In this document: positions 1 to 64,000 of the stretch, one piece after another | Layout of the letters: every line of letters starts with the position of its first letter | Numbering within the stretch: position 1 is the first letter of the stretch | DNA from: Devosia sp. 66-14 | Lineage (GTDB): Bacteria; Pseudomonadota; Alphaproteobacteria; Rhizobiales; Devosiaceae | Assembly: GCA_001899085.1 (NCBI GenBank) | Contig: MKVB01000006.1 | Coordinates: 144,589-208,588 of the forward strand | DNA: 64,000 nucleotides | Direction of reading: 5' to 3' | Position numbers and translations under genes: made by a program | The notes under the pieces: generated by a model | Databases searched by the model: none | Told to the model about the DNA's origin: nothing | The model's input: the letters and a program-made list of their open reading frames with translations, nothing else

Positions 1-402
1 CCCCGCGCCGGCGGCGGAAAGAATCGCAGCGCGCGCCTCCTCGTCCGGGACGCCGCCGGTCAAGGTGACGACCCCGCCGCTGACGGTAGCAATAAGTGGA
101 AACGGGCTCACATACTCGGCGAGCACCGCGTTCGACGTCACCGAGCGCACGCCATGCACAGCGGCAACCCTGGCGACGGCTTCATCGATCATGGCCTGGG
201 TGGTTGCGGTGCCGGTGATGGTGGCATCGCGCATGTTGAAGCTGACTGCGGCCCACTCGTGCTCCGCGTCGGCGAGGACGGCTTCCGAACGTGCCGCGAG
301 GTCGGGCTGGACGGCGTTGCCGCTCGTCGCGATAGCAGCGGCCGTACCGCCGATAACCGTGACGAAGGCTGGTACGCCCCAGCGCAGGAAAATGCCGCTC
401 AT
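1..402 (-). CDS. BON-domain exported/membrane protein, 3' end cut by window edge
   Basis: This reading frame starts at an ATG (positions 402-400 on the minus strand) and runs off the left edge, giving 134 codons. The translation begins MSGIFLRWGVPAFVTVIGGTA, a hydrophobic N-terminal anchor. It then shows two BON-like segments: the first around residues 50-95, with a TITGTATT and GVRSVTSN pattern, and the second starting near residue 105 with VSGGVVTLTGGVPDEEAR. BON domains bind phospholipid or bridge the envelope. In alphaproteobacteria, N-terminal tandem BON domains often precede an OmpA-type peptidoglycan-binding domain, which would lie outside this window. The family is read from the pattern alone, and the C-terminal part is unseen. 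Confidence 0.7.
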   Translation of the reverse strand, partial: MSGIFLRWGVPAFVTVIGGTAAAIATSGNAVQPDLAARSEAVLADAEHEWAAVSFNMRDATITGTATTQAMIDEAVARVAAVHGVRSVTSNAVLAEYVSPFPLIATVSGGVVTLTGGVPDEEARAAILSAAGAG

Positions 403-569
403 GCCGCCCCCGGATCAATCAAAACTGCCGGCGCGACGCCGACGACGAGCCATAGCGCCAATCACTGAATCGGAGAAGTGCGTCAACGCCACTGACAATT
501 ACCGAATGTCAGGATGAACGGATAAATGAGGCCAAATGAACGAAACCTGACGGCTTCGTGATCAGTGCC

Positions 570-603
570 AAAAAACAGAAAGGCCCGGCTGACGCCGGGC
601 CTT
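570..603 (-). terminator. Rho-independent terminator of the porin gene
   Basis: A perfect 10-bp stem (AAGGCCCGGC / GCCGGGCCTT, 580-603) with a TGAC loop is followed on the minus strand by a T-rich run containing TTTTTT. It lies 25 nt past the porin stop codon. Confidence 0.9.
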
Positions 604-627
604 TCCAATCCGATTGGGCCGTAAGGC

Positions 628-2013
628 TTACTCGAAGGTCTTCTTGAACTCGGATTCGATCTTGTAGCCGACATCCGGGAGCGACGGGTTGCTCGTGGTA
701 CCGACGGTGCCCTTGATCGAGGCGGTGTAACCACCACCCGGAGCCCAATCCAGCTTGGCCGAACCGTAGACCGAGTCCCAAACCGGAGCCACGTCGTCGT
801 TCACGTAGCCGATTTCGCCGGTGAGGGTGATCGTCTCGGTGACAGCAGCCGAAACGCCTGCCGCAACCTGGTACGAGTCCGAACCGATCGAGTCGTTGTG
901 GAACCAACGAGCACCAAGGTTCAGCGTCACGCCTTCCGAAACGGTCACGCCGACCGAGCCAGCCGCACCGTAATCGGTACCGCCGCCCAGACCGTCGTCC
1001 ACTGCTTCGAAGGCAGCGGCGATGGTGAACATGTCGAAGGTAGCCGAAGCCGACGCCAGAACGTTCCAGTAGTCGGTGCTTGCGAGGTCGTCATGGCCAT
1101 AAGCACCAGCCAGCACGACCTTGAAGTTGTCGAACGTGCCAGCGAAGCCGGCATGCAGACCCCAGGCTTCGACGTCGCCATCCAGCACGCCAGCGGCAGC
1201 GCCGGTGATGTGAGCCGAGATGCCTTCGCCAGCGTAGGCGATCACGCCGACAGCAGTACCAGCACCGCCGTTAGCATTGTCGTCGTCGAGGTTCTCGAGG
1301 CCGGCGCTGACGGTGAAGCCGTTGCCGAGGTCGGACTTGACCTGGATGACCATGCCGCCGTCACCGAGGCCATCGCCACCGGAAAGCGGACCCCAGCTCA
1401 CGCCCTTGTCGACGTCAGCAGAGTTGAAGAGGTCAAGCCACGTCAGGGGCTCGTCGTCGCCCTTGTTCATGATCGAGCCCTTCTTGCCCGCCATGATCAC
1501 GGTCGAGTCGCCGATCGAGACATAGGCTTCGTCGAGAACAACCGAACCCGGACCAGAGATCGGGTTGCCGTTGATATCGAGACCGCCGTCACCGGTGGTC
1601 GAACCGCCGTAGTACTTCACGCCTTCGTTATCAACGCGGGCGTCGGTCACCTGCTTCAGCTTCAGCACGGCCTTGGCCGGACCAAAGTCGGAGTCGGCAG
1701 TTGCGACGAACTTGATCCATGCGTCGAAGCGCGAGCGCCAGTCATTGGAACCGTTGCCGCCAATGCCAACACCAACGCCGCCATCGGCCGGGGTCGGGAT
1801 GGTCACGGCGTCGGCGAAGTCACCCCAGGTGAACTTGTACTTCACTTCACCGGTGATCTGCAGGCAGTTGGTGTCGGACGAAATCGTCAGACCCGACAGG
1901 CCCAGAGCGTCGCAAACGTCAAGCGACGTCAGAACGCCGAGATCGGCCGCAAAGGCGCCGGTCGAGAGACCCGCTGCCGCCACAGAACCCAGAAGAAGGC
2001 TCCTGATTTTCAT
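628..2013 (-). CDS. Porin (alphaproteobacterial Porin_2-type outer-membrane channel)
   Basis: The 461-residue product has a classical signal peptide (MKIRSLLLGSVAAAGLSTGAFA, cleavage probably after residue 22). The mature part is rich in Gly, Asp, Ser and aromatic residues in alternating beta-strand-like segments and ends KKTFE, with the C-terminal aromatic preceding the last residue. The segment CLQITGEVKYKFTWGDF resembles the start of alphaproteobacterial porins (Omp2/RopA type, Pfam Porin_2), which form general trimeric diffusion channels for small hydrophilic solutes. A strong GGAGG ribosome site lies 7-8 nt before the ATG, and a strong terminator follows, consistent with a highly expressed monocistronic gene. 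Two cysteines near the mature N-terminus (the VCDALGL and NCLQI segments) could form a disulfide. Confidence 0.9.
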   Translation of the reverse strand: MKIRSLLLGSVAAAGLSTGAFAADLGVLTSLDVCDALGLSGLTISSDTNCLQITGEVKYKFTWGDFADAVTIPTPADGGVGVGIGGNGSNDWRSRFDAWIKFVATADSDFGPAKAVLKLKQVTDARVDNEGVKYYGGSTTGDGGLDINGNPISGPGSVVLDEAYVSIGDSTVIMAGKKGSIMNKGDDEPLTWLDLFNSADVDKGVSWGPLSGGDGLGDGGMVIQVKSDLGNGFTVSAGLENLDDDNANGGAGTAVGVIAYAGEGISAHITGAAAGVLDGDVEAWGLHAGFAGTFDNFKVVLAGAYGHDDLASTDYWNVLASASATFDMFTIAAAFEAVDDGLGGGTDYGAAGSVGVTVSEGVTLNLGARWFHNDSIGSDSYQVAAGVSAAVTETITLTGEIGYVNDDVAPVWDSVYGSAKLDWAPGGGYTASIKGTVGTTSNPSLPDVGYKIESEFKKTFE

Positions 2014-2305
2014 TATTGACCTCCAAAGTCAGTCATTCGTTTTTGCCAGTTGCCCGGCGGCTTGTCGAAACGCGACCACACTCTTGTGTGTGTTGCCGTC
2101 GCGTTTGCGACCGACAAACGATCCCATGCATGGATTCGCATTAGCCACTCTACGCAGGAGTTCGGGAGGCGCAATCGCAGAATGGCTGAATTGGGGCAGC
2201 GCCAAGGTGGTTGCGGATCGCCTGTTGCAAATTCGGCACAGGTTTGGAAACCGACCATTAACACTTGCGGCCGACGAGCCGCCCGCGAGCCTCGAAAGCC
2301 GGTTT
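2014..2305. other. Porin upstream region, no gene seen
   Basis: These 292 bp separate the porin from the TPR/sulfotransferase gene, both on the minus strand. I find no convincing ORF, tRNA or terminator. A short CACAC-TCTT-GTGTG inverted repeat lies near 2078-2091, upstream of the porin start, and could be regulatory. Promoter elements could not be assigned with confidence. Confidence 0.4.
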
Positions 2306-4063
2306 CTAGCTCAAAAGCTCGGGGTGGAGTTGCCGCCAGACGGCCATGTGCGCCGAGTGGTTAGCCGCGCCTTCGTCACGAGACCAGTCATCGTATTGGG
2401 CCTCGGACTGAACAGGCGCGTGCAGCGCGTCATCCCACGCAGCGCCGCAGAAGGCCAGCAGAGGCTCGGCCAGAACCTGCCGATCAGCCATCAGGGCACC
2501 CACGTCCACGTCATGGATGAAGCCCGGGAACCGAGCGTGCCAATCCGCCATCAGTTGCGCATAGGCCGCATGATAGCCGCGCAGTTCGGCGAGGTCGTTG
2601 GCGTACTCGAACCCGGCGCCGGTGAGGAGTTTCTCGAATATGGCGACACGGTGCTCTGCTGCAGGCCGAACACAATGGATGATCCGGGCGTGGGGAAGAG
2701 CGAGACGGATGAACCCCAGATGGTAGAGGTTGGACGGCATGGTATCGATGGCGCGCTTGCCGTCGGCGACCGACCTTCCGGCCTCCTCGATATAGGCGCG
2801 CCCCAGCGCCGCAAAGCGCTCGGGGGCAATCATGGACAACGGGGCCCCATTCGCCTCCCGCATCAGTTCGCGCACCAGCCGGCCCATGGTTGGAAGTTCC
2901 CCGGCACCAGCGAGCCGTGGGTGAGATGAAAGAAGCTTCTCGAGTGTGGTTTTGCCCGAGCGCGGCAAGCCGACAATGAAGATCGGACTCGCCTCAGAAG
3001 TGGCGGCCAGCGGCATCTCCTCAACCTCCCGGAAGCGCGCAACAGTCGATTTCATGAACTCGACCTCGCGACTCAAGGAGAACGCGACACGCTGCCGCTG
3101 CAGTCGATTTGCCTCGATGAATGCCGCGACGGATTCGGTGTGATCGCCGAGGTCAGCCAGAGCCTTGCCCAGCGCAAAGCCGGCAAAGATGCGATCTTCA
3201 GTGGCAACGCGGTCCGAGTTGAACACAGCCGCCATGGCCTCCACGGCGCCGTCGCGCTGCCGATAGCGAACGGAGACGGCTCGTTGAAGATGCGCTTCGC
3301 CATAGGCCGGCCTCAGGGCAAGGGCGCGATCGAAGCCGGAGACCGCCCTTTGCAGATCCCCGCGGGCGTAGAGGGCGCGGGCCCGCTGCAGATGGAGCGC
3401 GGCCTCGTCGGGGAGAACGATCAACCCGCTGTCAAGCAGGGCCACAGCCTCATCTGCGCGGCCCTGGTCGATCAGGATGAATGCGAGACTGGTGTAGGCT
3501 TCAGCATAGTCGGGCCGCAGCTTGATCGCCTGGCGGTAGGACGCCTCCGCCGCGAAATGATCTCCTGCCTGGCGAAGGGCGCCCGCCAATCTGAAATGAA
3601 ACACAGCTTCAGTTGGTCGTATCTCGGTGGCACGGCGATATGCCTCTGCCGCATCGTCGAAGCTGCCTGACGCGCGAAGCGCCAAGCCAAGATTCGAATG
3701 GGCTTCCGCCGATGTCGGATTCGTCGACACGGCCCGACGAAACACCTCCACCGCCTCATCGTTGCGCCCCGCCCTGGTCAGCGCCACGCCCATATTGCCC
3801 AGGTATTGGGCGTTCGATGGCTCTTGCTTCAGCGCCACAGCAATGTGGCGGATGGCGGCGGTCGTTTCGCCCTGCTGCAACTGCGTGAGGCCGAACAGGT
3901 GGTTGGCTGCGGGATGGCTGTCGTCGCGGCGCAGGATCTGCCGGTAGAGGTCTGCCGCTTCACCGCCGCGGCCGGCCTGGTGCAATTCCATGCCGAGCCG
4001 AAGCAGGCTCTCGACGGTCGGACTTTGCGACTGGCTGCGAGGGGGACGACGGGAGGAGGACAT
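2306..4063 (-). CDS. TPR-repeat protein with C-terminal sulfotransferase domain
   Basis: The 585-residue product has about eight tetratricopeptide repeats (residues ~18-320; for example GNMGVALTRAGRNDEAVEVFRRAVSTNP) and a C-terminal sulfotransferase-like domain. The phosphosulfate-binding loop is GLPRSGKTTLEKLLSSHP at residues 365-382, close to the PRSGTT consensus of PAPS-dependent sulfotransferases. The 3'-phosphate-binding segment is odd: where family members have RxPxDxxLS, this protein has CVRPAAEHRVA (464-474), lacking the Asp and the Ser. It may therefore be a weak or non-canonical enzyme. No signal peptide is seen, so it is probably cytosolic. It lies divergent from the SDR gene at 4143 (79 bp gap), and a second sulfotransferase follows that gene. 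Confidence 0.8.
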   Translation of the reverse strand: MSSSRRPPRSQSQSPTVESLLRLGMELHQAGRGGEAADLYRQILRRDDSHPAANHLFGLTQLQQGETTAAIRHIAVALKQEPSNAQYLGNMGVALTRAGRNDEAVEVFRRAVSTNPTSAEAHSNLGLALRASGSFDDAAEAYRRATEIRPTEAVFHFRLAGALRQAGDHFAAEASYRQAIKLRPDYAEAYTSLAFILIDQGRADEAVALLDSGLIVLPDEAALHLQRARALYARGDLQRAVSGFDRALALRPAYGEAHLQRAVSVRYRQRDGAVEAMAAVFNSDRVATEDRIFAGFALGKALADLGDHTESVAAFIEANRLQRQRVAFSLSREVEFMKSTVARFREVEEMPLAATSEASPIFIVGLPRSGKTTLEKLLSSHPRLAGAGELPTMGRLVRELMREANGAPLSMIAPERFAALGRAYIEEAGRSVADGKRAIDTMPSNLYHLGFIRLALPHARIIHCVRPAAEHRVAIFEKLLTGAGFEYANDLAELRGYHAAYAQLMADWHARFPGFIHDVDVGALMADRQVLAEPLLAFCGAAWDDALHAPVQSEAQYDDWSRDEGAANHSAHMAVWRQLHPELLS

Positions 4064-4142
4064 TGGTCCTTGCTAATGGCTGCCTTGCCTATGCCGCAAG
4101 TCCTCGTCCATATGACGGCAAACTAGGGCGGGAAAGCAGAAA

Positions 4143-4886
4143 ATGACAGACGGCAAGGTGGCGGTGGTGACCGGCGCGACCTCGGGAATTGGTCGGGCGA
4201 CGGCGATCGGGCTGGGGAAAGCCGGTTATCGAGTGGCGATTCTGGGGCGGCGTGAGTCTGAACTGGCGGAGACGGCCCGACTCAGCGGCGCCAGCTATAG
4301 TGGCGTCTGCGACGTTACCGATCCGGCAGCGGTGCATCGCTACTTCACCGATCTCAAGGCGAAGCTGGGTCGCGTGGATGTGGTGTTCAACAATGCCGGC
4401 CGCTTTGCGCCACAAGCCAGCTTCGGCGACACCGATATCGCGACCTGGCAGGGCATGGTCGACGTAAACCTCAACGGCGCGTTCTACGTGGCGCGTGAGG
4501 CGTTCCGGGCGATGCGGGACCAGGCCCCCCAGGGGGGCCGGATCATCAACAACGGTTCGATCTCGGCTTATGTGCCGCGACCGGGCGCTGCCGCTTACAC
4601 GGCGACCAAGCACGCGATCACCGGGTTGACCAAGGCGATCTCGCTGGACGGGCGGGCCTTCAGCATCGCCTGCGGACAGATCGACATCGGCAATACTGCC
4701 ACCGACATGACAGCCAGGATGACCACCGGGTCGCTGCAGGCCAACGGCACGATGGAGCCCGAGCCAACTTTCGACGTGCAGCACGTAGTGGATGCGATCC
4801 TCTACATGAGTGGGCTGCCGCTCGAGGCGAACGTGCAGTTCATGACTGTCATGGCCACTACAATGCCGTATATCGGCCGCGGATAG
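4143..4886 (+). CDS. Short-chain dehydrogenase/reductase (classical SDR)
   Basis: The 247-residue protein is a classical SDR oxidoreductase. The nucleotide-binding TGATSGIG motif is at residues 10-17, the NNAG motif at 83-86, and the catalytic triad is S139, Y152, K156 (YTATK). The acidic or basic pattern after beta-2 (GRRESE) suggests NADP(H) preference, which is inference. The substrate cannot be read from sequence. It sits between two sulfotransferase-domain genes, divergent from the first and 55 bp ahead of the second, so it might modify the same acceptor. The C-terminus ([14 protein letters not shown]) resembles that of short SDRs acting on small alcohols or ketones. Confidence 0.85.
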
Positions 4887-4941
4887 CCCTATTCGGTCAC
4901 ATGGCTTCCGCAGCCGATCCACACACTTGCCGAGATGTCAG

Positions 4942-6603
4942 ATGACTGAGCTTGCCTTGCAAGACGAAACGCTATTTGCCCCCATCGCGGGGCTTCGCGA
5001 TTTCAGCGTGGACGGCGACAGGTACTACAGAATGCTCGCCGAGTCGGATGATCCCATATTGTCGGTCGGTGGAATTCTCGGACTCATCGAACGAGACGCC
5101 GTCCAACACGGAGACCTGCCGCGGCTGCGCGAGCTATGTCGACACGGCGCGGTTCGACGGCGCGCCTTCAACCACTTCACCCGATTGAGCGACCATATCC
5201 TCGCGGCAGAAGTGGCTGCCTTGGGGCCGGATACAGTCAAGGACCTGGAGAAGGCCAGTATCGAGGCTCGTTCCCGGAACGACAACGGCAAGCAGCGAGA
5301 TGTTGAGATCGCCAAGTATCTCGCTTGGGGCGAGGTTGGCATGTTGCGCAACGCCGCCACCTCGGCCGAACTCGTTGAGGGGTGGCGCGGCACGGTGCAA
5401 ATTCTGGCCAAAGCCGTCGCCGTGCGACCAGACGACCCCAAGGCGTTCTCGGCGCTTGCGACGACGCTGGAAAGCGCGAGGCGATACGATCTTCTCGAGT
5501 ATGCGTTGGCGCAAGCGGTTGGCATCGAAATGCTGGAGCTGCAGGCGGACGTATTCAGGGCCGGAGTCCGTCTGGCCGCCGGAGATGCCGAGGGGTGTCT
5601 TTCCCAGCTGAAGGAGTTCGAAGATCGCGGACGTGCAGCGCGCCGGCAATACTCCATCGGCGCGGCAGGTGAGCAACTCAGGGCAAAAGCTCACTACAAG
5701 CTCGGGCGCTATCGAGAGGCGTTCAGAAGCTACGCCAGCATGAACACGATTGACGCGGCATCGTTCGAGCCGACCAGTTACATCGCAGACTGCCTGGCTC
5801 GGAACGCGCAGGCAGTGCCTCCCCTTCCAGCCCTGGACCGCCCCAATTACGTGATGATGCTCGGGTTCCCCAGGTCGGGAACGACGATGCTGGAGAATGC
5901 TTTGGCCGCACACCCTCGCGTCGAAACGTTCGAGGAGGTTCCATCGATACACGCGACGACGAGCTACATCGACCGGGGAAACAAGGGCCAAACAGAGCAC
6001 GAACCTCGCAGCGCCGCGCTCTACCTCGAGGCTCGTGAACGCTATTTTTCCGCGCTCGATCGCCTACGGCAGAAGAATGGCGCCGATACCTATGTCGACA
6101 AGCTGCCGATACGTTCTTTGATTGCTCCATTCATGAAGCACCTGATCCCCAGCCAACGCTTCATCTTTTCGATCCGGCATCCCTACGACGTCGCACTCAG
6201 CTGCTTTCAGCAGCGCTTCGGCGCAAATCCGGCAATGGCGAACTTTCTCAACCTGCTGGACACTATCCGGATTTACGACCTCACCATGACTGAATGGTTC
6301 AAAGTCCATTCGCTCGACGACCCGTCGGTTCACTATGTGAGGTACGATGACCTTGTCACCGACTTTGAAACCGTCATGCGGAGCACGCTAGGGTTCCTGG
6401 GACTGGACTGGAATCCAGCGGTGCTCGAATTTGCCGAACGAGCAAGCGAGCGCGCCAATCGCACCCCAAGCTATCAGAAGGTGCGCCAAGGCTTGTCGCT
6501 CGGCGTCCAGACCTATTGGCGCAACTACGACTTCCTGTTCACGCAGGCCGAGGCAGCGCCCCTGACCAAATGGGCTAAATTCTTCGGCTACGAGACGTTC
6601 TAG
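4942..6603 (+). CDS. Sulfotransferase with TPR-like N-terminal region
   Basis: The ATG at 4942 is preferred over an in-frame TTG at 4927, although neither has a strong ribosome site. This gives 553 residues. Residues ~100-290 are helical and TPR-like. The sulfotransferase domain has a canonical phosphosulfate-binding loop GFPRSGTTMLEN (308-319) and a canonical 3'-phosphate-binding motif IRHPYDVALSC (411-421), so unlike its neighbour at 2306-4063 both PAPS contacts are intact. It ends in an aromatic-rich tail (WAKFFGYETF). It probably transfers sulfate from PAPS to a sugar, lipid or protein acceptor; the acceptor is unknown. It follows the SDR gene in the same direction and overlaps the end of nagA tail-to-tail by a few bases. 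Confidence 0.8.
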   Translation: MTELALQDETLFAPIAGLRDFSVDGDRYYRMLAESDDPILSVGGILGLIERDAVQHGDLPRLRELCRHGAVRRRAFNHFTRLSDHILAAEVAALGPDTVKDLEKASIEARSRNDNGKQRDVEIAKYLAWGEVGMLRNAATSAELVEGWRGTVQILAKAVAVRPDDPKAFSALATTLESARRYDLLEYALAQAVGIEMLELQADVFRAGVRLAAGDAEGCLSQLKEFEDRGRAARRQYSIGAAGEQLRAKAHYKLGRYREAFRSYASMNTIDAASFEPTSYIADCLARNAQAVPPLPALDRPNYVMMLGFPRSGTTMLENALAAHPRVETFEEVPSIHATTSYIDRGNKGQTEHEPRSAALYLEARERYFSALDRLRQKNGADTYVDKLPIRSLIAPFMKHLIPSQRFIFSIRHPYDVALSCFQQRFGANPAMANFLNLLDTIRIYDLTMTEWFKVHSLDDPSVHYVRYDDLVTDFETVMRSTLGFLGLDWNPAVLEFAERASERANRTPSYQKVRQGLSLGVQTYWRNYDFLFTQAEAAPLTKWAKFFGYETF

Positions 6604-7757
6604 GCGGCCCCGTACACCCTCTCCCCCGCAATCCAGGTCGAACGCACCTTCAGATCGTCGCTGAGCACGGCGAAGTCACCGCGAGCACCCTGGGTCAGAT
6701 GGCCGCGATCGGCTTCGGCGTGGATGGCGCGGGCGGGGTAGAGGCTCGCCATGCGCAGCGCCTCGTCGAGCGGCACGCCGATGGTCTGGTGGACGTAGCG
6801 AATGGCGTCGATCATGGCGAGATCGGCGCCGGCGAGGGTGCCGTCTGCGAGGCGCAGGGCGCCGTCCTTGCGGTAGACGGTGCGGCCGGTGAGCTCGAAC
6901 TCGGTCCAGTCCGTGCCGGTGATCGACATGGCGTCGGAGACGAGGAAAATCTGGCTCGGCCCCCGCTTGGCGCGCAGCGCAATGCCGATCGAGGCCGGGT
7001 GCACGTGGATGCCGTCGGCGATGAGGCCGGCATCGAGTCCCGGCAGGTCGAGTACGGCGCCAACCAGGCCCGGTTCGCGATTGCCGATCTGGCTCTGGGC
7101 GTTGAACAGGTGCGTCGCCATCGAGGCTCCGGCCTCGACGGCAGCGGCAACCTGCACATAGGTGGCGTCGGAATGGCCGATACTGACGACGATGCCGGCC
7201 GCCGCGAGGCGGGAAATCTGCTCGGGGCCAACGGTTTCCGCGGCGACGGTAATGAGGAGAGTCGGCAGTGCGCGCTTGGCAGCGAGAAGCCGCTGCAGGT
7301 CGGCTTCGTCCATCGGGCGGATCAGTGCCGGATCGTGTGCCCCCTTGCGGGCGATGGACAAATGCGGGCCCTCGAGATGGAGGCCGAGGAAGCCAGGGAC
7401 ATGCTGGTCTGTCGCGGTGACACCGGCGGCGATGACGGCCTCGTTCTTGGGCACCGTGTCGGTGATCAGCGTCGGCAGGCAACCGGTACAGCCGAACTGC
7501 GCCAAGGTGGCGCAGATGGTGCGGATCGCATCGAGCGTCGGGGTGTCGTTGAGCAGAGCGCCACCGGCGCCGTTGACCTGCAGATCGAGGAAACCGGGAA
7601 CGATCATGGCGCCATCGGCGGGAACGCGGATGGCATCGGTCGGCGAATCCGCGGCGATCAGGCCTTCGACCTTGCCGTCAGCGACCACCAGCGCCATGTG
7701 GTCGTGCCACTCGGCGCCGTCGAAGATGCGGGCTCCGGTGAAGGCTTGCTTGGCCAT
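6600..7757 (-). CDS. nagA: N-acetylglucosamine-6-phosphate deacetylase
   Basis: The 385-residue amidohydrolase starts at the ATG at 7757, chosen because GGAGACA lies just upstream; a longer reading frame exists but lacks a ribosome site. NagA hydrolyses N-acetylglucosamine-6-phosphate to glucosamine-6-phosphate and acetate in the cytosol. Visible motifs are HLEGP (127-131, metal/substrate), GHSDA (194-198), THLFNA (215-220), DGIHVHP (248-254) and VSDAM (273-277) with the catalytic Asp at 275. It is the last gene of a GntR-deaminase-nagA operon, so it feeds the neighbouring SIS-type deaminase. Length is normal for the family. Confidence 0.93.
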   Translation of the reverse strand: MAKQAFTGARIFDGAEWHDHMALVVADGKVEGLIAADSPTDAIRVPADGAMIVPGFLDLQVNGAGGALLNDTPTLDAIRTICATLAQFGCTGCLPTLITDTVPKNEAVIAAGVTATDQHVPGFLGLHLEGPHLSIARKGAHDPALIRPMDEADLQRLLAAKRALPTLLITVAAETVGPEQISRLAAAGIVVSIGHSDATYVQVAAAVEAGASMATHLFNAQSQIGNREPGLVGAVLDLPGLDAGLIADGIHVHPASIGIALRAKRGPSQIFLVSDAMSITGTDWTEFELTGRTVYRKDGALRLADGTLAGADLAMIDAIRYVHQTIGVPLDEALRMASLYPARAIHAEADRGHLTQGARGDFAVLSDDLKVRSTWIAGERVYGAA

Positions 7758-7848
7758 AGTCTGTCTCCGAGTGTTTTGGCCGCCCCCAACTCCCGAGGGG
7801 GGCGACATCCTGTTCCGAACGTTCCCGAACGCAGGCCGTCGAGGCGGG

Positions 7849-8898
7849 TTAGATGGTTTCCGTGACCTTCTTGAGGTGCGGCGGACGGTCCGGATCGAAG
7901 CCGCGGCGACGGCTCAGGGCTTCGACGAAACCGTAGAAGCTGACGATCAGCGCCAGGGCGTCGGTGATGGCATGGCCGGAAGCGGCAAAGGGCAGCCGTT
8001 CAGCGCTCTGGGCATTGACCGAGGTGATGAAGACGCGGGCGCCCTGCCCGGCCAGCCGTTCGGCGACTTCGGCGACCGAGGCCTCGGCGGCGTCGCGGGC
8101 GGCGAGGGCCAGTACCGGGAAATGGTGCTCGACGATGCGGGCCGGGCCATGAATGACCTCGGCAGCGCTGTAGGCCTCGGCGTGGATGCCGCAGGTTTCC
8201 TTGAACTTGAGCGCCGCTTCGCTGGCGATGGCAAGCGCAGGACCGCGACCCAGGACGTAGAGCGACTGATGCTGGTCGAGCGCGCCCAGCAGCGGCGACC
8301 AGTCGCAATGCACGGCCTGTTCGAGAACCTCAGGCAGTGAGTCGAGAGCGGCCAGCAGCGCCTTGTCTTCCAACCAGTTTCCCACGAGTCCAAGCCCGGC
8401 CACGACCGACGCGACAAAGGTCTTGGTGGCGGCGACCGACTTCTCCTCGCCCGAGCGAAGCGCGATGGTCTGATCCGAGGCCCGGGCGAGCGGCGAATCC
8501 GGCGTGTTGGTCAGCGCGAAGGTCAACGCGCCATTCTTCTTCGCCGACTGGGTCATGCCGACGATGTCGGGGCTCTTGCCCGACTGCGAGATGGCGATGG
8601 CGGCGGTGCCGCTGAGCTTCAGCTCCCGGCCATAGATCGAATAGACCGAGGGGCCGACCGAGGCGACCGGCACGCCAGCCAACAGCTCGATGGAGTATTT
8701 GAGGAACGAAGAGGCGTGGTCGGAGGAGCCGCGCGCGATGGTGACGATGGCGGTGGGGTCGGCAGCGCGGAGCGCCTTGCCGGCGGCGACGAAGTCGGCC
8801 TTGCCCTCCGACAGCAGGCGGGCGATCGCCGACGGGGTCTCTTCGACTTCCTGGCGCATGTAGCTGGCGTTGGCGGCTGTGGTCACGGCATCACTCAC
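7849..8898 (-). CDS. SIS-domain glucosamine-6-phosphate deaminase (NagB-II type)
   Basis: The 349-residue protein has two SIS (sugar isomerase) domains. The first contains IARGSSDHASSFLKY and ISQSGKSPDIVG, the second LGRGPALAIASEAALKFKETCGIHAEAYSAAEVIHGP. This is the layout of the isomerase half of GlmS without the glutaminase domain, as in the NagB-II class of glucosamine-6-phosphate deaminases (to fructose-6-phosphate and ammonia). The start is a GTG, 9 nt after the GntR stop codon on the same strand, and nagA follows 91 nt downstream. AgaS-type or other ketose-amine activity is possible, but the nagA context favours NagB-II. Confidence 0.88.
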   Translation of the reverse strand: MSDAVTTAANASYMRQEVEETPSAIARLLSEGKADFVAAGKALRAADPTAIVTIARGSSDHASSFLKYSIELLAGVPVASVGPSVYSIYGRELKLSGTAAIAISQSGKSPDIVGMTQSAKKNGALTFALTNTPDSPLARASDQTIALRSGEEKSVAATKTFVASVVAGLGLVGNWLEDKALLAALDSLPEVLEQAVHCDWSPLLGALDQHQSLYVLGRGPALAIASEAALKFKETCGIHAEAYSAAEVIHGPARIVEHHFPVLALAARDAAEASVAEVAERLAGQGARVFITSVNAQSAERLPFAASGHAITDALALIVSFYGFVEALSRRRGFDPDRPPHLKKVTETI

Positions 8899-8907
8899 GG
8901 TTTGCGA

Positions 8908-9681
8908 TCATTTGCGGGCGGCGTCACCGACTCTGAGCTCGGCGACGAAATCATAGGTGTCGCCGCGATAGACCGAGCGGGTCAGTTCTACAACTTTCCC
9001 CGAGGGAAGGTAGGCGACCCGTTCGATGTGGAGCGCGGCGGCTCCAGGGGGAATCTCGAGCAGACGGGCATCGTCCTCATCGAGGTTGGCGGCCCGGATG
9101 CGCTGGATAGCACGGACCGGCCGGTTGCCGGTCTTTTCGAGATGCGAGTAGAGCGAGGAGCCGACCGAGGCCGGATCGGGCAGCGTCGCTGCCGACAGCG
9201 CGGCACGTTCGATGGCGAGCGGCATATCGCCTGAAAGACGCAGCCGCTCGACGCGGGCGACCTGCTCGCCCGGCGACAGACCCAGGATCATGGTCTCCTC
9301 GGGCGAGGGATCATAGATGCCACGGTCGAGCCAGATGGCGCGCACGGCCATGCCGCGCCGCGCCATATCCTCGGTGAACGAGGTGAGCTGACTCAGCGAT
9401 TGCTCGACGCGGTTCTGATGTTGGGCAACGAAGGTCCCCGAGCCGTGGCGCTGAATCAGCACGCCATCGCGCACCAGATGCTGCACGGCCTTGCGCACGG
9501 TGACGCGTGAGACTTCGACCCGCGCGGCCAGATCGCGCTCCGAAGGGAGCGCATCGCCGGGCTTGATGGCGCCCCGCGCCACCGCGTCCTCGATCCAGCG
9601 CTTCAGCTGCAGGTAAAGCGGACCACCCTGCGGCAGGATGATGGCTTGGGCACTGAACAGGGCATTGCTGTTGCTGGTCAA
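8908..9681 (-). CDS. GntR-family (HutC/UTRA) repressor of the amino-sugar operon
   Basis: The 257-residue product has an N-terminal GntR winged helix (residues ~19-85, with PLYLQLKRWIEDAVARGAIKPGDALPSERDLA followed by VSRVTVRKAVQHL) and a C-terminal UTRA effector domain (~105-245). UTRA regulators beside nag genes (NagR, NagQ, DasR) sense GlcN-6-P or GlcNAc-6-P. The reading frame begins at a TTG (9681) with no in-frame ATG nearby, so the exact start is uncertain. It heads the operon with the deaminase and nagA and probably autoregulates through the 9682-9956 region, which holds TGGTCT/TGGTAT half-sites and a sigma70-like promoter. Confidence 0.85.
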   Translation of the reverse strand: MTSNSNALFSAQAIILPQGGPLYLQLKRWIEDAVARGAIKPGDALPSERDLAARVEVSRVTVRKAVQHLVRDGVLIQRHGSGTFVAQHQNRVEQSLSQLTSFTEDMARRGMAVRAIWLDRGIYDPSPEETMILGLSPGEQVARVERLRLSGDMPLAIERAALSAATLPDPASVGSSLYSHLEKTGNRPVRAIQRIRAANLDEDDARLLEIPPGAAALHIERVAYLPSGKVVELTRSVYRGDTYDFVAELRVGDAARK

Positions 9682-9762
9682 TCACCGATCCCGGACCAGA
9701 CCACCCTGCTCCGCTCGGCCTTGTCGTGGCCGATCGCAGGATGACGTTCTTCGTTGCTCGCT

Positions 9763-9790
9763 ATAATACCAATAAAAGACCATTGGCCAA
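9763..9790 (-). promoter_or_regulatory. Predicted sigma70-type promoter and GntR half-sites for the nag operon
   Basis: On the minus strand TTGGCC (9790-9785) and TATTAT (9768-9763) are spaced by 16 bp, a good -35/-10 pair ahead of the GntR gene. The spacer contains TGGTCT and TTGGTAT, which resemble half-sites of the TGGTCTAGACCA operator of DasR/NagR-type GntR repressors. A related TGGTATT occurs on the plus strand near 9871. Confidence 0.5.
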
Positions 9791-9818
9791 GCGGTTTCTG
9801 GCCTCGCGCCATGATCTC

Positions 9819-9840
9819 CCTGTGAGATCGGTCCCACAGG
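9819..9840. promoter_or_regulatory. Inverted repeat in the nag / Gfo-Idh divergent region
   Basis: CCTGTG (9819-9824) and CACAGG (9835-9840) form a 6-bp inverted repeat with a 10-bp spacer, in the 275-bp region between the GntR gene and the divergent oxidoreductase. Its size fits a dimeric regulator site, but the regulator is not identified. Confidence 0.3.
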
Positions 9841-9956
9841 AGGGCTTCGTCCGCGGCGCGGCTCGACAAGTGGTATTTTTTTGGCATTATGCAATCGAGG
9901 GCTTTTGGCCTCCCGCCAAGGCGAAGCCCGGAGCGGTGTCTCATCAGGAGTCTGAC

Positions 9957-11006
9957 GTGAGCGTTCGTGTACTTGTGGCGGGTCTGGGTAATATGGGGCG
10001 GAGCCACGCCCTGGCCTATCACCGGCACCCGGGGTTCGAGATCATCGGACTGGTGAACCGGCGCACGCCCGAGCTCGAGCCAGAGCTGGCCGGTTACACG
10101 GTGCGATCCGACTATGCCGGTGCGCTGCAGGAGCTGAAGCCGGAGCTCGTCTCGATCAACACCTATACCGACACCCACTCCGACTACGCGGTGATGGCGC
10201 TGGAACAGGGCGCGCATGTTTTCGTCGAAAAGCCGCTGGCGATGACGGTGGCCGATGCGGAGCGCGTCGTGGCGGCAGCCAGGGCCAATGGGCGGAAGCT
10301 GGTCGTCGGCTATATCCTCAGGCACCACCCGAGCTGGATCCGGTTCATCGATGAAGCGCGCAAGCTCGGCGGTCCGTACGCCTTCCGCCTCAACCTCAAC
10401 CAGCAATCGAGCGGCGCGAACTGGCGGACGCACAAGACGCTGATGGAGGCGACATCGCCGATCGTCGATTGCGGTGTGCATTATGTCGATGTGATGTGCC
10501 AGATCACCGATGCGAGGCCCGTGGAGGTCCGCGGCATGGGGGTAAGGCTTTCGGACGAGATTGCGCCCGATATGTACAATTACGGCGCGCTGCAGGTGCT
10601 GTTCGAAGATGGTTCGCGCGGCTGGTACGAGGCAGCGTGGGGACCGATGGTTTCGGAGAACGCGTTCTTCATCAAGGACGTGATGAGCCCCAACGGTGCG
10701 GTGTCGATCGTCATGGAGCCGGGGGCCCGCTCCGACGATCTCGATACGCACACCCGTACCGACCAGATTCGGGTGCACCGGGCGGCGCTCACTGCCGATG
10801 GGGCCTTTGCCAATTCCGACGAGTACATCTCGATGCAGGGGGAGCCGCATCACGATGCGCTGTGCGCCCGCGAGCAGGACTATGTCTATCGCGCCATCGT
10901 CGAAGATATCGACCTGAGCCGGCACATGAACGACGCGGTGCAGTCGCTGCGAATCTGCATCGCCGCAGACGAGAGCATCCGTAGCGGACTGGCGGTGAAG
11001 CTGTAA
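9957..11006 (+). CDS. Gfo/Idh/MocA-family NAD(P)-dependent oxidoreductase
   Basis: The GTG at 9957 (AGGAG 6 nt upstream) gives 349 residues and starts exactly at the Rossmann strand: VSVRVLVAGLGNMGRSHALAYH, with GLGNMG at residues ~9-14. The reading frame is open further upstream, but that part has no domain match or ribosome site. The EKP motif (VFVEKPLAMT, ~95) that contacts cofactor and substrate is present. A YILRHHPSW segment and a PIVDCGVHYVDVMC segment carry the usual C-terminal-domain Asp and His. Members oxidise or reduce sugars, inositols and amino sugars. Its divergent position beside the nag operon suggests an amino-sugar or acetylated-sugar substrate, which is inference. Confidence 0.85.
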   Translation: MSVRVLVAGLGNMGRSHALAYHRHPGFEIIGLVNRRTPELEPELAGYTVRSDYAGALQELKPELVSINTYTDTHSDYAVMALEQGAHVFVEKPLAMTVADAERVVAAARANGRKLVVGYILRHHPSWIRFIDEARKLGGPYAFRLNLNQQSSGANWRTHKTLMEATSPIVDCGVHYVDVMCQITDARPVEVRGMGVRLSDEIAPDMYNYGALQVLFEDGSRGWYEAAWGPMVSENAFFIKDVMSPNGAVSIVMEPGARSDDLDTHTRTDQIRVHRAALTADGAFANSDEYISMQGEPHHDALCAREQDYVYRAIVEDIDLSRHMNDAVQSLRICIAADESIRSGLAVKL

Positions 11007-11049
11007 CGCCCGAGAGCGGGGGCCGGCGCTGGGCCAGCCCCTCCTCCCG

Positions 11050-11829
11050 TTACATCGCCGGCAGGATGGCGATGTCGCGGACATCGCCCTCGATCGCCAG
11101 ATCAACCGTCTTGGTGGCCGCGCCGGTCTCGAGATTGACCGTATGGAGCGCGCCGCCTGTCGCGAGGTAGGCGGTGTTGGTGAGGTCGGCAGTCGCAGCG
11201 ATGTCGAAGGCATAGGTGGCGCCGGTGACACCGAGGGCGCCGCGAGTGGCGAGAACGCCGTCGTTGGGCGTGGTCTGCTGCAGGAGGCCGAGCTTGGTGT
11301 CGATGTCGTACATCGCGGTCTTTTCGGGCTTGCCCACCGAGTTCGTGTACGCGACCGCCACGACGCTGGCGGTGGCTGCGGCGTTGGCATCGGCGGCATC
11401 GAAGTTCAGCTTGCCGTCAACGGTGGTCATGCCGTCGTCGACATTGGCGCGGAGGTTGGTGCCGTCTGAGCCGACGATGCGGAGACGGTCGGCGACAGGG
11501 TTGAAATCGACACTGGCGGAGACGCCGGCCGCCAGCTTTTCGGACAACATGCTCTTCACCGTGGCAGCGCCGCTTGTGAGATCGATGATGACGACCGAAC
11601 CGTCGGCAGCGACGCCATAAAGGGCATTGTCGGCGGGGCGGACATCGATGCCCAGCAGGCTGTCGACGCCGCTAACGTCCACCGAAGCGCCGGTGGCGCC
11701 GGTTTCGGTGTCGAAACTGACAAGGGTCTTGTCACCGACGAGGGCGACGGCCGGGGCGGCAAGGGCCGCGGCGGGCAGTACGGCAAAGCCGATGGCGGCG
11801 AGGGCGACGAGAGAGGTGCGGGCAGTCAT
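11050..11829 (-). CDS. Exported DUF4394-domain protein
   Basis: The 259-residue protein starts with a signal peptide (residues ~1-24, ending ALAAPA). The mature part is a DUF4394 domain with repeated beta-propeller-like strands (LLGIDVRPADNALYGVAADGSVVIID, VDFNPVADRLRIVGSDGTNLRANVDDG, ALGVTGATYAFDIAA). Its molecular function is unknown. A good ribosome site (AAGGAGA) lies upstream of the ATG. It is transcribed divergently from the ECF sigma/anti-sigma pair. Its promoter region carries a TGCATCC box mirrored by the one before the sigma gene, so it is probably a target of that sigma factor. Confidence 0.85.
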   Translation of the reverse strand: MTARTSLVALAAIGFAVLPAAALAAPAVALVGDKTLVSFDTETGATGASVDVSGVDSLLGIDVRPADNALYGVAADGSVVIIDLTSGAATVKSMLSEKLAAGVSASVDFNPVADRLRIVGSDGTNLRANVDDGMTTVDGKLNFDAADANAAATASVVAVAYTNSVGKPEKTAMYDIDTKLGLLQQTTPNDGVLATRGALGVTGATYAFDIAATADLTNTAYLATGGALHTVNLETGAATKTVDLAIEGDVRDIAILPAM

Positions 11830-11896
11830 GGATGTCTCCTTGGCTTTTCGTCTCTTTGAGGAGCAGCGGCGAGATGTTTCTCGGCGCTCTCACAGG

Positions 11897-11981
11897 GACT
11901 ACCCGCGGCGATTGGCCCTTGGATGCAGCGCGCGGAAAAACTTTCGTGCGTTGCATCCGAGTGGACGGATCGCGTGTAATC
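11897..11981. promoter_or_regulatory. Mirrored ECF-sigma promoter pair
   Basis: TGCATCC occurs on the minus strand at 11927-11921 (toward DUF4394) and on the plus strand at 11952-11958 (toward the sigma factor). At 17-18 bp beyond each lies a similar -10 element: GTAGTC on the minus strand (11902-11897) and GTAATC on the plus strand (11976-11981). The two boxes thus form divergent promoters of one type, resembling the TGATCC -35 class of ECF sigma factors. The plus-strand start would fall right at the sigma gene start. Confidence 0.6.
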
Positions 11982-11998
11982 GTCGAATGGAGCACACG

Positions 11999-12550
11999 GT
12001 GAGCGACATCCGACAGGCCATCACCCCGGAAACCCTGCTGGCGCGCGTCGCCAAGGCGGAGCGTGCGGCGCTGGCGGCGTTGTTCGAGAGCGAGGCGGGA
12101 CGGCTGCTCGCAGTGGCGCGGCGAATCGTCAGGCGGAGCGACCTTGCCGAGGAAGTGGTACAGGAGACGTTTGTTGCGGTTTGGCAGCGGGCCGGGCAGT
12201 TCGACCCGGCGCGAGGCAGCGCACGCGGCTGGCTGACGACGATGGTGCGCAACCGGGCGCTGAACCTGCTGCGCGACGGCGGGCGACTGGAATTCCATGA
12301 CGCAACGACGCTGGAAGCGATGAGCGCCCGCGAGCACGACGCGGTTTCGGCGTTCCAGACGCTGCCGGACAGTGAAGGGCTGAAGCATTGCCTCGAGCAG
12401 CTGGATGAGCCGAAAAGGCGCGCCGTGCTGCTGACTTACGTTGTCGGGATGAGCAATGGCGAGGTGGCGGAACGGCTGGCCGTGCCGTTGGGCACTGCCA
12501 AATCGTGGATACGACGCTCCATCGCAGCGCTGCAGGAGTGCCTGAGATGA
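11999..12550 (+). CDS. ECF-type RNA polymerase sigma factor
   Basis: The 183-residue sigma70-family extracytoplasmic-function factor shows region 2 (LAALFESEAGRLLAVARRIVRRSDLAEEVVQETFVAVWQRAGQFDPARGSARGWLTTMVRNRALNLLR) and region 4 (LDEPKRRAVLLTYVVGMSNGEVAERLAVPLGTAKSWIRRSIAALQECL). The start chosen is the GTG at 11999, with GGAG 6 nt upstream; an ATG at 11987 in the same frame lacks a ribosome site and sits at the predicted transcription start. The gene overlaps the anti-sigma gene by ATGA, indicating translational coupling. It probably autoregulates through the TGCATCC promoter directly upstream. Confidence 0.88.
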   Translation: MSDIRQAITPETLLARVAKAERAALAALFESEAGRLLAVARRIVRRSDLAEEVVQETFVAVWQRAGQFDPARGSARGWLTTMVRNRALNLLRDGGRLEFHDATTLEAMSAREHDAVSAFQTLPDSEGLKHCLEQLDEPKRRAVLLTYVVGMSNGEVAERLAVPLGTAKSWIRRSIAALQECLR

Positions 12551-13224
12551 GCGCCGCATTTGACGAGCAGGTCGGCGATTACGTGCTGGGGCTGCTGGAC
12601 GGCGCCGACCTCGCGGCGTTCGAGGCGCAACTCGATCGTGACCCTGGATTGGCAGAGCGGGTGGCGATGCTGCGGGGCAGAATGCAGGCGCTGGACGACA
12701 CGGTGATCCCTGCCGACGTGCCGAGCGGCTTGTGGAAGCGGATCGAGGCGGAACTGGAACCGACGGCGGCCCTCGCCCCGGCGAGCCGCGCCCAGATGCG
12801 CCAGCAGAGCTGGCTGCTGGCCGCGAGCATCGTGATTGCCGCAGGTATCGGCTTTGTCGCCGGCCAGCAGTTCAGCAAACCGGCCCAGCCGGTGGTGATC
12901 GCGGTGCTGGTGTCAGATGATGCGACCCCCGGAGCGATCGTCGAGGCCTTCGCCAACAACAGCGTGCACATCGTACCGCTCGAGGCATTCGACGTGCCGG
13001 CCGGCAAGGTGCTCGAAGTCTGGACCAAGCCAAACGAGGAGATCGGAGCGGTGTCGCTGGGGCGCTTCGCGCAATCGCAGGAAATCGTGCTGGATGGCGC
13101 GACGCTGCCATTGCCGCAGGCCGGACAGCTCTACGAGATCACTCTCGAGGATGCGCCGGGTTCGCCGACCGGCAAGCCGACAGGTCCGATCCTGGCCAAG
13201 GGGTTGGCGCGATCGCCGATCTGA
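12547..13224 (+). CDS. Anti-sigma factor (RskA-like, single membrane span)
   Basis: The 225-residue product has an N-terminal cytoplasmic anti-sigma region (FDEQVGDYVLGLLDGADLAAFEAQLDRDPGLAERV, typical of anti-sigma-K/RskA proteins), one transmembrane helix (~residues 88-105, SWLLAASIVIAAGIGFVAG), and a periplasmic RskA-type C-terminal domain (LEVWTKPNEEIGAVSLGRF, GQLYEITLEDAPGSPTGKPTGPILAKG). There is no obvious zinc-binding HxxxCxxC motif. It overlaps the sigma gene by 4 nt, so the two are co-translated. The signal it senses is unknown. Confidence 0.87.
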   Translation: MSAAFDEQVGDYVLGLLDGADLAAFEAQLDRDPGLAERVAMLRGRMQALDDTVIPADVPSGLWKRIEAELEPTAALAPASRAQMRQQSWLLAASIVIAAGIGFVAGQQFSKPAQPVVIAVLVSDDATPGAIVEAFANNSVHIVPLEAFDVPAGKVLEVWTKPNEEIGAVSLGRFAQSQEIVLDGATLPLPQAGQLYEITLEDAPGSPTGKPTGPILAKGLARSPI

Positions 13225-13289
13225 GCACTACCCAGCCGGCAACCGCGTGCTAACATGTCAGCCGACACTCACTCCAAGCGGCTGATTTC

Positions 13290-14111
13290 ATGCGCATTAT
13301 CGATACGCACCTGCACCTGATCTACCCTGACAGGTTCTCCTATCCATGGCTGAGCGGCGCCCCGGCGATCAACAGGCCATGGCATGTCGAGAGCTACTGG
13401 GCCGAGGCTGCCCCCCTGGGGGTCGAGGCGGCCCTTCATATGGAGGTGGACGTTGCGGAACCGCAGATCGCCGATGAGACCGCATTCGTCTTGGGGCTCG
13501 ATCGGGTCATCGGGGCGATCGCCAACGGGCGGCCGGAGCATGCGGATTTCGAGCGTCACCTCGAGAGGATGCAGGCGCTCGGGCGGGTCAAGGGGATACG
13601 GCGCCTGCTGCAGGGCCAGCCGGCTGAACTGAGCCAGACGCAGACCTTCATCGACAGCATCCGGTTGCTGCCGCGTTACGGGATGAACTTCGATATCTGC
13701 GTGAAGTCGCACGAACTGATGCTGGCGCCGCCGCTGATCGAAGCGTGTCCCGAGACGCAGTTCGTGCTCGACCACTGCGGCAACCCCAAGATCGCCGAGC
13801 GCGAATGGGAGAGCTGGACGACGCGCATGGAGCGGGTGGCCGAACTGCCGAACGTGGTGTGCAAGGTGTCGGGGATCCTGGCCAATGTCGACGATACCTG
13901 GACGGTGGATACGATCCGGCCCTATGTCGAGTTCGTCATCGAGACGTTCGGCTGGGACCGCGTCGTGTGGGGCAGCGACCATCCGGTGGTGACGCTGTTC
14001 GCGGACCTGACCAAATGGGTGAATGCAAGCCGCGAGATCGTGGCCGGCGCGAGCCAAGTGGAACAGGAGAAGCTGTTCTCGGCGAACGCGGAACGCATCT
14101 ACCGACTGTAG
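13290..14111 (+). CDS. TIM-barrel amidohydrolase (Amidohydro_2, lactonase-like)
   Basis: The 273-residue protein starts with the metal-site motif DTHLHL (residues 5-10) and continues with LDHCGNP (~163-169) and WGSDHP (~230-235), the signature positions of the Amidohydro_2 family. These proteins are often lactonases (for example L-fuconolactonase or 2-pyrone-4,6-dicarboxylate lactonase). Here the early IYPDRFSYPWLSG segment and the overall length resemble sugar-lactone hydrolases. It is the only such gene here, 65 nt after the anti-sigma gene on the same strand. The substrate is not known, and a link to the sigma factor is possible but unproven. Confidence 0.82.
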   Translation: MRIIDTHLHLIYPDRFSYPWLSGAPAINRPWHVESYWAEAAPLGVEAALHMEVDVAEPQIADETAFVLGLDRVIGAIANGRPEHADFERHLERMQALGRVKGIRRLLQGQPAELSQTQTFIDSIRLLPRYGMNFDICVKSHELMLAPPLIEACPETQFVLDHCGNPKIAEREWESWTTRMERVAELPNVVCKVSGILANVDDTWTVDTIRPYVEFVIETFGWDRVVWGSDHPVVTLFADLTKWVNASREIVAGASQVEQEKLFSANAERIYRL

Positions 14112-14179
14112 ATGCGGCAGCATCAGTGTGATTTGACGCATCGCAATCTGCTGTGCTCCAGTGTCCCGCGAGGGGGAGC

Positions 14180-14359
14180 ATGGGGCACGGCAGTCGATCA
14201 TTTGTCGAACTGAGACATCGGCGCACGATCCTCATCGCAGCACTGGTCCTGATCGGCGTTTGTCTGTTTGCCGCGACCGTCGGGCTGTCGTTCTGCGTGC
14301 CGTTGTCGGTCGACGACGAAAATGGCTCCAGCGAAGAACTGGATCTGCTCGCTCGGTAA
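14180..14359 (+). CDS. Small single-span membrane protein, hypothetical
   Basis: An ATG with AGGGGGA about 5 nt upstream opens a 59-residue frame. It reads MGHGSRSFVELRHRRTILIA, then a hydrophobic helix (~residues 16-38) and an acidic tail (SVDDENGSSEELDLLAR). Positive residues before the helix and acidic ones after it suggest N-in, C-out topology. I do not recognise a family. It stands alone between the amidohydrolase and the halogenase. A chance ORF is possible, but the ribosome site, helix and charge layout argue for a real gene. Confidence 0.45.
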   Translation: MGHGSRSFVELRHRRTILIAALVLIGVCLFAATVGLSFCVPLSVDDENGSSEELDLLAR

Positions 14360-14478
14360 CTTGAGGCACGGGCGGGGCGCCGGTGCCGCATCTTAGCTTT
14401 CCGGACTTTACCTCATCGTTCACCTCTTGCCGCCATGCCCGGCTTCGTCTTTGCTCTCGATGAGGGAGGACTTCGGCA

Positions 14479-16020
14479 ATGGCGGGACAACCGCATTTCG
14501 TCATCGTGGGCGGCGGGACGGCCGGGTGGATCGCGGCCTTCATCATCCAGGACTCGATCAAGCGCCTGAAGCTCGATGCCAGGCTGAGCGTCGTGGAGTC
14601 GAGCAAGATCCCGACCGTGGGGGTGGGCGAAGCGACGACCGCCGCGTTCCATGTCTTCCTGACGCATTTCGGCATCGACATCTTCGAGTTCTTCCGCAAG
14701 ACGGAAGCGACCTACAAGCTCGGCATCCGGCACGAAGACTGGCGGCGCAAGGGCTATACCTATTACGGGCCGATCGATGATCCGCATGCGGTGGCGCGGC
14801 CACCGGCGGGAGCGCCGTCCGACTATCTCAACGTCTATGCGGTGTCGGTGAACGAGCCGGTTCAGGACATGCACCTGTTCGGGCCGCTGCTGAAGCAGAA
14901 GAAGGCGCCCTGGGCGCAGAAGGCGGACGGCTCGCTGATCCCTCTGGGGCCGTTCCTGCCGGCCTATCATTTCGACCAGTCGCTGGTGGGAAAATTCCTC
15001 AAGGAGAAGTCCAGCGGCGTCGAGATCGTCGACAACGTACTGACCGGAGTGGAACGGCACGGCGAGACGGGTGACGTTACGGCCCTCGTGTTCGAGGACG
15101 GACAAAAGCTCGAGGGCGACTTCTTCATCGATGCGACCGGGTTTCGCAAACGCCTGATCGTCGGCGAAATGCAGGCGCCATGGATCTCCTACCAGCACGA
15201 ACTGCCGGTGAACCGCGCCCTGCCCTTCTGGCTGCCGGTTGAGCCGGGCGAGGAGATCGCCAACTACACTCGTGCCTGGGCGCAGGAAGCGGGCTGGATG
15301 TGGCAGATCCCGACACAGTACCGATATGGCTGCGGCTACGTTTACTCGGACGAGTTCCGGACGCCTGACGAGGCGCATGCCGAGGTGGAGCGGGTGCTGG
15401 GGCGCAAGATCGAGGTGCGCGGCGACATCCAGTTCAAGATCGGGCGCCTCGAGAAGGCATGGATCAACAATGTCGTGGCGGTCGGATTGAGCTCGAGTTT
15501 CCTCGAACCACTCGAGTCGACCTCGATCCATGGCACGATCGTGCAGATGATGATGTTCGCCGGGCAGTACCTGCGCGATCCCGCCAAGATGGGGCAGCCG
15601 CTGCGGGATGACTACAATCGGCGCGTCGGGCGACAGGTCGACGACTTCAGGACGTTCGTGAACACCCACTACATGACCGAGCGCGACGATACGCCGTTCT
15701 GGCGCGAAGTGCGGGCCAACCGCATCCATCCGGAGACCAGGCAGCGGCTGGAGCGCTGGAAGGTCGAGATGCCGCGGCGCGAGCATTTTGCCGACTACCT
15801 GTTCGGACTGCCGCATGTGGAAACCCAGTTGCACTATCCGGTGCTGGATGGGCTCGGCCTGCTCGATCCGGCGGTGGCAAAGGCCGAGATGGCGCGCGAC
15901 CCCAAACTGAGGAAGTTCGCACGCGAAACGCATGCCGGACTGGTGAAGGAATACAGGCAGGCCGCCGCCAAGGCGCTGGGGCATGCGGCGTTTCTGGAGG
16001 TGGTTCGGGGGATGGGCTAG
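14479..16020 (+). CDS. Flavin-dependent tryptophan halogenase-family protein
   Basis: The 513-residue protein has the FAD-binding GGGTAGW motif (residues 11-17), PTVGVGEATT (45-54), the active-site lysine in TYKLGIR (K80, equivalent to K79 of PrnA/RebH), the diagnostic WMWQIP (WxWxIP) at 273-278, and FLEPLEST with E346 at the position of PrnA E346. All residues needed for HOCl-lysine halogenation chemistry are therefore present. These enzymes need a partner flavin reductase and act on free or peptide-bound indoles. No reductase, peptide or NRPS gene adjoins it, although an FMN reductase is encoded 40 kb away. In Caulobacter-type bacteria, homologues are also linked to TonB sugar loci, so the substrate remains open. 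Confidence 0.9.
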   Translation: MAGQPHFVIVGGGTAGWIAAFIIQDSIKRLKLDARLSVVESSKIPTVGVGEATTAAFHVFLTHFGIDIFEFFRKTEATYKLGIRHEDWRRKGYTYYGPIDDPHAVARPPAGAPSDYLNVYAVSVNEPVQDMHLFGPLLKQKKAPWAQKADGSLIPLGPFLPAYHFDQSLVGKFLKEKSSGVEIVDNVLTGVERHGETGDVTALVFEDGQKLEGDFFIDATGFRKRLIVGEMQAPWISYQHELPVNRALPFWLPVEPGEEIANYTRAWAQEAGWMWQIPTQYRYGCGYVYSDEFRTPDEAHAEVERVLGRKIEVRGDIQFKIGRLEKAWINNVVAVGLSSSFLEPLESTSIHGTIVQMMMFAGQYLRDPAKMGQPLRDDYNRRVGRQVDDFRTFVNTHYMTERDDTPFWREVRANRIHPETRQRLERWKVEMPRREHFADYLFGLPHVETQLHYPVLDGLGLLDPAVAKAEMARDPKLRKFARETHAGLVKEYRQAAAKALGHAAFLEVVRGMG

Positions 16021-16048
16021 CCGTACCGCCCGCGCGACAATCCTCGAT

Positions 16049-16147
16049 GTCATCCCGGCGGAGGCCGGGATCCATCCTGAGATGTCGCGGTCTTTTGCGC
16101 GAAAGCCGAAATGTCCCAGGATGGGCCCCGGCCTTCGCCGGGGTGAC
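16049..16147. repeat. Intergenic palindromic repeat with ~32-bp inverted ends
   Basis: The outer arms GTCATCCCGGCGGAGGCCGG (from 16049) and the reverse complement GTCACCCCGGCGAAGGCCGG (ending 16147) match over about 32 bp with few mismatches, leaving a ~35-bp centre. The unit lies between the halogenase and the DUF3224 gene tails, so it may also act as a bidirectional terminator. Elements with these ends are common dispersed repeats in alphaproteobacteria. Confidence 0.75.
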
Positions 16148-16203
16148 ACTGTGGGTGGGTGAGACGGTGCCCAAAGGCCCCCCGCTCCTCCGCCAGGCCG
16201 GGG

Positions 16204-16593
16204 CTACAGACTGTAGTTCAGTTCGTAGTGCACCGTCTTGTCGTGCTCGGCGGCGTAGCTCCCCTGCCCTGTGATCCCCTGCAGATCGCCGGTGCCGGAG
16301 CCCTGAACAATCTGCCACTTGCTGGCGGCCACGCCGTTGGTCCAGTCGCCGACCTCATAGATGATGAACTGGCCGGATTTGCCGTCGAGCGTACCCGCCA
16401 TGACCAGATAGCCGGCATAGTGGCAGGTCTCGGCGGTGGGGTACTGCATCAGATAGCGACCGGGCCCGGTGGCTTCTATGTCCCCATGCATGACGATATC
16501 GATCTTTGCCTCGGTCGATTTCAGCGGCGTCGCTTCGTGATACGGCTTCTCGTCCCAGTTGTTGTGCAGAATCGTGCCTTTGGCGGTCTTCAT
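16204..16593 (-). CDS. DUF3224-domain protein
   Basis: The 129-residue protein matches the DUF3224 pattern: an N-terminal KGTILHNNWDEKPYHE strand, IDIVMHGDIEATGPGRYLMQYP, a central GTLDGKSGQFIIYEVG segment, and a C-terminal GTGDLQGITGQGSYAAEHDKTVHYELNYSL. This family forms an allene-oxide-cyclase-like or lipocalin-like beta barrel of unknown function. AAGGAG lies upstream of the ATG. It is divergent from the monooxygenase-like gene at 16676 (82 bp), so the two may share control. Confidence 0.85.
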   Translation of the reverse strand: MKTAKGTILHNNWDEKPYHEATPLKSTEAKIDIVMHGDIEATGPGRYLMQYPTAETCHYAGYLVMAGTLDGKSGQFIIYEVGDWTNGVAASKWQIVQGSGTGDLQGITGQGSYAAEHDKTVHYELNYSL

Positions 16594-16675
16594 GGTTTGC
16601 TCCTTGCTTGGACGAGGAGCCTAGCGGGCGGTGACCGCAGGGAATTGTAGTTTCGCGACACAAGGAGATCGGTGG

Positions 16676-16999
16676 ATGATCCTGCGCCAATGGTCGGCCC
16701 GTATCCGTACCGCGGATGAAGCACGCTACGTGGCCTATATCGAGGAGACCGGCGCCGCGCATTACGCCGCGACGCAGGGCAATCTGGGGTTCCAGATCCT
16801 TACCAGCGCCGGGGCCGACGGGCTGAGCACGGTGACGACGCTCAGCTGGTGGACCGATATCGAGGCAGTGAAACGGTTTGCCGGAGACGATTATCAGCGG
16901 GCGCAGTAATACCCAGAGGACGATGCCTTTCTGGTGGAAAGGACCGAGTTCGTGCAGCACCACCTGGTGCGGACATCGCAGATGAGCGGCGTGCACTGA
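16676..16999 (+). pseudogene. ABM-like monooxygenase/dimeric barrel gene interrupted by an in-frame TAA
   Basis: The frame starts at ATG 16676 (AAGGAG upstream) and encodes an antibiotic-biosynthesis-monooxygenase-like fold: MILRQWSARIRTADEARYVAYIEETG, then LTSAGADGLSTVTTLSWWTDIEAVKRFAGDDYQRAQ. A TAA stop follows at 16907-16909, giving 77 residues. Without a break in frame the coding sequence continues YPEDDAFLVERTEFVQHHLVRTSQMSGVH to a TGA at 16997-16999. The family's usual C-terminus has YYPEDD(A/E)FLLE, so the stop replaces the first Tyr (TAC to TAA). The product is thus a truncated protein or an early pseudogene. The AraC gene begins 4 nt after the downstream stop. Confidence 0.75.
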
Positions 17000-17003
17000 C
17001 GCC

Positions 17004-17825
17004 ATGCGGCAGAACGATCCCAAACCGGTCGATCCGGCCGTGAAGCCGGCGCGCGGGCTGCTGCACAAGCGAACCAGCTTCGAGCATTTCGAGCTGACCC
17101 GTTTTTCGCCGTCGGACGACCTCGGCGAGTGGGTCGAGCACCACTGGATGATCCTCTACGACCTGGGGACCCGGCCGCCCTACACGCAGCGCAATCTCAG
17201 CCACCCCAACCAGCACGTGGTGATCGACTCGCGCGGCGAGACCGGGATTTTCGGGGCCGCGACCGGTGTTTTCGAGACGACGCTGAGCGGCACAGGGCGC
17301 GTCTTCGCGACGAAGTTCTGGCCAGGAGCGTTCCGGCCGTTCTTCGGGCGAGCGGTGAGCGCGCTAAGCGACAGCTGGGTGCCGGTCGAGACGGTGTTCT
17401 CGCGGACATCGGCAGAGCTGCAGCACGAATTCGCCGGCCTCAACGATCCTCTGGGCATGGCGGAGCGGATGGAAGACCTGGTTCGCGCGCGGTTGCCGAA
17501 GCCGGACGAGAAGGCGAGCCTCGCAAGGCGGATCGTGCAGTTCGCCGAGGCCAACCTCGAACTGGTGTCAGCCGGAGAACTGGCCGGCGCGTTCGGACTG
17601 GGGCTCAGGGCCCTGCAGCGGCTGTTCGACGAGTATGTCGGGGCCTCGCCCAAATGGGTGATCGACCGCTACCGGATGCTGGAAGCGGTGGAAACCCTGA
17701 ATGCCGGTGCTCCGAACAGCCTGACGGACCTCGCATATCGGCTTGGCTATTTCGATCAGGCGGCGTTCAATCATGCGTTCGAGAAGCTCACCGGCGCACC
17801 GCCCAAGGCGTTTCTCGCACCATAG
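17004..17825 (+). CDS. AraC-family transcriptional regulator
   Basis: The 273-residue protein has an N-terminal DUF6597-like sensor region (HFELTRFSPSDDLGEWVEHHWMILYDL, GETGIFGAATGVFETTLSGTGRVFATKFWPGAFRPFF) and a C-terminal AraC double helix-turn-helix (~residues 185-265; LGLRALQRLFDEYVGASPKWVIDRYRMLEAVETL, then SLTDLAYRLGYFDQAAFNHAFEKLTGAPPKAFL). It starts 4 nt after the end of the interrupted monooxygenase frame and probably controls its own operon or the divergent DUF3224 gene. The ligand is unknown. Confidence 0.85.
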   Translation: MRQNDPKPVDPAVKPARGLLHKRTSFEHFELTRFSPSDDLGEWVEHHWMILYDLGTRPPYTQRNLSHPNQHVVIDSRGETGIFGAATGVFETTLSGTGRVFATKFWPGAFRPFFGRAVSALSDSWVPVETVFSRTSAELQHEFAGLNDPLGMAERMEDLVRARLPKPDEKASLARRIVQFAEANLELVSAGELAGAFGLGLRALQRLFDEYVGASPKWVIDRYRMLEAVETLNAGAPNSLTDLAYRLGYFDQAAFNHAFEKLTGAPPKAFLAP

Positions 17826-17848
17826 GCGTTCCTCGGGGAAGGATGATC

Positions 17849-18286
17849 ATGACCTCGCCATTCGACAGCTGGCTGTTCTGGGCGCTGCTTTCCGCGGTGT
17901 TTGCGGCCATGACGGCGATCTTTGCCAAGATCGGCATCGAGAACATCGACAGCGATTTCGCCACGCTGATCCGCACCGGCGTGATCATCGTGGTGCTGGC
18001 GGGGATCGTTCTGGCGCTGGGCAAGTTCCAACCGCTGGACACGATCTCGGGCAAGACCTGGCTGTTCCTGGTGCTGTCAGGGCTGGCGACCGGCGCTTCG
18101 TGGCTGGCGTATTTCCGGGCGTTGAAGCTTGGACAGGCGGCCGAGGTGGCCCCGATCGACAAGCTCAGCGTGGTTCTGGTGGCGATCTTCGGCGTGTTGT
18201 TCCTGGGGGAGAAGCTGACGCTGCAGAGCTGGATCGGCGTCGGTCTGATCGCCGTTGGTGCAGTGACGCTCGCCTGGAAGATCTGA
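17849..18286 (+). CDS. EamA-family transporter, half-size (one EamA domain)
   Basis: The ATG at 17849 is chosen because GGGGAAGGA sits 5 nt upstream; an ATG at 17843 overlaps that ribosome site. The 145-residue product has five predicted membrane helices and one EamA domain (FWALLSAVFAAMTAIFAKIGIENIDSDFATLIRTGVIIVVLA ... LDTISGKTWLFLVLSGLATGASWLAYFRALKLGQAAEVAPIDKLSVVLVAIFGVLFLGEKL). This is half the length of ten-helix DMT exporters, so it probably works as a dimer, like small multidrug-type proteins. It follows the AraC gene by 23 nt and may be in its operon. Substrate unknown. Confidence 0.85.
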   Translation: MTSPFDSWLFWALLSAVFAAMTAIFAKIGIENIDSDFATLIRTGVIIVVLAGIVLALGKFQPLDTISGKTWLFLVLSGLATGASWLAYFRALKLGQAAEVAPIDKLSVVLVAIFGVLFLGEKLTLQSWIGVGLIAVGAVTLAWKI

Positions 18287-18369
18287 GCGCGCTGCAGGCA
18301 GCCCCTGGAAGATGACCAAACCCGAGCCTCCCTTGCAGGAGGCCGGGTGGGACTGCCTGCTCTGTCGGC

Positions 18370-18801
18370 CTAATGCTGGCTATGCATGCCGCCGGGTTCG
18401 GAGATTTCCTGCAGCGCATGGGCGCTGGCGCGGCCCGAGTCGGCGAGGGCGACATCGCCCAGCGAGATCATGCCGATGAGCCGCTTCTCGCGGCTGAGCA
18501 CCGGCAGTCGGCGGATCTTGAACTCGGCCATCTGCTCGGAGACTTCGGACAGTTCCTCGTCTTCGTAGCACCAGCGGGGGCTGGAACTCATGACCTGGCG
18601 GACGCGCGTCTCGGGGCCCATGCCCTCGGCCACGGCACGGATGCAGATGTCCCGATCGGTGATCATGCCGACCAGCCGGTCGTTCTCACCCACCGGCAGT
18701 GCGCCGGCATCGATCTCACGCAGGGTACGCGCGACGGAGCGGATGGTATCATCGGGCGAGCAGAGCTCGACATCGGTGCTCATGCATTCGCTGACTTTCA
18801 T
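18370..18801 (-). CDS. CBS-domain pair protein
   Basis: The ATG at 18801 has GGGAGA about 7 nt upstream and is preferred to an ATG six bases earlier. The 143-residue protein is almost entirely two CBS motifs (residues ~5-60 and ~70-125: VSECMSTDVELCSPDDTIRSVARTLREIDAGALPVGENDRLVGMITDRDI and VRQVMSSSPRWCYEDEELSEVSEQMAEFKIRRLPVLSREKRLIGMISLGD). CBS pairs bind adenosyl ligands (AMP, ATP, SAM) and act as energy sensors. Stand-alone forms like this are common in alphaproteobacteria, often linked to general stress. It is convergent with the EamA gene. Confidence 0.87.
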   Translation of the reverse strand: MKVSECMSTDVELCSPDDTIRSVARTLREIDAGALPVGENDRLVGMITDRDICIRAVAEGMGPETRVRQVMSSSPRWCYEDEELSEVSEQMAEFKIRRLPVLSREKRLIGMISLGDVALADSGRASAHALQEISEPGGMHSQH

Positions 18802-18819
18802 GGCCATTCTCCCTGTTGG

Positions 18820-18846
18820 AGCGCTTTCAGGGCTTTTGAAAGCGCT
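18820..18846. other. Long perfect stem-loop upstream of the CBS gene
   Basis: AGCGCTTTCA (18820-18829) and TGAAAGCGCT (18837-18846) form a 10-bp stem with a 7-nt loop. It lies 19 bp upstream of the CBS start and 87 bp past the end of the kinase-like gene. Both are on the minus strand, so it could be a factor-assisted terminator or an operator; there is no T-run. The GC-rich stretch 18851-18880 beside it also has stem potential. Confidence 0.45.
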
Positions 18847-18932
18847 GCTGCGGGGACGGCGGGGCGCCGCCCCTGCGGGAAGAATGCAGCAGGGGTCGGA
18901 GAGTTCAGCGCATCGGCTGAAACAGATTTCCC

Positions 18933-19796
18933 TCAGGCAGTATCGTAGGCGCCGAGCAGCAGCGGCAGGATGCTGATCTGCTGCGTCACCGGGTTGCCGT
19001 CCTCAATGTCCCAGGCGGCGCTGAGGGCAGCGTGCGCCGAAGCCCAGGCGAGCAGGTGGCGGCGCGGGATGCCCGTGCGCGCCGCAATCATACGGGAGTG
19101 GCTGCCGACGCGAGACGCGCTGATGACGAAATCGTCGCTCTGCTCCGGGTTGAGGAAGCTGTTGGCGTAGTCGTAGGCCGGATCGCCGATAAGGCCCTTG
19201 GGGTCGATCGCGACCCAGCCCCGGCTGCCATGCGCGATGTTGTCGTGATGCACATCGCCGTGCAGCGGCAGGGCAGCCATGGGGCGGTCGAACAGGTTGT
19301 AGGCGATGCCGGTGGCACGCCCGACCAGGTCCCGCGCCTGGCGCGGCCAGGCGCCGGCGCCGACGCGGAACAAGGCTTCGAAGCGCTGGCGCAGCGGGGT
19401 GAGCCCGGCCGGCGGCGCCGTGTCGCGCGGCGCGTGCAGCTTTTCCACGGTGTCACAGAGAATCTCGGTGGCTTCCGCATCGCGGCCGGCGCGGGCGACG
19501 TCTCCGAGCGTCTCGCCGGCGGCCAGCTCCATCAGTACGGCGTCGCGAGCGAGGCCGTAGATCGCGGCGGCGCCGTTGCCGGCGTACCAGACCAGCAGGC
19601 TGCCACCGTTGCGCTCGTCATCGCCGGTGCCCGGCTTCAGGAGCTTGAGCACCGCGGGCGGCTGGCCGGTGCGCTCGACACGATAGACGAAGCTGGTGGG
19701 GGTTTCGACCAGCAGCGTCGGACGGGTCAGCGACCAGCGCGCCAGGGCGCGGCTGAGCATGGTGGCGTCGGGGGTGGGATTGAGGAGCGTGGCCAT
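18933..19796 (-). CDS. Streptomycin 6-kinase-like aminoglycoside phosphotransferase (APH(6) family)
   Basis: The 287-residue protein resembles APH(6)-type kinases (Pfam APH_6_hur). It shows an ATP-site lysine (VLKLLKP, K51), DDERNGGSLLVWYAGNGAAAIYG (59-81), the catalytic HGD and downstream Asn in PLHGDVHHDNI (177-187), and AIDPKGLIGDPAYDYAN (196-212), where the family's metal-binding Asp sits in DPKG. APH(6) enzymes phosphorylate the 6-OH of streptomycin. Chromosomal homologues in soil bacteria may instead act on other cyclitols. No mobile element adjoins it, so this looks like a resident gene. Activity against antibiotics is inference. Confidence 0.8.
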   Translation of the reverse strand: MATLLNPTPDATMLSRALARWSLTRPTLLVETPTSFVYRVERTGQPPAVLKLLKPGTGDDERNGGSLLVWYAGNGAAAIYGLARDAVLMELAAGETLGDVARAGRDAEATEILCDTVEKLHAPRDTAPPAGLTPLRQRFEALFRVGAGAWPRQARDLVGRATGIAYNLFDRPMAALPLHGDVHHDNIAHGSRGWVAIDPKGLIGDPAYDYANSFLNPEQSDDFVISASRVGSHSRMIAARTGIPRRHLLAWASAHAALSAAWDIEDGNPVTQQISILPLLLGAYDTA

Positions 19797-19820
19797 GTCA
19801 CCCCATTAGCCCAGAGGGGT

Positions 19821-19850
19821 AAAAAGAAACCCCGCGGCATGCCGCGGGGT
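19821..19850 (-). terminator. Rho-independent terminator of the alpha-galactoside operon
   Basis: A perfect 22-bp palindrome (ACCCCGCGGC-AT-GCCGCGGGGT, 19829-19850) is followed on the minus strand by TTTCTTTTT. It lies 36 nt beyond the stop codon of the GH4 gene, the last gene of the operon. Confidence 0.9.
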
Positions 19851-19886
19851 CAGGTCAGGGAGGAGATGTCGCTGGTCGGACGGCCG

Positions 19887-21254
19887 TCAGGCGACCCGCT
19901 GCTTCTTGGCAGGACGGGCCCAGGCCGGGATCCAGTCACCATGCGCGGCCAGCAGATCGTCGGTGAGGTTCCAGATCTGCTCGAGGTCGAGCTCGGCAGC
20001 GGTGTGCGGATCCATCATCGCGGCGTGATAGATGTGCTCCTTGTTCTCGGTCATCAGCGCCGCGACGGTGAGCTCCTGCACGTTGATGTTGGTGCGGATG
20101 AGCGCGGTCAGTTGCGGCGGCAGGTCGCCGATATAGGTCGGCTGGATGCCCGAGGCGTCGACGAGGCACGGAACCTCGACGGCGGCGTTGAACGGCAGGT
20201 TGGTGATGACGCCGTTGTTGCGGACGTTGCCGTAAATGACGCCGGGCTCGCCGGTCCACACCGAGTTGACGATCTCGGAGGCGTATTCCTTGCTTTGCTT
20301 GACCTCGATGGTGTTGGCCTTGCGGTACTCGTCGGAGGTGGTTTTCCACTTGGCGATCTGCTCGACGCAGCGCTTGGGGTATTCGTCGAGCGGAATGCCG
20401 AACCTCTCGATGATGTCCTCGCGACCTTCCTTGATGAAGTACGGGGTGTACTCGGCGAAGTGCTCGGAGCTCTCGGTGACGAAATAGCCGAGCCGGGTCA
20501 GCATCTCGTAGCGCACCTTGTTGGGGCAGCGCGGGTTCCAGGTCGGCTTGGGCGCCCTGCCCTCGCGGTAGGCGCGGACCAGGTCGGGGTAGAGATCGCG
20601 GTACGAGCCGTCAGGCTGGCGATGCTCGAACTTGAGATAGAAGGCCATGTGGTTGATGCCGGCCGAGCGGTAGCGAATCTCGGAATAGGGAATCTCGAGA
20701 TCGTGGGCCAGTTCCATGGCGGTGCCCTGCACCGAGTGGCAGAGCCCGACCTGCTTGATGGTCGGGTATTTCTCCGCAATGGCCCAGGTGTTGATGGCCA
20801 TCGGGTTGACGTATTGCAGCATCACCGCCTCGGGGGCGACTTCCAGCATGTCCTCGCAGATCGACCACAGATGCGGCACGGTGCGCAGGCCGCGCATGAT
20901 GCCGCCGACCCCGAGGGTGTCGGCGATGGTCTGGCGCAGGTTGTACTTCTTGGGCACCTCGAAATCGACCACGGTCGAGGGCTCGTAGCCGCCGATCTGG
21001 AAGCAGACGACGACGAAGTTGGTGCCATCGAGCGCTTCGCGCTGGTTCGAGAAGGTCTTCACGGTGGCAGGAACGCCGAGGGTGTTCACCAGCTTGCCCG
21101 CAATGATGGCGCTCTCTTCGAGGCGTTGCGGGTTGATGTCCATCAGGCGGATTTCAGCGCCGGTCAGTGCCTCGCGCTGCAGGATATCGCCGACGATGTT
21201 CTTCATGAACACGGACGAGCCGGCGCCGATGAAGGTGATCTTGGGGTTGGCCAT
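19887..21254 (-). CDS. GH4 alpha-galactosidase (MelA/AgaL type)
   Basis: The 455-residue protein is a family GH4 glycosidase, which works by NAD+- and Mn2+-dependent oxidation-elimination. Visible features are the NAD-binding GAGSSVF (residues 10-16), FQIGGYEPS (85-93), the NP pair (150-151), the metal ligands C172-H173 in VGLCHSVQGT, and GINHMAFY (N201, H202). The CHSVQ variant is typical of alpha-galactosidases of the MelA/AgaL branch. The start has GGAGACA upstream. It is the last gene of an ABC transporter operon whose divergent AraC regulator resembles MelR/AgpT, so melibiose, raffinose or related alpha-galactosides are the likely substrates. Confidence 0.9.
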   Translation of the reverse strand: MANPKITFIGAGSSVFMKNIVGDILQREALTGAEIRLMDINPQRLEESAIIAGKLVNTLGVPATVKTFSNQREALDGTNFVVVCFQIGGYEPSTVVDFEVPKKYNLRQTIADTLGVGGIMRGLRTVPHLWSICEDMLEVAPEAVMLQYVNPMAINTWAIAEKYPTIKQVGLCHSVQGTAMELAHDLEIPYSEIRYRSAGINHMAFYLKFEHRQPDGSYRDLYPDLVRAYREGRAPKPTWNPRCPNKVRYEMLTRLGYFVTESSEHFAEYTPYFIKEGREDIIERFGIPLDEYPKRCVEQIAKWKTTSDEYRKANTIEVKQSKEYASEIVNSVWTGEPGVIYGNVRNNGVITNLPFNAAVEVPCLVDASGIQPTYIGDLPPQLTALIRTNINVQELTVAALMTENKEHIYHAAMMDPHTAAELDLEQIWNLTDDLLAAHGDWIPAWARPAKKQRVA

Positions 21255-21287
21255 TGGGGGTGTCTCCGTAAGTAGCGGTCGGGCCGG

Positions 21288-22958
21288 CTAGGCCGCGATT
21301 TCGAAGGCGGCTCGCACGAGCCGCGATGTGTATTCGGTCTTGGGGTTCTCCAGAACCTCGCTGACCGGCCCTTGTTCGACGATCTTGCCGTATTGCATGA
21401 CCATCACCCGGTGGCACAGGGCTTTGACGACCTTGAGGTCGTGCGAGATGAACAGGTAGCTCAGGCCTTTCTCGGCCTGCAGCTTGCGCAGCAGTTCGAT
21501 GATCTGGGCCTGCACCGAGAGGTCGAGCGCCGAAGTCGGCTCGTCCAGGAGAATGAACTCGGGCTCCAGCGCAATGGCCCGGGCAATGGCGAGGCGCTGG
21601 CGCTGGCCGCCCGAAAACTCGTGCGGGAAGCGACTGAGAATGGTGTCGGGCAAGCCGGCGTCGCGCAGCGCCTGGCGAACGCGCTCCACCCGCTCGCGGG
21701 AATTGGCGCCGATGCCGTTGACGATCAGGCCCTCCTCGATGATCTGGCGCACGCTCATGCGCGGGTTCAGCGAGGCGAAGGGGTCCTGGAAAACGATCTG
21801 CATGCGCGAGCGCAGCGGCCGCATCTGCTGACGATCCTTGGTGTCGATGCGCTCACCATCGAACAGGATCTCACCGCCTTGGTTGCCGATGAGGCGGATC
21901 AAGGCCTGCCCGAACGTGGTCTTGCCGGAACCGGACTCGCCGACGAGGCCGAGTGTCTCGTGCTTTTTCACGTTCAGCGATAGCTTGTCCACCGCAACCA
22001 GCTCGAAGAAATCGGGGCTGAAGAAGCCGCCGCGCTTCAGGGTGAAGGCGACTTTCACATCCTTGCCCTCGAGGACGGTCGGCGAGTCGCCCGCGATCGG
22101 AACAGCGGCGCCCTTGGGCTCGGACGCAAGCAGGTGCCGGGTGTAGCTGTGGCGCGGGTTGGCGAACAGCGCTTCGGTCGTGTTGTGCTCCTGCACCCTG
22201 CCGTTCTGCATGACATAGACGTAGTCGGAGAACTGTTTGACGATGGTCAGGTCATGGGTGATGAGAATCACCGCCATGCCGTATTTCGACTTCAGATCCT
22301 TGATCAGGTTGAGGATCTGGGCCTGCACGGTGACGTCGAGAGCCGTGGTCGGCTCGTCGGCGATCAGCACGTCGGGCCGGTTGGCGAGCGCCATGGCGAT
22401 CATGACGCGCTGCCGCTGACCGCCCGACATCTGGTGCGGATACTGCCTGAGGCGCGCCGCCGGCTCGGGAATCTGCACATCCTCGAGCAGCTGCTGGGCC
22501 CGCTTCATCGCCTCGCCACGACTGATCCGATTGTGCAACTGCAGGATTTCGCAGAGCTGGGCGCCGACGGTGTAGATCGGGTTCAGCGAGCTCATCGGCT
22601 CCTGGAAGATCATCGAGATGTCGTTGCCGCGGAGCTTGCGCATTCCGGCATCGGGGAGCTTCAGGATGTCCTTGTCGCCCAGCGTGATGCGGGACTTGCC
22701 GCTGATCGTCGCGCGCTTGGTGAGCAGCCGCATGACGGTGCGGGCGGTGACCGACTTACCCGAACCGCTTTCGCCGACCAGCGCGATGGTCTCGCCCTTG
22801 TGGAGCTGGAACGAGACATCGCGAACGGCGTTGACGATGCCGCCCTCGACCTTGAAATCGACCGCGATATTGCGGGCGTCGAGGATCAGTTCGCGGCCGT
22901 GGCTGCCCAGGTCGTAACGTTCGGGCGGCGAGAGATCGTTGCTGTCGATAGTGCTCAT
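21288..22958 (-). CDS. Fused double-ATPase subunit of an oligopeptide-type ABC transporter
   Basis: At 556 residues this is a fusion of OppD-like and OppF-like ATPases. The first half has Walker A GESGSGKS (~60), signature MSGGQRQRV, Walker B VLIADEPTTALD. The second half has GESGSGKT (~residue 343), FSGGQRQRLA, FILLDEPTSALD and a C-terminal KALCHRVMVMQYGKIVEQGP region. Each half is intact, so one polypeptide can supply both sites. It lies between the permease genes (10 nt gap) and the GH4 gene (34 nt). In this operon the peptide-type transporter probably imports alpha-galactosides, as in the rhizobial agp system. Confidence 0.92.
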   Translation of the reverse strand: MSTIDSNDLSPPERYDLGSHGRELILDARNIAVDFKVEGGIVNAVRDVSFQLHKGETIALVGESGSGKSVTARTVMRLLTKRATISGKSRITLGDKDILKLPDAGMRKLRGNDISMIFQEPMSSLNPIYTVGAQLCEILQLHNRISRGEAMKRAQQLLEDVQIPEPAARLRQYPHQMSGGQRQRVMIAMALANRPDVLIADEPTTALDVTVQAQILNLIKDLKSKYGMAVILITHDLTIVKQFSDYVYVMQNGRVQEHNTTEALFANPRHSYTRHLLASEPKGAAVPIAGDSPTVLEGKDVKVAFTLKRGGFFSPDFFELVAVDKLSLNVKKHETLGLVGESGSGKTTFGQALIRLIGNQGGEILFDGERIDTKDRQQMRPLRSRMQIVFQDPFASLNPRMSVRQIIEEGLIVNGIGANSRERVERVRQALRDAGLPDTILSRFPHEFSGGQRQRLAIARAIALEPEFILLDEPTSALDLSVQAQIIELLRKLQAEKGLSYLFISHDLKVVKALCHRVMVMQYGKIVEQGPVSEVLENPKTEYTSRLVRAAFEIAA

Positions 22959-22967
22959 CTCTTCACC

Positions 22968-24188
22968 TCAATAGGGGTCGATGGCGTCGCGGAGGCCGTC
23001 GCCAAGCGCATTGAAGGCGAAGACGGTGATCAGCACGAACACGACCGGGCTTAGAATCCAGGGATAGGAGCCGATCACCGAGAAGGTGCCGGTGTCCTGC
23101 AGCATCAGGCCCCAGGAGATCAGCGGCGGCTTCACCGCGAAGCCGAGATAGCCGAGGAAGCTCTCGAGCAGCACGACGCTCGGAATGGCGATGGTCACCG
23201 CGACGATCAGGTGGCTCGAGACGTTGGGCAGGATGTGCCTCAGAATGATGCGCCAGTCGGACGAGCCGACCGCGATAGCAGCGCGGACATACTCGATGCG
23301 GGCGAGCGCCAGGGTCTTGGAGCGCACCTCGCGGGCCAGCTGGGCCCAGCCAAGCGCCGCCATGACGCCGATGACGAAGGCGATGAAGACGTTGGAAGGC
23401 GCCGTCACCGGGATCAAAGAGGTGAGCGCGAGGTAGAGCGGGAGTTGCGGGAACGCCAGCACGAGATCGACGAAGCGCTGCACCCAGGCATCGAGGCGGC
23501 CACCCAGATAGCCCGAGGCGATGCCGATCAAGGTGCCGAGTACCGTGGTGAGCGACACCACCGCCAGCGCGATGGTCAGCGAGATCTGCGAGCCGACGAT
23601 GCCGCGCGAAAGGATGTCGCGGCCAAACTTGTCGGTGCCGAGGAAGTGGATCGGGCGGCCATCGACCGAACCGAAGAAATGGATGTCGGCGGGAATGATG
23701 CCGAGCAGGTTGTAACGGTGCCCCTTGACGAAGAAGCCGAGCGCCGTGGGATTGGTTTTGTCCGGACCGGTCATCGGCTGGAAGGTGACGGGATCGAACT
23801 CGCCGGTCTCGACGATCGGGTAGATATACGGGATCGGGCTGAAGCTGCCGTCGGGGGCGCTGAACTCGACATGGTCGGGCGGCGCAAAGCCGATCTCGGC
23901 GCGCTTGGGATCCATCGGGGCGAAGAAATCGCCGAAGATGGCCATGAGGATCAACGCGACCGTCAGCACGAGGCCGATCATTCCCATGGTGGAGCGGCGG
24001 AACCGGCGCCAGACCAGCGTGGCATAGGTCTCGTTCCCATGGGCGAAGCGGCCGCCAACGATGGGCTGGCCATCCGCCGCAGGGTCGGCGGGCGGCAGCT
24101 GGTGCTCGGCGGGGGTCGCGAGTTCGGCCGATTTGGCGACGCCGGTCTCTGCGGGGCTGAGGGTGGGCTTATCGGCGATGGTGCTCAT
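22968..24188 (-). CDS. ABC transporter permease (OppC-like)
   Basis: The 406-residue integral membrane protein has a Pro-rich cytosolic N-terminal tail (~60 residues), a first helix (MIGLVLTVALILMAIFGDFFAP), a long periplasmic insert (~residues 95-195) and then the BPD_transp_1 core with the EAA loop (AREVRSKTLALARIEYVRAAIAVGSSDWRIILRHILPN). It is longer than typical OppC (~300), mainly because of the periplasmic insert. Its start overlaps the upstream permease gene by 4 nt. It pairs with the permease at 24185-25204. Confidence 0.9.
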   Translation of the reverse strand: MSTIADKPTLSPAETGVAKSAELATPAEHQLPPADPAADGQPIVGGRFAHGNETYATLVWRRFRRSTMGMIGLVLTVALILMAIFGDFFAPMDPKRAEIGFAPPDHVEFSAPDGSFSPIPYIYPIVETGEFDPVTFQPMTGPDKTNPTALGFFVKGHRYNLLGIIPADIHFFGSVDGRPIHFLGTDKFGRDILSRGIVGSQISLTIALAVVSLTTVLGTLIGIASGYLGGRLDAWVQRFVDLVLAFPQLPLYLALTSLIPVTAPSNVFIAFVIGVMAALGWAQLAREVRSKTLALARIEYVRAAIAVGSSDWRIILRHILPNVSSHLIVAVTIAIPSVVLLESFLGYLGFAVKPPLISWGLMLQDTGTFSVIGSYPWILSPVVFVLITVFAFNALGDGLRDAIDPY

Positions 24189-25204
24189 TCGCGGTTCTCC
24201 CCGCCAAGACGGACACGCGGATCGACCGCCGCAAGCAGCAGGTCGGCGATGATGTTGCCGATAATCAGCGTCGCGGCCAGCACCAGGACGAACGTGGCGG
24301 TGACATAGACGTCACCCACCGCCATGGAGCCGACGATGGCCGGGCCGACGGTGGCAAGGCCGAAGACGATGGCGACCTCGATCTCACCGGTGAGCATGTA
24401 GGGCAGCGCCACGCCCTGGTAGGCGATGAGCGGGTGCAGCGCGTTGGGCACGGCATGCCGCATGATGACGGCGCCTTCGGACAGGCCCTTGGCGCGGGCC
24501 GTCTCGACATATTGCGCGTTGAGCACATCGAGCAGGTTTCCCCGCATGACGCGCATGTTGTAGGCGAGCCCGCCGAAGGTGGCGATGAAGACCACAGGCC
24601 AGACATGGCTGACGAGATCGACGAACTTGTCCCAACTCCAGGGCGCGCCGCCATATCTCGACGAGAAGAAGCTGCCGATCTCCTGCACGTTCAGCTTGAA
24701 GGCCAGGATGTAGATGATGATCAGCGCCAGGAGGAAGCGCGGCACGGTCATGCCGAGGAAGGAGATGACGCCGAAGGCGGTATCGATCCAGCTATATTGT
24801 CGGGTGGCGGCGATGATCCCCATGCCGATGCCGATGACCGAGGCGAGAAAGTGACAGGTCAGCGCCAGCAGCACGGTGCGCGGCAGGCGCTCCGCCACCA
24901 CGTCGCCGACGGGCTTGTTGTAGTACAGCGAGTGACCGAAATCGAAGCGGGTGACGATGCCCACCATCCAGTTGACGTACTGCACCGGCAGCGGCTCGTT
25001 GAGGCCGTTCTGCTCGCGATAGATCGCGGCCTGCTTCTCGGCTTCCTCGATGGTCGCCCCGCCCTGGTTGATCAGCATGGAGCGGATGTAGTCGCCGTAG
25101 TCGCCCGGAGGGGCCTGGATGATGGCGAAGGTCACGACGCTGAGAACCAGCAGGACCGGCAGGGCCGCCAGCACGCGCATCACCAGAAAACGCAGCAATT
25201 GCAT
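24185..25204 (-). CDS. ABC transporter permease (OppB-like)
   Basis: The 339-residue protein begins with the hallmark first helix of OppB/DppB permeases (LLRFLVMRVLAALPVLLVLSVVTFAIIQAPPGD) and has the core with the EAA loop (RGNLLDVLNAQYVETARAKGLSEGAVIMRHAVPNALHPLI). It lies between the binding-protein gene (70 nt upstream) and the OppC-like gene, with which it overlaps. It forms the membrane channel with that partner for the putative alpha-galactoside importer. Confidence 0.9.
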   Translation of the reverse strand: MQLLRFLVMRVLAALPVLLVLSVVTFAIIQAPPGDYGDYIRSMLINQGGATIEEAEKQAAIYREQNGLNEPLPVQYVNWMVGIVTRFDFGHSLYYNKPVGDVVAERLPRTVLLALTCHFLASVIGIGMGIIAATRQYSWIDTAFGVISFLGMTVPRFLLALIIIYILAFKLNVQEIGSFFSSRYGGAPWSWDKFVDLVSHVWPVVFIATFGGLAYNMRVMRGNLLDVLNAQYVETARAKGLSEGAVIMRHAVPNALHPLIAYQGVALPYMLTGEIEVAIVFGLATVGPAIVGSMAVGDVYVTATFVLVLAATLIIGNIIADLLLAAVDPRVRLGGENRE

Positions 25205-25274
25205 ATCGAAAATCTCCTCCGGTCAGGTGGCAAGGGGACCAGGGCCCCCTTGCCCGGATTCCGTCAGGTCGGGA

Positions 25275-27359
25275 TCAGAGTTTCACCGGCCCGGCAGAGC
25301 CCGGCTCACCCGGGAGGGTGTCGGGATGCAGTTCATAGCCCTGCTGCTTGTCGGCAGGCACGAACACGCGTTCGCGGATGATGTTGTCCTCGGCCCAGTT
25401 GAACATGAAGATCGGGGCACCGGCCGGGATGTTGGCGAAGCGCTTGTTGATGATCAGCGCGCCCGGATACTGGGTCAGGCCGATACCAAACAGATTCTCG
25501 GTGTAGAGCTTCTGGTAGGTCTTCATCAGTTCGGTGCGCTTGGCGGCATCGTCGGTGGCGATGAACGCGTTGACGGTGTCGACCATCTCCTGTTCGAACG
25601 GCAGCAGATCCATGGTGCCGTCGGTGCCGGCGCGGTGCGAGTTGCTGATCTGCGGGCCGGTCGGAGCCAAGGCGACGGTGTTCTGCACCACCGCGATCAG
25701 TTCCGCGCCGTTACGCGCCACACGCCAGTCGAACTTGCCCGATTGCTCGGTTGCGTCACGCTGGTTGCCGGTCAGGAAGTTGGCGATGACCCGAATCCCC
25801 AGCGGCTCCATCATGGCGATGACGCCTTCGGCGAGGTTCTTGTCGGTCTGGTAGTCGGCGTTGGCGAGCAGCGTGATCTCAACGTCGGCCCCGCCGGCGG
25901 TACCAGCCGGGAAGTTGACGATGCCGTTGCCGTCAGTGTCCTTGAGACCCGCCTTTTCCAGCAGCGCCTTGGCGTCGTCGAGCGAGTACGGGTAGTACAC
26001 GGTCGAGGCCTTGTCGTAGTAGGTCGTGCCGGCATAGAGGCCGCCCGGATAGATGGCGGTGAACGGCCCCTTCACCAGGGCCTCGCCGAGACGCTGGCGA
26101 TCCAGCGCATAGCTGATGGCCTTGCGGAAGTCCGCGTTGCGGTTCAGTTCGCGGATCGCCTGGCCGCGAGCATCGGGCTCACCCCAGCCATTGCCGGAGA
26201 GGTTCGGATAGAGCGTGTAGCCGATGGTGCGGGCGCCGAACTGCAGACGGGCCGGGGCACTGGGATCGGCGGAGCGTTTCAGCGCCTCGACATAGCTTTC
26301 GGCCTGTTCGAGGTTGGAGAAATCGCCGGTGCCGGCCACAGCCTGCACGTCGCGGTCAGCCCAGGTCGAGAGCCGGTAGTGCACCTCGTTGAGGTAGGGC
26401 AGCTGGTTACCCGCGTCGTCGACCTTCCAGTAGTAGGGGTTGCGGCGCATCACCACGATGTCGTCCGGCCGATACTCGACCGGCACCCAGGCGCCCATCA
26501 CCGGGATGTTCATGTACTCGGGCTTGATGGCGTTCTTGTACTGGTCGTAGGTGTTGGACGAGTATTTCGGGTGCAGCGGCTTGAAGATGTGCGCCGGGCC
26601 CGGACAGAACGTCCCGTAAGCCATCTGGTAGATGTACTGGCGGGGGAAGGCGTCCTTGAAGGTCCAGACGATGGTGTAGTCGTCCAGTGCCTCGAGCGTG
26701 GTGCCGACGCCGAACGTTTCAGGCGACGCCCCGTTGAGCGGTGACACGTTGGGATCGAGGACATTGTCCTGCCAGAAGAACATAACGTCGGCGGACGTGA
26801 ACGGCACGCCGTCCGACCACTTGGCGCCCTCGACCAGGTGCATGGTCAGCTTGTGACCATCCTCCGACCATTCCCAGCTCTTGGCGAGGTTCGGCATCGG
26901 CGCCAGTTCCTCGGCCTTGATCTCGAACAGCGGACCGGTACGGGTCAGGCACTCCATGGTGCCGATATCGATGCCGCCCCAGCCCTGCGACTGGCCGGCC
27001 ATGTAGTTCCAGCCCTCCGGGCGGCCGCCGATGACGTGACGCATCACGTCGCCGTAGACGCCGATGCCGTCGGGCATGTTCGAAGCCTTGAAGACCAGCG
27101 GCTCCTTGGGCAGGCGGTCCTTGAGGGGCGGCAGCTTGCCGGCATCCTCGAAAGCCTTCACGAAGTCGGGCTCGTGGTACTCGGGCAGCGCCTTGTACTC
27201 ATAAATGTCGGAAATACCGACGAAGTTCGGCGTGCCCTGGGCATCGAACTTCGGCGGATCGGGCGGCGTGGTGGGTGCGACCGTCTGGGCCTGAGCTGCA
27301 AGCAGCGACACGCCAAGCAGAAGGCTTGCCCCGCCAAGGGCAAATAGGTGTTTACGCAT
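25275..27359 (-). CDS. agpA: Periplasmic binding protein, SBP_bac_5 type (AgpA-like, alpha-galactoside uptake)
   Basis: The 694-residue protein has a signal peptide (residues ~1-25, ending AAQAQ) and the SBP_bac_5 fold of oligopeptide-binding proteins (AEELAPMPNLAKSWEWSEDGHKLTMHLVEGAKWSDGVPFTSADVMFFWQDNV). It is longer than the ~530 residues of OppA, as for the AgpA branch that binds melibiose and raffinose in Sinorhizobium despite belonging to the peptide-binding family. It is the first gene of the operon ending with the GH4 enzyme and is divergent from an AraC regulator. The symbol rests on gene order and family, not on alignment. Confidence 0.82.
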   Translation of the reverse strand: MRKHLFALGGASLLLGVSLLAAQAQTVAPTTPPDPPKFDAQGTPNFVGISDIYEYKALPEYHEPDFVKAFEDAGKLPPLKDRLPKEPLVFKASNMPDGIGVYGDVMRHVIGGRPEGWNYMAGQSQGWGGIDIGTMECLTRTGPLFEIKAEELAPMPNLAKSWEWSEDGHKLTMHLVEGAKWSDGVPFTSADVMFFWQDNVLDPNVSPLNGASPETFGVGTTLEALDDYTIVWTFKDAFPRQYIYQMAYGTFCPGPAHIFKPLHPKYSSNTYDQYKNAIKPEYMNIPVMGAWVPVEYRPDDIVVMRRNPYYWKVDDAGNQLPYLNEVHYRLSTWADRDVQAVAGTGDFSNLEQAESYVEALKRSADPSAPARLQFGARTIGYTLYPNLSGNGWGEPDARGQAIRELNRNADFRKAISYALDRQRLGEALVKGPFTAIYPGGLYAGTTYYDKASTVYYPYSLDDAKALLEKAGLKDTDGNGIVNFPAGTAGGADVEITLLANADYQTDKNLAEGVIAMMEPLGIRVIANFLTGNQRDATEQSGKFDWRVARNGAELIAVVQNTVALAPTGPQISNSHRAGTDGTMDLLPFEQEMVDTVNAFIATDDAAKRTELMKTYQKLYTENLFGIGLTQYPGALIINKRFANIPAGAPIFMFNWAEDNIIRERVFVPADKQQGYELHPDTLPGEPGSAGPVKL

Positions 27360-27521
27360 GTTTCCTCCCTAGGCTCGAGACCGGCGCAACACGCACCAGA
27401 CGGTAGGCCTCCAACCCGCCGCCTCTTGTCCCAGCCTCAAAAGGGTAGACCTTGCCAACGGCGGGACAATCCCGTTATCTGAATGGGTATTTCCGGTTTT
27501 TAAAGATTGTCACAACCTGAG

Positions 27522-28448
27522 ATGAATGAGCATCAGCACCATTTTTCGCCAGGCAAACCCCGTGAGAAAGCCACCGCGCCGGTGCCGCGTCCGGATCGGC
27601 GGTTCTACGCCCAGACCCAGGCCTTCGGCCGCTTCGGCATCCGCTGGTTCGATCCGCAGATCATGCCGGAGGAGCACTTCCACGGGCATATCGAACTGAA
27701 CTGGCTGACAGCCGGCAGCATGGATTACGTCATCGACGGGCGGCCGCTGCGAATCCCACCCGGGCGGCTGGTGCTGTTCTGGGCCGGCATCCCGCACCAG
27801 ACCACGGCCATCGACTATGGGCCGAACCACGAGAGCCGGCAGTGCAACGTCTATCTGCCGCTCGACAATTTCCTGCACATGCCCAACCTGGGGCAACTGA
27901 CCGAGACAATGATGGGCGGCGGCGTGGTGATGCTGCCCCCCGAGACGATCGGCGCCGACACGCTGACGCGCTGGTATCAGGACTATCGCTCCGGCGATGC
28001 GGAGCGCACCGATATCCTCAAGGAGGAGATCGCGCTGATGCTGCGGCGGGCGGCGGTGACCGGCTGGGACGTCCTGATGGAGCCATGGATCGAAAGTGTC
28101 GGCTCGACGACGCGGGCAGCTTCACCGCTGCGCTACGTGGTGGCGATGATCCGCCACATCCTCGAAAACCTTTCCGAGCCGCTGCGCGCCGAGGACGTGG
28201 CCAAGGTGGTGGGCCTCCACCCCAACTATGCGCTGAACCTGTTCACCGAGGTGATGCGCGTGCCGATGCACAAGTTCGTGGTGCGCATGCGACTGATCCG
28301 GGCGCGCTCGCTGCTGTTCGAGGGGAGCCTCAGCATCGAGAACGTGGCGTTCGAAAGCGGTTTTTCGGCGCTGAGCCAGTTCTATGTGCAGTTCCGCAAC
28401 GCCTACGGCCTGACGCCGCGGCAGATGCGGGCGCACTATCTCAGGTGA
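27522..28448 (+). CDS. AraC-family regulator (MelR/AgpT-like)
   Basis: The ATG at 27522 is preferred to an in-frame TTG at 27507; neither has a strong ribosome site. The 308-residue product has a cupin sensor domain (HFHGHIELNWLTAGSMDYVIDGRPLRIPPGRLVLFWAGIPHQT, ~residues 47-90) and a C-terminal AraC DNA-binding domain (RAEDVAKVVGLHPNYALNLFTEVMRVPMHKFVVRMRLIRARSLLFEGSLSIENVAFESGFSALSQFYVQFRNAYGLTPRQMRAHY). MelR of E. coli and AgpT of S. meliloti share this layout and activate alpha-galactoside genes. Here it faces the binding-protein gene across 162 bp, where a 7-bp inverted repeat (GACAATC ... GATTGTC, 27465-27511) may be part of its site. Confidence 0.88.
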   Translation: MNEHQHHFSPGKPREKATAPVPRPDRRFYAQTQAFGRFGIRWFDPQIMPEEHFHGHIELNWLTAGSMDYVIDGRPLRIPPGRLVLFWAGIPHQTTAIDYGPNHESRQCNVYLPLDNFLHMPNLGQLTETMMGGGVVMLPPETIGADTLTRWYQDYRSGDAERTDILKEEIALMLRRAAVTGWDVLMEPWIESVGSTTRAASPLRYVVAMIRHILENLSEPLRAEDVAKVVGLHPNYALNLFTEVMRVPMHKFVVRMRLIRARSLLFEGSLSIENVAFESGFSALSQFYVQFRNAYGLTPRQMRAHYLR

Positions 28449-28515
28449 AGCTCTTGCGCGCCGGTGGCTGATCGGCTGGACTCGCGCGTAGCACGTGCGA
28501 AGGCCCCCTGCCCCG

Positions 28516-29088
28516 ATGACCGACCCGATCCTGTTCACTCTTGCAGTGCTCACCCTGCTCGGCACTCCCGGGCCGACCAATACGCTGCTCGCGACATCCG
28601 GCGCCACGGTGGGGGTGCAGCAGTCGGCGCGGTTGCTGGTGGGCGAGTTGGCCGGCTACCTGATTGCGGTCGGTGCCATCCGGATCGTGCTGGGGCCAGT
28701 GATCCACAGCTATCCGCTGGTCGGCATCGCGCTCAAGGCGGCGGTGGTGCTGTACCTGGTCTGGACGGCGATCAAGCTCTGGCGCCGCAATGCCGGGCTG
28801 ACGCACAGACAGGCGGGGATCGGCATGCAGGCGGTGTTCGTCACGACGCTGCTCAACCCCAAGGCGCCGATCTTCTCGTTCAGCATCATCCCGAGCAACG
28901 GCCCGGGGATCGGCTGGTACGTGCTCGGCTTCGCGCTGCTGGTGCCGCTGGTGGGGTTCGCGTGGATCCTGGTGGGCCGGGCAATCGGCGCAGCGGCCGG
29001 CGACAAGCATGCCGGCGCGGTGCGCAAGGTCGCCTCGGTGGCGCTGGTCGGCTTTGCCGGAGTGATCGCCGCTTCGGTGCTGGGCTAG
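28516..29088 (+). CDS. LysE/RhtB-family exporter
   Basis: The ATG at 28516 begins MTDPILFTLAVLTLLGTPGPTNTLLA, the LysE signature near the N-terminus (GPTNTL replaces the usual GPxxxx); an upstream ATG seven codons earlier is also possible. At 190 residues with about six membrane helices, the length is slightly short but complete. LysE exporters export amino acids and related small molecules by exchange with protons. It follows the AraC gene by 67 nt, in the same direction, but functional linkage to sugars is unlikely. Substrate unknown. Confidence 0.85.
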   Translation: MTDPILFTLAVLTLLGTPGPTNTLLATSGATVGVQQSARLLVGELAGYLIAVGAIRIVLGPVIHSYPLVGIALKAAVVLYLVWTAIKLWRRNAGLTHRQAGIGMQAVFVTTLLNPKAPIFSFSIIPSNGPGIGWYVLGFALLVPLVGFAWILVGRAIGAAAGDKHAGAVRKVASVALVGFAGVIAASVLG

Positions 29089-29134
29089 GTTCAGCGCCGA
29101 TCGTCTGGCCGCCGCACCGCCACGCGGGCGAGCA

Positions 29135-30991
29135 TCAGAGCTCCAGCACGAACCTCGCCTCGAACCGCTCAGCCCCCCACCACATGGGAAAATTGGTGCC
29201 CCATTTGTTGTTGTGGAGGTTGAAGCGCAGGCCGGCCGAAAAGTCCGGCGGGTCGGGATTGAACGGCATGAACTTCGTCGCCGTCGGCGCGACCAGCGGA
29301 GTGTCCAGCGGCCGGAGCTCGACCCCATCGGTACGGACGGCGGCGACCGCCTGGAGCTGACCACCGCCCTTCCTGGCGATGCGGTTGGCAGCGAGCCACT
29401 GGCCCATTTTCAGGAACTGCCAGTCATGGGTGCCGGCCGGCGTGAAGGTGACGAAGCTCGCCTCGGGCATCCGGTTGGCGGGCTTGTCGAGCAGTTCGAC
29501 GGTGATCTCGAGGTGCCGGCTGTCGAGTGCCCTGAAGCGGTAGGCGATGCGTGATGGCGCCCCCAGGGCCTGGTGTGCCGCGGTGTCGAGGGTTGCCACC
29601 CCGTCCACCAGTTTTGGCGCGAAACCGGCCGAGTGCGCCGTGGCGGCACGATCGAGGCCGGGCTTGATGTGGTCGAGGATGGCCCACTCGGCGCGGTGCG
29701 TCAGGTAGGTATCCATGTGCGCCGCGACATCGGAGGCGTCATAGCTCTCGTAACGATAGCCGAGCAGGCTGCCGTTCGCGCCGTGCAGTTCGACACCGGC
29801 GGGCGAGCGAATGAGGATCACGTCGCCGCTATTGGGGTCGGTTTCGACGAACCAGCCGCTGCCTTCGATCGCCGGGTCCTCGGCCGCTTCGGCGAGGGCC
29901 CGGTCGGTCGGGTCGAGTTCGGCGACGGCGGCATCGAGATAGGCCCGCTGTTCGTCCCACGAGGCCTCGGAATACCGGAAGCGGTAGTCGGCGGCCCGCG
30001 CCGCTTCAAAAGCCGGACGGTCCCAGGCCTGGTCGTCGCGCAGGTACGACTTGATGTCGACGCCCCAGGTGTGTTCGGCGACCATGGTGAGACCACGGCC
30101 AAAGGCGAGGCGGCTCGGCGTCGGCGCCTCCTTGGCGAAGCCATCGTAGAGGCGCTGCAGATGGAGGAACCGCTTGATCTTGTCAGGGTCGGTGCCGGCG
30201 CCATGGATCCAGTTGTCGCCCAGTTCAAGGTCGACCATCGGGAATTCGGCGCGGCGGGCCCAGAGGATTTCGCCATAGGTATCGAGCGTCGAGGCGACGA
30301 TCTCGGTCCCCGGGTTATGCCCCTGCAAGTCGCGCCAGGCGTCGGCGGTCTGCGGCACGCTTTGCGGGCCCATATTGTCGTTGGTATGGGCGAAGCCGAG
30401 GCCTTCGTCGAAGCCCTCCGGGAACGAGGTTTCACCGTAGGATTTCTGATACAGCACGACGACTTCGGCGCCATCCGGTGCGCGCCAGCGGAAGACATCG
30501 GGAACATCCGGCGGCGGCGAGGCGGAATTGACGCCCAGGTGCAGGAACTTGACGCCGGCCTCGGCCAGCAGCGGCACGATGCCGATGGTGTGGCCGGGAA
30601 CGTCGGTCATCTTCGAGGCGATGGTCTGCTTGCCGAAGCGTCGGTCCAGTTCCTGGCTGTAGCTCAACCCGGCGCGAAACACGGCCGGCGACATCAGCTC
30701 GGAATGGGTGGTGAAGGGCAGCGCGTGCCAGCGGATGAGGCCGCGATCGATGGCGCGCTCGAGCCGCTGCACCCGCTCCCTGCTCTGCGAGTTGAGATGA
30801 TCCCAGATCAGCCAGGCACCGGTGGTCCAGATGAATTTCGGCCGCTCGGGATCCTCGGCGAAAAAGTGCTCGCCGGTGTCGATCGCCTGCGGGATGAAGC
30901 GCTCGTGATACTGGGCGCGGACTTTGCCGGCATGGTCGGTGAAGCCGATGTCGAGGTGGGTCTTGAAGACCAGATGGATCTTGCGGGTCAT
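29135..30991 (-). CDS. DUF5054 protein with GH38-like N-terminal catalytic motif
   Basis: The 618-residue protein belongs to the DUF5054 family. It opens with THLDIGFTD (residues 11-19), closely matching the HxDxGF/W metal site of alpha-mannosidase-like GH38 enzymes, and continues with KMTDVPGHTIGIVPLLAEAGVKFLHLGVN, ASTLDTYGEILWARRAEFPMVDLELGDNWIHGAGTDPDKIKRF and a beta-sandwich C-terminal half (~residues 390-618). There is no signal peptide, so the substrate must be imported. It is translated 8 nt after the LacI gene on the same strand, hence in the LacI operon. It is divergent from an ABC transporter plus PHP, epimerase and dehydrogenase genes. The reaction is undescribed; a retaining or inverting exo-glycosidase is the best guess. 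Confidence 0.75.
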   Translation of the reverse strand: MTRKIHLVFKTHLDIGFTDHAGKVRAQYHERFIPQAIDTGEHFFAEDPERPKFIWTTGAWLIWDHLNSQSRERVQRLERAIDRGLIRWHALPFTTHSELMSPAVFRAGLSYSQELDRRFGKQTIASKMTDVPGHTIGIVPLLAEAGVKFLHLGVNSASPPPDVPDVFRWRAPDGAEVVVLYQKSYGETSFPEGFDEGLGFAHTNDNMGPQSVPQTADAWRDLQGHNPGTEIVASTLDTYGEILWARRAEFPMVDLELGDNWIHGAGTDPDKIKRFLHLQRLYDGFAKEAPTPSRLAFGRGLTMVAEHTWGVDIKSYLRDDQAWDRPAFEAARAADYRFRYSEASWDEQRAYLDAAVAELDPTDRALAEAAEDPAIEGSGWFVETDPNSGDVILIRSPAGVELHGANGSLLGYRYESYDASDVAAHMDTYLTHRAEWAILDHIKPGLDRAATAHSAGFAPKLVDGVATLDTAAHQALGAPSRIAYRFRALDSRHLEITVELLDKPANRMPEASFVTFTPAGTHDWQFLKMGQWLAANRIARKGGGQLQAVAAVRTDGVELRPLDTPLVAPTATKFMPFNPDPPDFSAGLRFNLHNNKWGTNFPMWWGAERFEARFVLEL

Positions 30992-30999
30992 GGCTCTGA

Positions 31000-32037
31000 T
31001 CAGCCCACGGTGCCGCGGACGACCAGGCGGGTCGACACGGTTTCGGTGAGCGAGGGTGAGGTGGGGTTCTTGAGGCGGCGGAGGATCAGGCGCAGCAGCG
31101 CCTGGGTGCGTTCGGCCAGGTCGAGCTTCACGGTGGTCAGGCTGTAGCTCTTCCAGTGCGACTGGTGGATGTCGTCGAAGCCGACGACCTTGACGTCCTG
31201 CGGTACGCGCAGGCCGAGTTCGGTGCGCAGCGCATCGATGGCGCCGAACGCGCCGACATCGTTGGCGGCAAAGATGGCGTCCACCGGCTCGCCGAGGCGG
31301 AACTGGTTCAGCGTCTCGCGATAGGCCGTGTCGTACATGTAGTCGCCCTGGATGCGGAGCGGCGGCGGCAGTCCGCGCTCGGCAATCACCTTGCGCACCA
31401 TACGCTCGCGCGACTGGGTGGCGAGCGAGTTGCTCTTGCCGGCGAGAAAGGCGAAGCGGCGGGCCCCATATCCCTGCATCAGCGCCACGGCCTGCTCGAT
31501 GCCCTCGCGCTGCAACACGTCGAGACGGTCGAACAGCGGCGCCGCCTCCGCCTCGGCTGCCTCCTCGTCGGGGTAGCCGATATAGATCGGCACAGCGCGA
31601 TCGAGCACGCGGGCAAGCGTGGTGGGGCGCACGTTCTCGGCATAGGCGATCACCGAATCCGGATTGAACCCCTTCATGTAGGTGAGCAGCGTTTCATCAA
31701 GCGACAGGTCATCGCGGGTCCGGAACAGCAGCGTCGCAAAACCCTCCGCCTGCAACGCGGTGGTCATGGCGTCGAGCTCCTGGCTTTCCCACGGCCCGGA
31801 AACATCGGGCACGATGATGCCGACGAGGTGCGAGCGGCCGGTGACCATCGAGCGGGCAGCCATATCCGGGGTGTAGTTGAGTTCCTGCGCCACCTTCAGG
31901 ATCAGGTCGCGCTTTTCGGGTTTGATCGAGGCATGCGGGTTGAAGGCACGGCTGACCGCAACGCGCGAAACGTTGGCGGTGCGGGCCACCATATCGGCGG
32001 TGGCGCGGCTGCGATTGCGGGTGGCCGGATCGCTCAA
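31000..32037 (-). CDS. LacI-family transcriptional repressor
   Basis: The 345-residue regulator has an N-terminal LacI helix-turn-helix (ADMVARTANVSRVAVSRAFNPHASIKPEKRDLILKVAQELNYTPDMAARSMVTGRS, residues ~14-70) and a periplasmic-binding-protein-like effector domain (LVGIIVPDVSGPWESQELDAMTTALQAEGFATLLF ... VDAIFAANDVGAFGAIDALRTELGLRVPQDVKVVGFDDI). The frame opens at a TTG (32037); the only ATG near the start would cut the first helix, so TTG is likely. It is cotranscribed with the DUF5054 gene and divergent from the sugar transporter operon. Its operator is most likely the palindrome at 32246-32265. Confidence 0.9.
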   Translation of the reverse strand: MSDPATRNRSRATADMVARTANVSRVAVSRAFNPHASIKPEKRDLILKVAQELNYTPDMAARSMVTGRSHLVGIIVPDVSGPWESQELDAMTTALQAEGFATLLFRTRDDLSLDETLLTYMKGFNPDSVIAYAENVRPTTLARVLDRAVPIYIGYPDEEAAEAEAAPLFDRLDVLQREGIEQAVALMQGYGARRFAFLAGKSNSLATQSRERMVRKVIAERGLPPPLRIQGDYMYDTAYRETLNQFRLGEPVDAIFAANDVGAFGAIDALRTELGLRVPQDVKVVGFDDIHQSHWKSYSLTTVKLDLAERTQALLRLILRRLKNPTSPSLTETVSTRLVVRGTVG

Positions 32038-32177
32038 AAAGGTCTGCCTTGCTGCCCTAGATTGAAATCGTGTGCAAAACTGTTCTGCCGGTTCGCTTCG
32101 GGCGGTGTCAAGCCGATCCGTCGCTCGAACAGGCTAAACCACTGATGTTGCGAAACAATGACTGACGGCGAGGAGAA

Positions 32178-32193
32178 TAGAACAAACGTTCTA
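32178..32193. promoter_or_regulatory. Palindrome TAGAAC-AAAC-GTTCTA
   Basis: This 16-bp inverted repeat with perfect 6-bp arms sits in the middle of the LacI divergent region, 53 bp upstream of the second palindrome centre-side. It could be a second operator (LacI or another regulator). Confidence 0.5.
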
Positions 32194-32245
32194 CACACTC
32201 GTCATATCGCTGTCATTCGCAACGGGCATTCTACGCCTTGACGAT

Positions 32246-32265
32246 GAATGAAAGCGTGTTCATTC
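32246..32265. promoter_or_regulatory. Probable LacI operator
   Basis: GAATGAA-AGCGTG-TTCATTC is a 20-bp perfect-armed palindrome with a CG step exactly at its centre, the hallmark of LacI-family operators. It overlaps the spacer and -10 of the predicted promoter for the transporter operon, a position fit for repression. Confidence 0.65.
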
Positions 32266-32356
32266 TGAGCTCGTGAGCTGCGGCGGGGAGGATTGACCGT
32301 CGCTATCGCCAATTCGGCGCCCCAAAAAGCGGCGCCACCAAGGGAGGAATTTCGCG

Positions 32357-33718
32357 ATGAGCAATCGCCTGCGCGCCCTGTATCTCGGGCTTGCAACTGC
32401 CACTACCATGATCACGCCCGCCTTCGCGGTCGACCTGACGGTAATCTGCCGCTGCGTCGTGGGCGGCGTGAACAGCGAGACGGCCACCTGGATCAAGGAA
32501 AGCGTGATCCCGGGCTTCACCGCGGCCATGAAGGCCGAGGGCAAGGACGTCACCGTGTCGCTGAACGAGTTCGGCGGCAAGGACGAGCAGATGACCCAGC
32601 AGCTGGCGCTCGATTTCTCGACCGGCGCCGGCGCCGATGTCGCGGCCTTCGACGGCTTCCTGATCCCCTCTTTCGTCGAAGGCGGGCTGTTGAAGCCGCT
32701 CGACGAAGTGGCGGGCCCGGCGGTGGACAGCTGGGAAGGCTGGAAACACATCTCGGACGGCGCCAAGTCGCTGATGAGCTACGGTGGCAAGGCCTACGGC
32801 CTGGCGCTCGGCACCGACGTGCGCGCCATCTTCGTGCGCAAGGAACTGCTGAAGTCGGCGGGCCTCGACCCCGACAGCTTCCAGCCCAAGTCGTGGGCCG
32901 AGCTGCTCGATGCGGCCCGCGCCATCAAGAAGGCAAACCCGGATTCGTTCCCGCTGCAGCTCAATGCCGGCGTGAACATGGGTGAAGCCACCACCATGCA
33001 GGGCTACTACATGGCGATCCTCGGGACGGGCGAAAGCGTCGTCGACGAGAACGGCAAGTATATCGTTTCGAGCCAGGGCATCCTCGATACCCTCAACCTC
33101 TACAAGACCATCTATGTGGACGAGCAACTGGGCGACCAGCGAGCACAGCTCCTCGGCGATGGCCGAAACCGCACCTTCACCAACTTCCGCGACGGCAAGA
33201 CGGCGCTGCTCGTCGAGGGTGACTGGTTCTTCAACTCGGTGATGGCGCCGGGCGCCGAATTCGGGCTCGATAACCGCGACGCGGAAGTCACCTGGGCCTC
33301 GATGCCGGCGCAGGAGCCGGGCAAGGGCTATCGCGGGCAGGACTATGTGACGGTTTCGGGCGGCACGGGCTTCGTGCTCAACCCCGCCACCAAGAACCCG
33401 GCCGAAGCCTGGGCGCTCCTGAGCTACATGAACAGCCAGCAGTCGCTGACCGCGTTCCAGGGCTATCGTGAGGCCCGCCGCATCCGCGACGACGTGGCGA
33501 CGCCGAACAATGTCTACCTGCAGAAGACGCAGGAGAGCCTGCTGCCGCTGACCACCGCGCGCCCGAACGACCCCAACTACAACAAGGTCTCCGCCGAAAT
33601 TCAGCGCATGACCGAAAGCGTGGTCTCGGGCGAAGCCAGCCCGGCAGACGCGATGGCCGCCTACAAGGCGGCGGTGATTGCCATCGTCGGCGAAGCCAAC
33701 ACGGTATCGAAGCTCTAG
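32357..33718 (+). CDS. Sugar ABC transporter substrate-binding protein (SBP_bac_1)
   Basis: The 453-residue protein has a signal peptide (cleavage after AFA, ~residue 24) and the SBP_bac_1 fold of carbohydrate-binding proteins (STGAGADVAAFDGFLIPSFVEGGLLKPLDEVAG, NPATKNPAEAWALLSYMNSQQSLTAFQGYREARRIRDDVATPN). The mature N-terminus has an unusual two-Cys cluster (VICRCVVGGV). A strong terminator follows at 33771-33818, with the permease genes downstream, so the binding protein is probably made in excess. As first gene under the LacI-controlled promoter, it determines the sugar taken up, which cannot be read from sequence. Confidence 0.88.
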   Translation: MSNRLRALYLGLATATTMITPAFAVDLTVICRCVVGGVNSETATWIKESVIPGFTAAMKAEGKDVTVSLNEFGGKDEQMTQQLALDFSTGAGADVAAFDGFLIPSFVEGGLLKPLDEVAGPAVDSWEGWKHISDGAKSLMSYGGKAYGLALGTDVRAIFVRKELLKSAGLDPDSFQPKSWAELLDAARAIKKANPDSFPLQLNAGVNMGEATTMQGYYMAILGTGESVVDENGKYIVSSQGILDTLNLYKTIYVDEQLGDQRAQLLGDGRNRTFTNFRDGKTALLVEGDWFFNSVMAPGAEFGLDNRDAEVTWASMPAQEPGKGYRGQDYVTVSGGTGFVLNPATKNPAEAWALLSYMNSQQSLTAFQGYREARRIRDDVATPNNVYLQKTQESLLPLTTARPNDPNYNKVSAEIQRMTESVVSGEASPADAMAAYKAAVIAIVGEANTVSKL

Positions 33719-33770
33719 CTTCGCAACATGTCCTCCCACGCCCGGCCCTCCCTGAGCCGGGCGCTCCCTG

Positions 33771-33818
33771 GGAACGCCTCCCCGGCACCCTGCCTGCGGC
33801 CGGGGAGGTTCCTTTTTT
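33771..33818 (+). terminator. Terminator/attenuator after the binding-protein gene
   Basis: CCTCCCCGGC (33777-33786) pairs with GCCGGGGAGG (33799-33808), extended by GGAA/TTCC, and is followed by CCTTTTTT. It lies 58 nt after the stop and 118 nt before the next gene of the same operon, so partial termination there would favour excess binding protein. Confidence 0.85.
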
Positions 33819-33860
33819 CGGTTGGGGTTTGTCACATTGCTTGAAGAAATGAAGCCGCAG

Positions 33861-33910
33861 GCAGACGGCCCCCTCCCATCCTCCCCCACAAGGGGGGAGG
33901 TGCCGTCTGC
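33861..33910. repeat. Palindromic repeat, copy 1 (42-bp unit, left of transport cassette)
   Basis: GCAGACGG (33861-33868) and CCGTCTGC (33903-33910) enclose a C-rich/G-rich stem (CCTCCCCC-ACAA-GGGGGGAGG). The 42 bp from 33861 match the reverse complement of 36889-36930 at 41 of 42 positions by my count. Confidence 0.85.
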
Positions 33911-33931
33911 TTCAGTCAGGAGCAGCGAGGC

Positions 33932-34849
33932 ATGAAAAAGAAGAACTTCTCGCTCCTGTCGCACCGTGCCGGCGCGGCGTTCCTGGCCCCTGCGGCGGCG
34001 CTGGTCGGCGTCTTCGTGCTGCTGCCGTTCTTCTGGGTGATCGTCGTTTCGTTCACCAACCGGACGCTGCTCGGCAAGACCGCGCTCAACCCGGAATTTG
34101 TCGGGCTCGCGAACTACTTCCAGCTGTTCGACCCGGCGACCTTCTTCACCCGCGGGCAGTTCGGCTTTTCGCTGATCCTCACCACGCAGTTCGTGCTGCT
34201 GTCGGCGCTGGTCGGGCAGGCGCTGCTCGGGCTGCTGCTGGCCTGGCTGATGCAGACCATCCCCCCTGCCCTCAAGCGGATCGTCGAGACTGCGGTGATT
34301 GCAGCCTGGATCCTGCCCGAAGTGGTGATCGGCTTCGCCTGGTTCGCCTTCCTCGACTACGACAACGGCACGCTGAACATGATCCTCAGGGGACTCGGTC
34401 TGCCGGCGGGAGATTTCCTGCTGCAGCAGCCGTTCTGGGTGATCGTGATCTTCAACACCTGGCGCGGCGCAGCGTTCTCGATGATGCTGTTCAACTCGGC
34501 CTTCGCCTCGATCCCGCCGAGCTATTTCCAGGCGGCGGACGTGGCGGGCGCCTCGAGCTGGCAGAAGTTCCGCGATATCGGGCTGCCGCTGATCCGCGGG
34601 CACGTGGTCACCGACCTGATCCTCAGCACCATGTGGACGTTCAACGTGTTCACGCCGTTCATCCTGACCAATGGCGGGCCGAGCTACCGCACGGAACTGC
34701 TGTCGATCTACAATTACCGCATCGCCTTCCGGGAGTTCGACTTCGGCAAGGGCGCGGCGGTGGGGGTGATCATCATGCTGATCAACCTGGTGTTCGCGCT
34801 GATCTACCTGTCGTTCGGACGCAAGAAAGCCAAGGCGGTGGAAGAATGA
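33932..34849 (+). CDS. Sugar ABC transporter permease 1
   Basis: The 305-residue MalF/UgpA-type permease has six predicted helices (first: AAFLAPAAALVGVFVLLPFFWVIVVSFTN) and the conserved EAA loop (SAFASIPPSYFQAADVAGASSWQKFRDIGLPLIRGHVV). It overlaps the next permease gene by ATGA. GAGG precedes the ATG. It works with the binding protein at 32357 and the ATPase at 35676. Confidence 0.9.
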   Translation: MKKKNFSLLSHRAGAAFLAPAAALVGVFVLLPFFWVIVVSFTNRTLLGKTALNPEFVGLANYFQLFDPATFFTRGQFGFSLILTTQFVLLSALVGQALLGLLLAWLMQTIPPALKRIVETAVIAAWILPEVVIGFAWFAFLDYDNGTLNMILRGLGLPAGDFLLQQPFWVIVIFNTWRGAAFSMMLFNSAFASIPPSYFQAADVAGASSWQKFRDIGLPLIRGHVVTDLILSTMWTFNVFTPFILTNGGPSYRTELLSIYNYRIAFREFDFGKGAAVGVIIMLINLVFALIYLSFGRKKAKAVEE

Positions 34850-35676
34850 GGCTGAGCTTTCCGCAACTGCTCGCCCGCATCGGCTTTTCGGCGCTGGCCG
34901 CCATCATCGGCATCCTGTTCGCGCTGCCGCTGATCTGGTTCATCTTCGCGCCGTTCAACGCGCGGGCCGAGCTTGGCATCGCCATTCCCGACCCGTGGAC
35001 GCTGCAGAATTTCGTGACGGTGTTCGGCAACGGCTTTGCCATGCGCGGGCTGCTCAACAGCCTGATCCAGAGCGTCGGCGGGGTGATCCTCGTCGCCGCG
35101 GCGGCGACGCTCGCAGCCTATGCGCTGTCCCGCTCGTCGATTCCCGGCAAGGGGATGATCACCTATGTGCTGCTGCTGTTCTCTTCGGTGGTGTCGGGCA
35201 CGGCGGCAATGGTGCCGATCTTCCTGATCGTCTCGTCGGTCGGGCTGATGGACACCCATATCGCGGTGATCCTGGTGTTCGCCGGCGGGCTGTTGCCCAC
35301 CGCGATGTTCATCCTCCGCGACTTCATCGACGGCATTCCCAAAACCTACGAGGAAAGCGCCATGGTCGCCGGCGCCTCGCCGGTACAGGCGTTCTTCGAC
35401 GTGGCACTGCCGGTGATCCGGCCGGGCATCGTGGTCGTGGTGGTGTGGGCGTTCGTCAACATCTGGGGCTCGTTCCTGATCCCCTTCATCCTGCTCCGCT
35501 CCGATGACCTGATGCCGTCGTCGGTGGCCATCTACTCGTTCTACTCGGAGGCGGGGACGCCGATCGTGACGCTGCTCGCAGCCTACTCGCTGATCTACTC
35601 CCTGCCCGTCGTCGCCCTCTATCTCTTCGTCAGCTGGAAGTTCGGCTTCCGCTTCTTCGGTGGAATCAAAGCGTAA
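34846..35676 (+). CDS. Sugar ABC transporter permease 2
   Basis: The 276-residue MalG/UgpE-type permease (IGFSALAAIIGILFALPLIWFIFAPFNARAELG) has six predicted helices and the EAA loop (GIPKTYEESAMVAGASPVQAFFDVALPVIRPGIVVV). It starts within the ATGA overlap with permease 1 and its stop overlaps the ATPase start by one base (TAATG), indicating tight translational coupling. Confidence 0.9.
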   Translation: MRLSFPQLLARIGFSALAAIIGILFALPLIWFIFAPFNARAELGIAIPDPWTLQNFVTVFGNGFAMRGLLNSLIQSVGGVILVAAAATLAAYALSRSSIPGKGMITYVLLLFSSVVSGTAAMVPIFLIVSSVGLMDTHIAVILVFAGGLLPTAMFILRDFIDGIPKTYEESAMVAGASPVQAFFDVALPVIRPGIVVVVVWAFVNIWGSFLIPFILLRSDDLMPSSVAIYSFYSEAGTPIVTLLAAYSLIYSLPVVALYLFVSWKFGFRFFGGIKA

Positions 35677-36788
35677 TGGCCTCGGTCGAATTCCAGAACG
35701 TCACCAAGAGTTTCGGCACCTTCAACGCCGTCTCGGACATCAGCTTCAAGGTCGCGGACGGCGAGTTCATCTGCCTCCTCGGCCCGTCGGGCTGCGGCAA
35801 GACCACCAGCCTGAGGATGATCGCCGGGCTCGAAACCCCGACATCGGGCAAGATCATGATCGGGCCAGATGACGTGACGCACCTGCACCCCAAGGATCGG
35901 CAGATCTCGATGGTGTTCCAGGACTATGCGCTCTACCCGCACATGAACCTCGCCGACAATATCGCCTACCCGCTCAAGGTGCGGGGCGAGAGCGTCGAGA
36001 AGCGCCACAAGCGGGCCAAGGAAGTGGCCGACGTGCTGAAGATCGGCGAGTTGCTGAACCGGCTGCCGAGCCAGATCTCGGGCGGGCAGCAGCAGCGCAC
36101 CTCGCTGGCGCGAGCGCTGGTCTATCCGAGCCGGGTCTACCTGTTCGACGAGCCGCTCTCCAACCTCGACGCCAAGCTGCGGCTCGAGGCGCGTGGCTTC
36201 CTCAACCACCTGCAGCGCGACATGGGGATGACGGCGGTCTACGTGACGCACGACCAGGCGGAAGCCATGGCGCTGGCCACCCGGATCGCGGTGATGGATC
36301 GCGGCCGGATCGTGCAGTTCGCCCCACCGATCGAGATCTACCGCCGGCCCGCGACGACCTTCGTTGCGAACTTCGTCGGCAACCCGCCGATGAACATGAT
36401 TCCCGTCGAAGGCACAGTGGAGGGCGAGCGGCTGCAACTGCGCGCCCATGGCGTGCTGGTGCGGGACCTGCCGATCTCCTCGGGGATCAAGGCGGCCCTC
36501 GGCAAGGGCGCCGGGCTGACGCTGGGGGTGCGGCCCGAGCACCTCAGCATGGGCACCATCAACGACGTCAACATGGTCAGCGGCAAGCTGTTCGCCAACG
36601 AGAACATGGGCCCGGAAAAGCTCGTGACCTTCGAGCGCCAGGACGGCGGCCGGGTGACGGCGCGGATCTTCACCGACGACGCGGTGGAGACGACGGAGAA
36701 TGTGGCGTTCACCTTCGACGGCGCGCACGCGACGCTGTTCGACTCTGAGGGCAAGCGGATTCCGGCGGATGGGGAGATGCCGCTGTGA
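35676..36788 (+). CDS. Sugar ABC transporter ATP-binding protein (UgpC/MsmK type)
   Basis: The 370-residue protein has Walker A GPSGCGKTT (~residue 37-45), Q-loop VFQDYALYPHMNL, signature ISGGQQQR, Walker B VYLFDEPLSNLD, the His-switch TH, and a C-terminal TOBE/OB-fold regulatory region (~residues 235-370). The start overlaps the permease stop by one base. It energises the importer encoded just upstream. The C-terminal extension allows regulation by inducer-exclusion-like contacts, as in UgpC/MalK, but no partner is visible. Confidence 0.9.
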   Translation: MASVEFQNVTKSFGTFNAVSDISFKVADGEFICLLGPSGCGKTTSLRMIAGLETPTSGKIMIGPDDVTHLHPKDRQISMVFQDYALYPHMNLADNIAYPLKVRGESVEKRHKRAKEVADVLKIGELLNRLPSQISGGQQQRTSLARALVYPSRVYLFDEPLSNLDAKLRLEARGFLNHLQRDMGMTAVYVTHDQAEAMALATRIAVMDRGRIVQFAPPIEIYRRPATTFVANFVGNPPMNMIPVEGTVEGERLQLRAHGVLVRDLPISSGIKAALGKGAGLTLGVRPEHLSMGTINDVNMVSGKLFANENMGPEKLVTFERQDGGRVTARIFTDDAVETTENVAFTFDGAHATLFDSEGKRIPADGEMPL

Positions 36789-36803
36789 GGGTGCTGACTG
36801 AGA

Positions 36804-36930
36804 CGGAAGGCCCCCTCCCGGCCTCCCCCATGAAGGGGGAGGTGAAGAGTCGAGGCTGTGGCTCGATCGTGCCAGACACTGGATGCAGCACCTCCCCCCT
36901 TGTGGGGGAGGATGGGAGGGGGCCGTCCGC
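36804..36930. repeat. Double copy of the palindromic repeat (copies 2 and 3, inverted)
   Basis: A first unit (CGGAAGGCCCCCTCCCGGCC..., 36804-36843) and a second, opposite unit (36889-36930) form one long inverted repeat about 127 bp across. The second unit is the near-identical inverted copy of that at 33861. The array fills the gap between the ATPase and PHP genes. Confidence 0.85.
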
Positions 36931-36948
36931 TGATGGCTTCGCTCCGAC

Positions 36949-38370
36949 ATGACCCAGCTCGTAAGGGTCAATGTCACCCGCGCCGACCAGGCGAAGAACC
37001 CCTATTTCTATATCCCCGTCACCGTCCCCGAGGGCACGACGCGGATCGATGTGACGCTGGCCTATCCCAAGGCTGATGACTGCGTGATCGACCTCGGGAT
37101 GTTCGACCCTGCCATGACCGCCTACCCGTCCGAGGGCGGGTTCCGGGGCTGGTCCGGCGGGTTCCGCGATCGCTTCCATGTCGCCACCGACAGCGCCACG
37201 CCGGGCTATGTGCACGGGCCGATGCCGGCAGGCGAATGGAACGTCATCCTCGGGCTCTACAAGGTGCCGGCCGATGGTGCTGAAGTGACGGTGACCGTCG
37301 ATCTCGACAGCAGTGAGCGCCCGACCAACCCGCAACCGGAACGGACCTTCCCGGTACGCGCCGGCGCCGGGTGGTATCGGGGCGACCTCCACTGCCATAC
37401 CTTCCATTCCGATGCGGCCGGCTCCCCCGAGACGCTGCACAAGGCGGCGGTGCAGGCCGGGCTCGATTTCCTCGCCATCGCCGACCACAACACCATCACG
37501 CAGCGGCGCTATTTCCATCCGGCCTCGTCGCCGGACCTGGTGTTCGTGCGCGGAATGGAGGTGACCACCGCCGTCGGGCACGCCAATGTCTACGGGGTCG
37601 ACGAGTGGATCGACTTCCGCATGACCAAGCCGTCGGATGCGCATGTGCTGGCGGAGATGGTGCATCGCAAGGGCGGCCTCCTGTCGATCAACCACGACAA
37701 GCCGACCATCCCCTGGGACTACGAGTTCCCGGCGGCCGATTGTCAGGAGGTCTGGCAATCGACCTGGATGGCCTGGAACTGGGTGTCGCTGGCGCGCTGG
37801 CAGGAACGGCTGGCCTCGGGCTTGCGGATCTCAGCCATAGGCGGCAGCGATTTCCACCAGCCGGCGAAGCTGCAGCCGGAGGGGCCGCTGGTGCTGGCGC
37901 GACCGACCACGGTGCTGTGGCTGCCGGAGCTGAGTGAGGACGCCGTCCTCGCGGCAATGAAGGCCGGTCGAGGCTATGTCACGGAGGGGCCCAAGGGCCC
38001 GCATCTTGAGATCGGCATCGGCGATGCGCCGATGGGCTCGGCGGTGCAGCGCAAGCCGCTGCTCAGGGCCCGCGCCAGGGTGCGCAGTGCAAGGGGCGAC
38101 CTGCTGCACTGGATCGACGCTTCCGGTGTGGTTGGTGAGCAGGAAATCCTCTCCGGCGACTGGGAGGGCGAGATCGCGCTGCTCGAGGGCACACAGGGCT
38201 TCATCCGCGCCGAGATCGTCGCCAAGGCCAGCCGGCCGTGGCTGGTGGAGGAATTCACCAAGGCGGCGAGCGAGCGCGGCGAACTGCCGTGGCAACTCAA
38301 GGGCTCGCACCTCGTGGACGAGCCGATCCGGCGCGCCATTTCCAACCCAATCTACATCGATCAGGACTAG
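36949..38370 (+). CDS. CehA/McbA-type PHP-domain metallohydrolase
   Basis: The 473-residue protein has an N-terminal beta-sandwich-like region (~1-135) and a PHP domain with all expected metal ligands: GDLHCHTFHSD (146-155), IADHNT (177-182), GMEVTT (202-207) with GHANVYG (210-216), INHDKP (247-252) and GGSDFHQ (298-304). The overall layout matches the CehA/McbA group of PHP proteins. Some act as phosphoesterases, others on carbamate or sugar-related substrates. It has no signal peptide. It is the first of three catabolic genes following the transporter genes (160 nt gap filled by a repeat). The exact reaction is unknown. Confidence 0.82.
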   Translation: MTQLVRVNVTRADQAKNPYFYIPVTVPEGTTRIDVTLAYPKADDCVIDLGMFDPAMTAYPSEGGFRGWSGGFRDRFHVATDSATPGYVHGPMPAGEWNVILGLYKVPADGAEVTVTVDLDSSERPTNPQPERTFPVRAGAGWYRGDLHCHTFHSDAAGSPETLHKAAVQAGLDFLAIADHNTITQRRYFHPASSPDLVFVRGMEVTTAVGHANVYGVDEWIDFRMTKPSDAHVLAEMVHRKGGLLSINHDKPTIPWDYEFPAADCQEVWQSTWMAWNWVSLARWQERLASGLRISAIGGSDFHQPAKLQPEGPLVLARPTTVLWLPELSEDAVLAAMKAGRGYVTEGPKGPHLEIGIGDAPMGSAVQRKPLLRARARVRSARGDLLHWIDASGVVGEQEILSGDWEGEIALLEGTQGFIRAEIVAKASRPWLVEEFTKAASERGELPWQLKGSHLVDEPIRRAISNPIYIDQD

Positions 38371-38373
38371 CTC

Positions 38374-39225
38374 ATGTTTATCGGCAATGCCCCGTGTTCC
38401 TGGGGCATCAACTATCCCACCGGCAATGCCTATACGTGGCAGGAATACCTCGATCAGGTGGCCGCTTCGGGCTATCGCGGCACCGAACTCGGACCGTTCG
38501 GCTTCCTGCCCAAGGACAAGGCGGTGCTGGGGCCCGAGCTCGAGAGGCGCGGGCTGACGCTGATCGGCGCGACGCATGTGCACACTTTCGGCGACCGGGC
38601 TTCGGCGCCGCTGCTCATGGCGACGCTGCGTGAGCTGGCGCCACTGCTCAAGGATCTCGGCGCCAGACACCTCGTCATCATGGACGAAAGCAACTGGTAC
38701 CCCGAGGGGCAGGAAGGCGTGCTCGACCGCGACGGCTGGAACGGGCTTACCGCCACGGTGCGCGAAGCGCAGGCAGTGATCGAAGGCGAGTTCGGGCTGA
38801 AGGCCAGCTTCCATCCGCATATCGGCACAGCCGTGGAGTTCGAGCGGCAGATCGACCGGTTGCTCGAGGAAACCGAGATCGACCTCTGCTTCGACACCGG
38901 ACACCACGCCTTCTGGGGCCAGGACCCCCTCGCCTACATGGAGAAGGTGTGGGGGCGGATCGCCTACATGCATTTGAAGAATGTCGATGCGGCGGTGCGC
39001 CAGCTGGTGCTCGACGGCAAGCTCTCGGTGGCGGCGTCTTATGGGGCCGGGGTGATGGCGCCCCTGCCCGATGGCGCCGTCGATATCCAGGCGGTGATGC
39101 GCTTCCTCGACGCCAGGGGTTTTGATGGCCCGATCGTCGTCGAACAGGATATTGCCGAGAACGCGGCAGAGACGCCGCTGCAGCTGGCCAAGCGCAACTA
39201 CGTGTACATGCAGGCGATCGCGTGA
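38374..39225 (+). CDS. Sugar phosphate isomerase/epimerase-like TIM-barrel protein
   Basis: The 283-residue protein is an AP-endonuclease-2-like (xylose-isomerase-like) TIM barrel: GYRGTELGPFGFLPKD, LVIMDES, ASFHPHIGTAVEFERQIDRLLEETEIDLCFDTGHHAFWGQDPLAYMEKVWGRIAYMHLKNV. The E, H, D and H metal ligands are recognisable (the E of LVIMDES; HPHIGT; CFDTGHHAF; HLKNVD). Relatives include inosose dehydratase (IolE) and 3-keto-sugar isomerases or epimerases. It follows the PHP gene by 3 nt and overlaps the dehydrogenase gene, so the three are translated together. Role in the pathway: probably keto-sugar dehydration or epimerisation. Confidence 0.82.
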   Translation: MFIGNAPCSWGINYPTGNAYTWQEYLDQVAASGYRGTELGPFGFLPKDKAVLGPELERRGLTLIGATHVHTFGDRASAPLLMATLRELAPLLKDLGARHLVIMDESNWYPEGQEGVLDRDGWNGLTATVREAQAVIEGEFGLKASFHPHIGTAVEFERQIDRLLEETEIDLCFDTGHHAFWGQDPLAYMEKVWGRIAYMHLKNVDAAVRQLVLDGKLSVAASYGAGVMAPLPDGAVDIQAVMRFLDARGFDGPIVVEQDIAENAAETPLQLAKRNYVYMQAIA

Positions 39226-40295
39226 TGGCAAAGCTCAGAGTTGGCCTGATCGGCCTTGGTGAAGTTGCGCAGTTGATGCACCTGCCGCTGCTGGCTGACG
39301 ACCCGCGCTTCGAGATCGCGGCGGTGACCGATGTGTCGCCCAGTCTCGTGGCGCATGTGGCGGAGCGCTACGGGGTGAAGAACCGGCATGCAACGGCGGA
39401 GGCGCTGATCGCCGATCCGACGATCGACGCGGTGTTCATCCTGACGCCGGATTTCCTCCATGCGCCGCTGCTCGAAAAATCCATCCGCGCCGGCAAGCAT
39501 GTGTTCATCGAGAAGCCGGCGGCGCTCACGGCCGCCGAGCTGAAGCCGCTGCTGGAGCTCGAGAGGACCAACCCCAGGACGGTGTTCGTCGGCTATATGC
39601 GGCGGTTCGCGCCGGCCTTCACGGCGCTCAAGCAGAGGTTGCCGCCGCGCGAGGAGATCCGGCATGTGCGGATCCGCGACCTGATCCGTGAAAGCCAGTT
39701 CTTCGTCGACCAATCGCGCAACATCTTCCGCCCGACCGACGTGCCGGCCGAAGCGATCGCCGATGGCCGGACGCAGACCCAGGCGCTGTTGAAATCGGTG
39801 ATGGGCGAGGCGCGGCCGGACCAGTTGCGCGCCTACCAGGTGCTGACAGGACTTTCCTCGCACAGCTTTTCTGCGATGCGCGAACTTTTCGGCGCACCGC
39901 ACGCTGTTGCCGCGGCGCGACAGCATCGCGGCGAGAACGTGCTCGTCATGTTCGACTATGGCACGTTCACGGCGCTCTACGAGGCGGTGATCCACGATGT
40001 CGCGCGCTTCGATGCCGGCATCGAAGTGCTGACGTTGAACCAGCATTTCAAGATCAACTACGACACCCCGTATGTGCGGAACCTGCCGACCCGGCTGGAG
40101 ATCACCACCTCCGATCTCCACTCGACCGGCACCGAGATCATCGGGCCATTCTACGAGGATGCTTTCCGAGTCGAACTGGGTGCGTTCCACCATGCTGTGA
40201 CGACTGGAGAAAAGCCCAAGACGTTGCTGACGGACTCTCTCGCCGACCTCGAACTGTTCGCCGAAGTCGGACGGCATTTCTTGTCGCAAAACTGA
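39225..40295 (+). CDS. Gfo/Idh/MocA-family dehydrogenase
   Basis: The ATG at 39225 overlaps the upstream stop (TGATG); a GTG one codon earlier is also possible. The 356-residue protein has the Rossmann GLIGLGEVAQLMHLP (~residues 7-21), VFIEKPAA (~91-98) and a C-terminal substrate domain (GYMRRFAPAFTALKQ; DVARFDAGIEVLTLNQHFKINYDTPYVRNLPTRLE). It oxidises or reduces a sugar, inositol or keto-glycoside. Linked with the epimerase, a keto-sugar route (for example 3-keto-glycoside) is plausible. It is the last gene of the operon, followed by a hairpin. Confidence 0.85.
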   Translation: MAKLRVGLIGLGEVAQLMHLPLLADDPRFEIAAVTDVSPSLVAHVAERYGVKNRHATAEALIADPTIDAVFILTPDFLHAPLLEKSIRAGKHVFIEKPAALTAAELKPLLELERTNPRTVFVGYMRRFAPAFTALKQRLPPREEIRHVRIRDLIRESQFFVDQSRNIFRPTDVPAEAIADGRTQTQALLKSVMGEARPDQLRAYQVLTGLSSHSFSAMRELFGAPHAVAAARQHRGENVLVMFDYGTFTALYEAVIHDVARFDAGIEVLTLNQHFKINYDTPYVRNLPTRLEITTSDLHSTGTEIIGPFYEDAFRVELGAFHHAVTTGEKPKTLLTDSLADLELFAEVGRHFLSQN

Positions 40296-40310
40296 CGTCA
40301 TCAACACGCT

Positions 40311-40335
40311 GAAAGCCCCGGAAACCGGGGCTTTC
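40311..40335. terminator. Terminator-like hairpin at the end of the LacI-controlled operon
   Basis: GAAAGCCCCGG-AAA-CCGGGGCTTTC is a perfect 11-bp stem with a 3-nt loop, 15 nt past the dehydrogenase stop. It lacks a T-run, so it may need Rho or stabilise the mRNA end. Confidence 0.6.
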
Positions 40336-40416
40336 ACACTGTCATCCTGCTGTCATCGGAGTGCGGTTTAAGCGGCAAGAACAGGTGCGCGGAATAAATC
40401 AGGCGCGCGCTGTCAC

Positions 40417-40436
40417 AATGGAATTTCCGTTCCATT
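40417..40436. promoter_or_regulatory. Operator-like palindrome upstream of the ferric/spermidine-type ABC operon
   Basis: AATGGAA-TTTCCG-TTCCATT has perfect 7-bp arms and a 6-bp spacer, the same 7-6-7 geometry as the LacI-site candidate at 32246, but the sequence and centre differ. It lies 101 bp before the SBP start. The regulator is not encoded next to it. Confidence 0.45.
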
Positions 40437-40537
40437 TTTTGCTTGCCAGCGGGCCAGCCGAGATTAGTCTGGTCCTCACGGTCGGCGTCAGATTGACCTG
40501 CCGCGGGATGGCCCGCAGGCGAACCAGGGAGACAACG

Positions 40538-41686
40538 ATGAAACGTCGTGCGTTTATGCTTTCGGTCGGTGGCGCTGCCGCCGGCATGGTGCTGCTGCCG
40601 CGGATGGCTTTCGCCGAAGCCGGCAAGATCGACTGGTACACCAGCTCGGACCAGAACATCCTCGACTTCTGGACCAACGTGGTGAAGCCGAAGTTCGAGG
40701 CCGCCAATGCGGGTGTCACCCTCAACCTCGTCGACGGCGGCGACTCGGCCGGCGTGCAGGCCATTGCCGAACGCGCCGTGGCCGCGATGCAGACCAACAC
40801 CGACCCGCAGGCCGACATGGCCGAAGGCTTTGACACGCGGCTGCCCAAGGGCGGCATCGAGGCCGGTCTCTGGGTCGATTTCAGCAAGGCCAACCTCTCG
40901 AACTATTCGAAGATCAACCCGCTGGCGTTCGACGTTCCGACCAGCCTGCCCTACCGCGGCAGCCAGGTGCTGCTCGCCTACGACACCACCAAGCTCGCGG
41001 CGGCCGACGCGCCCAAGACCTGGGAAGCCCTCGTCGCCTGGATCAAGGCGAACCCCGGCCAGTTCGTCTATAACCGCCCCGACAAGGGTGGCTCGGGTGG
41101 CAACTTCGTGCGCCGCGCCATCTGGGAGGCGAACGGCAAGGATCCCAGCAAGTTCACCGTCGACAACTTCGGTGCGTTCGGCGCCGAAGCGTTGCCGCCG
41201 GCCTGGGCAATGCTCAAGGACCTGGCGCCGTCGCTGATGGACAAGGGCGCTTACACCTCGGGCAACACCCAGTCGATCCAGCTGCTGTCGCAGGGCGCGG
41301 TCACCATGATCCCGGCCTGGTCCGACCAGGCGCTGCAGGCGATCTCGACGGGCGTGCTGCCCGAAACCACCGGCCTCGTGCAGCTCACCGACCTGGCGCT
41401 GGCGGGCGGCTTCACCAAGATCGGCGTGTTCAGCAACGGCGTGAACAAGGATGCAGCGCTGAAGCTGGCGGATTTCGTGCTGAGCGAGGAAATCCAGTCG
41501 GCGGTGATCACTGAGCTCGGCGGCTTCCCCGGCGTGTCGTGGGACAATGTGAGCAAGGAGCTCCGCGAGAAGTACGCCGACGTCATTCCCGCCACCATCC
41601 CGGTCTTTCCGGGCGGCGAATGGGAAAAGGCGATCAACGACGGCTGGTACCGCGAAGTCGCGCCGAACGTGGACCGCGCTGCGTGA
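40538..41686 (+). CDS. ABC transporter substrate-binding protein (PotD/FbpA-like) with Tat-like signal
   Basis: The ATG at 40538 (GGGAGA upstream) gives 382 residues. The N-terminus MKRRAFMLSVGGAAAGMVLLPRMAFA has a twin-Arg RRAFML pattern before the hydrophobic core, suggesting Tat export. The mature protein begins KIDWYTSSDQNILDFWTNVVKPKFEAANAGVTLNLVDGGDSAGVQAI and resembles SBP_bac_6/PotD binding proteins that bind ferric ions, spermidine, 2-aminoethylphosphonate or sugar phosphates (AfuA). Here it is followed by two permeases, an ATPase and a glycerophosphodiesterase. A phosphorylated organic substrate is therefore more likely than iron; this is inference. Confidence 0.8.
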   Translation: MKRRAFMLSVGGAAAGMVLLPRMAFAEAGKIDWYTSSDQNILDFWTNVVKPKFEAANAGVTLNLVDGGDSAGVQAIAERAVAAMQTNTDPQADMAEGFDTRLPKGGIEAGLWVDFSKANLSNYSKINPLAFDVPTSLPYRGSQVLLAYDTTKLAAADAPKTWEALVAWIKANPGQFVYNRPDKGGSGGNFVRRAIWEANGKDPSKFTVDNFGAFGAEALPPAWAMLKDLAPSLMDKGAYTSGNTQSIQLLSQGAVTMIPAWSDQALQAISTGVLPETTGLVQLTDLALAGGFTKIGVFSNGVNKDAALKLADFVLSEEIQSAVITELGGFPGVSWDNVSKELREKYADVIPATIPVFPGGEWEKAINDGWYREVAPNVDRAA

Positions 41687-42558
41687 GCCTGACGCCTGCA
41701 ACCGACATTGTCGGAACCAAAAAGAGCGGGAGGCCGATCGGCCTCCTGCTCGTCGCCGCTCCGGTTCTGCTGGTCGCCTGGATGATCATCTGGCCGATCA
41801 TTTCGGCCATCGGACGCACCATCTGGCTGCCCGATGAGGGCGGCACCGAGAGCTTCTCGCTCGAGACCTACAGGTTCTTTTTCACCGACCAGTACAGCCT
41901 CAACAATCTGAGCGTGACGCTGTGGACGACAGGCGTCTGCGCCCTGCTGCTGGTGCTGATCTGCCTGCCGATCGCGCTCTACCTGCGTTTCGCAAAAGGC
42001 CGCCTCGCCGCCTATGTGCAGGGCCTCGCGATCTTTCCGATGTTCGTTCCCTCGATCATCCTGAGCTATGCGGTCATCCGCGTCCTCGGCCCCAATGGCA
42101 CGGTGGACCTCCTGCTCAATTCGGTCGGACTGCCGCATATCCGCTCGCCCTACCTGACGCCGTGGGGCCCGGTGATCGGACTGGTGTGGGACAATATCCC
42201 GCTCACCGTGCTGATCCTCCTGTCGGGGCTGGGCAATGTCTCCAACCAATCGATCGAGGCAGCACGCGATGTCGGCGCCGGGCGGCTGGCGCTGCTCTGG
42301 CACATCATCCTGCCGCGCATTTCCAATTCGATCCTCGTGGCGGTGAGCTTCACCGTGCTCGGGATTTTCTCCGCCTTCACCCTGCCCTACGTGCTGGGCC
42401 CGGCCGCGCCGGAAATGATGGGGCCGTTCATGCAACGCACCTTCCGCGACCTGAACGATCCGACCAGCGCCATCACCCAGGCGGTGATCACCTTCTGCTT
42501 CTGCATCGTGTTCGGACTGTTCTACGTCCGCTCCGTCGCCAAGAACCGGACGACGTAA
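41683..42558 (+). CDS. ABC transporter permease 1 (ferric/spermidine type)
   Basis: The GTG at 41683 overlaps the SBP stop (GTGA), which fixes the start. The 291-residue product has six membrane helices (first: GLLLVAAPVLLVAWMIIWPIISAIGRTIW) and an EAA loop (SIEAARDVGAGRLALLWHIILPRISNSILVAV) typical of the PotB/FbpB permeases. A second permease starts 2 nt after its stop. Confidence 0.88.
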   Translation: MSLTPATDIVGTKKSGRPIGLLLVAAPVLLVAWMIIWPIISAIGRTIWLPDEGGTESFSLETYRFFFTDQYSLNNLSVTLWTTGVCALLLVLICLPIALYLRFAKGRLAAYVQGLAIFPMFVPSIILSYAVIRVLGPNGTVDLLLNSVGLPHIRSPYLTPWGPVIGLVWDNIPLTVLILLSGLGNVSNQSIEAARDVGAGRLALLWHIILPRISNSILVAVSFTVLGIFSAFTLPYVLGPAAPEMMGPFMQRTFRDLNDPTSAITQAVITFCFCIVFGLFYVRSVAKNRTT

Positions 42559-42559
42559 G

Positions 42560-43381
42560 ATGGCGCGCGCACTCGTGGAAAAACGCATCGACTGGACCGG
42601 CATCTTCTTTGCCGTGGCGTTGACCATCGTCATCGTGTTCCCGCTGCTGGTGGTGGGGACCTGGGCCTTCACCAATGTGTGGCGCTATCCCTCGGTGATC
42701 CCGCAGGAGTTCGGGCTGAAGTTCTGGCAGCAGACGCTGGCGCGGGCCGATGTCTGGAGCGCCATCACCATGAGTCTCAGCCTCGCCACGGTGGTGACGC
42801 TGCTCTCGGCCATCATCTGCCTGCCGGCGGCCTATGCCTTTGCGCGGATGGATTTTCCGGGGCGGAACATCCTGTTCTTCTCCTTTCTCGCCGGACATGC
42901 CTTTCCGAAGTTCGGCCTGCTCGTCGCCATCGCCGGCATTTTCCTAAGCCTCAACCTGATCGGCACGTTCTGGGGCGTGGTGCTGATCCAGCTGGTCGGC
43001 ACATTGCTGTTCATGATCTGGATCCCGGTGGCGGCGTTCCAGTCGGTGGACCGACGGATGGAAGAGGCGGCGCGCGATGTCGGCGCCGGGCCGTTCCGGG
43101 TGTTCTGGTCGATCACCCTGCCCCAGGCCGGACCGACCATCGCAGCGGCGGTGCTCCTCAGCTTCGTCGGCACGTTCTACGAAACCGAAGGCGCCTGGCT
43201 GATCGGCGCCCCGCAGATCCGCACCCTGCCGGTGCTGATGATCAGTTTCATCAACAACCAGCCGGTGATCCAGTACGGCGCGGTGCTGTCCGTGCTGCTC
43301 TGGGTTCCGAGCTTCATCGCGCTCTTGTTCGCGCGCCGCGTCATCAGTTCGGGCAGTTTTGCCAAAGGCTTTGGCGGATAG
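42560..43381 (+). CDS. ABC transporter permease 2 (ferric/spermidine type)
   Basis: The 273-residue PotC/FbpB-like permease has six predicted helices and the EAA loop (RRMEEAARDVGAGPFRVFWSITLPQAGPTIAAAVLLSFV). Gene spacing to its neighbours is 1-9 nt, indicating one operon with the SBP and the ATPase. Confidence 0.88.
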   Translation: MARALVEKRIDWTGIFFAVALTIVIVFPLLVVGTWAFTNVWRYPSVIPQEFGLKFWQQTLARADVWSAITMSLSLATVVTLLSAIICLPAAYAFARMDFPGRNILFFSFLAGHAFPKFGLLVAIAGIFLSLNLIGTFWGVVLIQLVGTLLFMIWIPVAAFQSVDRRMEEAARDVGAGPFRVFWSITLPQAGPTIAAAVLLSFVGTFYETEGAWLIGAPQIRTLPVLMISFINNQPVIQYGAVLSVLLWVPSFIALLFARRVISSGSFAKGFGG

Positions 43382-43390
43382 GAACCAGTT

Positions 43391-44428
43391 ATGTCCGTGC
43401 TCGATATCAAGAACGTCACCAAGAGCTTCTCGACCACCAAGGCGGTCGACGATTTCACGCTGAGCGTGGGAGATGGCGAACTGGTGTGCCTGCTAGGCCC
43501 CTCTGGCTCGGGCAAGTCGACGCTGCTGCGGATGATCGGCGGCTTCGAGACGCCGACATCGGGCCATGTGGCGATCGACGGCGAAGACGTGACGCGGGTG
43601 CCGCCCGAGAAGCGGCCGACGGGCATGGTGTTCCAGAGCCATGCGCTGTGGACGCACATGAACGTGTTCAAGAACCTGGCGTTCGGGCTGAAGCTGCGCC
43701 GCCTGCCCGAGGCCGAGATCAAACGCAAGGTCGAGGCAGTGCTGGAACTGGTCGGGCTCGGCGGCTTCGGTCACCGCGCCACCAACCAGCTGTCGGGCGG
43801 CCAGCAGCAGCGCGTGGCGCTGGCCCGCTCGCTGGTGCTAGAGCCGAAGATCCTGCTGCTCGACGAGCCTTTTGCGAGTCTGGACCAGCACTTGCGCGAA
43901 CGTCTTCGCGAGGAGGTTCGGGACATTCAGCAGCGGTTGAAGATCACCACCCTGTTCGTGACGCACGGGCAAGACGAAGCGCTGGCGCTGGCGGACCGCA
44001 TCGTGGTGATGCGTGACGGCCGGACGGAGCAGGCCGACCGCCCGGACGTGGTCTATCGCGAGCCGGCGACGCCGTTCGTCGCGGGCTTCATCGGCACGAT
44101 GAACCTGGTGGACGGCACGGTGGCCAACGGCACCTTCACCCATTCGGGTTTTGCGGTGCCCTTGCCGGCCGGTGACGGCGCCGCGACGCTCGCGGTTCGG
44201 CCCGAGGCGCTGGAGATCGTTTCGGCAACTGGTGCCGGCATGGCCAAGATCCACCGTGTCACCGATTACGGTACGCACGCCATCGTCGACATCGAACTGC
44301 CCGACGGCACACGCCTCAAGTCGATGACCAGCGAGGCGCGCGACTGGTCGCATGGCCAGCCGATCGACCTGAGGCCGAAAGCTTTCGCGGCCTATCGCGA
44401 CAACGCGGCGATCCACCGGAGCAACTGA
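43391..44428 (+). CDS. ABC transporter ATP-binding protein (PotA/FbpC-like)
   Basis: The 345-residue protein shows Walker A GPSGSGKST (~38-46), Q-loop VFQSHALWTHMNV, signature LSGGQQQR, Walker B ILLLDEPFASLD, H-loop VTHGQDEA and a TOBE domain at the C-terminus (~residues 270-345). The Q-loop reads SHALWTH, whereas the usual sequence is (D/N)YALxPH, a sign of its own branch. It lies between the second permease and the GDPD gene. Confidence 0.88.
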   Translation: MSVLDIKNVTKSFSTTKAVDDFTLSVGDGELVCLLGPSGSGKSTLLRMIGGFETPTSGHVAIDGEDVTRVPPEKRPTGMVFQSHALWTHMNVFKNLAFGLKLRRLPEAEIKRKVEAVLELVGLGGFGHRATNQLSGGQQQRVALARSLVLEPKILLLDEPFASLDQHLRERLREEVRDIQQRLKITTLFVTHGQDEALALADRIVVMRDGRTEQADRPDVVYREPATPFVAGFIGTMNLVDGTVANGTFTHSGFAVPLPAGDGAATLAVRPEALEIVSATGAGMAKIHRVTDYGTHAIVDIELPDGTRLKSMTSEARDWSHGQPIDLRPKAFAAYRDNAAIHRSN

Positions 44429-44433
44429 GAGAT

Positions 44434-45267
44434 ATGGCCGACGCGATTTCGGTGACCCGCGCGGGTCATCGCACCTTTTTCAAGTGGCACCGTGGCCGGC
44501 GGACCGGCTCCGACCCGGTGTTCACCGGCCGGCGGATCATTGAGGGAATGCAACTGGGCGCCAGCGTCGAGGTCGACCTGGTGATCCATGCCGACAACGG
44601 CATGGCCGTGCTGCACAACCTGTCGCTGGAGCGCGAGACCACCGGGAGCGGGCTGGTGCGCGAGACCTCGGCGGAAACGCTGCGTGGGCTGCACCTCAGG
44701 GACAATGACGGGCAGCCGATCGCCGACAAGGTGATGCTGCTCGAGGACCTCGCGGCGCTGATCGCGCGCGATGGGGCGCATCCGGAAGGGCTGCTGCAGC
44801 TCGACTACAAGGAGGATGCAGCGGCGCTCAACCCCCAGGTGATCGCCAATTTCGCCACGGCGCTGAAACCGGTGGCGCGGCACTTCATCCTGTCGTCCGG
44901 CGACGCCGAGGCCGTGCGGGTGCTGACGGACGCCACCCCGGGGCTGAGGATCGGTTACGATCCCTGCCACAAGGGTGCGCTGGAGCGGCTGATGAAGACG
45001 CGCGACTACGCCGCCTTCGTCGCCGATGCCGTGGCCGCTTCGCCGAAATCGGAACTGGATTATCTCGAGTACCGGCTGGTGCTGGAAGCGGACCGCGATG
45101 GGTTCGACATCATCGACGCATTCCACGCGCATGGACGCCGGATCGATGCCTACACGGTGCGGCGCGCCGATGACGACGGCATGGCGGTGATCGGGCGACT
45201 GCTCGAGCTGAAGGTGGACCAGATCACGACGGATGATCCCGAGGGTGTGGCGGCGGCGCTGGATTAG
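44434..45267 (+). CDS. Glycerophosphodiester phosphodiesterase-family enzyme
   Basis: The 277-residue protein shows the GDPD catalytic features: HRG (H19-R20), E46-x-D48 (VEVDLV) and H61 in VLHN. A Glu is also found at 116-118 (LDYKED region), and the last strand has TTDDP. The usual AHRG...ENT motif is degenerate (no Asn pair), so the substrate may differ from glycerophosphodiesters. There is no signal peptide, so the enzyme acts on substrate brought in by the transporter directly upstream (5 nt away). It would yield an alcohol and a phosphomonoester such as glycerol-3-phosphate. Confidence 0.8.
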   Translation: MADAISVTRAGHRTFFKWHRGRRTGSDPVFTGRRIIEGMQLGASVEVDLVIHADNGMAVLHNLSLERETTGSGLVRETSAETLRGLHLRDNDGQPIADKVMLLEDLAALIARDGAHPEGLLQLDYKEDAAALNPQVIANFATALKPVARHFILSSGDAEAVRVLTDATPGLRIGYDPCHKGALERLMKTRDYAAFVADAVAASPKSELDYLEYRLVLEADRDGFDIIDAFHAHGRRIDAYTVRRADDDGMAVIGRLLELKVDQITTDDPEGVAAALD

Positions 45268-45288
45268 CGCACCGCTCTCTCCTCATTT

Positions 45289-45410
45289 CTTGGGCTTAGC
45301 TTTGGCTAAGCCTTGGAAATTCCAAGAGGGGGGCATGGAGGGCACGGTGGCGCAACGTCCCCCCTCTTGCGAAAACTAAGGACTTAGCTGCGCTAAGCCC
45401 AAGTTTTCGC
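45289..45410. repeat. Nested inverted repeats in the convergent GDPD/IMPase gap
   Basis: CTTGGGCTTAGC (45289-45300) pairs with GCTAAGCCCAAG (45392-45403). Inside it CAAGAGGGGGG pairs with CCCCCCTCTTG, and GCGAAAACT pairs with AGTTTTCGC (to ~45410). The nested stems could form one large cruciform or a strong bidirectional terminator between two convergent genes. Confidence 0.75.
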
Positions 45411-45456
45411 TTTCTGCCCCGCAAGGGGGGAGATGGCCGAGAGGCCGGTGTTCGCC

Positions 45457-46284
<828 letters not shown>

Positions 46285-46345
46285 TTGAATCACTCGCTCG
46301 GATAGAGCGGGAGTTTAGCGCGAGCGGCAGGTGAATGCAGGGAAA

Positions 46346-47317
46346 TCAGCGCGTTTTTGCCGCCCATGCCCAAGCGGTTTCCACCATCTGGTCGAGCGAC
46401 GGATAGCGCGGCGACCAACCAAGGAGCGAGCGGGCAAGGCTGGCATCGGCCCAGAGTTCAGGGGGATCGCCCGGCCGGCGATCGGCCATTTCGTGCGGTA
46501 CTGCCTGGCCGGTGACCGCCTCGACGGTGCGGATCACGCCGAGCACGCTATGCGGCGTACCGGTACCAAGGTTGACGGCGCGGGACGCGCTACCCGCGAC
46601 GAGGTGCTCAAGGGCCAGGACGTGCGCAGCTGCGAGGTCGGAGACATGAACATAGTCGCGCAACGCCGTGCCGTCCGGCGTCGGGTAGTCGGTGCCCATG
46701 ACCTTCAAAGCGGCTCCGGTGCCCGCGGCCGCCCGGAGCGCCAACGGGATCAGGTGCGGCTCGGGCTCATGCGTCTCGCCGATCTCGCCTTCGGGGTCGG
46801 CTCCTGCTGCATTGAAGTAGCGCAGGGCCATCCACCGCAGTCCATGCGCCTGCCCGGCCCAATGCAGCAGCCGTTCGCAGGCAAGCTTGGTTTCGCCATA
46901 CGGGTTGGTGGGGTGCTGCGGCGATGCCTCGGTGATCGGCAGGCGGTCGGGAACGCCATAGGTAGCGCAGGAGGAGGAGAAGACGATGCGGGAGCAATCG
47001 GCGGCCTGCATCGCCTCGAGGAGCGAGAGCGTGCCCGCCAGGTTGGTGTCGTAATAGGCAAACGGATCGCGCATCGAGTCCCCGACATAGGCGAGGGCAG
47101 CAAAGTGCATGACCGCTTCAGGCCTTATGGCATGGAACGCCGCGTTCAGCGCTGCCCGGTCGCGGATATCGACCTGGTGCAGCGGCCCCCAGCGTACGGC
47201 TTCCCGATGTCCGGTCGAAAGATTGTCGACGACCACGGGCTCATGACCAGCTCGCGCCAGCGCCTTGGCGGTGTGGCTGCCGATGTAGCCGGCGCCTCCG
47301 ATCACTGCGACCCGCAT
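46346..47317 (-). CDS. galE: UDP-glucose 4-epimerase
   Basis: The 323-residue extended SDR has GGAGYIGSH (residues 7-15), the S-Y-K triad in SSSCATYG (~117) and NPYGETKLACE (~141-151), and RYFNAAGADPEGEIGETHEPEPHLIPL, the typical GalE substrate pocket. It interconverts UDP-glucose and UDP-galactose. It starts 2 nt after the stop of the UDP-glucuronate decarboxylase gene, so both belong to one operon on the minus strand and may feed extracellular polysaccharide. A longer frame upstream is disfavoured as it would overlap that gene. Confidence 0.93.
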   Translation of the reverse strand: MRVAVIGGAGYIGSHTAKALARAGHEPVVVDNLSTGHREAVRWGPLHQVDIRDRAALNAAFHAIRPEAVMHFAALAYVGDSMRDPFAYYDTNLAGTLSLLEAMQAADCSRIVFSSSCATYGVPDRLPITEASPQHPTNPYGETKLACERLLHWAGQAHGLRWMALRYFNAAGADPEGEIGETHEPEPHLIPLALRAAAGTGAALKVMGTDYPTPDGTALRDYVHVSDLAAAHVLALEHLVAGSASRAVNLGTGTPHSVLGVIRTVEAVTGQAVPHEMADRRPGDPPELWADASLARSLLGWSPRYPSLDQMVETAWAWAAKTR

Positions 47318-47319
47318 GC

Positions 47320-48273
47320 TCAGGCCGCCACCACAGTTCGGAAATAGTCGATGGTGCGCGCCATCCCCTCTTCGAGCGCCACGGTGGGCGACCATCCGAG
47401 CTTTTCGCGCGCCAACGAAATATCAGGGCGACGCTGGCGCGGATCGTCCGACGGCAACGGCATGTAAACGATCGACGATTTGCTGCCGGTCTGGCGAACG
47501 ACCATTTCCGCCAGTTCGCGCATGGTGAACTCGCCGGGGTTACCGATATTGATCGGCCCCGGGAGATCGGGCCCTGTCTCCATCAGACGCAACATGCCCT
47601 CGATGAGATCGTCGACGTAACAGAAGCTGCGCGTCTGGTTACCATCGCCATAGATGGTAATCGGCTCGCCCTTCAGCGCCTGAACGATGAAGTTGGACAC
47701 TACTCGGCCATCGTCGGGCTGCATGCGCGGGCCATAGGTGTTGAAGATGCGCATCACCTTGATCTCGAGGCCGTGCTGGCGGTGATAGTCGAAGAACAGG
47801 GTTTCGGCGCAGCGCTTGCCCTCGTCATAGCAGGCGCGGGTACCGATCGGGTTGACCCTGCCCCAGTAATCTTCGGTCTGGGGATGGACCTCTGGATCGC
47901 CATAGACCTCGCTGGTGGACGCCTGGAGAATGGGGGCACGAAGGCGCTTGGCGAGGCCAAGCATATTGATGGCGCCGTGCACGCTGGTCTTGGTGGTCTG
48001 TACAGGATCGCGTTGGTAATGAATCGGGGAGGCCGGGCAGGCCAGATTGAAGATCCGATCCACCTCGACATAGAGCGGGAACGTGACGTCGTGCCGGAGC
48101 AGCTCGAAGCGCGGGTTGCCGAGGAGGTGACGGATGTTGTCCTTGCTGCCGGTGTAGAAGTTGTCGACGCAAATGACGTCATGACCGGCCGCAATAAGCC
48201 TGTCGCAGAGGTGGCTGCCGAGAAACCCCGCGCCGCCGGTTACCAGAATCCGTAGAGTGCCACTGCCGGCCAT
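47320..48273 (-). CDS. UDP-glucuronate decarboxylase (UXS-like) extended SDR
   Basis: With the ATG at 48273 the protein has 317 residues; two earlier in-frame starts add up to 19 residues. It has [18 protein letters not shown] (~8-25), [21 protein letters not shown] and the YDEGKR catalytic pair, plus [36 protein letters not shown]. These are diagnostic of UDP-xylose synthase, which converts UDP-glucuronate to UDP-xylose. UDP-glucuronate would be made by the UDP-glucose dehydrogenase at 56899-58290. Other dTDP-sugar dehydratases have different motifs, so the assignment is strong. Confidence 0.88.
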
Positions 48274-48473
48274 CGTTCCCACCATCAAACGCGCCGCAGG
48301 CGCCCCTGGGCGAACTCTTAGCTCAGGCATTTGTCCAATGCGCGCGAAAGGTTCCGCGAGCCGCCCAAGGCGACACCAAACTGGCAGGGTCGGCGGCTCC
48401 GCGTGCCCCCGCTTGGCGTACCCTGGCCAGCGGGCTAAGAATAAAGACCGAAACAGTTGGCTTGTATGTGCGC

Positions 48474-49571
48474 ATGCGCCGAAGCAGCACGTTGTTCAAG
48501 ATCCGTCGCGGCCTCAGATCTATTCTTGCCCGCAAGGCCTTTGCTGCAGAAGTAGTTCGCCACAGCGAGATGCCGATCCGTTCCGGCCTGTGGGTTCTCG
48601 GGCCCACGTTCAGCACCCGACGGGGCACCCGGCTACCTGCGCCGCTGAGCGGCAGCAAGCTCTGGCTCGACTTTCAGCCCACCGCGATGTTCAAGCTTCC
48701 CATCCGGCTGGCCGGGGCGATGCTTCCACCGTGGTTCGCCTGGCGCACCCGGCGAAAGACGGATCAGGCTGGAGCGCAGGTGCTTCTGGTCAACCGCGTA
48801 TTGATGCCGGTTGCGTTCGACCTGAAAAAGGGGGCGGTGATCCGAAGCGTGCCGCACGACGAAGCCGCTGAACTGCTGCGCAAAGTGGGGATGTTGCGCT
48901 CCGCCTATGAGTGTCCCAACCTCGACTACGACCATGAGCTGTCGTTGCTGCATGAGGAGTTCATCGCCGGCACGCCGTTCCGGCGGGTGCCGCTGGCGTT
49001 TCAGGACGCGTGCCTGAGCGGACTGACGCGACGTGTGGCTGGAGCCCATCGCGGCGCGCTGACGGCCCCCGACCGAGCCGCCTGGCTCGACGCATCCCGG
49101 CGACTGCTGGCGGAGGTGCTGCCGAACGAGAGCGAGCAACTATCCGCAAGGGTCGCCGCTATTGTTTCGGACGCTCCGACCGGGTGGATCCATGGCGACC
49201 TCGCGGGTGAGAACATTATCCTCAGAGGCACGGAAGCGGTCGTCATCGATTTCGACCGAGTGATGCTGGGCCCCCTGTTCTTCGATCCGCTGCATCTGCT
49301 GTTGATCGAAGCCAGCCTGGGCAACCCCGCTCAATTGCGCGCCTTCTTCCGTGGCGCCTATGACGATGCCCTGGCGACCGTCAGCCTGCCCGCTCGAGGC
49401 AACGCGGACCGCTCAGCCCTTTGCGTTGCGGCGGTCGGTTGGAAGTTGTCACGCGCCATGACGAGTTGGGAGCCCGCATGTGAGCTGCTAAGCCACACCT
49501 TGGCCGAGGGCATCGCCCTCCAGCAGGAAGGTGCGGCCGCACCGGTCGCCGTGCAGTTCGGCACGACCTAG
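48474..49571 (+). CDS. APH/kinase-like protein of unknown function
   Basis: The ATG at 48474 is preferred to an in-frame TTG at 48462. The 365-residue protein has a kinase-like C-terminal half: [13 protein letters not shown] (238-250) is Brenner's HGDxxxxN catalytic motif and [17 protein letters not shown] (256-272) carries the metal-binding Asp of the APH family. The N-terminal half ([23 protein letters not shown]) has no clear glycine-rich loop. It lies divergent from the UXS gene in a nucleotide-sugar neighbourhood, so phosphorylation of a cell-surface sugar is one possibility. An odd, proline-rich segment ([22 protein letters not shown]) lies at ~75-96. Confidence 0.65.
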
Positions 49572-49793
49572 AGCATGCATTGCGAAATCGTGCCGCTGCG
49601 GGTGACCAGACCTCGTCCGGAACGAGATTTTCCGTTCGTCGCGCCCGATCGAAGAGTGTTCCGCGACCGGGCAATGCGGCAGATCGAAATAGCCGACAGA
49701 AGCATGGGGTTTTGCCGCCTGCCGGGGTACACAGGTGGCAATGTGAGACCGCTTTCATGTAGACGGTCCACGCCGAAACCAGGAGTTCTCCGA
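49572..49793. other. Upstream region of the peptide-type ABC operon
   Basis: These 222 bp lie between the kinase-like gene and the SBP gene. The SBP reading frame is open through them, but no domain, signal peptide or ribosome site supports the longer start. An AGGAG lies 8 nt before the chosen ATG. I do not see a clear operator palindrome. Confidence 0.4.
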
Positions 49794-51290
49794 ATGAACC
49801 AGATTTCCATCCGCCGTGCGCTGGTCGCCGCTGCGCTCTTGGGCAGCGTTGCCGTGGCGCCGCTTGCCATGGCGCAGGACTACGATGCCAATGCGACGAT
49901 CCGTATCGGTTCGCTGTATGAGCCGCAGAATCTCGACAACACCGCCGGGGCCGGCCAGGGCATCAACGAGGCATTCAATGGGAACGTCTATGAGGCGCTG
50001 TTCCAGCTGACCGATGCGGGCACGGTCGAGCCCAAGCTCGTTGACAGCTACACCAACAGCGAGGACGGCCTGACCTACACGTTCAAGCTGAAGTCGGGCG
50101 TCACCTTCCACTCGGGCGATCCGCTGACCGCGGCCGACGTCAAGTACTCGATCGAGCGCGTCACTGCCGAAGCATCGAAGAGCTCGCGCAAGAAGAGCCT
50201 GTCGACCATTACCGGCATCGAGACGCCGGACGACCAGACCGTGGTGATCACGCTGTCGGCCCGTTCGATCTCCCTGCCCTACAACCTCAGCTATGTCTGG
50301 ATCGTCAACGACAAGGCGACCGACATCACCGCCACCGAGGACGGCACCGGTCCCTATACGCTGGGTGAATGGCGCCGTGGTTCGGCGCTGGCGCTCAATC
50401 GCAACGACAAGTACTGGGGCACCGCGGCGACCAACGGCGAGGTGATCTACACCTACTTCACCGACGCAACGGCGCTGAACAACGCGCTGCTCACCAACGC
50501 GGTGGACGTGATCACCTCGGTGCAGAGCCCGGATTCGCTGGCGCAGTTCAGCGGCAACCCCGCCTACAAGGTGACCGAGGGCGCTTCGACCACCAAGGAA
50601 ATCCTCGCCTATAACGACCGCGTCGCGCCCTTCGACAACGTCAAGGTGCGCAAGGCGCTGGCGCGCGCCACCGACAAGGCGAAGCTGCTCAACTCGATCT
50701 GGGGCGATTACGGAACGCTGATCGGCTCGTTCGTGCCGCCGACCGACCCCTGGTATGTCGACCTCACCGGGGTCGATCCCTACGATGTCGAGAGCGCCAA
50801 GGCACTGCTGGCTGAGGCCGGGTATCCCGATGGGTTCGAGTTCACGCTCGATACCCCCGATTACGACCCGCATCCGATCGTCGCGCAGTTCCTGCAGGCC
50901 GAATATGCCAAGGTCGGCGTGAAGGTGAACATCAACATCATCACTGCCAACGAGTGGTACACCAAGATCTACCAGGAGAAGAACTTCCAGGCGACGCTGC
51001 AGGAGCACGTCAACCACCGCGACATCGTGTTCTACGGCAACCCCGACTTCTACTGGGGCTACAACAACCCGGAAGTGGTGAAGCTGATCGCCGATTCCGA
51101 GGCGGCCGCAACGATCGACGAGCAGACCGCGAAGCTGACCGAAGCCAACAAGCTGATCGCCGAGGATGCGGCCAGCAACTGGCTCTACCTCTACCCGCAG
51201 ATCGTGGTGTCGGCGGCCAACGTAAGCGGTTATCCGGTCAACGGCCTGAACTCGCAGTTCTTCGCCTACGGAATCCAGAAGGCGAAGTAA
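49794..51290 (+). CDS. Oligopeptide/dipeptide-type ABC transporter binding protein (SBP_bac_5)
   Basis: The 498-residue protein has a signal peptide (MNQISIRRALVAAALLGSVAVAPLAMA, cleavage ~27) and SBP_bac_5 hallmarks (IRIGSLYEPQNLDNTAGAGQGINEAFNGNVYEALFQL, DGLTYTFKLKSGVTFHSGDPLTAADVKYSIERV). AGGAG precedes the ATG. A strong hairpin with a T-run separates it from the permease genes, suggesting the binding protein is expressed above the rest. The ligand may be a di- or oligopeptide; family members also bind nickel, opines or oligosaccharides. Confidence 0.9.
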   Translation: MNQISIRRALVAAALLGSVAVAPLAMAQDYDANATIRIGSLYEPQNLDNTAGAGQGINEAFNGNVYEALFQLTDAGTVEPKLVDSYTNSEDGLTYTFKLKSGVTFHSGDPLTAADVKYSIERVTAEASKSSRKKSLSTITGIETPDDQTVVITLSARSISLPYNLSYVWIVNDKATDITATEDGTGPYTLGEWRRGSALALNRNDKYWGTAATNGEVIYTYFTDATALNNALLTNAVDVITSVQSPDSLAQFSGNPAYKVTEGASTTKEILAYNDRVAPFDNVKVRKALARATDKAKLLNSIWGDYGTLIGSFVPPTDPWYVDLTGVDPYDVESAKALLAEAGYPDGFEFTLDTPDYDPHPIVAQFLQAEYAKVGVKVNINIITANEWYTKIYQEKNFQATLQEHVNHRDIVFYGNPDFYWGYNNPEVVKLIADSEAAATIDEQTAKLTEANKLIAEDAASNWLYLYPQIVVSAANVSGYPVNGLNSQFFAYGIQKAK

Positions 51291-51327
51291 GCTCTGGGTT
51301 GCCAGACCCTGATCCATGACGACGGGG

Positions 51328-51361
51328 GCGCCGCACGCTAGAGTGCGGCGCTCTCATTTTT
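51328..51361 (+). terminator. Intra-operon terminator/attenuator that ends in the next gene's start codon
   Basis: GCGCCGCAC (51328-51336) pairs with GTGCGGCGC (51343-51351) around a 6-nt loop, followed by CTCATTTTT. The T-run overlaps the TTG start codon of the permease gene at 51360. Partial readthrough is needed for the transport operon to be expressed. Confidence 0.8.
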
Positions 51362-52337
51362 GCGAAGGCCACGCTCCATTCTCACCTACCTCCTCCGGCG
51401 CTTTGCCATCCTGCTGCTGTCGCTGCTGATCGCGGCGGTGGTGCTGTTCGTGCTGCTGAGGCTGCTGCCGGGCGATCCGGCCAATGCACTGCTCGGCGTC
51501 GGCGCCACCGAAGCGCAGATCGCCGCGGCGCGGACGCAGGTCGGCTCCGACCAGCCGCTGCTGACGCAGTTCGTGAGCTTCGTCGGCAACCTGGCACGCT
51601 TCGACCTCGGCACCTCGTTCGTCAGCAAGGCGAGCGTGCTCGGCGAGATCGGCAATCGGCTGAGCGTGACGGTGCCGCTGACCATTCTGGGGTTCCTGCT
51701 GGCGATTGCCATCGCGCTGCCGCTGGGGATCATCGCGGCGGTGAAGGCGGACCGCTGGTACGGCGCGGCGATTTCGATCGTCAGCCAGTTGGGGATCGCC
51801 ATTCCGGTGTTCTGGCTGGGGATCCTGATCGTCACGATCTTCGCCATCAATCTCAGGCTGTTCCCGTCGGGCGGTTTTCCGCTGAAGGGCTGGACGAGTT
51901 TTGGCGAAGCCGCAGTGGCATTGGCCCTGCCGGTGCTGACGGTGGCGCTGGTGATCGCCGCGTCGCTGCTGCGCTATGTCCGGTCGGCGACGCAGGACGT
52001 CATCGGCAGCGACTATATCCGTACGGCGCGCGCGCTGGGATCGGGCTTCACCGAGGCGCTGCTGCGGCACGGCGTCCGCAATGGCGCGGTGCCGGTGATC
52101 TCGATCCTCGGCATCGAGCTGGCGACGACCTTCCTCGGCGCCGTGGTGGTCGAGAAGGTGTTTGCGCTGCCGGGCCTCGGCTCGATGCTGCTGCTCGCCA
52201 TCCAGCAGCGCGACTATCCCAACGTGCAGGGGGTGCTGTTCATTTCGACGCTGCTGGTGCTGCTGATCGGCTTTGCCGCCGACCTGCTGCAACGTTTCAT
52301 CGATCCGCGGTTGCGCGGGCGGGCAGGTGCACCATGA
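51360..52337 (+). CDS. ABC transporter permease (OppB/DppB-like)
   Basis: The 325-residue product begins RRPRSILTYLLRRFAILLLSLLIAAVVLFVLLRLLPGDP, the OppB/DppB first helix and its LLPGDP motif, and carries the EAA loop (SDYIRTARALGSGFTEALLRHGVRNGAVPVISIL). The start is taken as the TTG at 51360, as no in-frame ATG or GTG is near. The codon lies in the T-tract of the preceding terminator and has no ribosome site, so the real start is uncertain. It overlaps the OppC-like gene by ATGA. Confidence 0.87.
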   Translation: MRRPRSILTYLLRRFAILLLSLLIAAVVLFVLLRLLPGDPANALLGVGATEAQIAAARTQVGSDQPLLTQFVSFVGNLARFDLGTSFVSKASVLGEIGNRLSVTVPLTILGFLLAIAIALPLGIIAAVKADRWYGAAISIVSQLGIAIPVFWLGILIVTIFAINLRLFPSGGFPLKGWTSFGEAAVALALPVLTVALVIAASLLRYVRSATQDVIGSDYIRTARALGSGFTEALLRHGVRNGAVPVISILGIELATTFLGAVVVEKVFALPGLGSMLLLAIQQRDYPNVQGVLFISTLLVLLIGFAADLLQRFIDPRLRGRAGAP

Positions 52338-53179
52338 GGGCGGTCGCGGCAAGTGCGCCCCGCTCGCGCGGCTCGGCGACGCTGTGGCTGGGGCTGCTGC
52401 TGGTCGGCCTCCACGTCGCGGTGGCGCTGCTGACCCTGGTCTGGACGCCGTATGATCCGACGGCGCTGACCGGCGGCCGGCTGGCGCCGCCATCGTGGGA
52501 ACACTGGGCGGGGACCGACCGGCTTGGCCGGGATTTCTTCACCCAGATCATGATCGGCTCGCGCATCGCGCTGATCGTCGGCATCTCGGCGGTAGCGATC
52601 GGCGGGCTGATCGGGGTGACGCTCGGGGTGCTGGCGGCGTTCGCAACGCGGCTGCTGGATGACGCGCTGGCGGCGACGCTCGATATCCTCATCGCCTTTC
52701 CGACCCTGCTGATCGCCATGCTGGTGGTGGCGGCAAGCGATACGGCGAGCCTCGGCACGGCGATCCTGGCGCTCGGCATCGCGCTCTCGGCGATCGTGGC
52801 ACGGCTGACACGGATCCTCGCCAAGCGGGTGCTGCTGATGGACTACATCACCGCGGCGCGCACCTCGGGCACGTCCCGGATCGGCGTCGTGTTCCAGCAT
52901 GTGCTGCCCAATATCTGGCCGACCCTGTCGGTAAACTTTGCCCTGCAGTTCGGGCTGGCGGTCATCGCCGAGGCGTCGCTCAGCTATCTGGGGCTGGGCG
53001 CCCCACCGCCGAACGCCTCATGGGGCCGGCTGCTGCAGGAGGCACAGGGGACCGTATATACGGCGCCGATCGGGGCGATCGCGCCGGGCATCGCACTGGT
53101 GTCGCTGGTGATCGGCGTCAACCTGCTGGCCGATGGATTGCGCGATATCGGCGATCCGACGCGGAGGGCTTCGCGATGA
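52334..53179 (+). CDS. ABC transporter permease (OppC/DppC-like)
   Basis: The 281-residue protein has a first helix (LWLGLLLVGLHVAVALLTLVWTPYDP), the OppC GTDRLGRDFFTQIMIGSRIAL motif and a late EAA loop (LLMDYITAARTSGTSRIGVVFQHVLPNIWPTLSV), with six predicted helices. It overlaps both neighbours (ATGA at each end), giving one translationally coupled operon. Confidence 0.9.
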   Translation: MRAVAASAPRSRGSATLWLGLLLVGLHVAVALLTLVWTPYDPTALTGGRLAPPSWEHWAGTDRLGRDFFTQIMIGSRIALIVGISAVAIGGLIGVTLGVLAAFATRLLDDALAATLDILIAFPTLLIAMLVVAASDTASLGTAILALGIALSAIVARLTRILAKRVLLMDYITAARTSGTSRIGVVFQHVLPNIWPTLSVNFALQFGLAVIAEASLSYLGLGAPPPNASWGRLLQEAQGTVYTAPIGAIAPGIALVSLVIGVNLLADGLRDIGDPTRRASR

Positions 53180-53982
53180 ACCTGCTTTCGATTGACAGGC
53201 TCAACCTCAGCGTCGACGGCAAACCGCTGGTTTCCGAGCTGTCCTTCTCGATTGCTGCCGGCGAGCGGCTCGGGCTGATCGGCGAGAGCGGGTCGGGCAA
53301 ATCGCTGACCGCAATGGCGGCGACCGGGCTGTTGCCGCGCGCCATCAAGGCGACAGGCTCGGTGACGCTGGGCGGACAGCTGGTGATCGGGGCGCCCGAC
53401 CGGATGCTGGACGGGTTACGCGGCACCGTGGCGGCCTTCGTGTTCCAGGAACCGCTGACGGCGCTCGACCCGTTGCTGCGGGTCGCGCAGCAGGTGGCCG
53501 AGCCGTTGCGGCGGCGCGCTCGCCGGGACGGGCGCGACCTCGACGGCGCGGCGCTCGGGCGCGAAGTGCTGACGCTGCTCGAGCAGGTCGCCCTGCCCCA
53601 GCCGGAGCGGATCGCCCGATCCTATCCGCACGAAATCTCCGGCGGGCAGCGGCAGCGGGTGGCCATCGCCATGGCGCTGGCGTGCCGGCCGCAACTGCTG
53701 ATCGCGGACGAGCCGACGACAGCGCTCGATGTGACCACGCAGGCGGAAATCCTAAAGCTGCTCGACACCCTGGTGCGCGAGCGCAGCATGGCCCTGCTGT
53801 TCATCAGCCACGACCTGCCGGTGGTGGCGGAAATCGTCGAGCGCGTGGTGGTGATGCAGCGCGGCGTTGCAGTGGAAGCCGGGCCGGTGCGCGAGGTGTT
53901 CGGCACGCCGCGGAACGACTACACGCGGGCGCTGGTGGCGGCCGCCAAGGCGTTCGACGACGCGTTGGAGGGCAGAGCATGA
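53176..53982 (+). CDS. Peptide-type ABC transporter ATPase 1 (DppD/OppD-like)
   Basis: The 268-residue protein has Walker A GESGSGKS (~38), Q-loop FVFQEPLTALDP, signature ISGGQRQRVAI, Walker B LLIADEPTTALD and the H-loop SHD, the OppD-type nucleotide-binding domain. The start overlaps the OppC-like gene (ATGA). A second ATPase follows, so here the two ATPases are separate genes, in contrast to the fused double ATPase at 21288-22958. Confidence 0.9.
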   Translation: MNLLSIDRLNLSVDGKPLVSELSFSIAAGERLGLIGESGSGKSLTAMAATGLLPRAIKATGSVTLGGQLVIGAPDRMLDGLRGTVAAFVFQEPLTALDPLLRVAQQVAEPLRRRARRDGRDLDGAALGREVLTLLEQVALPQPERIARSYPHEISGGQRQRVAIAMALACRPQLLIADEPTTALDVTTQAEILKLLDTLVRERSMALLFISHDLPVVAEIVERVVVMQRGVAVEAGPVREVFGTPRNDYTRALVAAAKAFDDALEGRA

Positions 53983-54725
53983 GCCTCGTCAGCGTCGACA
54001 ATGTCAGCTTCGGCTATACGCGCGATCGGCTGGTGCTCGATGGCGTGTCGCTCGAGATCCGGGCTGGCGCCAGCGTCGGGCTGGTAGGGGAGTCCGGCTC
54101 GGGCAAGACCACCCTGCTCCGACTGCTGCTGGGGCTGACGAGGCCCAGCGCGGGTCAGATCCGCTTCGACGACACCAGGCTCGAGAGCGGCAATGCCGGC
54201 TTCATGCGCGACTATCGCCGGCAGGTGCAAGCGGTGTTTCAGGACCCCTATTCCTCGCTCGATCCGCGCCAGAACGTCCTCGGTATCGTATCGGAGCCGT
54301 TGCGCTCGCTGCGCATCCCCGGCGACCGGCGCGCGCTGGTCGAGGCGGCTCTCGTTTCGGTGGGGCTGGAGCCCGGCATTCTCGGGCGCTATCCGCACGA
54401 GTTCTCCGGCGGGCAGCGGCAGCGCATCGCCATTGCGCGCGCCATTGTCGCCAGGCCGAAGCTGTTGCTGGCCGACGAAGCGGTGAGCGCGCTCGACCTG
54501 TCGACCCGCATCCGCATCGTCGAGTTGCTGCAGCAACTGGCGGCCGAGATGACGCTGGTGTTCGTGTCGCACGATCTGGGCGTCGTGGCGGCGCTCTGCG
54601 AGGAGATGGTGATCCTCGAGCGGGGCCGGATCGTCGAAGCCGGCGCCACTCGCAAAATCCTCGCCGACCCCCAACATCAATACACCCGAAAACTGCTTGG
54701 CAGCGTTCCCCGCATGCCGGCGTGA
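53979..54725 (+). CDS. Peptide-type ABC transporter ATPase 2 (DppF/OppF-like)
   Basis: The 248-residue protein has Walker A GESGSGKT (~38), VFQDPYSSLDPRQNV, signature FSGGQRQRIAIARA, Walker B LLLADEAVSALDLSTRI (Ala replaces the more usual Pro after DE) and the H-loop SHD. The ATGA overlap fixes the start. It supplies the second catalytic ATPase of the importer. Confidence 0.9.
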   Translation: MSLVSVDNVSFGYTRDRLVLDGVSLEIRAGASVGLVGESGSGKTTLLRLLLGLTRPSAGQIRFDDTRLESGNAGFMRDYRRQVQAVFQDPYSSLDPRQNVLGIVSEPLRSLRIPGDRRALVEAALVSVGLEPGILGRYPHEFSGGQRQRIAIARAIVARPKLLLADEAVSALDLSTRIRIVELLQQLAAEMTLVFVSHDLGVVAALCEEMVILERGRIVEAGATRKILADPQHQYTRKLLGSVPRMPA

Positions 54726-54753
54726 AAACGCCCCGACCCCAAGGACGACTCCA

Positions 54754-55551
54754 ATGACTGCATCTGCCGACTACCTCACCGCACTCGATGCCTGGAAGAC
54801 CAGGCGTCTCGCCAACCTCAAGGCGCCGAACGGCTGGCTCAACATCATCGGCCGGTTCGTGCTCGATCCGGGTACGGCGAGCGTCGGGACTGCCGTCGAC
54901 AACGATATCGTCATCCCGGCAGGACCGGCGCATCTGGGAACGGTGACGCAGGAGGCGGACGGCACGGTGACGTTCAGGCCGACCGACGCCGAGGCGATCC
55001 ACATCACGCCCAACAAGAAGAACCCGCCCAAGTTCCAGCTCGGCGACCTCTTGTGCGAGGTCACCACGGTGAACGGCGACAACGCGCTGCGCATCCGCGA
55101 CACCGCCTCGACGGCGCCGGCGGCTTTTGCCGGCATCGAGTACTTCCCGGCACAGGAGAGCTGGCGGATCGTCGCCAAGTGGGTGCCGTTCGAGGCCCCC
55201 CTCGAGATGGATGTCGATACCACCGGCAATATCCGCACGGGCGTCGCCGTGACGCACAAGGCGGTGTTCAGCCACGACGGCAAGACCTACGAGCTGATCG
55301 CCACCCATGGGACGCCGGAGGCGCCGCAATTCGTGATCCGCGACCCGACATCGCGGGACTCGACCTATCCGGCCTCACGCTTTCTCTATGGCGAAGAGGT
55401 CACCGAGAACAGCATCGTGCTGGACTTCAACAAGACGATAAACCCGCCCTGCGCCTTCACCGAGTTCGCGGTCTGCCCCTTGCCGCCGCCGGAAAACGTG
55501 CTGCCGTTCCGCATCGAGGCGGGCGAAAAGCGGCTGGCAGAGCTACACTAG
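54754..55551 (+). CDS. DUF1684-domain protein, last gene of the peptide-type ABC operon
   Basis: The 265-residue protein (ATG at 54754, AAGGA upstream) matches the DUF1684 pattern: LTALDAWKTRRLANLKAPNGWLNIIGRFVLDPGTASVG at the start, a central VEAPLEM-like WVPFEAPLEMDVDTTGN, and a C-terminal RFLYGEEV ... ILDFNKTINPPCAFTEFAVCPLPPPENVLPFRIEAGEKR with a conserved CAFT(E/D)F(A/V)CP cluster. The function of the family is unknown. There is no signal peptide, so it is cytosolic. It follows the second ATPase by 28 nt, so it is probably translated with the transporter. A role in processing or sensing the imported compound is inference. Confidence 0.85.
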   Translation: MTASADYLTALDAWKTRRLANLKAPNGWLNIIGRFVLDPGTASVGTAVDNDIVIPAGPAHLGTVTQEADGTVTFRPTDAEAIHITPNKKNPPKFQLGDLLCEVTTVNGDNALRIRDTASTAPAAFAGIEYFPAQESWRIVAKWVPFEAPLEMDVDTTGNIRTGVAVTHKAVFSHDGKTYELIATHGTPEAPQFVIRDPTSRDSTYPASRFLYGEEVTENSIVLDFNKTINPPCAFTEFAVCPLPPPENVLPFRIEAGEKRLAELH

Positions 55552-55566
55552 GCGGCCGAACGCCGA

Positions 55567-56013
55567 TCAGGCGGTCTGCAGCTCGATCGGCAGGACTTCG
55601 CCATTGGCATCGCGCATCTCAGCCAGCGTGGTGCGGTCCAGCACTTCGGCGATGGCGTTGCGGACATTGAGCATGGTGTGGCGGACCTGGCAGGTCGCCA
55701 CATCGCAATCGTCGCAGGCTTCGTAGCGGGTATGGCTGGCGCAGGGAATCGGCGCCAGCGGGCCATCGAGGACACGCACGATCGAGCCGACCTTGATCTC
55801 CTCGGGCGCGCGCGCCAGGCGATAGCCACCGCCCTTGCCCTTGCGGCTCTGCACGATCCCGGCATTGCGAAGATCGCCCAGGATGGCATCGAGGAATTTC
55901 TTCGGAATGTTGTTGGACGCGGCGATGTCAGCCACCAAAGCCAGCTCTCCGGGCGGGAACTGCGCCAGGTGCACCAGGGCCTTGAGGCCGTATTTTCCCT
56001 TGGCAGTCAGCAT
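55567..56013 (-). CDS. Rrf2-family transcriptional regulator (possible FeS sensor)
   Basis: The 148-residue protein has the Rrf2 winged helix (MLTAKGKYGLKALVHLAQF ... LVADIAASNNIPKKFLDAILGDLRNAGIVQSRKGKGGGYRLAR). Cysteines at 91, 100, 103 and 108 (the PCASHTRYEACDDCDVATCQ segment) lie where IscR/NsrR-type members hold a [2Fe-2S] or [4Fe-4S] cluster. A convincing sigma70-type promoter lies just upstream (56050-56078). It is convergent with the DUF1684 gene and downstream of an FMN reductase gene. Redox, NO or cysteine sensing is plausible but not shown. Confidence 0.88.
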   Translation of the reverse strand: MLTAKGKYGLKALVHLAQFPPGELALVADIAASNNIPKKFLDAILGDLRNAGIVQSRKGKGGGYRLARAPEEIKVGSIVRVLDGPLAPIPCASHTRYEACDDCDVATCQVRHTMLNVRNAIAEVLDRTTLAEMRDANGEVLPIELQTA

Positions 56014-56049
56014 GACCGAAATTCATCCCAGGCGCTAAGTTGCGCTTGA

Positions 56050-56078
56050 GATATAAATTCCAGCGATTAGCTATACAA
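56050..56078 (-). promoter_or_regulatory. Sigma70-type promoter of the Rrf2 gene
   Basis: On the minus strand TTGTAT (56078-56073) and TATATC (56055-56050) are spaced by exactly 17 bp and lie 37 bp before the Rrf2 ATG. The AT-rich element stands out in a GC-rich context and would also serve as an autoregulatory site. Confidence 0.6.
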
Positions 56079-56085
56079 GTGGCGT

Positions 56086-56721
56086 TTACGAGGCAGCGGC
56101 CCGTCGCTGCTCGGGCTGTTCGAGGCGCTCCGGGTGAGCGATGGGAAGCGCGGGGCGGGCCCCTGCCGCCTGCAGCTGCGCGGCGAGCAGCAGGGCCAGT
56201 TGCGTGCCGGCCTGCTCGATCCGTTCGAGCACCGCGGGCTCGACGACGCGACCATCAAGGAACTCGTGGTCCGAAGCATAGACGGCGGTCGGCACGACAA
56301 GGGCGGAGAAGAAGCCGAACAGCGGCCGGAGCTGGTGCTCGACGATCAGCGCATGACGGTGCCCGCCGCCGGTGGCGCCGACCACCACCGGCTTATTGGC
56401 CAGGGCATTCTGATCGACGAAATCGAACAGGTGCTTGAACAGGCCGGTATAAGAGCCCTTGTAGACCGGACTGACCGCGATCACCGCGTCGGCCTGCTCG
56501 ATCGCATCGACAATCGCGGCGGCCTCCGGCGTCAGCTGGTGGCGGGTGAAGGCGGCGCCGAGGCCGGGGCCGGCATCGACCACATCGAAGGTGGCGACAT
56601 CGGCGTCGAGTTGCTCGCGCACGGCGGCGCCGATGGCCTCGGCCAGAGCCCTCGATTTCGACGGCCGTCGGGTCGAGCCGGTGAAGGCGACAACACGCGG
56701 CTTACGGATCTGGATCGTCAT
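56086..56721 (-). CDS. NADPH-dependent FMN reductase (SsuE/MsuE-like)
   Basis: The ATG at 56721 has GAGG at good spacing; an ATG two codons earlier is possible. The 211-residue flavoprotein has the flavodoxin-like fold with VAFTGSTRRPSKSRALAEAI (FMN phosphate loop, ~9-28) and SPVYKGSYTGLFKHLFDF (~86-103), typical of SsuE/MsuE reductases that supply FMNH2 to sulfonate monooxygenases. No monooxygenase is next to it. The same reduced flavin could also serve the halogenase at 14479, but that is speculation. Confidence 0.85.
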   Translation of the reverse strand: MTIQIRKPRVVAFTGSTRRPSKSRALAEAIGAAVREQLDADVATFDVVDAGPGLGAAFTRHQLTPEAAAIVDAIEQADAVIAVSPVYKGSYTGLFKHLFDFVDQNALANKPVVVGATGGGHRHALIVEHQLRPLFGFFSALVVPTAVYASDHEFLDGRVVEPAVLERIEQAGTQLALLLAAQLQAAGARPALPIAHPERLEQPEQRRAAAS

Positions 56722-56898
56722 CGGCATACCTCACGCGACGGGCAATTCCAGCCCGACAGTGGATTAGTTGACCGATCTTATAGACTTGTCAAATGCCAAT
56801 CCTGCTCCGGCACGGAGTTTGCTCCCGCTCGGACCAACGCAGCGTGTGATTTGCTCCCGAACGGCCGCCTCGCAGCAAAAGCTTGCGGGGCCGGTGCC

Positions 56899-58290
56899 TC
56901 AACCGACTTGACGCCGACCGATCGGGAAGTAGGCGAGGCCCGCCTCCTCTACGGCAGAAGGCTCGTAAAGGTTGCGGCCATCGAACACTGCCTTGCGCTT
57001 CAGGTGCCGGGCGACCGTGGGCAGGTCCGGGTTGCGATAGGCCTTCCACTCCGTGACGATCGCCAGGATGTCGGCGCCGGCGACGGCTTCCATCGGCGAG
57101 CCGACGAAGCTGACTCGCTCGAGCTTGCCGTCGAGATCGAGCGCGAGGACGCGTTCCGCTTCTTCCATCGCCACCGGGTCGTGGGCGCGGACCGAGGCGC
57201 CACGGCGCACCAGGTCGGCGATCAGCACGCGGCTGGGCGCATCGCGCATATCGTCGGTGTTGGGCTTGAACGAGAGCCCCCACACCGCGACGGTGAGCCC
57301 GGCCAGATCGTCGCCGAAGCGGGCGCGGATCTTGTCGCTCAGCACGTCTTTCTGCGCGGTGTTGGCCTCTTCCACCGCCGCAAGAATGCGCAGCGGCCGC
57401 CCCTGTTCGGCGGCGCTGCGGCGCAGCGCACTGACATCCTTGGGGAAGCAACTGCCGCCATAACCGGTGCCGGCATAGAGAAAGCTGTAGCCGATACGCG
57501 GATCGGAGCCGATGCCGCGGCGCACCAGTTCGATATCGGCGCCCAGATCTTCAGCCAGGTTGGCGAGCTCGTTCATGAACGAGATGCGGGTCGCCAGCAT
57601 GGCGTTGGCGGCATATTTGGTGAGCTCGGCCGAGCGCACATCCATGACCATGGTACGGTCGTGGTTGAGCGTGAACGGGGCGTAGAGCTGGCGGATCAGT
57701 TCGAGGCCGCGCTTGCCTTCCGGCGTTGCGTCGGCGCCGATGACGATGCGATCGGGGCGGCTGAAGTCGCTGACGGCGGCGCCTTCCTTGAGAAACTCCG
57801 GATTGGAGATGACGGTGAAAGCCGGTTGCCCCAGGCGCGCTCGCTCCGCCGCATCGGCGGCAAAGCCGCGCTTCACCAGTTCGGCAGTGATGGCGGCGGC
57901 GACGAGGTCGCCGGTACCGACCGGAACAGTCGATTTGTCGGCGACGACCTTGAAGCCGGTACAGTGCTCGCCGATGCTGCGGGCTACGGCGAGGACATAT
58001 TGCAGGTCGGCGGAACCGGTTTCGTCGGGCGGCGTGCCTACGGCAATGAACAGCCCCTCGCCGTGAGCGACGCCCGCGGCGATATCGGTGGTGAACGACA
58101 GGCGCCCGGCAGCGCGGCTGCTGGCGACGATGCCCTCGAGCCCGGGTTCGTAGATCGGGACGTGACCGCTGTTGAGCAGCTCGATCTTCTTGGCGTCGAT
58201 ATCGACGCAGACCACATGATTGCCGGCGTCAGCCAGGCATGCGCCGGTGACGAGGCCCACATAGCCTGAACCAAACACGGTGACTTTCAT
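56899..58290 (-). CDS. ugd: UDP-glucose 6-dehydrogenase
   Basis: The 463-residue protein has the NAD-binding [25 protein letters not shown] (residues 7-31), the catalytic [12 protein letters not shown] (~265-276; Cys in GSCFPKD), and the UDP-binding C-terminal domain ([20 protein letters not shown]). It oxidises UDP-glucose to UDP-glucuronate, the substrate for the UXS-like decarboxylase at 47320, and supplies precursors for acidic exopolysaccharide. It lies upstream of, and on the same strand as, the FMN reductase, with 177 bp between them. Confidence 0.93.
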
Positions 58291-58428
58291 TGATCGGCCC
58301 CGGTGAAACGAGCGCTGCGCGAGCGATGCTGACCTGCAGCACCTACCGGCTCAGGCCAGCTTATGCAATCGCCGGGGCATCCCGAGAGCCCCTGCTCCCG
58401 CCCGGCGGCGTAACAGAGTTCGGGCCGA

Positions 58429-59865
58429 TCAGGTCCGCCCGAACTCGTCCTCGATGCGAATAATGTCGTCCTCGCCGAGATAGGAGCCGGTCTGCACCTC
58501 GATCAGTTCGAGCAGGATCTTGCCGGGGTTGGCCAGCCGGTGCACCGAGCCGAGCGGCAGGTAGATCGACTCGTTCTCGGTCAGCATGGTCACCTTGCCG
58601 TCAATGGTCACCTCGGCGGTACCGGTGACCACCACCCAGTGTTCGGCGCGATGGTGGTGCTTCTGCAGGCTGAGTTTCTTGCCGGGCTTGACGAACAGCC
58701 GCTTCACCTGGAAGCGCTCGCCGTTGAGCACCGACGAGTAACCGCCCCATGGCCGATAGGCGGTGCGGTGAATCTCTGTCAGCCCGACCGTCGCCGGGTT
58801 GGCGCGCAGCGCCTTGACCATCGGACCGACACGCTGGGCCTCCGACAGGCGGCCGACATAGATCGCGTCTTCGGAGGCGATGACGGCGACATCTTCCAGC
58901 CCGTCGACCGCGATGTGGGCCTTCTCCGACACCACCAGACAATTGCGGGTGTTGGACAGCGTGGCATTGCCATTGGCGACGACGTTGCCCGCGGCGTCCT
59001 TTGCCGAGACCTTCCACACGGCGTCCCAGGCGCCCAGATCGGACCACGGGAAGGTCACCGGAACGAGCGCCACCTGCCCGGACTTCTCGAAGATGGCGTA
59101 GTCCACCGAGATGTTCGGCGCCGCGGCGAAACCCGTCTGGTCGAGACGGATGAAATCGAGATCGGCTCTGGCGTTGGCCACAGCCGCAAGGGCCGCCCGG
59201 AAGGTGTCGGGAGCCAGCGCCTCGACCTCACGCAGGAAACTCGCGACGCCGAGCATGAAGGTGCCCGAGTTCCAGTAGTAGCCGCCATCGGCCAGCAGGC
59301 GGGTGGCGGTGTCGCGATCGGGCTTTTCGACGAAGCGGGCAACCGAACGCACGCCGTTGCCGAGGTCGGGACCGGCTTCGATGTAACCGTATCCGGTCTC
59401 GGGCGCCGTGGGGGTGATGCCGAAGGTGACGAGCCGACCGGCACGCGCGGCCGCGGCAGCCGTCTCGACGCTCCACCAGTAATTGTCGTCGGCTTCGACG
59501 GCGTGGTCGGAGGCGAGCACATGAATCACCGCCCCCTCCCCGAACGTGCCGCGTACGTGGATTGCCGCAGCGGCGATCGCCGCGGCGGTGTTGCGCGCCA
59601 CCGGTTCGAGCAGCACGGCAGAGGTCGCGACGCCGGCCTCCTGCGCCTGCTCGGCGACGAGGAAACGATACTCGGCATTGGTGACGATGACCGCCGGATG
59701 GTAGCGCGCCGGATCGGCGACGCGCTGGAGGGTCTGCTGGTAGAGCGACGTCGGGCCGGTCAATGGCAGGAACTGCTTGGGCCGCGCCGCACGCGACATC
59801 GGCCAGAGCCGCGTCCCCTGCCCGCCTGCGAGGATCACCGGTACGATCAAAGTGGCTTCAGTCAT
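58429..59865 (-). CDS. manC: Mannose-1-phosphate guanylyltransferase / mannose-6-phosphate isomerase
   Basis: The 478-residue protein has the nucleotidyltransferase signature LAGGQGTRLWPMSRAARPKQFL (residues 12-33), FVEKP (~177) and WNSGTFML (~198), and a C-terminal cupin isomerase domain with KLSLQKHHHRAEHWVVVTGTAEV. It makes GDP-mannose and, in bifunctional members, isomerises fructose-6-P. It is the precursor step for mannose- or GDP-sugar-based polysaccharides. It shares the strand with ugd (138 bp gap), but an operon is not certain. Confidence 0.92.
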   Translation of the reverse strand: MTEATLIVPVILAGGQGTRLWPMSRAARPKQFLPLTGPTSLYQQTLQRVADPARYHPAVIVTNAEYRFLVAEQAQEAGVATSAVLLEPVARNTAAAIAAAAIHVRGTFGEGAVIHVLASDHAVEADDNYWWSVETAAAAARAGRLVTFGITPTAPETGYGYIEAGPDLGNGVRSVARFVEKPDRDTATRLLADGGYYWNSGTFMLGVASFLREVEALAPDTFRAALAAVANARADLDFIRLDQTGFAAAPNISVDYAIFEKSGQVALVPVTFPWSDLGAWDAVWKVSAKDAAGNVVANGNATLSNTRNCLVVSEKAHIAVDGLEDVAVIASEDAIYVGRLSEAQRVGPMVKALRANPATVGLTEIHRTAYRPWGGYSSVLNGERFQVKRLFVKPGKKLSLQKHHHRAEHWVVVTGTAEVTIDGKVTMLTENESIYLPLGSVHRLANPGKILLELIEVQTGSYLGEDDIIRIEDEFGRT

Positions 59866-60154
59866 CGGTCTAGGCCTCGGCGGAACGGTTCGCTCGCGTG
59901 TCGCGAATGGCGGCGAGAGTGCTGGTTTGCTGGTTAAGGTATGGTGAGGATCGGAGCGCCGGCGCTCGGGCGCTGAGAAGGGACGGCATGGCCGGTCTCA
60001 TCCGTTCTTGTGGTCGGCGGTATCATACCACCACGAAACGCTCCAGGTATCCACCCGGCAAGGATGCTCCGGGCCTCGCCGCTCGAGCGACAACGCGCGG
60101 AAATTATCCTTACCGAGCGGTTACTCACCACCTCGGGGGCGGTTGCTGATAGGG

Positions 60155-60787
60155 ATGCGCTCGTTGCATCGCGTGAGGTTGAAGGTGCGTTCTGCGTCGA
60201 AATTGCTGCCGCTGGTCGGCGCCCTGCTGTTGAGCCTGTCCGTTGCCGCCGTACCGCTGCGGGCGGCTGATCTGGGCCCCACGCCGCTGGAAGCGCCTGC
60301 AACTTCGGTGACGCTGCGCGAAGCGCTGTCACGCTACCTCACCCTCGAGATGATCCGTACGACGTTCGACGTCGTGCAACGGGAAGACCTGGGCGCGGCG
60401 CTGGAAGAACAAGCCCTGCGCTGGCGCAAGGCGGCTCCGCCGGCCGAGGCCCTGGCCGAGCTCGACCAGCAATTGCTCAGCGAGGCGAGCTACTACCTGG
60501 TGTCGCTCAGCTATCTGGTGCAGGTGGGCGGAGCAGCGTTCCCGACCGATCGCGCCGAGATGGTCTATGCCAACGATACGACCTCCAAGCTCGACGACCT
60601 GCGCCGGCAGTTGTTCGAGGCCGTGGAAACCGGTGGCGACGTGCTGCCGGTGCTCGTCGAAGCCGAGCGCATCCGGGCGCTGACGGAAGGCTATGTCAGC
60701 GCGCCGGACGATTTTGGGGTCTTTGCCGAGCACGACGCGCTGCTCGATGGCGTTCTCGCCAAGCTCAAGCGCGGCACGCCGACCTGA
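60155..60787 (+). CDS. Exported protein of unknown family
   Basis: The ATG at 60155 has AGGG upstream, and the translation starts with a signal peptide (MRSLHRVRLKVRSASKLLPLVGALLLSLSVAAVPLRAA, cleavage ~38). A longer frame to 60008 has no ribosome site. The 210-residue product is alpha-helical and acidic (AALEEQALRWRKAAPPAEALAELDQQLLSEASYYLVSLSYLVQVGGAAFPTDRAEMVYANDTTSKLDDLRRQLFEAVETGGDVLPVLVEAERIRALTEG). I do not recognise a domain. It is convergent with the transglutaminase-like gene (13 bp gap). The ~289 bp upstream of it, toward manC, hold no gene. Confidence 0.65.
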   Translation: MRSLHRVRLKVRSASKLLPLVGALLLSLSVAAVPLRAADLGPTPLEAPATSVTLREALSRYLTLEMIRTTFDVVQREDLGAALEEQALRWRKAAPPAEALAELDQQLLSEASYYLVSLSYLVQVGGAAFPTDRAEMVYANDTTSKLDDLRRQLFEAVETGGDVLPVLVEAERIRALTEGYVSAPDDFGVFAEHDALLDGVLAKLKRGTPT

Positions 60788-60800
60788 CCGGGAGCCGGGA

Positions 60801-61346
60801 TCAGCTCCAGCTGCGCGGATTGGCACCGGACATCGAGATGATGCGGTAGCCGGACTGGCTGAGCGGCTTGATGCTCGCAGTCAGGTTGTCAAGCACGAGG
60901 TCCTTGCCGTTGGTCTTGACCACCAGGATCGCATGCCCTTCACCCTTGCGGGTCTTGACGTAGGCAATGCGTAGCGAGCTCGCCGGAATACCGGCCTTGA
61001 TGAGCGCCTTGCGCTTGGCCAGCACGTAGTCCTCGCAGTCGCCTGACGTGGCGCTGGCCGACCAGACATCGGCACCGCTGTCATAACGCGGCTTGATGGT
61101 GCGGTTCACATGGCCGTTGACGCGCTTCAGCGTCGACATGACGTCGGCGGTGACGGTGACTTTCGACTTGCCGCCGCCCTGGCACTCGGCCGGGTTCTTG
61201 AGACACATCACCTGGTAGCCGAGCGGTGCGTGCACACTGCCGGCGGTCGCCGCCGTCGACATCGCGCCGGCGGCAAACGACACCATCGTGGCCATAACGA
61301 TGGCTGCGATCTTGCTCTTGGAAGCTGTAGCTGTCTGGACGCTCAT
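60801..61346 (-). CDS. Exported transglutaminase-like cysteine peptidase
   Basis: The 181-residue protein has a signal peptide and the bacterial transglutaminase-like cysteine peptidase (BTLCP, Pfam PF06035) triad: C in SGDCEDYVLAKR (~103), H in GEGHAILVV (~136) and D in LVLDNLT (~151). In Pseudomonas and rhizobial relatives (for example LapG) the family cleaves surface adhesins under c-di-GMP control; simpler exported forms such as this one are widespread in alphaproteobacteria. It lies tail-to-tail with the orphan exported protein. No adhesin gene is in the window. Confidence 0.85.
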   Translation of the reverse strand: MSVQTATASKSKIAAIVMATMVSFAAGAMSTAATAGSVHAPLGYQVMCLKNPAECQGGGKSKVTVTADVMSTLKRVNGHVNRTIKPRYDSGADVWSASATSGDCEDYVLAKRKALIKAGIPASSLRIAYVKTRKGEGHAILVVKTNGKDLVLDNLTASIKPLSQSGYRIISMSGANPRSWS

Positions 61347-61441
61347 GCGATCCCCCTTGGCGCAATTGGCGCTTTCATGGGGAGCATCATGCCAGCCGGA
61401 CTTTGCCGTCCGGTTCAGCGTTTGACTAAAACTTTATGCAA

Positions 61442-61690
61442 TCAGGCGGGGCTGAGAATGACCGGACGCCGAATGATCAGGCCGAGCATCAGGCCGACAT
61501 TGAACGCCACGATCGACAGCGCAGTCCAGCCCACAACAGTGACGAAGTCGGCATGCGCGGCGAACGCGGCCGTGGCGGTGGTCACAAGCAGCAGGTTACC
61601 CACCACGATCCAACCGACCGTAGAGTAGTAACCTCCGGCGACTAACCCCAAGCCGCCGGCCAGCAAGGCTGCCAGCACCGTCGCACTCAT
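61442..61690 (-). CDS. Small integral membrane protein
   Basis: The ATG at 61690 (AGGAG at 61704-61700, spacing 9 nt) opens an 82-residue frame with three hydrophobic segments (~5-25, 30-50, 53-75) and a C-terminal RRPVILSPA. An in-frame GTG three codons upstream is possible. It has no recognisable family. The ribosome site overlaps a palindrome at 61699-61713, so translation may be controlled by RNA structure. It is on the same strand as the transglutaminase-like gene, but 95 nt separates them. Confidence 0.6.
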   Translation of the reverse strand: MSATVLAALLAGGLGLVAGGYYSTVGWIVVGNLLLVTTATAAFAAHADFVTVVGWTALSIVAFNVGLMLGLIIRRPVILSPA

Positions 61691-61698
61691 CAAAAACA

Positions 61699-61713
61699 CT
61701 CCTGAATCAGGAG
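61699..61713. promoter_or_regulatory. Palindrome overlapping a ribosome-binding site
   Basis: CTCCTGA-A-TCAGGAG is a 15-bp perfect inverted repeat; on the minus strand one arm is the AGGAG ribosome site of the small membrane protein gene. Whether it is an operator or a structured leader is unknown. Confidence 0.35.
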
Positions 61714-61822
61714 AGAGTCTGGCTCTCCGATCCGCAACGAGCTTCCAACATCGTGTGTTAAGCCAGCGTTACGTCAGCGTGGTGCATTTGCGGGACGGCC
61801 CCGAACGAGGCGCAGCGCCCAA

Positions 61823-62245
61823 CTACCAGCTGTCGGGACGCAGTTCCCGCAACTGGTGGGCGGCGACCAGCAGGTCCTGGCATTGCGGCCAGCTGAGATC
61901 GGGCGCCACCACGCTCACCCAGCGCATGCGCCCATAGAGCGGGTGCGGAAACAGCACGTCGGACGCACTGTAGTCGATCGTCGCGGCCTCCAGCTCCTTG
62001 CGGCTCAGCAATCGCGGAAACAGCCGAGCGAATGTCGGCTTGTCGGTCGCGAAGTTGAGGCGGAACACACCCTCCCGGTCGAGCCACGATCGATTGTCGT
62101 AGGGATCGTCGTGGGTGACGATGGTTGCAAAAGGGAAATTCTGCGCGTCATCGCGAAAGAAGAACAGGTCCGGCGTGCTGTCGTGGACGCTGACGGCGGC
62201 GAGGGCTTCGAGAAAGCAACGGATGTCGGCAATGGAAACGGGCAT
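61823..62245 (-). CDS. DUF6194-family protein
   Basis: The 140-residue protein matches the DUF6194 pattern: DLFFFRDDAQNFPFATIVTHDDPYDNRSWLDREGVFRLNFATDKPTFARLFP, then a DYSASDVLFPHPLYGRMRWVSVVAPD segment and a final helix (WPQCQDLLVAAHQLRELR). The structure resembles small luciferase/stress-associated MmcQ-like proteins that bind DNA or ligands, but the function is unknown. It is divergent from a PadR gene, with only 87 bp between the starts, and the palindromes there are probably PadR sites controlling both. Confidence 0.8.
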   Translation of the reverse strand: MPVSIADIRCFLEALAAVSVHDSTPDLFFFRDDAQNFPFATIVTHDDPYDNRSWLDREGVFRLNFATDKPTFARLFPRLLSRKELEAATIDYSASDVLFPHPLYGRMRWVSVVAPDLSWPQCQDLLVAAHQLRELRPDSW

Positions 62246-62260
62246 CGTGAAACTCCGGTA

Positions 62261-62272
62261 GCCAAATTTGGC
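62261..62272. promoter_or_regulatory. PadR operator, copy 1
   Basis: GTAGCCAAATTTGGC contains a perfect GCCAAATTTGGC palindrome, 16 bp upstream of the DUF6194 start. The 13-mer GTAGCCAAATTTG occurs again at 62290-62302, so two copies sit between the divergent genes. Confidence 0.6.
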
Positions 62273-62287
62273 CAGCCGATCTATGCC

Positions 62288-62309
62288 GGGTAGCCAAATT
62301 TGTCTACCC
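62288..62309. promoter_or_regulatory. PadR operator, copy 2
   Basis: GGGTAG (62288-62293) and CTACCC (62304-62309) flank a core CCAAATTTGT, giving an inverted repeat that shares GTAGCCAAATTTG with copy 1. It lies 23 bp upstream of the PadR ATG, fit for autorepression. Confidence 0.6.
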
Positions 62310-62332
62310 TCGATGCGAATCGGGAGAGCAAG

Positions 62333-62863
62333 ATGAATGTCGTGCGGTTATTGGTGCTGGGGGCGATCCGCGAAGGCGGCGCATCCTACGGATACGCGAT
62401 CCAGCAGACGCTCGATGACTGGCAGGTTCGTACCTGGACCCGGCTGCATTCCGGCTCGGTCTATCACGCGCTGCAGCAGATGACCAAGGAGGGCTTGCTG
62501 GCCGTCGACGCCCAGCAACCCGGAAACCGTGGCCCTGGAAAGACCCTCTTCACGCTCACCGCGATGGGGGAGGCTGAGTTCCTGTCGCAACTGCGCGAGG
62601 CCCTGGCGAGCTTCGACCTGATCGAACTGAGCGCGGGCGTGGCATTTGTCGACTGCCTCCCCGCAACGGAAGCGCGTGAGCGACTCGGCGCCACGATTGC
62701 GCGCTTGAATCAGAACGTTGCGCGGCTGGGGGCCATTGCGTCGGGCGCACCACAGGGCGCGGGGCCGCCGAGAACCAGAGACCTGCTCGAGCTGTGGCGA
62801 GCCAACCTCGCCGCGACGGCCGACAGCCTCGGACACATCGACATCGTCGGCCCGCATGACTAG
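62333..62863 (+). CDS. PadR-family transcriptional regulator
   Basis: The ATG at 62333 (GGGAGAG upstream) gives 176 residues. The N-terminal PadR winged helix is NVVRLLVLGAIREGGASYGYAIQQTLDDWQVRTWTRLHSGSVYHALQQMTKEGLLAV, followed by FTLTAMGEAEF and a C-terminal Vir_act_alpha_C helical dimerisation arm (~95-175). PadR proteins act as repressors inactivated by small ligands. The two GTAGCCAAATTTG palindromes between it and the DUF6194 gene are probably its operators. The inducer is unknown. Confidence 0.9.
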   Translation: MNVVRLLVLGAIREGGASYGYAIQQTLDDWQVRTWTRLHSGSVYHALQQMTKEGLLAVDAQQPGNRGPGKTLFTLTAMGEAEFLSQLREALASFDLIELSAGVAFVDCLPATEARERLGATIARLNQNVARLGAIASGAPQGAGPPRTRDLLELWRANLAATADSLGHIDIVGPHD

Positions 62864-62896
62864 CGAACCGAGCACAGGGCGAGACTGAGGGAAACG

Positions 62897-62986
62897 TGGC
62901 GGAGAGGAAGGGATTCGAACCCTCGAGACGGTTCCCCGTCTGCGCCCTTAGCAGGGGCGTGCCTTCGACCACTCGGCCACCTCTCC
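62897..62986 (-). tRNA. tRNA-Ser (anticodon GCT)
   Basis: The minus strand folds as a 90-nt class II tRNA: acceptor stem GGAGAGG / CCTCTCC, D-arm GGCCGAGTGGTCGAAGGC, anticodon loop CTGCTAA (anticodon GCT, read as Ser for AGC/AGT), a long variable arm (GACGGGGAACCGTC), T-arm GGGTTCGAATCCC and an encoded 3' CCA. The long variable arm is typical of serine tRNAs. Confidence 0.97.
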
Positions 62987-63130
62987 GTCGCCGGGTCTGA
63001 TAGGGGCAATCGCCCGGGTCGGCAAGGGGTTTTTCGGCGACGCCTGGGGAGATTGCTTTCGGCGCCGCGCCCACCTCGGCAATGCAACGGCTTCGGGCGG
63101 TGAGGGTCGGACCCCAGATTGGCCGCCGGC

Positions 63131-63156
63131 GCGGGTGCCGGCGAACCGGCACCCGC
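63131..63156. terminator. Hairpin at the end of the GST gene
   Basis: GCGGGTGCCGG-CGAA-CCGGCACCCGC is a perfect 11-bp stem with a CGAA loop, 14 bp beyond the GST stop. It lacks a T-run. It may act as a Rho-assisted terminator or mRNA stabiliser. Confidence 0.6.
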
Positions 63157-63169
63157 AACGGAACGGGCC

Positions 63170-63886
63170 TCAGCGCTGGTTGAACAGGATGCGCTGCGCT
63201 TCCTTGTCGCTGGCGGCGCTGATCTGCTGGCTCTGGTCGAGCGTGATGCCCAGCGCGCGCTGCACGGCCGGCCGCTCGGTGACGCGTTGGCGCCAGGCGG
63301 CAAAGGCCGGGAATTCGGCGATGTCGATGCCGTGATTGTCCGAGCCGCGCGACCAGTCGAAGATGGCGATATCGGCGATCGAATAGTCGCCGGCGACATA
63401 GGACTGGCCCAGGTCAGCCTGTTTGCCGAGCTGGGTGTCGAGGACGCGATAGAGCCGGTGGCTCTCATCCTGATAGCGCTTGATGGCGTAGGGGATCTTC
63501 TCGGGAGCGTAGCGCGAGAAGTGGTTGTTCTGCCCCAGCATCGGGCCGAAACCGCCGACCTGCCAGAACAGCCACTCGTCGATCTTGATCCGCTCGGACC
63601 AGTTGGTGCCATAGAACCTGCCGAACTTTTCGGCCAGGTATTTGAGGATCGCACCGGACTCGAAGATCGACACGGGCTGGCCCTCGGGCCCTTCGGGATC
63701 GACGATGGCCGGGATCTTGTTGTTGGGCGAGATGGCGAGGAAGTCAGGTTTGAACTGGTCGCCGCGACCGATATTGATCGGGTAGATGGCATAGGGCAGC
63801 TCGAGCTCTTCGAGCATGATGGTGATCTTCCGGCCGTTCGGCGTGGCGGCGTAATAGAGATCGATCGGCAATGTCTGGGTGGTCAT
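63170..63886 (-). CDS. Glutathione S-transferase-family protein (Nu-class/YfcG-like)
   Basis: The 238-residue GST-fold protein begins PIDLYYAATPNGRKITIMLEELELPYAIYPINIGRGDQFKPDFLAISPNNKIPAIVD, the YfcG/YghU (Nu-class) pattern where the catalytic position is Thr/Asn (TPNGRK) rather than a Tyr, Ser or Cys. Nu-class enzymes have disulfide-bond reductase activity with glutathione. The C-terminal helical domain is complete (DYSIADIAIFDWSRGS). It is on the minus strand near the window edge, and the 114 bp upstream (63887-64000) show no other gene. Confidence 0.87.
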   Translation of the reverse strand: MTTQTLPIDLYYAATPNGRKITIMLEELELPYAIYPINIGRGDQFKPDFLAISPNNKIPAIVDPEGPEGQPVSIFESGAILKYLAEKFGRFYGTNWSERIKIDEWLFWQVGGFGPMLGQNNHFSRYAPEKIPYAIKRYQDESHRLYRVLDTQLGKQADLGQSYVAGDYSIADIAIFDWSRGSDNHGIDIAEFPAFAAWRQRVTERPAVQRALGITLDQSQQISAASDKEAQRILFNQR

Positions 63887-64000
63887 TTCTGGAGAGGTCC
63901 GTGTCTGCTGCAGGCGGTGACGCGGACGCCACCGGGACGAATGTCCATATATCGGCAGCTACCGATGGAAGACAACCCGCACACGGGAATGACAACGGCG

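What the first reader, a model, noticed from the sequence alone, without database searches (positions are those of the whole stretch)
29135..40295. Undescribed LacI-controlled sugar-use locus: DUF5054 GH38-like enzyme, ABC importer, PHP metallohydrolase, epimerase, Gfo/Idh dehydrogenase
Two divergent operons share one control region. One holds LacI and a cytosolic DUF5054 protein with a GH38-like HLDIGFTD motif. The other holds a sugar ABC importer, a CehA/McbA PHP hydrolase, a TIM-barrel epimerase/dehydratase and a Gfo/Idh dehydrogenase. I know of no described pathway with this set. The combination suggests intracellular cleavage of an imported oligosaccharide or glycoside, with a keto-sugar step (dehydrogenase plus epimerase) and a metallohydrolase step.
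Basis: partly seen in the sequence, partly recalled or inferred. Interest (0 to 1): 0.72.

Follow-up and report, generated by a model that had tools for sequence, protein, structure and literature searches.

The report
Likely inositol-glycan feeding operon with DUF5054
A soil bacterium carries a tightly controlled gene set that probably imports the sugar-inositol-phosphate head groups of membrane lipids and breaks them down for food, a diet for which we found no description.

Summary
TGAACACGHTTTCA, the likely LacI operator, occurs in 52 of 53 LacI-SBP gaps.

DUF5054 has a GH38 alpha-mannosidase-like predicted fold with intact zinc-site residues, but is below the GH38 Pfam cut-off. The "keto-sugar/epimerase" pair looks like myo-inositol enzymes: in Rudaea the operon sits beside iolG-iolC-iolD-iolB, no canonical iolE was found, and the locus TIM barrel is the only good substitute. 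PHP relatives lie beside phosphoinositide phospholipase C, GH38 or GH92 alpha-mannosidases and GDPD; one genome joins PI-PLC, PHP, three GH92 and the iol pathway. In the window the run continues into a second ABC importer with a GDPD.

Best reading: LacI-controlled uptake and breakdown of glycosylated (probably mannosylated) phosphoinositol head groups. Every enzymatic step is inferred. Against it: 21 of 80 DUF5054 loci show none of the partners, PHP was not found in 10 of 16 genomes chosen mostly for lacking it beside DUF5054, no neighbourhood null was computed, and no substrate was tested.

The parts
29135..30991 (-). DUF5054 protein (618 aa, no signal peptide visible): predicted GH38-like zinc glycosidase; candidate Zn ligands/nucleophile H12, D14, D130, H307 and candidate acid/base D205
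   Evidence: PF16477 100.4 bits; GH38N 20.7 bits, below the 25 cut-off; these residues invariant in 26 of 26; AlphaFold pLDDT 86.8, pTM 0.90; Foldseek ranks 1-24 all alpha-mannosidases of GH38 type, E down to 2e-19, TMq 0.47-0.63
31000..32037 (-). LacI-family regulator
   Evidence: PF00356 and Peripla_BP_3 over cut-off; present in 48 of 71 related loci
32063..32076 (.). second, degenerate LacI-operator-like site TGCACACGATTTCA near the lacI start
   Evidence: 38 of 53 gaps have two full matches, one near each gene (recounted)
32249..32262 (.). LacI-operator-like palindrome TGAACACGCTTTCA 94 bp before the SBP gene
   Evidence: motif in 52 of 53 LacI-SBP gaps (window included) against a mean of 0.16 in mononucleotide shuffles; the pattern TGAAMRCGYKTTCA matches at one place in the own genome
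32357..33718 (+). extracellular solute-binding protein of the CUT1-type sugar importer
   Evidence: PF01547 E 3e-31
33932..34849 (+). ABC permease 1
   Evidence: PF00528
34846..35676 (+). ABC permease 2 (start read from the sequence)
   Evidence: PF00528
35676..36788 (+). MalK/UgpC-type ATPase
   Evidence: ABC_tran E 2e-32; UgpC model 386 bits, below its 432 cut-off
36949..38370 (+). CehA/McbA-family PHP metallohydrolase with N-terminal beta domain; predicted phosphoinositol phosphoesterase
   Evidence: NF038032 275 bits; H148, H150, H180, E204, H249, D301 and H303 invariant in 27 of 27; nearest folds are uncharacterised predicted phosphoesterases 3e38 and 2anu; relatives beside PI-PLC, GH38, GH92 and GDPD
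38374..39225 (+). IolE-like TIM barrel, predicted inosose dehydratase variant
   Evidence: TIGR04379 138.8 bits, below the 290 cut-off; the only PDB sequences matched at E <= 1e-3 are two IolE proteins; only good IolE candidate found in Rudaea
39222..40295 (+). Gfo/Idh oxidoreductase, IolG-like N-terminal part, unusual C-terminal part
   Evidence: TIGR04380 105.9 bits, below the 355 cut-off, over residues 4-140; alignment with canonical IolG
40538..41686 (+). second ABC importer: solute-binding protein (start read from the sequence)
   Evidence: SBP_bac_8; found with the locus in 6 of 80 related loci
41683..43381 (+). second ABC importer: two permeases (first start approximate)
   Evidence: ORFs; same order in L077, L132, L133
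43391..44428 (+). second ABC importer: ATPase (PhnT2/PotA-like, below cut-offs)
44434..45267 (+). glycerophosphodiester phosphodiesterase (GDPD), starting 6 bases after the ATPase
   Evidence: PF03009 E 1.5e-14; conserved in L077, L132, L133
45457..46293 (-). inositol-monophosphatase-family gene, convergent neighbour, possible partner
   Evidence: PF00459 E 8e-52; NCBIfam inositol-1-monophosphatase 137 bits, below 332, HisN close behind at 131; conserved at this place in L077, L132, L133

Best explanation
The locus is a LacI-controlled system for importing and degrading a glycosylated phosphoinositol, i.e. the head group of an inositol lipid (fungal mannosyl-inositol-phosphoceramide, plant GIPC, or bacterial phosphatidylinositol mannoside), down to myo-inositol. 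Proposed steps, all inferred: (1) a lipase of the bacterium or of another organism frees the head group (PI-PLC in Rudaea; none found in the Devosia and rhizobial genomes searched). (2) The CUT1 ABC transporter imports the glycosyl-inositol (phosphate); in Devosia a second ABC with GDPD may take the glycerophospho form. (3) In the cytosol DUF5054, a GH38-like zinc enzyme, removes the sugar, most likely alpha-mannose. (4) The PHP enzyme removes phosphate or opens a (cyclic) phosphodiester. (5) Gfo/Idh and the IolE-like TIM barrel oxidise and dehydrate inositol or an isomer and feed the iol pathway, encoded elsewhere in this genome. The LacI sites are supported by sequence conservation; the enzyme functions rest on predicted fold, conserved residues and gene neighbourhood.
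For: Rudaea L089 and the related MAG L095 carry Gfo-TIM-ATPase-permeases-SBP/DUF5054 beside iolC, iolD, iolB, with iolG and an RpiR-like regulator (read, not scanned) next to them. Rudaea's iolG/C/D/B exceed their NCBIfam cut-offs, but the best IolE-like hit in either genome is the locus TIM barrel (141 and 135 bits; next best 63). TIM matches only IolE among solved sequences and keeps E155, E157, D174, H200, E257 shared with canonical IolE. A TonB receptor-PI-PLC-PHP cluster (PHP with a signal-like N-terminus) occurs in Rudaea, G560 and 5 of 20 further PI-PLC windows. In G707 it lies on one contig in one run with iolC-D-E-B-A, GH92 alpha-mannosidases (two in the run, a third nearby), an RpiR-like gene and iolG. 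PHP is paired with a true GH38 in Martelella and G202 (inside the DUF5054 operon) and in Chelativorans (apart from it), and lies convergent to a permease-permease-GDPD-ATPase operon in D. pacifica. In the window GDPD follows in the same run, conserved in 3 of 3 relatives for which I had DNA that far. DUF5054 model: Foldseek ranks 1-24 are alpha-mannosidases. The own genome has an iol cluster on another contig.
Against: 21 of 80 DUF5054 loci, mostly Rhizobium, show none of the window-type partners, and PHP was not found at E <= 1e-30 in 10 of 16 genomes, most of them chosen because it was missing beside DUF5054; of the 6 with a match, three are only 32-40% alike. So PHP is not obligatory. TIM and Gfo are present in only 25 and 24 of 71 loci. 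In G560 the PI-PLC cluster lies on another contig than DUF5054, so the Rudaea adjacency is one case of two, and 15 of 20 further PI-PLC windows have no PHP relative. PI-PLC was not found in the window genome or the other Devosia/rhizobia searched. IolE and IolG models are far below cut-off, and the best solved match of Gfo is an aldose-aldose oxidoreductase. IolB co-occurs in 11 of 11 DUF5054 genomes against 106 of 297 overall (Fisher p 8e-6), but 3 of 4 genomes of the same family without DUF5054 have it too. A 36%-identical DUF5054 in Phocaeicola sits in a glycoside-hydrolase cluster with no inositol gene among the proteins scanned. No neighbourhood null was computed. No activity was tested.
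Confidence: 0.58

Rival explanations
1. Same theme, other sugar: the substrate is a plant GIPC head group (Man-GlcA-Ins-P). Separate GH38/GH92 enzymes remove mannose, and DUF5054 cleaves the bond between the next sugar (GlcA or GlcN) and inositol.
For: A true GH38 is encoded beside PHP in the DUF5054 operons of Martelella and G202, so mannose has its own enzyme there. Man-GlcA-Ino-P is released from plant GIPC by Botrytis (PMC11496612, passages). The Phocaeicola DUF5054 lies with GH35, GH2, GH3, GH43, GH95 and GH120 and no obvious mannose target. A PIG-L-family gene lies near the D. limi locus.
Against: GH38-fold enzymes of known activity are alpha-mannosidases (recalled); I noticed no uronate genes in the locus but made no search for them.
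Confidence: 0.17
2. Oxidation-elimination route: Gfo oxidises C3 of an imported glycoside and the TIM barrel beta-eliminates the aglycone, as in DgpA/DgpBC or levoglucosan breakdown, with DUF5054 as a side hydrolase.
For: Gfo's solved relatives include DgpA (E 3e-16) close behind inositol 2-dehydrogenase (E 1e-17) and the best, an aldose-aldose oxidoreductase (E 8e-18); the chemistry is known (PMC10628242 and PMC7676230, search listing only; the TIM-barrel nature of those partners is recalled).
Against: The TIM barrel hits only IolE among solved sequences at E <= 1e-3; in Rudaea and L095 the pair lies beside iolC/D/B with no other good iolE.
Confidence: 0.1
3. A general alpha-mannoside uptake operon; the inositol-type genes and PI-PLC are accidental neighbours.
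For: TIM/Gfo are missing in about two thirds of the 71 loci; the Rudaea PI-PLC adjacency is not kept in G560; PHP pairs with GH38 in three genomes; no neighbourhood null was computed.
Against: Inositol, phosphodiester and mannosidase genes recur around PHP and DUF5054 in different genomes.
Confidence: 0.1

Closest known systems
GH38 alpha-mannosidases (e.g. Bl_Man38A-C, S. pyogenes GH38)
   Same: Predicted fold (Foldseek E 2e-19); the H-x-D motif and D130 align with the HIDVAW and PDTFGYS motifs of GH38 (weak score).
   Different: 618 aa against 833-1180 aa in the listed chains; GH38N below the Pfam cut-off; no GH38C or middle-domain hit; 7-12% identity in the Foldseek alignments; activity unknown.
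myo-inositol iol pathway
   Same: IolE-like TIM barrel and IolG-like N-terminal part; operon beside iolC/D/B in Rudaea and L095.
   Different: Both enzymes are far below the equivalog cut-offs; canonical iol genes are elsewhere in the own genome; CUT1 transporter, LacI regulator, GH38-like enzyme and PHP added.
CehA/McbA-family PHP hydrolases
   Same: NF038032 275 bits; invariant PHP-type metal residues.
   Different: The carbaryl hydrolase that gives the family its name (recalled) acts on a carbamate ester; here relatives lie beside PI-PLC, alpha-mannosidases and GDPD.
Bacterial C/O-glycoside beta-elimination systems (DgpA/DgpBC, OGE, levoglucosan pathway)
   Same: Gfo/Idh dehydrogenase with a second enzyme acting on the keto product.
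   Different: The TIM barrel here matches IolE; GH38-like enzyme and PHP present; iol linkage in Rudaea and L095.

Membership tests
DUF5054 (PF16477) | over Pfam gathering score | tested here: met
   100.4 against 37.6 bits
GH38 | GH38N over Pfam gathering score | tested here: not met
   20.7 against 25 bits
GH38 | GH38C and alpha-mannosidase middle domains | tested here: not met
   no such hit at E <= 0.01; present in the true GH38s of L117, L120, L183
GH38 | zinc ligands and nucleophile (H-x-D, D, H; positions recalled) | tested here: met
   H12, D14, D130, H307 invariant in 26 of 26; the first three aligned with GH38 by hhalign (E 0.003, probability only 10%); H307 placed by conservation and order only
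GH38 | fold | tested here: met
   predicted model; Foldseek ranks 1-24 alpha-mannosidases of GH38 type, TMq 0.47-0.63
GH38 | alpha-mannosidase activity | not testable with these tools
   needs enzyme assay
CehA/McbA PHP | NF038032 over cut-off and intact PHP-type metal residues | tested here: met
   275 against 80 bits; alignment A3
IolE (inosose dehydratase) | TIGR04379 over equivalog cut-off | tested here: not met
   138.8 against 290 bits
IolE (inosose dehydratase) | conserved metal-site residues of the TIM barrel | tested here: met
   E155, E157, D174, H200, E257 shared with canonical IolE of the own genome in a 4-sequence alignment; which of these are the ligands is recalled
IolG (inositol 2-dehydrogenase) | TIGR04380 over equivalog cut-off | tested here: not met
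   105.9 against 355 bits, residues 4-140 only
LacI family | LacI HTH and ligand domain over cut-off; palindromic operator nearby | tested here: met
   binding itself not testable here

The most novel reading that the evidence does not exclude
Plant- and soil-associated bacteria have a dedicated, LacI-regulated pathway that imports the glycosyl-inositol-phosphate head groups of eukaryotic sphingolipids (fungal MIPC, plant GIPC) or bacterial PIMs. In it DUF5054 is a new GH38-like family that cuts the sugar-inositol bond, and the PHP/CehA clade is a phosphoinositol phosphoesterase. Some gammaproteobacteria run an outer-membrane version of the same diet with PI-PLC, GH92 and a TonB receptor.
Probability: 0.4. 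Interest if true: 0.8.

Novelty: new variant of a known kind. Interest (0 to 1): 0.62.

Why it matters
[quoted passage not shown] Testing three or four purified proteins could give a first function to DUF5054, a new substrate class to CehA/McbA PHP enzymes, and a reason why rhizobia and Devosia keep this operon. It would also link membrane-lipid turnover in soil and roots to inositol catabolism.

Tried and rejected
Scans of viral contigs returned no DUF5054 or PHP relative. phmmer and a profile against PDB sequences found nothing for DUF5054. Samples of the class (1 of 385, profile A1) and the phylum (1 of 299, PF16477) hit only the own genome, so it is rare in those samples; Rudaea is the only hit in 250 genomes of its order. 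IolB co-occurrence was considered as proof and set aside because it is confounded by clade. The other side of the window (GH4 alpha-galactosidase with a dipeptide-type ABC and AraC, 19.9-28.4 kb) was considered as part of the unit and rejected: GH4 was found beside the locus only in L024, L026 and L027 of 97 loci compared, several of them cut short. Bosea-like L018/L020 carry DUF5054 beside an aldo/keto reductase and another ABC without PHP or LacI; unexplained. One search returned the best 80 of 473 relatives; the rest were not seen. Of the 22 PI-PLC places, 19 were fetched (left out: Rudaea's own and two partial matches), plus the one alphaproteobacterial place. Mononucleotide shuffles were the control for the operator count, dinucleotide shuffles. 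The promoter/terminator scan gave nothing above shuffles. Paper listings were capped: 15 of 371, 15 of 14,988, 15 of 17, 10 of 24, 10 of 106; searches returned none. RpiR-like genes and the TonB-receptor-like ORFs of L161/L168 were named by reading, not scanned.

Full report
WHAT IS THERE. The window lies in a 5.7-Mb genome, probably of Devosia: its DUF5054 is 92% identical to that of Devosia sp. Root413D1. Divergent from a 319-bp gap run lacI-DUF5054 on the minus strand and SBP-permease-permease-ATPase-PHP-TIM-Gfo on the plus strand. The plus-strand run does not stop at 40295: a second ABC importer and a GDPD follow to 45267, with GDPD starting 6 bases after the ATPase, and then a convergent inositol-monophosphatase-family gene.

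CONSERVATION. DUF5054 was found in 11 of 297 genomes of the order, own genome included; in samples of the class (1 of 385) and the phylum (1 of 299) only the own genome was hit. The genome collection gave 473 relatives, of which the best 80 were returned. Of the 71 of these with at least 9.7 kb of 5' DNA, 48 have LacI, 47 SBP, 47 ATPase, 46 PHP, 25 TIM and 24 Gfo (identity limits 50-60%). Of all 80, 21 show none of the partners; most are Rhizobium genomes in which DUF5054 stands near an acyl-homoserine-lactone synthase gene (cluster 9, 17 loci; annotated in L118). In L022/L093, L023, L041 and L085 the transporter is exchanged while LacI, PHP and DUF5054 remain, and in L040 only PHP and DUF5054 are left, divergent.

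CONTROL REGION. In 53 comparable LacI-SBP gaps (window included) TGAACACGHTTTCA occurs in 52. All TGAA-N6-TTCA sites number 90: TGAACACGTTTTCA 49, TGAACACGCTTTCA 25, TGAACACGATTTCA 13, TGAAAGCGATTTCA 3; mononucleotide shuffles give 0.16 gaps with a site on average. 38 of 53 gaps have two sites, one near each gene. The window has an exact site at 32249-32262 and a one-mismatch site at 32063-32076, and no other in 64 kb. The pattern TGAAMRCGYKTTCA matches at one place in the own genome. LacI is therefore very probably a local regulator of both units; binding itself is not shown.

DUF5054. No paper in the library holds the word DUF5054 and no PDB sequence matches. H12, D14, D130, D205 and H307 are invariant in 26 of 26 aligned relatives. 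Profile comparison with two GH38s aligns KTHLDIGFT with HTHIDVAWL and KMTDVPGH with LPDTFGYS, E 0.003 but probability only 10%. The AlphaFold model (pLDDT 86.8, pTM 0.90) has alpha-mannosidases of GH38 type as Foldseek ranks 1-24, TMq 0.47-0.63, 7-12% identity; the second structural aligner was not available. GH38N stays below its cut-off and GH38C is not detected. I call it GH38-like, not GH38. That D205 is the acid/base and H307 the fourth ligand is inference.

WHY INOSITOL. The TIM barrel matches IolE best (138.8 bits, cut-off 290; PDB 9zmu and 3cny). In Rudaea cellulosilytica (L089) and a related MAG (L095) the same Gfo-TIM-ATPase-permeases-SBP/DUF5054 set lies beside iolC, iolD and iolB, with iolG and an RpiR-like gene next to these. 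The four Rudaea iol enzymes (G, C, D, B) exceed their NCBIfam cut-offs; the best IolE-like hit in either genome is the locus TIM barrel (141 and 135 bits), the next best being 63. The simplest reading is that the locus TIM barrel is their inosose dehydratase. The own genome has canonical iolB, iolE, iolD, iolC and iolG together on another contig (iolE, iolB and iolG over cut-off; iolC and iolD read, not scanned). The Gfo protein resembles IolG only in its N-terminal part, and its best solved match is an aldose-aldose oxidoreductase, closely followed by inositol 2-dehydrogenase and DgpA; it may act on another isomer or on a glycoside.

WHY PHOSPHO AND WHY MANNOSE. In Rudaea a TonB receptor, a PI-PLC (PF16670, E 8e-119) and a PHP of the same two-domain type with a signal-like N-terminus follow DUF5054. 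In G560, the genome of L095, the same receptor-PI-PLC-PHP cluster exists but on another contig. PI-PLC occurs in 19 of 200 genomes of Rudaea's order and 1 of 210 alphaproteobacteria; of 20 windows fetched around it, 5 have receptor-PI-PLC-PHP and 15 have no PHP relative. One of the five, G707, has in a single run iolC-D-E-B-A, GH92, receptor, PI-PLC, PHP (NF038032, 274 bits), PfkB, GH92, an RpiR-like gene and iolG, with a third GH92 nearby. Independent of PI-PLC, PHP stands beside a true GH38 alpha-mannosidase in the DUF5054 operons of Martelella and G202 and, apart from DUF5054, in Chelativorans, and convergent to a permease-permease-GDPD-ATPase operon in Devosia pacifica. GH38 is a minority companion: of 94 loci searched with the Martelella GH38 only L117, L102 and L014 had a match. 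In the window itself GDPD belongs to the downstream run, and this is kept in 3 of 3 relatives for which I had DNA that far: L077, L132, L133. No neighbourhood null was computed, so these are counts, not probabilities.

AGAINST. PHP was sought genome-wide in 16 genomes, most of them chosen because their DUF5054 locus lacks it; 10 of 16 have none at E <= 1e-30, and three of the six matches are only 32-40% alike. PI-PLC was found in 3 of 16 genomes, none of them Devosia or rhizobia, one match being partial, so there the head group would have to be freed by another enzyme or organism. IolB accompanies DUF5054 in 11 of 11 genomes against 106 of 297 overall (p 8e-6), but in the same family 3 of 4 genomes without DUF5054 also have it. 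A Phocaeicola DUF5054 (36% identity, signal-like N-terminus) lies with GH35, GH2, GH3, GLAA-B, GH43, GH95 and GH120, pointing to other specificities in the family.

WHAT IS KNOWN. Man-GlcA-Ino-P and related inositol phosphate glycans are released from plant GIPC during Botrytis infection (PMC11496612, passages read). Mannosyl-inositol has been isolated from yeast (PMC11907402, passages). A survey of bacterial inositol use (PMC9430895) has none of the terms glycosid-, PHP, mannosid- or galactinol (term search; start of abstract in listing). Searches for a bacterial route gave no hit or capped listings in which I saw none; subscription journals and preprints are not covered.

VERDICT. Most likely it is a LacI-controlled pathway for glycosylated phosphoinositol head groups (0.58), a new variant of sugar-utilisation operons with an unstudied GH38-like enzyme at its core.

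Noticed in passing
window 19887-28448: GH4 alpha-galactosidase (NF011657 678 bits, cut-off 486) with a dipeptide-type ABC importer and a MelR-like AraC regulator (182 bits, below its 253 cut-off): a second sugar locus directly beside the finding.
   Followed up: partly
window 18933-19796: APH(6)-like aminoglycoside/hydroxyurea kinase family gene, Pfam over cut-off but the NCBIfam resistance models listed all below cut-off.
   Followed up: no
window 14479-16020: Tryptophan-halogenase-family protein (PF04820 E 9e-106).
   Followed up: no
L032-L039, L118: In Rhizobium genomes DUF5054 stands near an acyl-homoserine-lactone synthase/LuxR pair (annotated in L118); an operator-like site TGAACACGTCTTCA lies before it in L032 although no LacI relative is on the fetched DNA.
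   Followed up: partly
L182, L171, L181 (G707, overlapping stretches of one contig): iolCDEBA-GH92-TonB receptor-PI-PLC-PHP-PfkB-GH92-RpiR-like-iolG run, itself a likely inositol-lipid utilisation locus.
   Followed up: yes
L116:11951-36559: Phocaeicola plasmid cluster with a DUF5054 (36% identity, signal-like N-terminus) among GH35, GH2, GH3, GLAA-B, GH43, GH95 and GH120.
   Followed up: partly
L133:10947-13334: PIG-L (GlcNAc-PI de-N-acetylase family) protein of 795 aa close to the GDPD/inositol-monophosphatase end of the Devosia limi locus.
   Followed up: no
L018, L020: Two genomes (one named Bosea as L094) with DUF5054 beside an aldo/keto reductase and a different ABC importer, no LacI or PHP relative nearby.
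   Followed up: no
L168:5152-12392: PI-PLC with a TonB-receptor-like ORF, a GH76-family protein (alpha-mannanase family, recalled) and a histidine acid phosphatase: another mannose-plus-phosphoinositide neighbourhood.
   Followed up: no
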